From a virus: 27,538 nucleotides of DNA. Both the position numbers and the translations under genes were made by a program. A model generated the notes under the pieces. The model ran no database searches. It was given only the letters and a program-made list of their open reading frames with translations, and was not told the DNA's origin. Positions 1-27,538 of the stretch are shown piece by piece. The DNA is taken from positions 1 through 27,538 of the IMG/VR virus record IMGVR_UViG_3300020167_000153; one strand, written 5' to 3'. The number at the start of each line of letters is the position of its first letter. The stretch's first letter is position 1.

Positions 1-2
1 GT

Positions 3-959
3 GTATAGCTCGTGCGTGCCCTCCTCCGGCAGCATCATCTCCGGCTCGGGGTTGGTGGGCGTCTCGATGTCGCCGACGACGTGTATGGCCGGCCGGAACA
101 CGTCGTAGAAGATCGAGTCCCCCGCCGCCGTGGTCCACTTGCCCAGGTAGTAGCGGTTCCAGAGGTCGGGGCTGTGGGCGTATTGCGCCTTGAGCAGGGC
201 GAGGTCACTGGCGGTCAGGTAGGGGTTGTCGCCCACGAAGACTTCCAGCAGGTCGAGTTGGTCGCGCAAGGCCAGCAGGTCGGTGCCCTCCAGCCCACGC
301 TCCTTGGCGGCGGCGTTCAACTCTGGCAGGTCGAGGTTGCGGAACTTGTAGAAGAGCTGGTAAATCCAACTGCGCTCGCCTTCATCGGCGGGGTTGGTGT
401 CCAGCAGCATGACGTGCTCGCGCCCTTGGAGATGCGGCATCCGCAGACACTCCATCACCATGTCGAAGCTGGAGCGTTGCTTCACCCATGAGCCGACTTC
501 CGACCAGTAGAGCATGGAGAACGCCTTGCCCTTGAAGCGTTTTCCGATCTCCCCCTCGCCCTCCTTCATGGACTCCAGTTGGAACGTCGTGGTGTTGCCG
601 TGCCGGTTGGTGATGGAGCACTTCAGCTTCTTGGACACGCCTTCCTGGTAGGGTTCCCGCACCCATTCCAAGCCGAAGTCGGCGGCAATCCACTCGGGGA
701 TGATACTATTGACGAGCTGGTCCCACGGGCCGGCGTCCGACGCGGCGGTGATGGAGGGGGAAATGATGCAGACGCGGCCCCGGTCAGTCTCCCAGGCGTG
801 TTGCACGATGGCGTGGAGGCAGCCAATGGTCTTGGAGGACTTTCGCGGCCCGGACACACACACGAACTTCTTCTTGTCCGGGTTGGAGGGAGAGCAACGC
901 CAGCGAATCTGGTCCTGCATGGGCGAAGTGGCCGGACGCCACGGAGCGGTAGGTGTCAT
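3..959 (-). CDS. terL: Phage terminase large subunit (partial, 3' end outside window)
   Basis: This is the ATPase/nuclease motor that packages DNA into the prohead through the portal. I translated it by hand from the ATG at 959; the frame stays open to the left edge, so about 319 N-terminal residues are present. Residues 36-44 (SGPRKSSKT) form a Walker A variant. Residues 147-154 (FSMLYWSE) are a hydrophobic strand ending in the Walker B acidic residue. LLDTNP, some 30 residues later, fits the ATPase coupling motif. A later segment (WNRYYLGKW) is typical of the end of the ATPase domain. The nuclease domain has just begun at the edge (IFYDVF). The gene is divergent from the portal operon, which is unusual, since terL and portal are commonly co-oriented. 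No small terminase is visible. Confidence 0.85.
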   Translation of the reverse strand, partial: MTPTAPWRPATSPMQDQIRWRCSPSNPDKKKFVCVSGPRKSSKTIGCLHAIVQHAWETDRGRVCIISPSITAASDAGPWDQLVNSIIPEWIAADFGLEWVREPYQEGVSKKLKCSITNRHGNTTTFQLESMKEGEGEIGKRFKGKAFSMLYWSEVGSWVKQRSSFDMVMECLRMPHLQGREHVMLLDTNPADEGERSWIYQLFYKFRNLDLPELNAAAKERGLEGTDLLALRDQLDLLEVFVGDNPYLTASDLALLKAQYAHSPDLWNRYYLGKWTTAAGDSIFYDVFRPAIHVVGDIETPTNPEPEMMLPEEGTHELY

Positions 960-971
960 TGATTCCGCTTG

Positions 972-987
972 CACTTTATCGTTAATC
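972..987 (+). promoter_or_regulatory. Upstream motif CTTTATCGTTA (copy 1)
   Basis: The motif CTTTATCGTTAATC lies in the divergent gap between terL and the first head gene, about 20-30 bases before the start codon. Near-copies occur before the genes at 7300 and 18797, and a shorter version (TTATCG) lies on the minus strand before the early operon. It could be a phage promoter element with TATCGT as the -10, or a regulator site. No good -35 is seen here. Confidence 0.4.
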
Positions 988-1004
988 GCGACAGATTGCA
1001 ACCC

Positions 1005-1271
1005 ATGAACACGTTGACGCTCGATACCAAGGACGAACGCTTCGCCGCGCTGGCGGACTGTGCGGATGGCGAAACCAAGACGGTGACGGTCACAGGCACC
1101 GTGACGCGAGACGCCAGTGGTGGCCTTTCGCTGGCCGTGGACAGCGTGGATTACGAGGCGAAGGAACCGGAGGAGGAAGCTGTGGAAACGCCGGTGGCGG
1201 AGAAGCCGGCCAAGGGCGGTCCCGACCATGCGGCGGTGATGCTGTTGGTGAAGAAACCCGCCAAAGCCTGA
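1005..1271 (+). CDS. Small acidic hypothetical protein heading the head operon
   Basis: This is an 88-residue protein that I do not recognise. The ATG follows the leader GATTGCAACCC, with no Shine-Dalgarno. The first half is rich in Thr and Val with alternating hydrophobics (KTVTVTGTVTR), suggesting beta-strands. A Glu-rich stretch follows, and then a Lys/Pro/Ala-rich tail. Its stop overlaps the portal start (TGATG), so the two are probably translationally coupled. The position before the portal gene suggests a minor virion or morphogenesis role, but this is inference from context. An upstream in-frame start at 969 would add 12 residues; I prefer the ATG at 1005 because it leaves room for the upstream promoter-like motif. 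Confidence 0.6.
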   Translation: MNTLTLDTKDERFAALADCADGETKTVTVTGTVTRDASGGLSLAVDSVDYEAKEPEEEAVETPVAEKPAKGGPDHAAVMLLVKKPAKA

Positions 1272-3673
1272 TGCCATCCCCGGAACTCTTCGAGAAGCAC
1301 AAGTGCGACGACGCCGCGCTGAAGGCCATCTTCACGCTGCCGGAGACGGACCAGTCCGACAAGGTGCGCGAGTTGCGGGGGTTGATCCGGGACCGCATCC
1401 AATCGGGGCGCGAGAAGAACCTGCGGGACCATCGCATCTGGTTCGCCATTGATACGGCTTACGAGGCACCCTACGCGCAGACGACGCCGACGCTGGTGCA
1501 GCACGTCCTGGGCAGCCTCGACCGCACGGCCACCTACGAGCAGGCCATGAAGGCGGGCAAGGAGTGGAACCTCGACCTGGCGAACTTCTTCTGCGACGTG
1601 AAGGGGGCCAACGGCAAGACGGTGAAGGCTCCGTTCGTGCCGAGCTTCTTCAAGATTCTCATTCCGGCGGTCAAGAGCTACGTCACCATCCGGCAGGCCA
1701 AGCTGTTCACCGACCGCAACCAGATTCCGCTGTTCAAGTATGAGGCGCTGAAGAGCACCACGCAGAACCGGGTGCGCTGCGAGATCATCACCGACCTGGT
1801 GTCGGCCATGACAGCGAACTACGGCTACGCCAGCGTGCTGCGGGACGCCATCTTCAAGACGTTGCTCTATGGCGTCATGCTCCAGTTCCCCGAGGAAATC
1901 TGGCACGTCGAGGAGCAGGAGGGACCGGACGGCAAGAAGCAGACGGTGAAGGAAGGACTGCGCTACCATCAACCGCACCCGAGCCGGTTCTTCTACGACC
2001 TCACGCACAGCCTCGCCACGTTCAACTCGGACAGCGGGTGCGAGTATGCCGGCTACTGGAGCGTGCGCCGCTATGGCAGCATCAAGGACAACCCGCTCTA
2101 CTACAACACCGAGGCCATCAGCTACGGGCGCAACTGGATGGAGAGCGGCCTGAGCGGTCGCTACTTCCAGACCATCTACCCGTGCTCGATGAAGCTGCCG
2201 TGTGCCGAGCCTACGCGGGAGTCCGACCGGGAGCAGCGCGCCGCGTTCTACACCAAGGCGAACGATGACGAGGCGGTGTTCCTCACGCGCGTCTGGATGA
2301 AGCTGGTGCCGAAGCGCTGGGGGTTGGGCACCTACGATTGCCCGGTGTGGTTCGCCTTCGACGTGGCGAGCGACGACACGATTGTCTGGGCTGGCCCGTG
2401 CGCCTACTCCCCGACGCTCTACTGCGGCTACGACGCCGACGAGCTGCGCGACCGTAACAGCAGCCTCGCCCTGGAGATTATCCCGTTCCAAGACCACCTC
2501 GGGAACATCCTCTCGCAGATCATCCTCACGGCGAAACAGAACCTCGCCAACCTTCAGTTCTACGACAAGAACCTCATTGACCAGACGGACATCCTGCAAT
2601 TCCAGAACGCGAACGAGATGATGTTCCGGGGGTTGAACTTCGCCGCCTTCGACAGCCTCAAGGCCCAGCGCGCCGGCACCAACCCCGCTGCGGCCGTCAT
2701 CCCCGTCACGCTGGCGAAGATGAGCACGGCAGAGCTGACGGCGACGCTCTGGGCGACGTTGAACATGATGGAGCGGATGCTGCAATTCTCCGCGCAGGAG
2801 GTGGGCAGTGCGGCCAGCCACCAGCAGAGCGCGCAGGAAATCAAGGCCATCTCGGCCAACACCAGCACGCGCGCGGCCTACACTGGGACGTTCGTGGACG
2901 ACTTCATTGATGCGTGGAAGCGGCAGCTTTACGAGGCGAACCAAGCCTACTCCGACGAAGAGTTCGACAGCCAGGTCAGCACGGACATCCCCGACCTCGA
3001 CGCCAAGCTGAAGGACATGGGATTCACGCTGGAGGATGACGATGTGGACGGGCGCAAGCGGGGCGTGAAAGGCAAGAAGCAGCAGCTTCAACTGGAAGCG
3101 TTCGCCTCGACGCGGGACGGCCCCGACCGGGGCGACGACGCCCAGAGCGCCACGGTGCTCATGCAGACGATTCAAGCCGTGGCCGGCAACCAGTTGCTCG
3201 CACAGGCCGTGGGGCCGAAGGCGCTGCTGGATATGCTCACGCAGGCCGCGCGCATGGGCGGGGCACCGCGCGACTTCGAGTTGCGGGCCAGTGGCGAAGG
3301 CCAGATGGCGGAACAGGTGAAGGCCATGCAGGAGCAACTGGCGAAGATGGCGGAACAGATTCAGCAGGGGGCCGTGCAACAGGCGACGCAGGCGGTGGGA
3401 GAACAGGTCGCCAAGCCGGTCGCTGAAGCCCTCGCGCAGACCCAGCAGGCTGTGCAACAGAACGCGGAACAGTCCGCCGCCGCCATCAGCCAGACGCAGG
3501 CGGCGGTGCAGCAGAACGCGCAGGACGCCGCGAGCGCGCTGGGCCAGCAGCAGCAGGCCATTCAGGAAATCCAAGGGGCACTGCAACAGTTGGCGACACG
3601 CACGCAGCAGTTGCTTCAAGTGGCGGCGTCGGCCCCACCCGTGCCCGCCGTGCAGCCGCAATTTCAACCGTGA
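1271..3673 (+). CDS. Portal (head-tail connector) protein with C-terminal Gln-rich coiled coil
   Basis: An 800-residue protein directly after the terminase region and before a scaffold/capsid pair, which is the usual place of the portal. The N-terminal 570 residues look like podovirus-type connector proteins: a long helical N-terminus, a wing-like middle with WYF-rich segments (RRYGSIKDNPLYY, WFAFDVASDDTIVW), then helical stem and crown segments (IIPFQDHLGNILSQIILTAKQNL; AQEVGSAASHQQSAQEIKAI). T7-type portals have about 540 residues, so this one is long. From about residue 675 there is a 120-residue extension made almost only of Gln, Ala, Glu and Val in heptad-like spacing, a likely coiled-coil barrel or crown. 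No enzymatic motif is seen. The call rests on context and fold pattern, not on a diagnostic motif. Confidence 0.7.
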   Translation: MPSPELFEKHKCDDAALKAIFTLPETDQSDKVRELRGLIRDRIQSGREKNLRDHRIWFAIDTAYEAPYAQTTPTLVQHVLGSLDRTATYEQAMKAGKEWNLDLANFFCDVKGANGKTVKAPFVPSFFKILIPAVKSYVTIRQAKLFTDRNQIPLFKYEALKSTTQNRVRCEIITDLVSAMTANYGYASVLRDAIFKTLLYGVMLQFPEEIWHVEEQEGPDGKKQTVKEGLRYHQPHPSRFFYDLTHSLATFNSDSGCEYAGYWSVRRYGSIKDNPLYYNTEAISYGRNWMESGLSGRYFQTIYPCSMKLPCAEPTRESDREQRAAFYTKANDDEAVFLTRVWMKLVPKRWGLGTYDCPVWFAFDVASDDTIVWAGPCAYSPTLYCGYDADELRDRNSSLALEIIPFQDHLGNILSQIILTAKQNLANLQFYDKNLIDQTDILQFQNANEMMFRGLNFAAFDSLKAQRAGTNPAAAVIPVTLAKMSTAELTATLWATLNMMERMLQFSAQEVGSAASHQQSAQEIKAISANTSTRAAYTGTFVDDFIDAWKRQLYEANQAYSDEEFDSQVSTDIPDLDAKLKDMGFTLEDDDVDGRKRGVKGKKQQLQLEAFASTRDGPDRGDDAQSATVLMQTIQAVAGNQLLAQAVGPKALLDMLTQAARMGGAPRDFELRASGEGQMAEQVKAMQEQLAKMAEQIQQGAVQQATQAVGEQVAKPVAEALAQTQQAVQQNAEQSAAAISQTQAAVQQNAQDAASALGQQQQAIQEIQGALQQLATRTQQLLQVAASAPPVPAVQPQFQP

Positions 3674-3963
3674 TCCGCTTCACTGAAAACCCGCTCGGGC
3701 TGAAGGACGTGAAAGACCTCGCCCTATGGCTGGCAAAACCGGAGGCGCAGATGGCCCGCGCCGTGGCGGAGGCGAAGATTGCCGCGCACGAGGTGGAGTC
3801 GGTCGCCGCCGCCGTTGATGCACTGAAGGGCGGGCGCGATCACACCTTCCAAGCGGACGAACTCCTCGCGGAAACCCAGTGCTACCGCCACTTCCTCGCC
3901 GTGCTCGACGAGCTGGCGAAGGGGGACGACCTCTACACCGGCCAGGTCAGCCTCGGCCAGTAA
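3670..3963 (+). CDS. Small helical protein between portal and scaffold
   Basis: This 97-residue protein is not recognised. The GTG start overlaps the portal stop as GTGA, so translation is probably coupled to the portal gene. The sequence is mostly amphipathic helix (AQMARAVAEAKIAAHEVESV, then YRHFLAVLDELAKGDDLYTG). This resembles the small helical accessory proteins often found between portal and scaffold genes, though no family is identified. A structural accessory or assembly role is inferred from its position only. Confidence 0.55.
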   Translation: MIRFTENPLGLKDVKDLALWLAKPEAQMARAVAEAKIAAHEVESVAAAVDALKGGRDHTFQADELLAETQCYRHFLAVLDELAKGDDLYTGQVSLGQ

Positions 3964-3970
3964 CTCTCCC

Positions 3971-5395
3971 ATGCCTTCCACCCCTGAAACTCCCGTCGTG
4001 TCCGCTTATTCTGCGGCTACCGAAACGTCCGTTGTTCCACAAGGAACTGCCACTGAGAAAACAACCGTCCTGACGCCCGGAGCGGACAAGGCTCCGCCCG
4101 CGCCGGGCCTGATTGACAACGAGGCCGCGCGCCTGCTGACGGAGCGGTTTCTCAACGGCAACCGGGAAACGAAGCCCAAGGCCAAGACGAAGCCCACGCC
4201 GGCGGAGAAGCCCCAGGAGGACGCCACGCCCAAGACGGATGATGAATCGAAGGCCAAGGCCAAGCCCAAGGCGAAGGCTGCCCCGGCCCCGGAACCAGCC
4301 CATGAACCGCTGGATTACGACCGGCTCGGGGAGGCGGTGGGCAAGGCGGTGAAGGCGGCGACGGATGCCCAGCCAAAGGGCGCCCAACCGGCACCCGCGA
4401 GCGACGCGGAACTGCCCGCCAAGGAGCAGCGCAAGCTGGAATACCTGCGGGTGATGGAGATGGCCAACCCGGACAAATACAAGGATGTCGCCACGCGCTA
4501 CGCCGAGGGGCTGAAGAAGTCATCCGACTACGAGGCGACGTGGAAGCGCGAGCATCCCGGCGAAACCTTCGACAAGGCCGACCCACAGCATGACGCCTTC
4601 TTCGACACCGTGGCCGTGGACTGGGAGGACGATGATTACGCCGAGGCGATGGCGGATGCGCGCGCCCAGGCGTTGCGCGACGAGATGGCGAGCAAGGAGC
4701 GGCAGCGCACCTTGGAACCGCAGGCCCGGCAGGCGGCGGCGGAATCCGCCCGCACACTGTTGGGGGAGTTGGGTGGAGATGCCGCAGCGGAAGCCTTGAA
4801 CCCGGACGGCACCGTGGACCCCGCCAAGCTGGCCGACCTGGACCCGGTAAAGGCCGATGTGCTCCAGCGCAGCGCGAACGTGGCCGTCGCCATCGGCACC
4901 GAGATTGAGCGGTTGTTCAACGGCACCGTCACCTACGACTCCGCCAACCGGATGCACAAGGACATCAGCGCCTTCGCGCTGGCGACGGAAGCCGCCATGC
5001 TGGCCCGCCCCACCACCGACCAGACGCAGGACGGCAAGCAGTTCGCCCCTGCTGGCAAATACCACGCCATGAGTGCGGCGCAGCGGGCAAAACACTGGAC
5101 CTTCACCGCGCCGGATTTGCGCTACCTGGCGGTGCAAGACCTCAAGACGGGGGCAGAAAAATTGCTGGCCGACCGGGAAAAGGAGTTCTCGACGTGGGCC
5201 GAGAAGAAGGGCATGGCGGCAAAAACCCCGCCAGCGGACGCCGCAAAAGTAGTCAAACCGACTACCAAACCGCAGTCGCCGACGGCCACCGTGGAGCCAA
5301 AAACGGCGGGTGCGAAGGGGCAGAGCGGCTCCAAAGCGCAGCAGGCGATGGGTTCATGGGAGGAACGGTATCTCGGCCGCACGCTGAGTTCATAG
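3971..5395 (+). CDS. Probable scaffolding protein
   Basis: A 474-residue protein immediately before the major capsid gene, where phage scaffold genes usually lie. The first 150 residues are low-complexity, very rich in Lys, Pro, Ala and Thr (KAKAKPKAKAAPAPEPA), and likely disordered. The middle (about 150-290) is charged and strongly helical with heptad-like runs (YAEAMADARAQALRDEMASKERQR), typical of scaffold coiled coils. The last 90 residues are again Lys/Ala/Pro/Thr-rich and basic, as expected for the helix-turn-helix/basic tail by which scaffolds bind coat protein. No protease motif is seen. The gene starts seven bases after the preceding stop. An internal prohead protein is the main alternative. 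Confidence 0.6.
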   Translation: MPSTPETPVVSAYSAATETSVVPQGTATEKTTVLTPGADKAPPAPGLIDNEAARLLTERFLNGNRETKPKAKTKPTPAEKPQEDATPKTDDESKAKAKPKAKAAPAPEPAHEPLDYDRLGEAVGKAVKAATDAQPKGAQPAPASDAELPAKEQRKLEYLRVMEMANPDKYKDVATRYAEGLKKSSDYEATWKREHPGETFDKADPQHDAFFDTVAVDWEDDDYAEAMADARAQALRDEMASKERQRTLEPQARQAAAESARTLLGELGGDAAAEALNPDGTVDPAKLADLDPVKADVLQRSANVAVAIGTEIERLFNGTVTYDSANRMHKDISAFALATEAAMLARPTTDQTQDGKQFAPAGKYHAMSAAQRAKHWTFTAPDLRYLAVQDLKTGAEKLLADREKEFSTWAEKKGMAAKTPPADAAKVVKPTTKPQSPTATVEPKTAGAKGQSGSKAQQAMGSWEERYLGRTLSS

Positions 5396-5460
5396 GCCAA
5401 ACGGCGTGAGCATGGTGCTTGGGTCGGGCGGCTGTAGCAACGCAGCAACCGATACAAACT

Positions 5461-7191
5461 ATGGCCATCTCACCAGAAATCTTCGCCAAGTGCGCGCCCG
5501 CGAAGACCACCAACATCAAGGCGTGCGGCAGCATCACCCTCTGCCAGGCGATTCCCACCACGGCGGACGATCTCGCCACGCTGTTTCAGGATGGCGACGG
5601 GAACTACCGCGTCATGGACGCGCTCTTCGACTCGGACTTCGAGATCAAGAGCTGCGAAGCCCCGGTGAACGGTCTCTACGACTTCCTCATGGCGAACCGC
5701 GTGGACATGAGCCACAAGGTCCAGACCGACGCTCTCAACTCCGGCCTGATCCGCATCCGGCCGTTCGTCTTCGGCAAGCGCACCAGCCCGGTGAACAACG
5801 AGTTCTGGGCGGTCAGCGCAGGCCAGTCAGCGGGTGGCGGCCGATGGCAGGTGACGGTGACTTCCACCGCTGGCGTCCCGTTCGACGTGCGCAGCTTCAT
5901 CGTCGGCGAGACGGTGACGATTGAAGGCGTGACCGACGGCGGCACGGCGACGATGACCAACTGGCAGGTGTATTCCTCCACTGGCTCCGGCGACTCCGGC
6001 ACCGTGGTTCTCACGTCGCAGGATGCGGCGTCGAACCTCGATCCCGACCGCATCGTGAACCCCGTCACCGGCCTGCTCCGGCGCGGCGTCAACAACGTCT
6101 CGGACTACGAGAGCTTCTGCGACGAGGCCACGGCCTACATCACCCGGCAGGACGTGCCCTTCTGGACGCAGACCAGCCGCCATGCCTCCTGCAAGTCGGA
6201 ACTCTACGACGAGTATCGCAAGCTGCTCCTCGCCAACAACCCCTACTGGAAGAAATACCAGGACCTCGACGAGGTGGAGAAGAACCGCCAGCTCGGCGCG
6301 GACTTCCAGCGCAAGTGGGTCAACACCTTCTTCTTCCAGCCCCCGCTGCCCAACCAGACGGTCGGCGGCTACACCGCGCTCGCGGACATCGAAACGGCGG
6401 CTTCCAGCGTGCTCGACGTGGCGACCGGCCAGAAGTGCATCGGCAAGCGCGCCAACGCAGTGGGCGTGTATCAGCAGATGGCCGAGTGCGGCCGCGTGGT
6501 GGACCTCCAAGGCGCGCAGCTCAACCTGCCGGCGCTGCTCACGTCCCTCTACAAGATGTGGCGCGTGCGCAAGGGCCAGGGCGACAACTCCAACATGATT
6601 GACCTCTTCACCGACTCGGTGACGGCGGACAAGATCAACACCGCCATGTTCCAGAACATGAACGGCAAGCTGGACGACAAGGTGCGCGTGAACATGGACA
6701 TGGGCGGCTCGGTGGCTCCCACGCACCCGGTGCAGGTCAAGAACGGGCAGGCGCAGTTCGGCTTCTACTACCGGAGCTACAAGCTCAACTGGCCCGCTGG
6801 TCTCACCATCAACGTCATCTCGCACGACTACTTCGATGACGTGATCACCGCCGCTGCCACGGTCAGCGCGGCCCTCGCCAACGCCAAGCGCCTGCTCTGG
6901 GTGTTGGATTTCCGGGGCATCTACCCCGGCATCATCGCCAGCAACCGCGTCGTGACCAAGCTGGACCCGCGCACGCTCCAGTCCATTGACTCGACCTACG
7001 CCTGCACCATGAAGGTGCCCACGGAGGAGAAGACGCTGACCTCCGTGACCTGGACGGCCGTGGTGGAGTGCCCTGCCGGCAACCTCATCTTGGAGAACTT
7101 CTCCAGCGAGGTGCCCGAGCCGAGCACCAACCCGGACGACATCGCGTATCCTCCCGCGACTTCGAGCAGCACCACCACGTCGGCCGCGTAA
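5461..7191 (+). CDS. Major capsid protein with beta-rich insertion and Ser/Thr C-terminal tail
   Basis: A 576-residue protein placed after scaffold and followed by a strong terminator, as for a highly expressed coat protein. I chose the ATG at 5461 (MAISPEIF) over an in-frame GTG 14 codons upstream because the upstream residues look non-coding. Residues about 135-195 form a Thr/Val/Gly-rich beta segment (EGVTDGGTATMTNWQVYSS) that looks like a surface insertion domain within a coat-protein core. The remainder is mixed alpha/beta with long helices (YDEYRKLLLANNPYWKKYQ). The C-terminus ends in a short Ser/Thr run (TSSSTTTS), a feature shared with other virion-region proteins here. The start has no Shine-Dalgarno. 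No sequence motif proves the HK97 fold; the call is by size and context. Confidence 0.7.
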   Translation: MAISPEIFAKCAPAKTTNIKACGSITLCQAIPTTADDLATLFQDGDGNYRVMDALFDSDFEIKSCEAPVNGLYDFLMANRVDMSHKVQTDALNSGLIRIRPFVFGKRTSPVNNEFWAVSAGQSAGGGRWQVTVTSTAGVPFDVRSFIVGETVTIEGVTDGGTATMTNWQVYSSTGSGDSGTVVLTSQDAASNLDPDRIVNPVTGLLRRGVNNVSDYESFCDEATAYITRQDVPFWTQTSRHASCKSELYDEYRKLLLANNPYWKKYQDLDEVEKNRQLGADFQRKWVNTFFFQPPLPNQTVGGYTALADIETAASSVLDVATGQKCIGKRANAVGVYQQMAECGRVVDLQGAQLNLPALLTSLYKMWRVRKGQGDNSNMIDLFTDSVTADKINTAMFQNMNGKLDDKVRVNMDMGGSVAPTHPVQVKNGQAQFGFYYRSYKLNWPAGLTINVISHDYFDDVITAAATVSAALANAKRLLWVLDFRGIYPGIIASNRVVTKLDPRTLQSIDSTYACTMKVPTEEKTLTSVTWTAVVECPAGNLILENFSSEVPEPSTNPDDIAYPPATSSSTTTSAA

Positions 7192-7211
7192 CCACGGGCG
7201 CGACGTTACGG

Positions 7212-7245
7212 ACCCGGCGAGGCGATCCCTCGCCGGGTTTTTGTT
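7212..7245 (+). terminator. Rho-independent terminator after the capsid gene
   Basis: A perfect 11-bp stem (ACCCGGCGAGG paired with CCTCGCCGGGT) with a five-base loop is followed directly by a run of T. It sits 20 bases after the capsid stop codon and just before a promoter-like stretch, so it probably separates the capsid transcript from the next operon. Confidence 0.92.
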
Positions 7246-7256
7246 GAACAGACCCC

Positions 7257-7286
7257 TTGCTTTATCGTTATCCGTTGGGGTAATCT
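7257..7286 (+). promoter_or_regulatory. Candidate promoter with CTTTATCGTTA motif (copy 2)
   Basis: After the terminator comes TTGCTT, then 18 bases, then TAATCT, which resembles a sigma-70-like -35/-10 pair. The motif CTTTATCGTTATCC lies across the -35 and spacer. The start codon follows 14 bases after the -10-like hexamer. A new transcript starting here fits the terminator upstream. Confidence 0.5.
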
Positions 7287-7299
7287 GCCGCAACTCAAC

Positions 7300-7809
7300 A
7301 TGAGCAAGCACTACTTCAAGAAGGAGCAAGTCAGCAACAAGGTCATCGGCATCGGCGGCGTGCCGCTGCCGTTCGAGGTGTTGCCGGGCAACACGGGGTT
7401 GCTCCAGTTGGACGATGAATCGCCCGAGGACACCAATCTGGTGACGTTGCTGGACCGGGTGGTGGGCAAGCAGGGCGTGGTGCGGATTGATGAAGGCACC
7501 TACTTGGAGTTAAAAAAAAAGCGACTCTCGGTGACGTTCGCGCCGCGCTCCAGCGATATGCAGCCAGTCATCCGAGTGGTCAACCCAATCGTCCCGCGCA
7601 AGTCGTCCGCAGCCCCGGAGGTGGAGGATGCGCCCCCTGTGGCAAGCGTCGCGCCCAGTCCTGAACCGCTCGTAATGGAACCGCTCGCCAGTGATGTGCC
7701 CGCGCCGTTGCTGGTGCCGCGGCGGGGCCGACCTCCGAAGATCAAGGCTCCCACCATGCCCGTCAGCATGGCCCCGGTGCGGGAGGAAGTGGTGAGGATT
7801 GCTCCCTGA
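7300..7809 (+). CDS. Hypothetical protein with C-terminal AT-hook-like motif
   Basis: A 169-residue protein. The first 85 residues are compact and beta-rich (IGGVPLPFEVLPGNTGLLQL). Residues 90-135 are Pro/Ala/Ser/Val-rich and probably unstructured. Residues 141-147 are RRGRPPK, an AT-hook-like basic motif that in other proteins contacts the DNA minor groove. Codons 71-74 lie in a nine-A run (TTAAAAAAAAAG) that contains the -1 slippery heptamer A AAA AAG in the correct frame, so a second product is possible. The gene starts a new transcription unit after the capsid terminator and ends three bases before the next start. Its role is unknown; a DNA-contacting head-completion or internal protein would suit the motif. 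Confidence 0.6.
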   Translation: MSKHYFKKEQVSNKVIGIGGVPLPFEVLPGNTGLLQLDDESPEDTNLVTLLDRVVGKQGVVRIDEGTYLELKKKRLSVTFAPRSSDMQPVIRVVNPIVPRKSSAAPEVEDAPPVASVAPSPEPLVMEPLASDVPAPLLVPRRGRPPKIKAPTMPVSMAPVREEVVRIAP

Positions 7810-7812
7810 CCC

Positions 7813-10251
7813 GTGCCCTACACCTTCGCCAACCTCAAGGAAGAGCTTCGCCCGCTGATTTTTCCGGGGCGGGAGGCGGCGAACCTGCGACCGGCGCACG
7901 ACAAGATGTTCGTGGAGGCGTTGGTGGACGCGCAACGGATGTCGGAGTGCCTGACCTACAACAACACCAACATCTTCCCGCAGTGCGCGACCTACTTCCA
8001 GTGTGGTATGACGCTGCTGCCGGCTCCGCGCGGGGCCATCAAGCGCCTCTACGTGGTGGACCGCATCAACCCCACCACGGGACGCGAGGATGCCGCCGCA
8101 CCATTGGATTGGTGTAGCCGGATTGACTACCAGCAGGTGCGCAAGTGCGACATGGAGAAGTATGTCGCCGCCGTGGCGAGCGGGTGCGGAAGTTGCGGGA
8201 CGGCCATGAGCAGCGTGTTCGGCTACCCGCTGGCGATGTGTGGTGAGAAGAGCTTTCCGACCCCGACGGACGCTGGCTGGCTGAACGCGGCGGCGCTTCC
8301 TATGGGGTTGCACTACCCGCAGTCCAGCACGGACAGCCGGTGCGGCCGGGCGCGCAAGGGCGTGTGGGCCATCGAGCGGGGTCGCATCTACGTGGCTCCG
8401 TGGATTCAGAGCACGGAAACCATCATCGTCGAGTGGGACGGCATCAAGCGCGAGTGGGATGACGGGGACGTGCTGGAGGATGACCCCACCCTGAAGCGGG
8501 CAGTGCGCTACTTCGTGGCGGCCGGTCAGGCCAAGGATTACGATAGGGACGACGCGGCGTGGGCCGCCTTCCGGCGCGACTACGACGAAGCGATCCGCGA
8601 CCTGATCTGGGAATGCCGGCAGGAGACGATGGTGCGCGGCTGCGAGCCGAGCCTGGCGCGGCAGAGCACGGCCTACGTGGAGTTCACCCGCCCCACGGGT
8701 GGCACGTCGGAATCCCCCGACGGATCACACCCCGCGTTGCCCGACGGCACACCCACCACGACGGACAACCAGTCCACCTGCCCGGACGTGGCCGAGGTGG
8801 TGTTTTACCCGCCCACCGGGGCCATCGTCACCTACCCCATCCGCGTGGTGTTGAACAGCGCGACGGCGGGGGCGACGATTTACTACACCACGGACGGAAC
8901 CGAACCGACGCGCGCCAGCCTGGCGTATGTGGGTTCGTTCGACCTCGCGGCTGGTAGCGTCAAGGCGGCGGCGTTCCTCCGCGAGTGCCCGTCACAGGTC
9001 ACACAGTCGGCTTACCGGGATGCCAACGACCCCGACATCGTTGGCCCCGACGGATTCGCTCCGAAGCTGACCACGCTTTGCACGACTACTGATCGCGCCG
9101 GTGCGTGGGGGGTGTTTCATTCGGACGGAAGTCCCGACATCAACTGGAAACTGAACTTCCGGTTCAAGCCGGGCGCAGTCATCAAACGAGTGGAGATGTT
9201 CGAGACCGATAGCTCTGGCAACTGGACCACGGGCCGGTCGTGGGCCACCAAGCAGATCATCCAAGGCGGATTCAACTCTTACCCGGTGGTCATTGACAAC
9301 GCAGTCGGTCAGATTGAAACCGCCTACACGGACAATCTCGCCCAGGCCGGCGACTCAGATCAGGACTGGTTCTTGTTTGGTGAATCAGTGGGGGTTCCGG
9401 CTTCTGGCTCCTACTATCGCTTGAACATCTACATGGAGGATGGCTACGTGTTCTATGCTTCTTGCCAGATTACCTGTTTACCTCCGCCTGATCCGGTTAC
9501 TTACAACTGCGTGTCTGGAAATTGTGTTGCTATTATAGGACACAGCGGTTCTTACCCAACCTTAGAAGCCTGCTTGGCGGCGGACTGCCTGCCTTGCGCG
9601 GTGGAAATCACGGCTTCTGACTTGAATGCCACTGTGACGGGACCGGACTGCCCGTGCTACACGGTGACGCTCTCCGATCAGGTATCGGTGACAGGCGGGG
9701 TGCTGACCGGGTTCGCGCAGCTCATTGACGGCGTGGCTACTGGGTCGTTCGGACCTGACTACGCTCCGTGCCTAGCCAATCCTGGAATCTACACCTACCG
9801 GTCCTACGCGGTGAGCGACAGTGGAAGCTGTTACGACAACGTGGACTTCACAGTGACGCTGGAGTGCTCTCCTTGCGATGATGCTTGCCCAAACAACCTC
9901 AGCCTCCAAATCACGGGTGGAATTTACGAGGCTTTGTTCATCGAGTATTACGGATCGGCTGCCATAAGTCTGTCTCGATCAACTGCCGACGAAGGCAATC
10001 CCTGCCGGATTTGGAAAGGAACTTCCAGCGGTGGAACTCATGGAGATATTGAGTGGACAATAAGTGGCAACCCTCTTGTTCCTGTTGGAGGTGACTCGGC
10101 ATGGCAACTTGAAACTAATGATGGGTATGTTGCTGATGGCGCTGGTCCTGACCCTTATCCTGGTGAGGAAAGGGAATGCCCTGCTGGACTCTTCACAAGC
10201 TTGACTGTATCGTTTGACGTGAACGCTATTTGGACAGTAACCAGTGCTTGA
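7813..10251 (+). CDS. Large virion protein: adaptor-like N-terminus fused to fibre-type domains
   Basis: An 812-residue protein starting at GTG. Residues 1-295 have an adaptor-like helical pattern (YTFANLKEELRPLIFPGRE; DDAAWAAFRRDYDEAIRDLIW), which could be a tail tubular A/stopper-type head-tail joining domain. Residues about 330-402 match the chitobiase-C-terminal-like Ig fold (YYTTDGTEPT and its spacing), common in adhesive and carbohydrate-facing proteins. Residues about 563-592 carry the paired-Cys signature YNC-x4-C...GSYPTLEAC-x4-C seen in environmental phage structural proteins. The rest is Cys- and Thr-rich beta repeats. From about 9,470 the DNA has visibly lower GC and different codon use, suggesting a recently acquired tip. 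A receptor-binding or surface protein is inferred; the N-terminal assignment is weak. Confidence 0.6.
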   Translation: MPYTFANLKEELRPLIFPGREAANLRPAHDKMFVEALVDAQRMSECLTYNNTNIFPQCATYFQCGMTLLPAPRGAIKRLYVVDRINPTTGREDAAAPLDWCSRIDYQQVRKCDMEKYVAAVASGCGSCGTAMSSVFGYPLAMCGEKSFPTPTDAGWLNAAALPMGLHYPQSSTDSRCGRARKGVWAIERGRIYVAPWIQSTETIIVEWDGIKREWDDGDVLEDDPTLKRAVRYFVAAGQAKDYDRDDAAWAAFRRDYDEAIRDLIWECRQETMVRGCEPSLARQSTAYVEFTRPTGGTSESPDGSHPALPDGTPTTTDNQSTCPDVAEVVFYPPTGAIVTYPIRVVLNSATAGATIYYTTDGTEPTRASLAYVGSFDLAAGSVKAAAFLRECPSQVTQSAYRDANDPDIVGPDGFAPKLTTLCTTTDRAGAWGVFHSDGSPDINWKLNFRFKPGAVIKRVEMFETDSSGNWTTGRSWATKQIIQGGFNSYPVVIDNAVGQIETAYTDNLAQAGDSDQDWFLFGESVGVPASGSYYRLNIYMEDGYVFYASCQITCLPPPDPVTYNCVSGNCVAIIGHSGSYPTLEACLAADCLPCAVEITASDLNATVTGPDCPCYTVTLSDQVSVTGGVLTGFAQLIDGVATGSFGPDYAPCLANPGIYTYRSYAVSDSGSCYDNVDFTVTLECSPCDDACPNNLSLQITGGIYEALFIEYYGSAAISLSRSTADEGNPCRIWKGTSSGGTHGDIEWTISGNPLVPVGGDSAWQLETNDGYVADGAGPDPYPGEERECPAGLFTSLTVSFDVNAIWTVTSA

Positions 10252-10255
10252 TTCA

Positions 10256-10303
10256 ATGCGCTTCGACTACCTCATCAACACGCCCTGCGAGACGCCGGGT
10301 TGA
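10256..10303 (+). CDS. 15-residue peptide ORF, apparent truncated copy of the next ORF
   Basis: The peptide reads MRFDYLINTPCETPG and begins five bases after the preceding stop. It shares the pattern M-x-[FW]-D-[YF]-[LI]-I-x-x-P-C with the start of the next ORF. This implies a duplicated N-terminal module that lost its downstream part, or a family of very short peptides. Whether it is translated is unknown. Confidence 0.3.
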   Translation: MRFDYLINTPCETPG

Positions 10304-10320
10304 TCGTCAATTAACCTCCA

Positions 10321-10443
10321 ATGAACTGGGACTTCATCATCCATCAACCGTGCGTGGGGACCGCTGAAGACGGCTCGACCAGTTCGTCGTCGTCGTCGAG
10401 CACGTCGGACACCTCCACCAGCTCGACCACCACGGCATCGTGA
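10321..10443 (+). CDS. 40-residue Ser/Thr-rich small protein
   Basis: The protein begins MNWDFIIHQPCVG and then becomes almost pure Ser and Thr (about 22 of the last 27 residues). Part of the tract is (TCG)5, but AGC, TCC, ACC and ACG codons are mixed in, so it is not a simple repeat expansion. Its stop overlaps the GTG start of the first glycosyltransferase (GTGA), implying coupled translation. A Ser/Thr tail next to glycosyltransferases suggests a glycosylation acceptor; this is inference. Similar Ser/Thr tracts occur in the capsid protein and in the two proteins starting at 18797 and 19049. Confidence 0.5.
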   Translation: MNWDFIIHQPCVGTAEDGSTSSSSSSSTSDTSTSSTTTAS

Positions 10444-11108
10444 GGCTGCTGGTCAAATTCCCAACGCGCGGCCGGCCCAAGCTGTTCTGCGAAACCCTGC
10501 GCCAGTGGCGGTCGCATCTCTCGGGCCGGAACCAGGTCCGCTTCGTGGTGTCCATTGATGAGGATGACTCGCTCATGAACTCGCCCATCATGCACGGGTT
10601 CTTGAGCCGGCAGAAGAATCTCGACTGGCACGTAGGACACTCCAAGACGAAGGTGCAGGCCATCAACGCGGACTTGGACAAGCTGGGCGACTACGACGTG
10701 CTCGTGCTGGCCAGTGATGACATGGTGCCCGTGGTGCGCGGTTATGATGACGTGATCTGCCAGACGATGCGCCGTGTATGGCCGGGGCTGGATGGCGTCC
10801 TGCACTTCGAGGATGGGTTCAACCGGAACGGGCTGAACACGCTGCCCATCATGGGGCGCAAGCTCGTGGACGACTGGGGCTACCTATACCATCCGGCTTA
10901 CAAAAGCCTCTTCTGCGACCAGGAGTTTCAAGACGTGACCGAGCGGGACGGACAGAGTGAGAAGCTGGCCCGGTGCATCATCCGGCATGATTGGATTGGC
11001 GCGCACAAGCCAGACTCGCTGCACCTCAGAAACGAAGCCATGAACGGACCTGACCGTGACACTTACCACGCGCGGCGCGCGGCCAACTATCCGAGGGCGT
11101 GGACATGA
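10440..11108 (+). CDS. Glycosyltransferase, GT2-like (GT-A fold)
   Basis: A 222-residue protein whose N-terminus (LLVKFPTRGRPKLF) matches the opening strand of small phage and bacterial GT-A glycosyltransferases. S92-D93-D94 after a hydrophobic strand (DVLVLASDDM) is the likely nucleotide-sugar/metal DxD-type site. The C-terminal half has the acceptor-side pattern with a conserved-looking Asp/His region (YHPAYKSLFCDQEFQDV). Length is short but complete for a single GT-A domain. There is no membrane segment, so it is cytosolic. It starts at GTG overlapping the Ser/Thr-rich ORF and ends overlapping the next glycosyltransferase (ATGA), making it the first of a coupled series. Sugar and acceptor are unknown. 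Confidence 0.7.
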   Translation: MRLLVKFPTRGRPKLFCETLRQWRSHLSGRNQVRFVVSIDEDDSLMNSPIMHGFLSRQKNLDWHVGHSKTKVQAINADLDKLGDYDVLVLASDDMVPVVRGYDDVICQTMRRVWPGLDGVLHFEDGFNRNGLNTLPIMGRKLVDDWGYLYHPAYKSLFCDQEFQDVTERDGQSEKLARCIIRHDWIGAHKPDSLHLRNEAMNGPDRDTYHARRAANYPRAWT

Positions 11109-11668
11109 GCGTGTTCCGACTCAGCATCTTGGTGCCCACGGTGCCCGAACGAGCGCACTTCCTGCGCCGGCTGCGCTCCGTGCTCGACCGGCAAATCCAC
11201 GGGAAGCCCGTCGAGCTGCTGCTGGATGACCGCCCGCGCCCGGTGGCCATCGGGGCCAAGCGCAACGCCCTGCTGGACCGCTCGCGGGGCGACTACGTGG
11301 CCTTTGTGGATGACGACGATCTGGTGAGCACGAACTACATCAGGGATGTGCTGGCGGCGTTGGAGAACAACCCCGACTGCGCCGAGCTGCGAGGAATCAT
11401 CACGACCGACGGCGGCAAACCCAAGGATTTCCATCACACAATCGAATGCAAAGCATGGTGCGAGAAGAACGGAGTCTATCTTCGGATGCCCAACCACCTG
11501 AACGCGGTGCGACGCGATATGGCGTTGCAAGTGCGGTTTCCCGAGACGAACTTTGGCGAGGACCACGACTACTCCAAGCGGTTGCTCCCGCTGCTCAAGA
11601 CGATGGGCGCGGTGCCGCGCGTGATTTACCTTTACCAGTCGAGAACCAAGAAGCCGGAGTTCCGGTGA
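11105..11668 (+). CDS. Glycosyltransferase family 2 protein
   Basis: A 187-residue GT-A enzyme. I chose the ATG at 11105 because it overlaps the previous stop as ATGA, the coupling seen throughout this block; a GTG six bases upstream is also in frame. The opening strand is FRLSILVPTVPERAHFL. The segment IGAKRNALLDRSRGDYVAFVDDDD is a classic GT2 stretch ending in the metal-binding Asp cluster D69-D72. A Glu-Asp pair near the C-terminus (NFGEDHDYSKRLLP) fits the catalytic-base ED motif. The protein is soluble, with no transmembrane helix. The donor is not predictable. It probably acts on the same glycan as its neighbours. Confidence 0.85.
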   Translation: MSVFRLSILVPTVPERAHFLRRLRSVLDRQIHGKPVELLLDDRPRPVAIGAKRNALLDRSRGDYVAFVDDDDLVSTNYIRDVLAALENNPDCAELRGIITTDGGKPKDFHHTIECKAWCEKNGVYLRMPNHLNAVRRDMALQVRFPETNFGEDHDYSKRLLPLLKTMGAVPRVIYLYQSRTKKPEFR

Positions 11669-11693
11669 ACCCGATTCACCTACTGCACACGCT

Positions 11694-12602
11694 TTGGATG
11701 TTTCGCTAAAACCGTTTGCCTACGTCTATCCGCCGAACGAGCCAGCGGCGATTGCTGAATGGGTGGGCGCGGAACTGGTGGCGGCTGGCATGGCCGTGTC
11801 CGTGTTGAGCCATCAGAGCAACTTTTCCGAGGTGCTGGCGGTCTGCCAGCGGGCCGAGGCGGTCATCTTTCACGGTGGACTCACTCAACTGTCGTGGCTG
11901 TTCGACACGCCAGAGAAGGTTTCCGCGTGGCATCTCGAAATCCGCAAGCCCCGCGTCGCCATCTCCACGGAAATGCTCTTCTGCGAACCGCCGCAGCACG
12001 GCACGTTTCGTAAGCGCGCACACCAATCCATGAGGGTGATGACGCATCTGGTCGGCCTCAACGATTCGCCCGCTTTGGACGGGGAGAACTTCCGACTGCG
12101 CCAGACGGGTGCGCCGCTGCTGGTCATGCCCGCCGTGGCATTCGCCTTCAGCCGCTACACCAACACGACGCCGTGGGCGCAGCGGCAGGCACGCTACTGC
12201 TTCCTCGGGACGTGGCACGGGATTCAGCGCCAGGTGTTCCTGCGTGAGCTGGTCCGCGAGAGCTTGGTGGACATCCTGAACATCCCCAAGAGCGACCCGT
12301 TGGAAGCCATCGCGGCGTTCAACCGCTACCAAGGCGTCATCAGCCTGCGCGGCAATCACGGCGTCGCCGTCCCGTTCATGCCTCGGCTCATGGAAGGTGC
12401 GGCGTGTGGCTGCTTCGTGTGTGACCTGCAAGATTTGGAACCGGGCCAATGGTCCCAAGCCGTGGCGCGGGTGCGGGACACGGACTGGGCGGCGGCGGAG
12501 CAGCTCGTGGCCGGACATCTCGCCAGCGTGAAACAATTCAGTCCGGTGCCCTACTTCTCTGCGGTAACGTCGTGGCTCAAAGAACACCCCTATGCTGGTT
12601 GA
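11694..12602 (+). CDS. Glycosyltransferase-like protein (probable GT-B C-terminal domain)
   Basis: A 302-residue protein starting at TTG; no ATG or GTG lies upstream in frame after the previous stop. The N-terminal third has alternating strands and helices (AVIFHGGLTQLSWLF) like a Rossmann-type GT-B N-domain. Around residues 215-245 the segment VAVPFMPRLMEGAACGCFVC, preceded by LRGNHG, matches the C-terminal nucleotide-sugar site of GT-B enzymes of the glycosyltransferase group 1 type (R-x-x-E-x-x-A-x-G). It lies between two other glycosyltransferases and overlaps the next gene by 11 bases. No signal peptide or membrane segment is present. A nucleotide-sugar-binding protein without transferase activity is a possible alternative. 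Confidence 0.6.
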   Translation: MDVSLKPFAYVYPPNEPAAIAEWVGAELVAAGMAVSVLSHQSNFSEVLAVCQRAEAVIFHGGLTQLSWLFDTPEKVSAWHLEIRKPRVAISTEMLFCEPPQHGTFRKRAHQSMRVMTHLVGLNDSPALDGENFRLRQTGAPLLVMPAVAFAFSRYTNTTPWAQRQARYCFLGTWHGIQRQVFLRELVRESLVDILNIPKSDPLEAIAAFNRYQGVISLRGNHGVAVPFMPRLMEGAACGCFVCDLQDLEPGQWSQAVARVRDTDWAAAEQLVAGHLASVKQFSPVPYFSAVTSWLKEHPYAG

Positions 12603-13356
12603 CCTTAAAAAATTCTCCGTGCTCGTCTGCGGCTGTGCCCGCGACGTGGAACCGCAACTCCCCGGCGTGCTCGCCAACTTCGCGCGCATCGGGGCGCTGT
12701 TCGGAGCCGCGCGCTATGCCGTGGTGGAGAACGATTCCAAGGACCGCACCGCCGCCATGCTCGCCAGTTGGAAGCGGAGCGACCCGCGCCCGCGCCGGCA
12801 CATCAGCCTCACGGGCCTAGACCGCCGATTCAGGACGCGCACTGAGCGGTTGCCGGAGTGCCGCAACGCGCTGCTCGACGAGCTGTGGCGCGAGCCGGCG
12901 GACTTCATGGTGATGCTGGACATGGACGGCATTTGTCAGGAGCCGATCCCCGAGGCGTCCATCCAGTCGTGCTTCAATTATCCGCTCGACGGATGGGCGG
13001 CGATGACGGCGAACATCTCCAGCAAATACTACGACATCTGGGCGCTCCGCTCTGAGTGGTGCCCCTACGACTGCTGGCAAAAGGTCTGGCACCGTCCCGC
13101 CGGCATGACGCCGGAGGAGGCCATCGAGCAGTTCATCCACGTCCACAAGAAGCACATCCCGGCCAACGCGCCGCCGCTGGAGGTGGAGTCGGCCTTTGGC
13201 GGGCTTGGGGTGTATCAAGTGAGCTTCCTGAAGGGCTGCCGCTACTCGCGCAAGAGCACGTTCCACGATGCCGACGTGGAGCACTGCGCCTTCAATCAGG
13301 CCATCCGGCGTAACGGCGGCAAGGTGTTCATCAACCCAGCCCTCATCATCCGGTGA
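12592..13356 (+). CDS. GT-A glycosyltransferase, CAP59/mannosyltransferase-like
   Basis: A 254-residue protein with a GT-A pattern. The first strand (FSVLVCGCARDVEPQL) is followed by VVENDSKDRT (44-53), the donor-base strand and turn seen in capsule mannosyltransferase-like (CAP59-type) enzymes. FMVMLDMDG (105-113) provides the D-x-D metal site at D110/D112. The later segment AFGGLGVYQVSFLKGCRYS resembles the acceptor-loop GG motif of this fold. It starts at ATG inside the preceding gene and its stop overlaps the next GTG (GTGA). Soluble. The family assignment is by motif pattern only; a generic GT2 enzyme is the main alternative. Confidence 0.65.
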   Translation: MLVDLKKFSVLVCGCARDVEPQLPGVLANFARIGALFGAARYAVVENDSKDRTAAMLASWKRSDPRPRRHISLTGLDRRFRTRTERLPECRNALLDELWREPADFMVMLDMDGICQEPIPEASIQSCFNYPLDGWAAMTANISSKYYDIWALRSEWCPYDCWQKVWHRPAGMTPEEAIEQFIHVHKKHIPANAPPLEVESAFGGLGVYQVSFLKGCRYSRKSTFHDADVEHCAFNQAIRRNGGKVFINPALIIR

Positions 13357-14024
13357 TCTCGCGCATCCTCATTCTCTGTGGTGGCAAAGGCACGCGCTGG
13401 GGCGACTTCCTGAACGTGCCCAAGCAGATGCTCGCGTTGACGGGTGAACCGCTACTGCACCGCACCGTGCGCCAGTTCCGTGCGGCGGTTCCCGGCGTGC
13501 CCATCACCGTCATCAGCCGCGACCTGTCGGCCCCTGGTGTGCCCTCCGTGGACCCGCTTCCGGGCGATCTCAACACCGACAAGTTCGCCTCGTCGCTGCC
13601 GCTCTGGGGGGGCACCGGCAGCACGCTATTTGTCCACGGCGACGTTTTCTTCGAGTCCAAGGACGTGACGGCCATCGTGGCGGCGTGTGCTGACCGCTCG
13701 CTCTGGTTCGGCAATATGCGGTTTTACGAACTGCTGGCATCCTACGTGGCGGCGGACGAGATGGAGGCGTGGATCAACGTCATGCGACACGTCCTCAATC
13801 AGGAGCGCAACCAGCTAACGGCGGGGGGGGCGTGGCGGATGTTGAGGTTGTGGAACAAGTTGCCGGCCGAGAGTGAAGACGGCACTCCCTACCCATTCCC
13901 AAACTATCCGACGCCGCTGCTGGGCTACTTGGATTGCCCCGGCCTGAGTCGGGATTTTGACTACCCGGAAGACTTGGTGCGGTGGCTGACGCTGGTCGGA
14001 AACGAAAAGCTGGCGGCCATGTGA
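13353..14024 (+). CDS. Nucleotidyltransferase-like protein (GlmU/IspD-type fold)
   Basis: A 223-residue protein beginning RILILCGGKGTRWGDF, the G-G-x-G-T-R signature loop that binds the NTP phosphates in sugar-1-phosphate and related nucleotidyltransferases. K-Q-M (VPKQMLALTGEPLL) gives the conserved catalytic Lys and following helix. D97 in FVHGDVFFE matches the metal-binding Asp after the fourth strand. The C-terminal part is shorter and less conserved than in GlmU or RmlA, and there is no left-handed helix domain. The likely role is making an activated sugar for the neighbouring transferases, but the substrate cannot be told. GTG start overlaps the previous stop, and its own stop overlaps the next GTG. 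Confidence 0.75.
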   Translation: MISRILILCGGKGTRWGDFLNVPKQMLALTGEPLLHRTVRQFRAAVPGVPITVISRDLSAPGVPSVDPLPGDLNTDKFASSLPLWGGTGSTLFVHGDVFFESKDVTAIVAACADRSLWFGNMRFYELLASYVAADEMEAWINVMRHVLNQERNQLTAGGAWRMLRLWNKLPAESEDGTPYPFPNYPTPLLGYLDCPGLSRDFDYPEDLVRWLTLVGNEKLAAM

Positions 14025-14746
14025 AAGTCTCCTGCTGCTGTTTGACCTACGGACGCAACGCGCTGCTGGCCGAGGCGGTCGAGTCCTTCATCCGCCAAGA
14101 CTACCCCGACCGCGAGCTGGTCGTGTTCAATACGCTGGCGTCCCAGCAGCTTATCATCCCTCACCCGCTGGTCCGCGTCATCAACCACGCGCCCCGGCCC
14201 ACGTCGCTAGGGGAGACGCGCAACCTCGCCATCGAGCAGTGCCGGGGCGAATTCATCCTGACGTGGGACGATGACGACATCTATCTACCACACTACGTCG
14301 CGTGGCTCGTCGCGCACTTGGACGGCGGCGAGTGGGTGCGCCAGGCGGGCCGGTTCGATCTCACCAGATGGACGGTCACTGGCACCAACGCGCAGGCCAT
14401 GAACCAATTCCTGTTCCGCAAGGCCGCGTGGCGCAAGGCTGGCGGTTATCCGGTCGGGATGGATAGCGGCGAGGATGCTCACTTCTTCAACCGCGTGGCC
14501 GCGTGCCCGCCAGGTCGCAAGGTGGAGTGCGATCCCAGCGAATACGGCTTTCTCTACGGCTGGGACAACGGGGCTTACCACGTCAGCGGGGGCGGGGAGA
14601 ACCAGCCCGGCAAGCCAACGGCGCTTCAGCGGTCGCAGCGCCACATCACCAGCCAGAGCCACCCGCGCGGGCGAGTGACCATCGTGCCGCGATGGCGGAA
14701 GGACTACGTGGCAGAGGCGCGACGCTGGCTGCAACGGGGAGCGTGA
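14021..14746 (+). CDS. Glycosyltransferase family 2 protein
   Basis: A 241-residue enzyme. I set the start at the GTG overlapping the previous stop (GTGA), giving MKVSCCCLTYGRNALL, the normal first strand of GT2; an upstream start would add an implausible basic stretch. ETRNLAIEQCRGEFILTWDDDD carries the nucleotide-sugar site with the Asp cluster D83-D86. MDSGEDAHFFNRV gives the catalytic-base ED motif. Complete single GT-A domain, soluble. It is the last gene of the block before the integron. A GTG overlapping its stop opens a 33-codon frame that runs into the first cassette, possibly the remnant of an interrupted downstream gene. Confidence 0.85.
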   Translation: MKVSCCCLTYGRNALLAEAVESFIRQDYPDRELVVFNTLASQQLIIPHPLVRVINHAPRPTSLGETRNLAIEQCRGEFILTWDDDDIYLPHYVAWLVAHLDGGEWVRQAGRFDLTRWTVTGTNAQAMNQFLFRKAAWRKAGGYPVGMDSGEDAHFFNRVAACPPGRKVECDPSEYGFLYGWDNGAYHVSGGGENQPGKPTALQRSQRHITSQSHPRGRVTIVPRWRKDYVAEARRWLQRGA

Positions 14747-14787
14747 GCCAGCGCGGCGGCTACCAATCTCTACCATTGACACATTCG

Positions 14788-14794
14788 GTTATGT
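14788..14794 (+). other. Candidate attI-like core or left cassette boundary (GTTATGT)
   Basis: GTTATGT resembles the GTTRRRY core cut by integron integrases and lies where the first cassette should begin, between the glycosyltransferase stop and the first cassette gene. A perfect -35-like TTGACA is present just upstream, but no good -10 follows at normal spacing. Assignment is by position and a partial consensus match only. Confidence 0.3.
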
Positions 14795-14810
14795 GGGCGA
14801 CGGTTCGGGC

Positions 14811-15035
14811 GTGCCGACCACAAAAGTCTCTCCGCTCCGCTTGAAAAGACGGCTCGCCTCCACGCTTGGAAAGTTTGCCCGCGGCGTGCCTAAGAGCTAC
14901 TCCCCCGCCGAAATCGCCAAGCGCACGGCGAGACTGCGGAAGGCCCAGAAATCGCGCGCGAAAACCCAGCGCGCACTCCGGCGTGCTAACGATAAGCTCA
15001 GAGACGGCGCACCAGAGACGCCGCCTGCCAACTGA
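14811..15035 (+). CDS. Cassette 1: small very basic hypothetical protein
   Basis: A 74-residue protein (80 if the in-frame GTG at 14793 is used). It is rich in Lys and Arg with a helix-forming middle (YSPAEIAKRTARLRKAQKSR). The segment SYSPAEIAKRTARLRKAQ has no recognised domain, but the charge suggests nucleic-acid binding or interaction with an acidic partner. Its last 50 or so bases lie inside the attC1 site, as is common for cassette genes whose 3' end overlaps the recombination site. No promoter is evident, so expression would depend on readthrough from the glycosyltransferase operon. Function unknown. Confidence 0.55.
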   Translation: MPTTKVSPLRLKRRLASTLGKFARGVPKSYSPAEIAKRTARLRKAQKSRAKTQRALRRANDKLRDGAPETPPAN

Positions 15036-15073
15036 AACGCTCATGCGCCGTTCTCTGGAGCGCATGGTTGGGC
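14984..15073 (+). other. attC recombination site 1
   Basis: The site runs from a degenerate R'' box (TGCTAAC) to a consensus R' box (GTTGGGC). The inner arms GCTCAGAGACGGCGCA and TGCGCCGTTCTCTGGAGC pair almost fully, leaving one extra T and one extra G unpaired, like the extrahelical bases of attC hairpins. The orientation matches the cassette genes. The R''/R' pairing is the weakest part. Confidence 0.75.
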
Positions 15074-15096
15074 GGCACGGTCGAACTGGAACAAAT

Positions 15097-15291
15097 ATGA
15101 AAAAACTGCAAGACACTGACCCGATGCCCTTCGGCAAGCACAAGGGCGAGCCGATGCAAGATGTGCCAGCCAGCTATCTGCACTGGCTCTGGAAGGAAAT
15201 CCAGCACGACAATACGAGCGATGTGGGCGACTACATCCGCCGCAACCTGAGCGCACTGAAACAGGAACACTCCGATGGCGTATGGAGCTAG
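15097..15291 (+). CDS. Cassette 2: DUF3820 family protein
   Basis: A 64-residue protein. The core MPFGKHKGEPMQDVPASYLH followed by WLW is the signature of DUF3820, a small family (once described as a putative quorum-sensing-regulated virulence factor) found in phages and bacteria. The ATG at 15097 is chosen because the family's conserved core starts about ten residues later and because the upstream frame runs through attC1. The gene lies cleanly between two attC sites, with its stop five bases before the R'' box of attC2. Function of the family is unknown. The cassette is less GC-rich than the phage genes around it. Confidence 0.75.
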   Translation: MKKLQDTDPMPFGKHKGEPMQDVPASYLHWLWKEIQHDNTSDVGDYIRRNLSALKQEHSDGVWS

Positions 15292-15295
15292 TGCC

Positions 15296-15424
15296 GCCCA
15301 ACGATTAAGCTGCCCGACCGCTACCCGGTGGCCAGCGTAGAAAGCAAAATGAACCAACAAATAACCAGAGCGCATGGCCGAAGCCGAGGGCGGGTAGCGG
15401 TTCGTGTCCAGCGCATTGTTAGGC
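15296..15424 (+). other. attC recombination site 2
   Basis: R'' GCCCAAC and R' GTTAGGC are complementary at six of seven positions. The inner arms CGACCGCTACCCG and CGGGTAGCGGTTCG pair fully apart from one unpaired T. At about 129 bp the site lies within the known size range of attC sites. The variable terminal loop has no ORF. This is one of the most convincing sites of the array. Confidence 0.9.
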
Positions 15425-15430
15425 ATCAAC

Positions 15431-15643
15431 ATGAAAACACAACTGACTGAACAGAAAATCCGAAAACTGGCTGACGGAATGCTCGACGATTCAATCAAGC
15501 ATCGAGTCAAAGAGGCTGTGCGCCGCAAGAACGCCAAGCAGTTCTTCAATGATCTCATCGTGTCACTCACCAAAGGCAAACGCAAATGGACGCCAACCGA
15601 GCGGATGCAGTTCAATCGCGTGGCGGCGTTCCTTGATGCCTAA
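15431..15643 (+). CDS. Cassette 3: small hypothetical protein
   Basis: A 70-residue protein, MKTQLTEQKIRKLADGMLDD at the start and a basic helical middle (HRVKEAVRRKNAKQFFNDLI). It is mostly alpha-helical with alternating charge. I do not recognise the family. The ATG is six bases after the R' box of attC2, the usual short leader of a cassette gene, and the stop codon TAA is inside the R'' box of attC3 (GCCTAAC). This snug fit between two attC sites supports a real cassette gene. Earlier in-frame starts run through attC2 and are rejected. Confidence 0.6.
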   Translation: MKTQLTEQKIRKLADGMLDDSIKHRVKEAVRRKNAKQFFNDLIVSLTKGKRKWTPTERMQFNRVAAFLDA

Positions 15644-15772
15644 CGGAGAGTTCAGGCGCACAGACCCGCCGTTGAAACCATGACGACACTCGAACAATCC
15701 AAGCCTGCCGACGAAGCCCGCGACTCCGTGCTGCGAAGCGGGTCTGTGTCGTCCTGCAACGATTTGTTACAC
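15638..15772 (+). other. attC recombination site 3
   Basis: R'' GCCTAAC and a slightly degenerate R' GTTACAC flank an imperfect inverted repeat. The inner arms CACAGACCCGC and GCGGGTCTGTG are perfectly complementary over 11 bp. Further out, GTTCAGG and CCTGCAAC pair with mismatches. The methyltransferase frame passes through this site. Confidence 0.8.
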
Positions 15773-16324
15773 GGCAATTTCAAAACCGTCGTAGCTGATC
15801 CTCCTTGGACTTACACCTTCGAGACGAGAAAAACAGAAGTGGCGGGAACTGGCTGGCGAGGCGCACCGCAAAACCACTACTCAACAATGAAGTTCGATGA
15901 CATAGCGGCAATGCCAATCGGCGACATAGCTGCGCCGGATGCAACGCTCTGGCTGTGGGTGGTAAATCCGATGCTCGCCAAAGGCATCGAACTCGTGACG
16001 CGGTGGGGCTTCCAATATCGAAGCCTGCTCACATGGGCAAAGGTGACGAAAGACGGCAACCCGGCAATCGGCATGGGCTACTGGATGCGTGGCTCAACCG
16101 AACACCTGATGCTCGCCACTCGCGGCAAGGTGCAACCGAAAAGTAAAAGCCAACCGACGTGGTTCAAGGCTGGCGTTGGCGAACACTCCGCGAAACCTGA
16201 CCAATCCTATGCAATCATCGAAAAATTCAGTGACGGCCCATATCTGGAACTGTTCGCACGGCGCAAGCGTGACGGATGGACGACATGGGGTAATGAAACC
16301 AGCGGCGACCTGTTTGCCGTGTAA
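15680..16324 (+). CDS. Cassette 4: MT-A70 family adenine-N6 DNA methyltransferase
   Basis: A 214-residue protein if started at the ATG at 15680. The motif D40-P41-P42-W43 is the DPPW catalytic motif of N6-adenine methyltransferases of the MT-A70 group. NHYSTM, followed by LWLWVVNPML and later MRGSTEHLMLATRG and GPYLELFARR, matches the order of motifs in phage and plasmid MT-A70 enzymes. The role is methylation of adenine in DNA, probably protecting phage DNA from restriction. Oddly, the ATG is inside attC3: about the first 29 residues are encoded by the attC of the preceding cassette, and no ATG, GTG or TTG lies wholly inside the cassette before the catalytic core. A TTG straddling the cassette junction (15764) is the only late alternative. 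Confidence 0.8.
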   Translation: MTTLEQSKPADEARDSVLRSGSVSSCNDLLHGNFKTVVADPPWTYTFETRKTEVAGTGWRGAPQNHYSTMKFDDIAAMPIGDIAAPDATLWLWVVNPMLAKGIELVTRWGFQYRSLLTWAKVTKDGNPAIGMGYWMRGSTEHLMLATRGKVQPKSKSQPTWFKAGVGEHSAKPDQSYAIIEKFSDGPYLELFARRKRDGWTTWGNETSGDLFAV

Positions 16325-16411
16325 CGGTGCGGATCAGCGACCGGGCCACACGGGAGGCTCGGATTGCAAGTGAGGCGCGATGGCCCGGTTCGCTGCATCC
16401 GATTGTTAGGG
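16319..16411 (+). other. attC recombination site 4
   Basis: R'' GTGTAAC overlaps the methyltransferase stop; R' is GTTAGGG. The inner arms GCGACCGGGCCA and TGGCCCGGTTCGC pair fully with one unpaired T, in the same place as in attC2. Outer parts GGATCAGCG and CGCTGCATCC pair with a bulge. Confidence 0.85.
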
Positions 16412-16449
16412 CGCAGTTTCCGAGGCTCGAAAATAAGTGAAGAAATATC

Positions 16450-16483
16450 TTGCAACGTAAGCCGCTTACGATAGTCTGTATCC
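16450..16483 (+). promoter_or_regulatory. Leader of cassette 5 with short palindrome
   Basis: Unlike the other cassettes, this one has a 72-base leader before its first ATG. It contains the palindrome CGTAAG-CCG-CTTACG with TTGCAA just before it and GATAGT overlapping its end. This could be a promoter/operator for the HTH protein that follows. The -35/-10 spacing is short (14), so the promoter call is weak. Confidence 0.3.
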
Positions 16484-16657
16484 ATGAAAACGAACAACGA
16501 ACAATTCGAGATGGGACGCAGCCTCTGGATGGAATACGTGCGGGTCAACGGATACGCCTTCGCGCCGAAGCAAGACGGACTGCAAAAGCTGGCCCGCCTA
16601 CTGGACCTGAACGTGCCGTATCTCCGCAAAATGATAAACGCTTTCCTCGAAGCATGA
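16484..16657 (+). CDS. Cassette 5, gene 1: small HTH-like protein
   Basis: A 57-residue protein. The C-terminal half (GLQKLARLLDLNVPYLRKMI) has the length and hydrophobic spacing of a helix-turn-helix, with Leu-Asp-Leu at the turn. The ATG at 16484 is preceded by a palindromic leader. The stop overlaps the next gene's start (ATGA). A small DNA-binding protein followed by a basic partner, with its own leader, resembles the autoregulated pairs often found in integron cassettes, but no toxin is identified. Transcription factor or antitoxin-like roles are inference. Confidence 0.5.
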   Translation: MKTNNEQFEMGRSLWMEYVRVNGYAFAPKQDGLQKLARLLDLNVPYLRKMINAFLEA

Positions 16658-16812
16658 ATCCAGAAGCCCGAAAATACCTCGCCGAAATCGGTCGGCGAGG
16701 CGGACAGAAGAGCAAGCGTAAGCTCACAAAAGCGCAGGCGCGGGCAATGGTGCGCGCACGAACAGCTAAACGCGCCGCTCTGCGCCCTAACGGTGATTCG
16801 GCAACAAAGTGA
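16654..16812 (+). CDS. Cassette 5, gene 2: basic protein with AEIGRRGG motif
   Basis: A 52-residue, strongly basic protein beginning MNPEARKYLAEIGRRGGQKS. The Y-x-A-E-I-G-R-R-G stretch resembles the small KGG-like basic proteins found in phages and bacteria, and closely matches a segment of the phage early protein at 21982-22170. The C-terminus (RPNGDSATK) is encoded by the half attC site, so the natural end may have changed when the site was truncated. It overlaps the preceding gene as ATGA. Possible nucleic-acid binder; function unknown. Confidence 0.5.
   Translation: MNPEARKYLAEIGRRGGQKSKRKLTKAQARAMVRARTAKRAALRPNGDSATK
16784..16806 (+). other. Half attC site 5 (R'' side only)
   Basis: GCCCTAACGGTGATTCGGCA matches the R''-L'' half of the other sites (compare GCCTAACGGAGAGTTCAGGC). 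No R' box follows before intI; instead there are two copies of CATAAC just upstream of the intI start. The last attC seems to have been truncated when the array met intI. Confidence 0.5.
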
Positions 16813-16841
16813 AGCTATTTTTCACATAACAGTCGCATAAC

Positions 16842-17792
16842 ATGACCACCACCGAAGCCATTCAAAAGACCCGCGACGTGATCCGTCTGCGCCACTTGAG
16901 CCGCGCCACGGAGGAGAGTTACTGTGGGTGGATTGACCGCTTCGCTCGCTTTGTTTCGGAGCGATGCCAGACGGGCAAGCCTGAACATAAGATGGAGGCA
17001 TTCCTCACGCAACTGGCGCAACAGGAGGTTTCAGCGTCCACGCAGAACCAAGCCTTCTGCGCCCTGCTGTTCTTCTACCGCGAGGTGCTGAAGGTTGAAC
17101 TTGGCAAGGTGGACGCCCTCCGCGCGCAGCGGCCTGTCATGGTCCGCACTGCCCCGTCGGTCGAAGACGTTCGCGCCCTACTGCCCACCGTGCCGGACGT
17201 GGGCGGCTACCCGACCGGGTTGATCGTGCGGATGCTTTACGGGATGGGCCTGCGGGTGTCGGAGCCGCTGAACCTGCGGGTCAAAGACGTGCTCCTGTCC
17301 GAATCCCGGCTCATCATACGCGGGGCCAAGGGTGGCAAGGACCGCGTGGTGGCGCTGCCGTGCTCGCTGGTCGCTGAAATCAAGGCCCAACTCACCCACG
17401 CCCGCGCGGTCTGGGAGATGGACAAGGCCAACGGCCTGCCCGTGGCGCTGCCGGGGCTGCTGTCGAAGAAGTATCCGGCCTGGGCGTTCTCGTGGCAGTG
17501 GGCGTGGGTGTTTCCGGCGGCGCGGCCTTGCCGGCATCCGCGCACGGGCGAGACTGTCCGTTGGCGCTGTCTGGAGTGCAACGTGCAGCGCGCTGTCCGG
17601 CAGGCCGCGCGCCCGCTGGGCTTGTGCATCACCCCGCACCACCTCCGGCACGGCTACGCGACGCACTGCCTGAACCGGGGCGCGAACGTGAAGGCTCTCC
17701 AAGAAGCGCTTGGACATTCCAATGTTGAGACCACTATTGGCTACTGTCACGCGGAGGCGTGTAGCGTGCCGAGTCCGCTGGAGTCGATGTGA
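16842..17792 (+). CDS. intI: Integron integrase (IntI-type tyrosine recombinase)
   Basis: A 316-residue site-specific recombinase. The N-terminal SAM-like core-binding domain spans about 1-105. The catalytic residues are R138 (GLRVSEPL), K166 (GGKDR), H266 and R269 (HHLRHGYAT), H292 (GHSNVETT) and nucleophile Y301. Residues about 200-226 (LLSKKYP...WQWAWVFP) are the additional patch found in integron integrases and absent from XerC/D and ordinary phage integrases. The C-terminal SPLE also fits IntI proteins (SPLD). It folds bottom-strand attC hairpins and recombines them with attI or other attC sites. The gene is GC-rich like the phage genes, unlike the cassettes, and its stop overlaps the start of the next glycosyltransferase (GTGA). 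It appears intact. Confidence 0.92.
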   Translation: MTTTEAIQKTRDVIRLRHLSRATEESYCGWIDRFARFVSERCQTGKPEHKMEAFLTQLAQQEVSASTQNQAFCALLFFYREVLKVELGKVDALRAQRPVMVRTAPSVEDVRALLPTVPDVGGYPTGLIVRMLYGMGLRVSEPLNLRVKDVLLSESRLIIRGAKGGKDRVVALPCSLVAEIKAQLTHARAVWEMDKANGLPVALPGLLSKKYPAWAFSWQWAWVFPAARPCRHPRTGETVRWRCLECNVQRAVRQAARPLGLCITPHHLRHGYATHCLNRGANVKALQEALGHSNVETTIGYCHAEACSVPSPLESM

Positions 17793-18718
17793 CACTCTCG
17801 CTGCTCATCACGTCGCACAACGACAACGAGGAGTGCCGCCTCACCGTCGAGTCCGCGCGCCAGAATGCTGTCGGCGACGTGGAGATTGTTGTGCTGGATG
17901 ACGCTTCACCTGCCCCGCTCCCGACCCAGTCTGGCACCGTCCACTGCCGCACCTCGCTGCGCGCCGGGGTTGGCCCTGGCCGATACCTGGCCGCGTGCCG
18001 GGCGTCGGGTGACTGGCTCTTGATAGTGGATTCTCATTGCCGGTTCGAGCCGAATTGGGATGTCGCCGCTCTGGCCGTGGCGGCCAGCCGTTCCGAGCGC
18101 GTCATCTGGAATTTCCAGTGTGTCGGACTGGCCCCGGGCGACATGGACATGAGCAAGCCCCACGGGCACTACCACGGATCGAACATACTCTTCACCGGCC
18201 CCGACCCGAACCGACCCGCGACATGGCAGGTGCTCGAAGGCAAGTGGCAGCCGGACCAAGGCGATGACGTTCCCGTGGGTGGATTGATGGGTGCCTGCTA
18301 CATGGTCCAGCGGGATTGGTTCTTCCAGATGGGCGCACTCAAGATGTTGCGCTACTGGGGGAGCGACGAACCCGACCTAGCCTTGCGCTCGTGGCTGTGT
18401 GGCGGCGAGTGCCGGTTCACCAAGGCGGTGCGCGTGGGGCACCAGTTCCGGCAGGTGGCCCATCATCGCAACCCGACGGGCGCGATGGTCTTCAACAAGA
18501 TGCTGGTGGCCCTGGTCTGCCTGCCCCAGTTGGCAGCGGAACGGCTCATCGCGGACCTGCCCAAGCAGTATCGGCTGGCCGGCGACATCGCCGTGGCGCA
18601 CAAGTGGATTGCCGAGGTGCGGCCAGTCGTCGAGTGCGAGCGGGCGTTCCTGCTGGCGCAGCAGGCCATGAGCTTTGAGGCGTATTGCGAACGGTTTGCG
18701 GTGGCGCGGTTCTGGTAG
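17789..18718 (+). CDS. Polypeptide GalNAc-transferase-like glycosyltransferase (GT27-type motifs)
   Basis: A 309-residue GT-A enzyme. D81-S82-H83 (LIVDSHCRFEPNW) is the D-x-H metal motif of GT27 enzymes, in place of the usual DxD. GGLMGACYMVQRDWFFQMG then W190-G191-S-D193...R200-x-W-x-C-G-G follows the family segment GGL...W-G-G-E...R-x-W-x-C-G-G; the catalytic-loop Glu position is Asp here. V216-G217-H218-x-F-R221 matches VGHxFR, which supplies the third metal ligand and the loop Arg. The D-to-H spacing (H83 to H218, 135) is near that of human GalNAc-T2. There is no lectin domain, signal peptide or membrane segment. Known GT27 enzymes transfer GalNAc to Ser/Thr; here the sugar is unknown. 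It overlaps intI and lies just before Ser/Thr-tailed virion genes. Confidence 0.8.
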   Translation: MTLSLLITSHNDNEECRLTVESARQNAVGDVEIVVLDDASPAPLPTQSGTVHCRTSLRAGVGPGRYLAACRASGDWLLIVDSHCRFEPNWDVAALAVAASRSERVIWNFQCVGLAPGDMDMSKPHGHYHGSNILFTGPDPNRPATWQVLEGKWQPDQGDDVPVGGLMGACYMVQRDWFFQMGALKMLRYWGSDEPDLALRSWLCGGECRFTKAVRVGHQFRQVAHHRNPTGAMVFNKMLVALVCLPQLAAERLIADLPKQYRLAGDIAVAHKWIAEVRPVVECERAFLLAQQAMSFEAYCERFAVARFW

Positions 18719-18775
18719 GGTGGGGAAAACCTGAGTGATGGAACTCCCGGCCCTGTTCCACTTGCAACCCTGAAC

Positions 18776-18789
18776 CTTTATCGGTAACG
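18776..18789 (+). promoter_or_regulatory. Upstream motif CTTTATCGGTAAC (copy 3)
   Basis: The motif CTTTATCGGTAACG lies seven bases before the GTG of the first tail gene, close to copies before the head operon and before the AT-hook gene. If TATCGG acts as a -10, the leader would be only a few bases long. TTGCAACCC, also part of the leader of copy 1, lies just upstream. Confidence 0.4.
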
Positions 18790-18796
18790 TCCCGGA

Positions 18797-19045
18797 GTGC
18801 CGATTCCGCTCCCGTCTGAGTTTTACGCGGTTGTTCCAGACAACTGCACGAGCGCGGCTTGCAACCCTTCCTGCGCCGAGGTGCGCGCAGCGTTGCTGGA
18901 CTTCCCGTCGGTCATGTTCCGCTTCGTGAGCGGTTGGTCCAACAATGCGGGCGGCATGGGGCAGGATTTGAAGGACCAGATTTGCGCGCTGCCCTGCAAC
19001 GGGGGCGGGGGCGGTTCGACTTCATCCTCATCTTCCGACGCTTGA
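18797..19045 (+). CDS. Small virion-region protein with Gly/Ser-rich C-terminus
   Basis: An 82-residue protein starting at GTG. Residues 1-68 form a compact Cys-containing domain (PLPSEFYAVVPDNCTSAAC; later LKDQICALPCNGG). It is paralogous to the N-terminus of the next protein: both start M-x-x-P-x-P-S-x-F and end the domain in C-x-x-x/x-x-x-C before a Gly linker. The C-terminus is GGGGGSTSSSSSDA. A domain-sharing pair with and without a fibre suggests a virion anchor or adaptor. The Ser run next to a GT27-like enzyme makes it a candidate glycosylation acceptor. The role is inferred from neighbours. Confidence 0.6.
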   Translation: MPIPLPSEFYAVVPDNCTSAACNPSCAEVRAALLDFPSVMFRFVSGWSNNAGGMGQDLKDQICALPCNGGGGGSTSSSSSDA

Positions 19046-19048
19046 CCT

Positions 19049-19831
19049 ATGGCGAGACCTACCCCATCCCAATTCGAGCAACTGATTCCCGACCCGAACG
19101 CTCCGGTCTGCGACCAGTTCAGCAACTACTTCCAAGCAACAGTGCTGATGAAGGACTGGGTGCGCTGGCACTACAACGACGACGGCTCGATGACGGACGA
19201 GTTCGTGGACCTGGTTTGCAACACGGGCTGCGGCGGGAGCGGCAGCACCACGAGCACCACGACGAACGGCGGAGGCGGACACGGATCGGTTAGCTTCACC
19301 TCGGCGGGGAATTACAACTGGACGGTGCCGGCGGGGGTGACTTCCATTGACGTGATCGTGGTGGGTGGCGGCGGCGGCGGCGGTGGTAACGCCGCGTTCT
19401 CAACGCCGCCGCAAGTTGCTTCGGGTGGTGGCAGTGGCGAGATGCGCGCTGGCACCATCGCGGTCACTCCAGGTGGCATAGTGGTCCTGACGGTCGGCTC
19501 CGGCGGTGGGCAGAACGGCATCGGAATCGGTTCCGCTGGCAGCGCGTCCTTGCTGGCCTTCGACGCGACCAACTATCAAGCCAATGGGGGTGGCGGCGGG
19601 ACGCCGGGGCGGTGTGGCAGCGTCACCCCCATTGCGGGCGGCAGCGCCGGCTCTGGTGGTTCCGGTGGCACCGGCACCAACGGAAACGCGGGCGGCAACG
19701 CCACGGACACGCCCTGCACGAACGGCATCGGCGGGGCTTCAGTCGGACTGACTGCTGGTGCCGGGTCGGCGGGAAACACTGGCAACAATTCTCATCCCGG
19801 CTCGACTGGTGCGGTCCGCATCACCTGGTAA
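19049..19831 (+). CDS. Gly-rich tail fibre-like protein
   Basis: A 260-residue protein. Residues 1-65 are the same anchor-like domain as the preceding protein. A Ser/Thr linker follows (GSTTSTTTNGG). From about residue 80, SFTSAGNYNWTVPAGVTSID leads into VIVVGGGGGGGG and then repeated Gly/Ala/Asn/Ser segments up to a closing AVRITW strand. This NWTVPAGVTSIDV plus Gly-rich repeat layout is well known in phage tail fibre and receptor-binding tips, where polyglycine-II-like folds can expose host-binding loops. A surface or host-recognition role is likely. It starts four bases after the previous stop. Confidence 0.7.
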   Translation: MARPTPSQFEQLIPDPNAPVCDQFSNYFQATVLMKDWVRWHYNDDGSMTDEFVDLVCNTGCGGSGSTTSTTTNGGGGHGSVSFTSAGNYNWTVPAGVTSIDVIVVGGGGGGGGNAAFSTPPQVASGGGSGEMRAGTIAVTPGGIVVLTVGSGGGQNGIGIGSAGSASLLAFDATNYQANGGGGGTPGRCGSVTPIAGGSAGSGGSGGTGTNGNAGGNATDTPCTNGIGGASVGLTAGAGSAGNTGNNSHPGSTGAVRITW

Positions 19832-19836
19832 CACTC

Positions 19837-21810
19837 GTGCCCGACCCGTTCAAAACCCTCACGCTCAAGCCGCTGCTGACCGCGCTGGACACGCGCAGCG
19901 CGATTGTCGACGTGCCTACAGGCAGCTTCCGCATGAAGCTGAACCTCATGGTCACGGAGGACCGCAAGCTCTGCCGGCGGCCCGGCCATCGCCGCCTCAT
20001 GGCCGACGCCGCGCTGCCAAACTCCGACTGGCACGACCAAGGCGACTGCTCCACGTCGTCGCCCCTCCGCGAGCCAGCCTACCTCTTGCGCGAGACGACC
20101 GACGCCTACGGCACGCGCCGCCTCGTCGCTGGCAAACGGGACCAGTTGGTCGTGCTCAACACCAACCTCGGCACATGGACGCCGCTCATGCAGGGCGGCA
20201 TCTTCGGGGGCATTGCCACGAGCGCGGCTCGCTGGCAAATGGTCACGCTCGGGAACTACGCCGTCTTCACCAACGACTTCGACGCCCCGGTTTACTGCCG
20301 GCTGGGCGCGCAACCGTCCATCTGTGGCGAGACGCTGGTGCAACAGGTGCCCGACCTCCGCGACATCATCAAGCTGTCACAGGCCGGCGTCGCCGCCACG
20401 TTTAACGGCACGGTCTTCCTCATGGATACCGTCGAGGATGGGGCGCGCTGCCCCTCTCGCGTCCGGTGGTCCGCGCTCAACTCGGTGCTCCTGTGGACCG
20501 CCACGCTGGACGCTGCCGGGATTCCCTCCAACATCTCCGGCTACCAGGATTTGCCCTACGGCGAGAAGGTCATCGCCGCCAAGGAATTGGCCGGCAACCT
20601 CTACATCTTCACCGAGACGAGCATCTGGCGCTGCTACGTGGCCGGCGGCACGGGCATCTACGGGTTCACCCTGCTCTACTCCGAGCCGCGCAACCGAGCT
20701 GCGTGTCTGACCTATCCAAACACGCTCGTCTCCACGGGCGACAACCTGTTTTACTTCGGGTCGGACGGCATCTACCGCTTCAACGCCTACCAACCCGCGC
20801 CCGTCCGCGACGAGTGGCTGCACCGGGCCAACGGTTTGATGTTCACCGATCTGGACCCGGCCTGCTGCGATGGGCCAGTGGGCGAAGTCTATCCCGACCA
20901 CGCTGAGATTTGGTGGAGCTACGCCCTGCCCGGCGACGGGTGCGCCAACGCGCGGACCTTCGTGGCGAACTACCAGTCGAACACCGCCGACTACGTGGAT
21001 CACGGCTACTCCGCCTTCGCCAACTACCGGCCCGACACGCGCCAGACGCTCGACGAATGGCTGGACCAGTATTGCACGAGCGACTTCGCCGGGATGTGCG
21101 CGCTCCTTGGCAACGCGGTGCCCGACGACTTCTGCAACGAGTGCAACACCAGCCAGCTCTTCGTCGGGGCCAGCACGGAAGACCTGTGTGTCAAGGAAAT
21201 CGGCGGGGCTTACTCACGCGAGCGCTGCACCAATGCCGCCACCGGCCACGGCGCGACTGGCATTGGCGGGGTGTATGTGCCGTTCACGGGGGCGTATGCG
21301 CTCGATGGTTACTTCTCCCTGATGCGCGGGCTGTTCCCGCTGGGCTACTTCGACGGGGAGAAGGTCGTGCGACGATTCCTCGTGGACAATTCGGCTGGGT
21401 TCCAGCTCGAAACGGTCCCGGATTTCCGCCTCCGTCTCGGCACCAGCTACAAAGCCCTCGACCCCAACCCGGCGGGCAATCCGTTCGCGTTCGGCTACGC
21501 CTTCGACAACGACTTTGCCGCCAGTGTCGAGCCGTTCTTCACCGTGGATGGCAACGCCTGCCAAGTGGTGTGGATTCAGGCGGGGGATGACTTGCCGGTG
21601 GATTGCTTCGACACCGCGGACGCCCAGCAGCACGCCAACGACTTCACCAGGGACGGCGGACCCGCTACGGAGTGGGCGACGTTTGCCCAGGGTCGGTTCC
21701 TCAACTTCGAGCTGGTCGTCGTGGGCAAGGACGCCAGCGGCTCCGTGGTGCCCCCGACTGGGGGAGCGGTTTGCTTTAGCCGGATCGAGGTAGAGGCGCG
21801 CGTCGTGTAG
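19837..21810 (+). CDS. Tail nozzle-like protein (T7 gp12/P22 gp10-type, beta-propeller)
   Basis: A 657-residue protein from the GTG at 19837, six bases after the previous stop; upstream codons run through the Gly-rich gene and are rejected. It is dominated by short beta-strands with repeated W/Y-x-x-L-x-x patterns: VRWSALNSVLLW, NLYIFTETSIWRCY, then SEPRNRAACLTYPNTLVSTG and NLFYFGSDGIYRFN. This blade-like pattern is typical of the propeller in podovirus tail nozzle or tail-needle-hub proteins. It carries several Cys pairs (CCDGP, FCNECN). The nozzle would close the tail and guide DNA exit. Assignment is by fold pattern and position as the last virion gene. Confidence 0.55.
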   Translation: MPDPFKTLTLKPLLTALDTRSAIVDVPTGSFRMKLNLMVTEDRKLCRRPGHRRLMADAALPNSDWHDQGDCSTSSPLREPAYLLRETTDAYGTRRLVAGKRDQLVVLNTNLGTWTPLMQGGIFGGIATSAARWQMVTLGNYAVFTNDFDAPVYCRLGAQPSICGETLVQQVPDLRDIIKLSQAGVAATFNGTVFLMDTVEDGARCPSRVRWSALNSVLLWTATLDAAGIPSNISGYQDLPYGEKVIAAKELAGNLYIFTETSIWRCYVAGGTGIYGFTLLYSEPRNRAACLTYPNTLVSTGDNLFYFGSDGIYRFNAYQPAPVRDEWLHRANGLMFTDLDPACCDGPVGEVYPDHAEIWWSYALPGDGCANARTFVANYQSNTADYVDHGYSAFANYRPDTRQTLDEWLDQYCTSDFAGMCALLGNAVPDDFCNECNTSQLFVGASTEDLCVKEIGGAYSRERCTNAATGHGATGIGGVYVPFTGAYALDGYFSLMRGLFPLGYFDGEKVVRRFLVDNSAGFQLETVPDFRLRLGTSYKALDPNPAGNPFAFGYAFDNDFAASVEPFFTVDGNACQVVWIQAGDDLPVDCFDTADAQQHANDFTRDGGPATEWATFAQGRFLNFELVVVGKDASGSVVPPTGGAVCFSRIEVEARVV

Positions 21811-21985
21811 TGGCGTGCTGGCCTTCCACGGACACGCGCAGGGATCGCCACCGCTCATGTCTTCGCCACCACGGGCACCGCCTCGGTTCCGAGTCCTGCA
21901 TTACAAGGGTGCGCCATGCGGCAAGCTCGCGCCGGTAAAGAAACCGCCACAGTTTCGCCAGCCGTCCAGTGTCCCGCATCTTCAT
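21776..21985 (-). CDS. Small Arg/Trp-rich hypothetical protein, last gene of the minus operon
   Basis: A 69-residue protein very rich in Arg and Trp (LWRFLYRRELAAWRTL; CPWWRRHERWRS). Its ATG overlaps the stop of the preceding gene as ATGA, the same coupling as the rest of this operon, which is the main support for it. Its 3' end overlaps the end of the nozzle gene on the other strand by 35 bases, so part of it could be fortuitous. No family recognised. Confidence 0.4.
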   Translation of the reverse strand: MKMRDTGRLAKLWRFLYRRELAAWRTLVMQDSEPRRCPWWRRHERWRSLRVSVEGQHATTRRAPLPRSG

Positions 21986-22170
21986 GGCGTTGGTGGAGTT
22001 GCGGGGTTTGGGGCAGTCCGCCCCAACTTGCGCGCCGCGGCTCCCCGCCGGCCAATCTCCGCGTAGTGCGCGCTGTCACCGCGAGTTTTTTTCTCGCCCC
22101 GTCCCGACTTTCCGCCGGTCGAGCCGATGCGTTTGAGGTAGGCGTTGACGGTCTCGGCTGGGGTGTTCAC
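21982..22170 (-). CDS. Small basic protein with YAEIGRRG motif
   Basis: A 62-residue basic protein: NTPAETVNAYLKRIGSTGGK, then a Lys/Arg-rich stretch, then SAHYAEIGRRGAAARKLGR. Y-A-E-I-G-R-R-G and the earlier RIGSTGGK look like two copies of the same small motif. The same Y-x-A-E-I-G-R-R-G-G occurs in the protein of integron cassette 5. GTG start overlaps the previous stop. Possible nucleic-acid-binding role. Confidence 0.55.
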   Translation of the reverse strand: MNTPAETVNAYLKRIGSTGGKSGRGEKKTRGDSAHYAEIGRRGAAARKLGRTAPNPATPPTP

Positions 22171-22394
22171 TTGGCCCCCTCGCTTTCATCCTGCCGCACC
22201 GCCTCGGCCAGCCTGGCAATGTCGCGCTTCAGGTCCGCCGCCCGCCCAATCAGGGCCAGCACGGCGTCACCAAGGACCGCCCCCGTCCCGACATTGGCGT
22301 CCCGCAAGGCTTGCGTGGTCTGGCCGGCACGGTTCGCCGCTTCGTTCAGTTTTTCCAGTGTTGTGCTCATAGTTTTCTCGTTTTTGACCGTCAT
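22167..22394 (-). CDS. Small helical hypothetical protein
   Basis: A 75-residue protein from the ATG overlapping the previous stop (ATGA); an internal ATG would give a 67-residue form beginning MSTTLEKLNEAANRAGQTTQ. It is almost all predicted helix with regular hydrophobic spacing (LKRDIARLAEAVRQ), suggesting a coiled-coil oligomer. Not recognised. Confidence 0.5.
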   Translation of the reverse strand: MTVKNEKTMSTTLEKLNEAANRAGQTTQALRDANVGTGAVLGDAVLALIGRAADLKRDIARLAEAVRQDESEGAK

Positions 22395-22558
22395 TCCAAC
22401 CAAAAAAATCCCGTCTGTTGCTTGGCCGCTTCCGCGCGGGCCTTGCGCCGCTCCTCCGCCTCCCGGTCCAGCTTGTCCTGGTCCACGGCGACCTCGGGCA
22501 CGAGCGCGAACGGCTCCGTCCCGTAATCAGCCTCGAATTGGTGGGTGGGGTGTTTCAC
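22391..22558 (-). CDS. Small protein with EPFALV motif (paralogue A)
   Basis: A 55-residue protein found by hand translation from the GTG at 22558. It contains TEPFALVPEVAVDQDKLDRE and a charged Ala/Arg/Glu helix, ending in QQTGFFWLE. The E-P-F-A-L-V-x-E-x-x-x-D-Q motif also occurs in the 59-residue protein at 24798-24977, so the two are paralogues within one operon. Start and stop both overlap neighbours as GTGA and ATGA. Function unknown. Confidence 0.55.
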   Translation of the reverse strand: MKHPTHQFEADYGTEPFALVPEVAVDQDKLDREAEERRKARAEAAKQQTGFFWLE

Positions 22559-23226
22559 TGGCTGGCCTTTCCCGCGCCTAGCGTGCCCGCTACGGCCCGA
22601 TCAAGTTGGTTGGCTATGTCGGGCAGGGGGACAGAGAATCGGATGCTCCTGCCCAATCCTACGGCCACGGCGTAGGGATGCAGTGCCACGCCCGCCCCAG
22701 CTTTCTGCCCCCGCTTGAGCTTCACCTTGGCTCTGGCCGGCAACGGCTGGCCCTCCGCCCTCACGTCGCCCATCATCGAATCCCACAAACCCCTGACGAA
22801 CAACGCCCGTTCCGCCCCGTTCACGCCCGGCACCTGGACAAACTGCGCCCAAAGCGCCCGGAAACTGTCCGCCACCGTCCCGGCAATAACCCGGAGCTTC
22901 GCCGCCGTCACCGGCTTTGCCTCCGCCAGTAGCTCACCCCCCCGAAACAGGCAGGGAATCCCAGTTGCGCGCTCAATCGCCCATTTGCAGGCGTCGGCGA
23001 TGTCATGCTCGGGGATTCGGCCCAGGCTTTCGGCCACCGTCCCACGCTGAAAGCTCCCGCTGAACAGGTCCGCATTCTCCCGCTGGACCGGCGCGTCGAA
23101 GTCGTAACGCTTGCGGAGCTTGTCCACCTTGCGCAGGGCTGCGGCCTGCTCCCCGTCAATCCCCCGCTCGGCCAGGGCTTCCAGCTTGGCCAGCAGGGCG
23201 CGGGCTTTGGTTGTCGCGGGTTTCAT
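22555..23226 (-). CDS. DUF2786-like protein
   Basis: A 223-residue protein. I chose the ATG overlapping the previous stop (ATGA). The N-terminus (KARALLAKLEALAERGIDGE followed by QAAALRKVDKLRKRYDFD) has the L-x-x-L-x-x-A-E-x-G-x-x-x-E-x-x-A-A-x-x-K-x-x-x-L-x-x-x-Y pattern of DUF2786, a small helical domain common in phage proteins of unknown role. The middle resembles the C-terminal part of such proteins, with a conserved-looking helix (DIADACKWAIERATGIPCLF). The C-terminal third is basic (KVKLKRGQKAG). Early position suggests a role in DNA or host takeover, but the function is unknown. Confidence 0.6.
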   Translation of the reverse strand: MKPATTKARALLAKLEALAERGIDGEQAAALRKVDKLRKRYDFDAPVQRENADLFSGSFQRGTVAESLGRIPEHDIADACKWAIERATGIPCLFRGGELLAEAKPVTAAKLRVIAGTVADSFRALWAQFVQVPGVNGAERALFVRGLWDSMMGDVRAEGQPLPARAKVKLKRGQKAGAGVALHPYAVAVGLGRSIRFSVPLPDIANQLDRAVAGTLGAGKASQ

Positions 23227-23489
23227 CGGCAACCTCCGATCTGTGCCGCATATTCTGCCTCTAGCCGCTCTAGTGATTTGTGCTCACAGTTCAGCCAACC
23301 GCGCGCGTGGTGGAAGGAAACCAACTGCGCATGGCGATCTTTATTCCGCCGCCATTCGTCGTGTGCGGTTAGAGCTTCGAGCGGGCTGGTGAAGCGCCGT
23401 TCCCCTTGGCCGTCAGCTTGGTAGAAAGTCCCGGTGTGGTCGCGGTGCCGCGAGACAACGCCGCTTTCAATCGCTTGTCGCGCGTTCAC
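23223..23489 (-). CDS. Hypothetical early protein
   Basis: An 88-residue protein from GTG overlapping the previous stop. It reads NARQAIESGVVSRHRDHTGT, then a beta-type segment (FYQADGQGERRFTSP) and a long C-terminal helix rich in Arg, Glu and His (HARGWLNCEHKSLERLEAEY). No known family identified. The overlap on both sides shows that it belongs to the early operon. Confidence 0.55.
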   Translation of the reverse strand: MNARQAIESGVVSRHRDHTGTFYQADGQGERRFTSPLEALTAHDEWRRNKDRHAQLVSFHHARGWLNCEHKSLERLEAEYAAQIGGCR

Positions 23490-23803
23490 TGGGCACCCCC
23501 TTTCGGCGCATAGGTGGCATAGAGCCAGAATCCAGGCCCGAATCCATTCGCCGCCGTGTAGGGCGGGCACCAGTGCCGGAACTCCTCGCCCACCGTCGAG
23601 CTGCCAAGCGGGAAATAGTTCAGGCTGCCCTCTACCATCTCCAGGCCCAGCTCCCCCGCCTTCGCGTTCACCTCGCCGAACTTCCCGCGCTTGATGGCGA
23701 GCTGGAAGCCGTCATTGTAGCCGGCGCAATCCGCCCCCGCAGCCTCCAGGGCGAGCCGGAGGGTGAACCGGCGGTCGTCGGGTAGTTTGGCGAAGGCGCT
23801 CAC
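23486..23803 (-). CDS. Hypothetical early protein
   Basis: A 105-residue protein from GTG overlapping the previous stop (GTGA); a longer upstream frame exists but would cut into the preceding gene. It has a helical N-terminus (DRRFTLRLALEAAGADCAGY) and an aromatic, Gly-rich C-terminal half (NYFPLGSSTVGEEFRHWCPP; GFGPGFWLYATYAPK). Not recognised. Confidence 0.5.
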   Translation of the reverse strand: MSAFAKLPDDRRFTLRLALEAAGADCAGYNDGFQLAIKRGKFGEVNAKAGELGLEMVEGSLNYFPLGSSTVGEEFRHWCPPYTAANGFGPGFWLYATYAPKGGAQ

Positions 23804-24084
23804 TTGGCACCTCCCGCCTTGGCGATGGCCGCGCGGAGCTTTTGCCATTCTAGGACTTGATTTTTGCTTAGTGTGCTCCCAAAGGATTCACAAAGACTTT
23901 CCGCCCACTCGCACGCGGCGAGCAAGCCCGGCGCGGCAGCGATGAGCGCGGCGTTGGCTTTGGCTTCGTCTCGCACGTCGTAAACGAGTGCGAGCGTCCT
24001 GCCTGACTTGTCGTTCTCGGAAGCGATCTGAGGTTGCTCGCCCTTGCTCGCATACCACGGGCCGGGTGTGTGTTGTGTTGTCAT
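23800..24084 (-). CDS. Phage protein of the HTPGPW...AAPGLLAA family
   Basis: A 94-residue protein that starts MTTQHTPGPWYASKG and contains NAALIAAAPGLLAACEWAES. The two blocks HTPGPW and (N/E)A-x-L-I-A-A-A-P-x-L-L-A-A are widely seen together in phage genomes and are usually annotated hypothetical; the function is unknown. The start is a clean ATG after an A-rich leader (AAAGACAAAGACC), with a 97-base gap to the preceding gene, so it may have its own translation signal. Confidence 0.7.
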   Translation of the reverse strand: MTTQHTPGPWYASKGEQPQIASENDKSGRTLALVYDVRDEAKANAALIAAAPGLLAACEWAESLCESFGSTLSKNQVLEWQKLRAAIAKAGGAK

Positions 24085-24181
24085 GGTCTTTGTCTTTCTG
24101 TTTGCTCGGTGGCCCCGAGTGGCTGCTGGGCGTTCTGCCCCGCCGTGAGCCGCAGCGCACCCGCGCCCGGCTCAAGGCGGA

Positions 24182-24706
24182 TCAGGTATTGCGGAAGATG
24201 TGGTTGCTGCCGTCGGCGTCGTCGGCCTCAAAGTAATCGTGCCGGAGGTTGCGGTTCCAACTCGCCTCCCAGTCAATCACCAGCCAAGTCGGCAAATCCT
24301 TCGGCATGCCGCCGAATTCCTCGGCGATGTGCTCGGCGAAATCCGCGCCCCTGTCCCACTGGCCCTGCCACGCCTCGCGGAAGTCGTCCACCGTGACCGA
24401 GCCGCCCATGTAATCCGCGTAGGCTCCGAAGGCGAGCCGCTCGGCCTCGTCCAGCTCCAGCCATTCCCAGAGGATCGCCGGCGGCGCGCTGCTCTCCGCA
24501 TACCAGGCGCGCGGAAAGCCCTCGAAATCCTGAAACATCAGCTCCGGGTCGGCCTCGTCGGCGTGGACCGCGCGCGCCGCCGTGATGAAGTCCTCGCGGT
24601 CGGCGTAGTCGGCGAGGTCGAGCCAAGCGCCGGCAAGGTTGCCGTTGTTGTATTTCGCATACGTGCCCACATAAACGCGGGCGTCGCTGGTCATCGTTGC
24701 ACTCAT
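24182..24706 (-). CDS. ardA: Antirestriction protein ArdA
   Basis: A 174-residue acidic protein with the full ArdA pattern: VYVGTYAKYNNGNLAGAWLD at the N-terminus, then HADEADPELMFQDFEGFPRA, AYADYMGG, and a C-terminal DWEASWNRNLRHDYFE followed by HIFR. ArdA mimics B-form DNA with its surface charge and blocks type I restriction (and methylation) complexes of the host. Length is usual for the family (about 165-170). The ATG at 24706 fits the family start; an ATG 30 bases upstream and one 12 bases downstream are also in frame. It protects incoming phage DNA and fits an early operon. Confidence 0.92.
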   Translation of the reverse strand: MSATMTSDARVYVGTYAKYNNGNLAGAWLDLADYADREDFITAARAVHADEADPELMFQDFEGFPRAWYAESSAPPAILWEWLELDEAERLAFGAYADYMGGSVTVDDFREAWQGQWDRGADFAEHIAEEFGGMPKDLPTWLVIDWEASWNRNLRHDYFEADDADGSNHIFRNT

Positions 24707-24797
24707 AATTTTTCTATCTACGTTCACCCCGGACAATCCAGGGCGGGAGGCAAGCTCCGGTCAACGCTACCCTCGGGCGCGCTGAACGGGACCGGCT

Positions 24798-24977
24798 TCA
24801 ACTGTCCATTATCGAGAACATATCGTTCTGGTAGCGCGCCGACTCCAGCGCGGCCTCCCGCTTGGCCTGCCGCTCCCGCGCGACTCGCTCTTGGTCAATG
24901 ACTGCCTCCGCCACCAGGGCGAACGGCTCCCGCGCGTCGAATCCAAACTCGCGCACCAACTTGGGCTTGGTCTTCAT
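24798..24977 (-). CDS. Small protein with EPFALV motif (paralogue B)
   Basis: A 59-residue protein found by hand translation from the ATG overlapping the previous stop (ATGA). It starts MKTKPKLVREFGFDAREPFA, then LVAEAVIDQERVARERQAKR, and ends with DMFSIMDS. The E-P-F-A-L-V-x-E-x-x-x-D-Q core and the following charged helix match the protein at 22391-22558, making it a paralogue at the other end of the operon. Function unknown. Confidence 0.55.
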   Translation of the reverse strand: MKTKPKLVREFGFDAREPFALVAEAVIDQERVARERQAKREAALESARYQNDMFSIMDS

Positions 24978-25090
24978 TGGTCAATCCCTCCATCGTGATC
25001 CGCCCATCGGCCTAGCCACGCGGCCACGCCAACGAGCAGGAAACTCAGGAACCAGAGCGATTCAGAGAGGAGTGTGCGCAGGGTTTTCAC
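24974..25090 (-). CDS. 38-residue single-pass membrane peptide
   Basis: The peptide was found by hand translation from GTG. It reads MKTLRTLLSESLW, a hydrophobic stretch FLSFLLVGVAAWLG, and a charged end GRWADHDGGIDQ. The about 16-18 residue hydrophobic run with flanking charges is a typical single transmembrane helix, probably with the N-terminus inside by the basic residues. Start and stop overlap both neighbours. Possible roles include host membrane modulation or a lysis-related function, but none is shown. Confidence 0.5.
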   Translation of the reverse strand: MKTLRTLLSESLWFLSFLLVGVAAWLGRWADHDGGIDQ

Positions 25091-25350
25091 TTGGCACCTC
25101 CAAGCGTGTAGTCCGTCCCGTAACCGTAGCGGCGAGCGTTCATCCGCCGCCGTGCCGTCCCCTCCTTGAGCGAATCGAAGGAGTGCCGCACCAGCCCGTG
25201 CTTGGCGTCACCAACGCGCGGGTGCCGAATGTCGAACACCTCCAGCAGAAGCCATTGAAACCGCTCGCGGCTCGTCGTGCAGGCCAGCGTCCCAAGCTCC
25301 CCAAGGCGAGCCGCCCGGCTCTGTGCGTAGAAGATGGCGCGCGCACTCAT
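25087..25350 (-). CDS. Hypothetical early protein
   Basis: An 87-residue basic protein from the ATG overlapping the clamp-loader-like gene's stop (ATGA). It contains FYAQSRAARLGELGTLACTT and FDIRHPRVGDAKHGLV, then an Arg-rich segment (ARRRMNARRYGYG). No family is recognised. Close coupling to the AAA+ gene hints at a replication-linked role. Confidence 0.5.
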   Translation of the reverse strand: MSARAIFYAQSRAARLGELGTLACTTSRERFQWLLLEVFDIRHPRVGDAKHGLVRHSFDSLKEGTARRRMNARRYGYGTDYTLGGAK

Positions 25351-25979
25351 TGGCCCACCTCCGTCCCGGCGCAATCCAGCCATGACTCCGCATCGCAGAG
25401 CGCCGCGCGCACGTCTCCAGCGCACCCGCTGGCAATCGTCGCGGCCACCTCGGGCGGCAACTCGAACCGCTTCGCCAAGAAGTCGGCCACCTCCTCACCA
25501 GTCACAGGCGGGCAAGCGTATTGCTGCGCCCGTGACTGAAACTGTGGCTGAAGGTCCGCCAAGGCGCGATTCGTGGTGAGGATGTAGTCGGTGCCAGGGG
25601 GCAGCGTGTCGCTGAACGTCCGCCACTCGTTGAGCGCGGCCTGCCCCATCGCGTCGCACTCTTCGACAATGATGCACCGGCGCGCACCCCACAACGGACG
25701 ATACCCAGCCCGGTCGCGCCAGTCGCGCACCTTGTCCACCGTCACGGACTGGCCGTTGAGCCGCTCAATAGCGAGCGGATGCCCCGTCAGCGTCAGCGCA
25801 ACCAGCCCGGCCAGCGTGCTCTTGCCCACGCCCGGAGCGCCATGAAGGAGGAGGCGATAGTTGCCAGCGCCGGCCAGGTTCAGGCGACGGGCCTTCGCTA
25901 GAGCGATAGCTGCCACGGCGCGAGTGCCGCCAATGAAGTCGCCCACGCCCGCGGGCCGGTAGTCGGTAGGGATGTTCAC
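25347..25979 (-). CDS. AAA+ ATPase, clamp-loader-like
   Basis: A 210-residue ATPase from GTG overlapping the previous stop (GTGA). The N-terminus DYRPAGVGDFIGG is the box that precedes the P-loop in clamp loaders and RuvB-like proteins. Walker A is GAPGVGKST (47-55). Walker B is IIVEECDAM (103-111), close to the DECDAM of RFC small subunits but with Glu in place of the first Asp. Sensor 1 is YILTTN (132-137). SRAQQY fits the SRC motif by which clamp-loader subunits bind a neighbouring ATP site. The collar domain is short or missing, so it may act as a minimal loader or replication accessory. A non-loader AAA+ helicase-loader type is the alternative. Confidence 0.75.
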   Translation of the reverse strand: MNIPTDYRPAGVGDFIGGTRAVAAIALAKARRLNLAGAGNYRLLLHGAPGVGKSTLAGLVALTLTGHPLAIERLNGQSVTVDKVRDWRDRAGYRPLWGARRCIIVEECDAMGQAALNEWRTFSDTLPPGTDYILTTNRALADLQPQFQSRAQQYACPPVTGEEVADFLAKRFELPPEVAATIASGCAGDVRAALCDAESWLDCAGTEVGQ

Positions 25980-26299
25980 AGGACCACCTCCTGCCGACCA
26001 CGCAGCGCCGACCACTGGCGCGCAAACTCCACCTCCGCCCGCCCTTCCTCCGCCTCCACCACCGCGCGCGCCTCGTCCAGGCTCGCCACGGTCACGCTCA
26101 CGTCCCGCACCTCCTCGCCAGCGGCCTCAACCAGCGACACGAGCCGCTCAAGGTCTTGGATCGGGCAGGTGAAACGGCACGTCTGGCACCGCACCAAGAC
26201 AGGCAGAAGCCGGTCGTGGGCGAGGATAGCAGGCACGTCTTCGCTGGTCAGGCCGCCAAAGGGCAGCGCCACCAGCAGCCGCGCAAGGGGGAGGTTCAC
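25976..26299 (-). CDS. Hypothetical early protein with Cys cluster
   Basis: A 107-residue protein from GTG overlapping the previous stop. The N-terminal half (LPLARLLVALPFGGLTSEDV) is followed by a C-x2-C-x3-C cluster (VRCQTCRFTC), which could bind a metal. The C-terminal half is acidic and helical (SLDEARAVVEAEEGRAEVEF). Not recognised. It sits between the zinc protein and the AAA+ ATPase. Confidence 0.5.
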   Translation of the reverse strand: MNLPLARLLVALPFGGLTSEDVPAILAHDRLLPVLVRCQTCRFTCPIQDLERLVSLVEAAGEEVRDVSVTVASLDEARAVVEAEEGRAEVEFARQWSALRGRQEVVL

Positions 26300-26517
26300 T
26301 TGGCACCTCCGCAGCACACTTCACCTTCCCGCACGTCGCACCCGCACTCGAAACACTCCACGTAGCGCACCCACTCACCATCCACCGCGTCCCACGTCTT
26401 GCGCTCGTTCGGGCACCCCGTCTCGTGGCAGAACACGCCGTTGATCGCCAGTGGCGCGCATTGGTCGCAGCGCTTCGGGTTTCGAGCCGCAACTCGCGTG
26501 ATTAGTTCTGTTCTCAT
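26296..26517 (-). CDS. Cys-rich zinc-ribbon-like protein, first gene of the early operon
   Basis: A 73-residue protein starting at the ATG at 26517 after an A/G-rich leader (GAGAAAGAACCAGAAAC). It has C-x2-C (RCDQCA), NGVFCHETGCPNERK and C-x2-C-x-C (ECFECGC) plus a C-terminal CC. C-D-x-C...NGV-x-C-H-E-x-G-C-P-N and the later C-x2-C-G are familiar in small phage proteins of unknown function and look like two zinc knuckles. An upstream frame extends through the control region but is rejected for composition. As the first gene after the control region it is probably expressed earliest. Confidence 0.65.
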   Translation of the reverse strand: MRTELITRVAARNPKRCDQCAPLAINGVFCHETGCPNERKTWDAVDGEWVRYVECFECGCDVREGEVCCGGAK

Positions 26518-26564
26518 GTTTCTGGTTCTTTCTCGCCGCTCCAGCTCTTCGCCGTTGCGACTGC

Positions 26565-26604
26565 GGACACGATAACACAAGTCGCTTGCGCTGCAACAAG
26601 TATT
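26565..26604 (-). promoter_or_regulatory. Candidate early promoter with TTATCG motif (copy 4)
   Basis: On the minus strand the stretch reads TTGTTGCAGCGCAAGCGACT followed by TGTGTTATCGTGT. The TATCGT is the same core as in the three plus-strand copies. TTGCAG lies 16 bases upstream of TATCGT and could be the -35. It is well placed to drive the whole minus-strand operon. Confidence 0.4.
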
Positions 26605-26690
26605 TTTCAGTATGGGCATAGTGAACGGTAAAGGTTGAGGAAATATGGCGAAAATAAATTGTGCGATGGGACAGAAATGGCGTGGCCAGG

Positions 26691-26720
26691 TTATCAACAA
26701 TGGGGAAGAGTTGTTGATAA
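26691..26720. promoter_or_regulatory. Inverted repeat of DnaA-box-like sequences
   Basis: TTATCAACAA and TTGTTGATAA form a perfect 10-bp inverted repeat with a 10-base gap. Each arm differs from the bacterial DnaA box TTATCCACA at one position, and TATCCACA itself occurs at 26853-26860. It may be a replication-initiation site or an operator for the HTH protein. A plausible SD (GAGGAAAT) and ATG at 26645 open a 27-codon frame across it, which I do not call as a gene. Confidence 0.4.
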
Positions 26721-26761
26721 TTGGGTAGGATGTCGGGCGGCGGTGAAGCGGGGATTGGAGA

Positions 26762-26779
26762 TTGTGAAAAGTTTCACAA
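26762..26779. promoter_or_regulatory. Operator palindrome 1 (TTGTGAAA-AG-TTTCACAA)
   Basis: A perfect 8+8-bp palindrome with a two-base centre. An almost identical copy follows with centres 48 bp apart. Both are flanked by GA on the left and GG on the right. The arrangement suits binding of a dimeric regulator, or a short iteron pair. It is in the control region between the early operon and the HTH gene. Confidence 0.65.
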
Positions 26780-26809
26780 GGACAGGAACACAAGCCGGTT
26801 GTGGCGAGA

Positions 26810-26827
26810 TTGTGAAAAATTTCACAA
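26810..26827. promoter_or_regulatory. Operator palindrome 2 (TTGTGAAA-AA-TTTCACAA)
   Basis: The second copy of the palindrome, differing only in one central base. Together with copy 1 it gives a pair of strong, equivalent binding sites spaced by about four and a half DNA turns. Confidence 0.65.
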
Positions 26828-26936
26828 GGTTGCAGGTTCCCAAAATGGATGGTATCCACACAGTGCTTTGCGCGGCAAACCTCGAAGACGGCGAACGTGG
26901 GCGCGCAGTCGTGTGCGCCAGCAGCTACTGACGGCC

Positions 26937-27263
26937 ATGAGGGCTGCGCTAGGCCGCCTGCCGTGGCCAGGACAGGCTCGCGCCATGCTCCGCGACCTCC
27001 GAGCCGCTGGCGTGCCTCCCGAGCTGCTGGCGGTCATCCTCGGCACGTCGCGCGACACCGTGGACGGCTGGCGCAAGAGCTACCGTAACCCGAGCGGCGC
27101 AGCCCTCCGTTGCATCTGGCTCGTCCACCGGCTGTGGATGGGCGACGCACCTCGCACCCTGGACGACTGGTTTCTGTGGCTGCCGCCGAGGACGCCAGCG
27201 GAGCGGGCCGACGCTGCCGCCAAGCTGGAGGCGCTGCGCGGCCTGGACGGCGACGGGATTTGA
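26937..27263 (+). CDS. Small HTH DNA-binding protein, probable early regulator
   Basis: A 108-residue protein. Residues about 27-46 (PPELLAVILGTSRDTVDGWR) form a helix-turn-helix, where SRDTVDGWR is the recognition helix. The C-terminal part is Trp- and Pro-rich (LDDWFLWLPPRTPAE). I set the start at the ATG where GC-rich, protein-like sequence begins. An in-frame ATG at 26730 would add 69 residues spanning both palindromes, including a repeated DCEKFHK that merely reflects the palindromes. The protein is a natural candidate to bind those operators and control the divergent early operon. Repressor versus activator cannot be told. Confidence 0.55.
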   Translation: MRAALGRLPWPGQARAMLRDLRAAGVPPELLAVILGTSRDTVDGWRKSYRNPSGAALRCIWLVHRLWMGDAPRTLDDWFLWLPPRTPAERADAAAKLEALRGLDGDGI

Positions 27264-27538
27264 CCCGACTCCGGACCAACATCGGCACGAATTGGCACAC
27301 TGAACGGAGAACGACACGAGTTTGCGCCTGTTTCGTGGGCTTTTGATGACTGGACAAATCATTTAGACGCGGCGAATCGTCGCAACCCATTGTAGTTTAG
27401 CGGTTTGTGGTCAATGCCGTTTCTTGGGGGAGGGGGTGACACCGATTTGCAGGTGGGCCGGGATGGAGCGGGCCAGCCGGCGAGGCGGAGCGGGCGCGGC
27501 GGGAGCGGGGAGATGCCAGCCGCGGGCGAGTTTAGGGG
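27264..27538. other. Right-edge stretch without a confident gene
   Basis: No supported gene, tRNA or terminator is seen. A minus-strand frame is open from the right edge to a stop at 27359-27361. It is Pro-rich at first and ends NGLRRFAASK, so it might be the C-terminus of a gene beginning outside the window, but high-GC sequence often stays open by chance. The last 80 bases are G-rich and partly repetitive. Confidence 0.3.

Follow-up and report, generated by a model that had tools for sequence, protein, structure and literature searches.

Does a tailed phage encode an enzyme that places sugars on the proteins of its own particle? The question is raised by an open reading frame at 17789-18718 (plus strand) of a 27,538-base IMG/VR virus record, which was analysed over its whole length and is called the window below. 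The frame starts with GTG, overlaps the end of the upstream frame 16842-17792 by 4 bases (17789-17792) and encodes a 309-residue GT27-like glycosyltransferase (GT) consisting of a catalytic domain only. An earlier note had read this protein as a phage homologue of the polypeptide GalNAc-transferases (GalNAc-Ts) of mucin-type O-glycosylation, with D-x-H, WG-x-[ED] and VGHxFR motifs in GT27 order and at nearly GT27 spacing. Motifs and spacing were both confirmed: the protein contains D81-S-H83, MGACY, WGSDE (190-194), SWLCGG (201-206) and VGHQFR (216-221), with 109 residues from D81 to W190 (107 in GalNAc-T2) and 137 from D81 to the C-terminal His, H218 (135 in GalNAc-T2). A D.H-WG-GH.F pattern at GT27-like spacing, picked post hoc, arose in 1 of 200,000 shuffled versions of the protein and, among the 14,208 open frames from every locus examined, was confined to GT27-like family members. 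The GC3 of the gene (0.83) is the same as that of the phage genes, and we therefore see no recent import. Window positions 1-17188 recur with 100% identity in another IMG/VR contig (L003), so the arrangement up to the inside of the integrase gene was assembled twice, in samples that may or may not be independent.

Family placement, fold and active site

In a Pfam search the phage protein matched only the general Glycos_transf_2 model (PF00535; residues 4-91, 33.9 bits against a cut-off of 23.3), with no lectin match. In a phmmer search of PDB sequences, GalNAc-Ts were the only matches at E < 0.001 (best 6.4e-16). The same was true of the homologue in L004 (39% identity) and of a more distant tandem enzyme in L008, while GalNAc-Ts made up 16 of the 17 PDB matches of the L005 homologue, the remaining one being a weak N-terminal match to another GT. 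As a specificity control, a GT2 glycosyltransferase of the same window (14024-14746, plus strand; PF00535) gave no GalNAc-T match in this search. A family profile built from 16 phage sequences matched GalNAc-Ts over the whole domain at 5.9e-35 to 2.3e-22, with 124.5 bits for GalNAc-T10 (5.9e-35) and 83 for Toxoplasma GalNAc-T3, as well as chondroitin synthase (67 bits, 2e-17); its remaining PDB matches were limited to the N-terminal half. The solved GT27 enzymes that matched come from animals and one apicomplexan only, and identity between the phage family and GT27, GT7 and chondroitin synthases is about 20%. GalNAc-T matches alone are no proof of GT27 function, since a Cytobacillus GT with a canonical WGHED has GalNAc-Ts (6.8e-21) among its matches, but also chondroitin synthase and numerous GT2 enzymes.

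An AlphaFold2 model made with the phage alignment (pLDDT 92.2, pTM 0.91) gave the same placement. The best 50 Foldseek matches were all GalNAc-Ts, and VIA-align ranked all 29 GalNAc-T entries first (Z 26-31, rmsd 2.1-2.8), followed by 6p61 (Z 22.1), K4CP (21.5) and B4GALNT1 (21.0) as the best structures outside GT27. Among predicted viral proteins the nearest were other phage GTs, with weaker matches. Sequence and structure searches both rank GalNAc-Ts first, so the outcome that the earlier note had named as refuting its claim, assignment to an unrelated GT2 subgroup with no GT27 match, did not arise. Residues 1-309 of the model superpose on residues 136-440 of GalNAc-T2 (Z 31, rmsd 2.4), and from this full-length superposition we take the phage protein to be a bare GalNAc-T-like catalytic domain. 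All 309 residues are used by that domain, and a ricin-type lectin domain and membrane parts are absent.

Aligned on the model, the Mn ligands D224, H226 and H359 of GalNAc-T2 correspond to D81, H83 and H218; judged by this alignment, the second refuting outcome of the earlier note, a predicted structure with the three residues far apart, did not arise either. Kept donor residues (GalNAc-T2/phage) are R201/R58, R208/R65, W331/W190 and R362/R221, and D176/D38 and G308/G168 are kept as well. D81 and H83 are invariant across the 16 family rows and H218 is present in every row reaching that position, while R221 is missing from some relatives. For the GalNAc-T2 residues other than D176, R201 and N335, functional roles follow Table 2 of PMC4388629. 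The flexible loop differs (H365/A224 and Y367/H226), with Tyr at position 226 in L004, L005, L019, L021 and L023, and so does the GalNAc pocket, where A307-G308-G309 of GalNAc-T2 is M167-G168-A169 and E334 is D193.

A further difference lies at the xED-Asp position (N335 of GalNAc-T2), at which GalNAc-T2 and GalNAc-T10 have Asn or Gln and the phage protein has E194, invariant in every family row reaching it. The retaining families GT27 and GT60 form one clade with the inverting GT7 and GT2-CHS, and in the inverting members of this clade the xED-Asp is the base (PMC7185993). An acidic residue at this position leaves an inverting mechanism possible for the phage enzyme, and on this ground we class the family as a GT27-like sister family instead of a member of GT27. 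Judged from its sequence, the enzyme could be inverting or could use another sugar. What stands of the earlier reading is homology to GalNAc-Ts, by sequence and by fold; its mucin-type chemistry is made uncertain by the missing lectin domain, the changed pocket and the Glu in place of Asn/Gln.

Relatives, gene order and the adjoining integron

The gene is carried by at least 10 further viral lineages, with relatives in L004, L005, L012, L013, L019-L026, L027 and L028 and, from a whole-record search, in contigs of L069, L070, L072 and L081. The family was found after adding one bacterial homologue, and then the phage matches, to the profile. A single-sequence search with the phage protein gave no relative in the viral contigs or in 50,697 isolate phage records, and a profile from two animal GalNAc-Ts gave none in the viral or bacterial collections. 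In the bacterial genomes sampled, all Pseudomonadota, matches at the threshold used covered mostly the N-terminal GT2 half and a few reached profile position 220, so that no bacterial donor lineage was found in this group. Some phage proteins carry two GT27-like domains in tandem (L006 6684-9509, L007 6528-9944 and L008 7986-9893), apparently fused, by eye, to a methyltransferase-like part in L006 and to a radical-SAM-like part in L007; two of these three loci encode many Ser/Thr-tract proteins. In the L072 contig, the GT27-like domain of L156 8738-10357 has an N-terminal extension of about 230 residues.

The position of the gene is conserved. It precedes, often directly, a virion structural protein of PHROG 3287 (19897-21810 in the window, plus strand) in the window, L004, L012, L013, L019-L025, L028 and L069. 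Upstream lies a glycosylation cluster, all on the plus strand: a glycosyltransferase of PHROG 14945 (10440-11108), a GT2-type glycosyltransferase recognized by family matches (11099-11668), a gene without family match (11694-12602), a glycosyltransferase weakly like Glyco_tranf_2_4/CAP59, below Pfam cut-offs (12592-13356; 64-65% identity in L021 and L025), a MobA-like NTP-transferase that is a possible sugar-nucleotide maker (13353-14024; PF12804) and the GT2 enzyme used above as control. L021 and L025 keep the full order GT10440-GT11099-11694-GT12592-NTP-GT14024-GT27-like, and in both the genes that come next encode, in this order, a small Ser/Thr-tailed protein, a Gly-rich one and the tail protein.

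Directly upstream of the GT27-like gene, at 14985-17792, we observed a complete-looking integron in this tailed-phage contig with its terminase, capsid and tail genes. Its integrase (16842-17792; TIGR02249, 268.1 bits against a cut-off of 265) sits at the distal end of the array, in the orientation of the cassettes. Four cassettes have matching R'/R'' ends (gttgggc/gcccaac, gttaggc/gcctaac, gttacac/gtgtaac and gttagggc/gccctaac), and three full inter-cassette sites and one upstream site form attC-like hairpins folding at -37 to -56 kcal/mol; counting GTTRRRY does not raise attC sites above chance, while cassette-end pairing and folding do mark them. One cassette encodes an MT-A70 methyltransferase. 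GC3 is 0.34-0.63 in the cassette genes and 0.82-0.83 in the integrase and GT genes, from which the integrase looks long resident and the cassettes recent. To the left of the window start, L003 1-480 has a short frame flanked by a GTTATGC and a GCTAAC box, which may be a second cassette in this phage with attC ends. Eight relatives yielded no integron integrase, and in L021 and L025 the site is occupied by a methyltransferase-like gene or small genes. Phage integrons have been published; those described in virulent phages are clusters that lack an integrase (Qi et al. 2023, PMC9892861). The window is like them in its attC-bounded cassettes, methyltransferase cassette and integron integrase, and unlike the virulent-phage cases in that an integrase is present, with phage-like GC3 and beside the GT gene.

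Ser/Thr tails as candidate acceptors

Ser/Thr tracts in adjoining virion genes, to which the earlier note had drawn attention, are indeed found in both genes that follow. A small Cys-containing protein (18797-19045, plus strand) has a Ser/Thr tail (STSSSSSDA) and ends in GGGGGSTSSSSSDA; its homologues lie directly downstream of the GT gene in L019-L025, with tails SSSSSTPT or SASSSTTSA. The Gly-rich protein after it (19049-19831, plus strand; PF21722, Gly_rich_2; homologues in L019-L025) has the linker GSGSTTSTTTN. Upstream of the cluster, a frame at 10321-10443 (plus strand) encodes a 40-residue peptide that is half Ser/Thr (DGSTSSSSSSSTSDTSTSSTTTAS), and a similar small peptide is encoded upstream of the homologous GT in L025. 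In the small proteins at 10321 and 18797, the Ser/Thr composition of the tails is kept in relatives while the sequence changes. All three products are candidate acceptors, as is the major capsid protein.

The capsid protein (5458-7191, plus strand; 577 residues) has an HK97 fold, which the AlphaFold2 model (pLDDT 77) places within residues 58-552, with phage VP1 (Z 14.8) and the crAss001 capsid (Z 14.6) as structural matches. Beyond the folded part extends the C-terminal tail YPPATSSSTTTSAA. Capsid tails of GT-positive relatives read GTTTTTEPA (L004), PTSTTSTTIP (L028 contig), GGTTTTTTTPH (L081), TLTTTTTTTAPQ (L024 contig), ETTSTTSTTFAP (L012 contig) and SATSTTTTTTLG (L069 and L070), with TTT only in L025/L026; L072 is the sole positive phage with a GT27-like gene and no capsid Ser/Thr tail. 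A capsid Ser/Thr run of at least 4 was present in 9 of 11 GT-positive contigs versus 0 of 17 GT-negative contigs, these being gene-negative relatives with contigs of at least 30 kb (Fisher 8e-6), an association that counts as one independent contrast since the GT-positive phages form one clade; a phylogenetic test of GT against capsid tail accordingly saw a single change of state and had no power. In the L025 contig, the profile match of the capsid gene L147 contains one in-frame TAA, which may be an error, an interruption or a start-site artefact.

Outside this clade, a Ser/Thr-tract gene overlaps the homologue in L008 and several lie close to it in L006, while no long tract was found near the homologue in L007 or L027. 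Long-tract genes numbered 8 of 94 in other-lineage loci, a small sample to which three of five contigs contribute, against 1 of 276 in clade loci and 1 of 404 in negative relatives. In L005, a 204 kb virus contig, a 428-residue protein (6414-7700) in which some 80 consecutive residues are nearly all Thr is encoded about 50 bases upstream of the GT27-like gene. A possible adhesin of the window, an 812-residue protein at 7813-10251 with chitobiase C-terminal-like and Fn3-associated domains (PF13290, PF13287), has a homologue with a poly-Thr tract in L025. Taken together, the view of virion Ser/Thr tracts as substrate of the GT has gained circumstantial support.

Proposed role, alternatives and known systems

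Because the phage encodes a GalNAc-T relative together with coat and tail proteins whose ends are target-like Ser/Thr stretches, it probably sugar-coats its own particle. We judge it fairly likely that 17789-18718 encodes a GT27-like phage protein O-glycosyltransferase for virion Ser/Thr tails, with the cluster supplying or extending the sugar. We infer that the enzyme is active, with a UDP-sugar as donor and a protein as acceptor: a soluble, stand-alone enzyme would bind nucleotide sugar and a divalent metal through D81, H83 and H218 and transfer one sugar to Ser/Thr residues where virion proteins of the same phage have disordered tails or linkers. Putative targets are the C-terminal tail of the capsid protein, the two small proteins (10321 and 18797) and the 19049 linker; PATSSSTTTSAA, GGGGGSTSSSSSDA and GGSTSSSSSDA, and from L005 the poly-Thr, would be candidate acceptor peptides. 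The glycosyltransferases and nucleotidyltransferase at 10440-14746 would then supply or extend the sugar, and the particle would leave the cell bearing a glycan coat. The sugar may be GalNAc, GlcNAc, Glc or another, and the bond alpha (retaining) or beta (inverting).

Host surface glycans are the acceptors of many GT-A enzymes from phages and bacteria, and GTs that resemble this one in the N-terminal half are frequent in bacteria; the Cytobacillus GT, for one, matches GalNAc-Ts (6.8e-21) and chondroitin synthase alike. A GT27-fold enzyme acting on O-antigen, capsule or a lipid-linked sugar, for example to block superinfection, with the Ser/Thr tracts as unrelated spacers, is nevertheless unlikely, as in many phages the gene lies among virion genes and adjoins that of a tail protein, the cluster showed neither a membrane segment nor a flippase or similar partner, and the nearest solved enzymes by sequence and fold all act on protein Ser/Thr. 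It is likewise rather improbable that the enzyme is no initiator and extends a sugar that a different cluster enzyme had attached to a virion protein. The cluster does hold several further GTs, sugars are the acceptors of GT7 and of chondroitin GalNAc domains, which among GT-A enzymes are closest to GT27 (PMC7185993), and the invariant Glu at the xED-Asp position suits an inverting sugar-on-sugar enzyme; against this, sequence and structure are closer to protein-modifying GT27 than to chondroitin synthase, and tract proteins are direct or near neighbours of the homologue in L005, L006 and L008.

A stricter form of the favoured protein-glycosylation reading would make the enzyme a true GT27 member that transfers alpha-O-GalNAc exactly as in mucin-type glycosylation. 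The full-domain fold match and the shared metal and donor ligands agree with it, but the invariant Glu where GT27 has Asn/Gln335, the Met and Ala in place of A307 and G309 and the missing lectin domain leave it doubtful. An overlap of its start codon with the stop codon of the integron-type integrase would suggest that the gene is cargo of the adjoining integron, without virion role. However, the stretch behind the GT gene showed no attC site, and the GC3 of the gene is like that of phage genes and unlike that of the cassettes; this very improbable explanation was rejected once relatives were found to have the gene in the same position but no integrase.

Beyond the window, we propose tentatively, as a plausible reading that we stop short of calling likely, that tailed phages possess a mucin-like protein O-glycosylation of their own, in which a catalytic-domain-only GalNAc-T relative starts sugars on capsid and tail Ser/Thr tails, the family maybe standing near the branch point of retaining GT27 and inverting GT7/chondroitin enzymes. 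A phage family with a GalNAc-T catalytic domain and capsid Ser/Thr tails would give a minimal soluble protein O-glycosyltransferase, provide a well-defined hypothesis in which Ser/Thr tracts of phage proteins are substrates and offer a new handle on the origin of GT27. In the open-access literature searched we found no published phage GT27, which is not proof of absence, and one statement in PMC5504323 holds O-GalNAc on Ser/Thr to be absent from bacteria.

Compared with CAZy GT27 (GalNAc-T2, -T10 and -T3, PGANT9 and Toxoplasma GalNAc-T3), the phage enzyme shares the GT-A fold over the whole protein, the DXH and C-terminal His, the donor residues and nearly the motif spacing, and differs in having no membrane anchor or ricin lectin domain, a changed pocket and loop, a Glu after the E334 position and a phage as its source. 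With the GalNAc domain of chondroitin synthase (GT2-CHS, K4CP) and with GT7, which belong to GT27's GT-A clade (PMC7185993), it has in common the acidic residue at the xED-Asp position; chondroitin synthase scores lower (2e-17 versus 5.9e-35 for GT27; Z 21.5 versus 31), and chondroitin-type acceptors are sugars. As described in PMC11652166, citing Freeman et al. 2023, mycobacteriophage virions have O-glycosylated capsids and/or tails and phage-encoded glycosyltransferase genes, and the sugars matter for antibody recognition. The present phage likewise encodes its own glycosyltransferases, a likeness drawn from that citing description.
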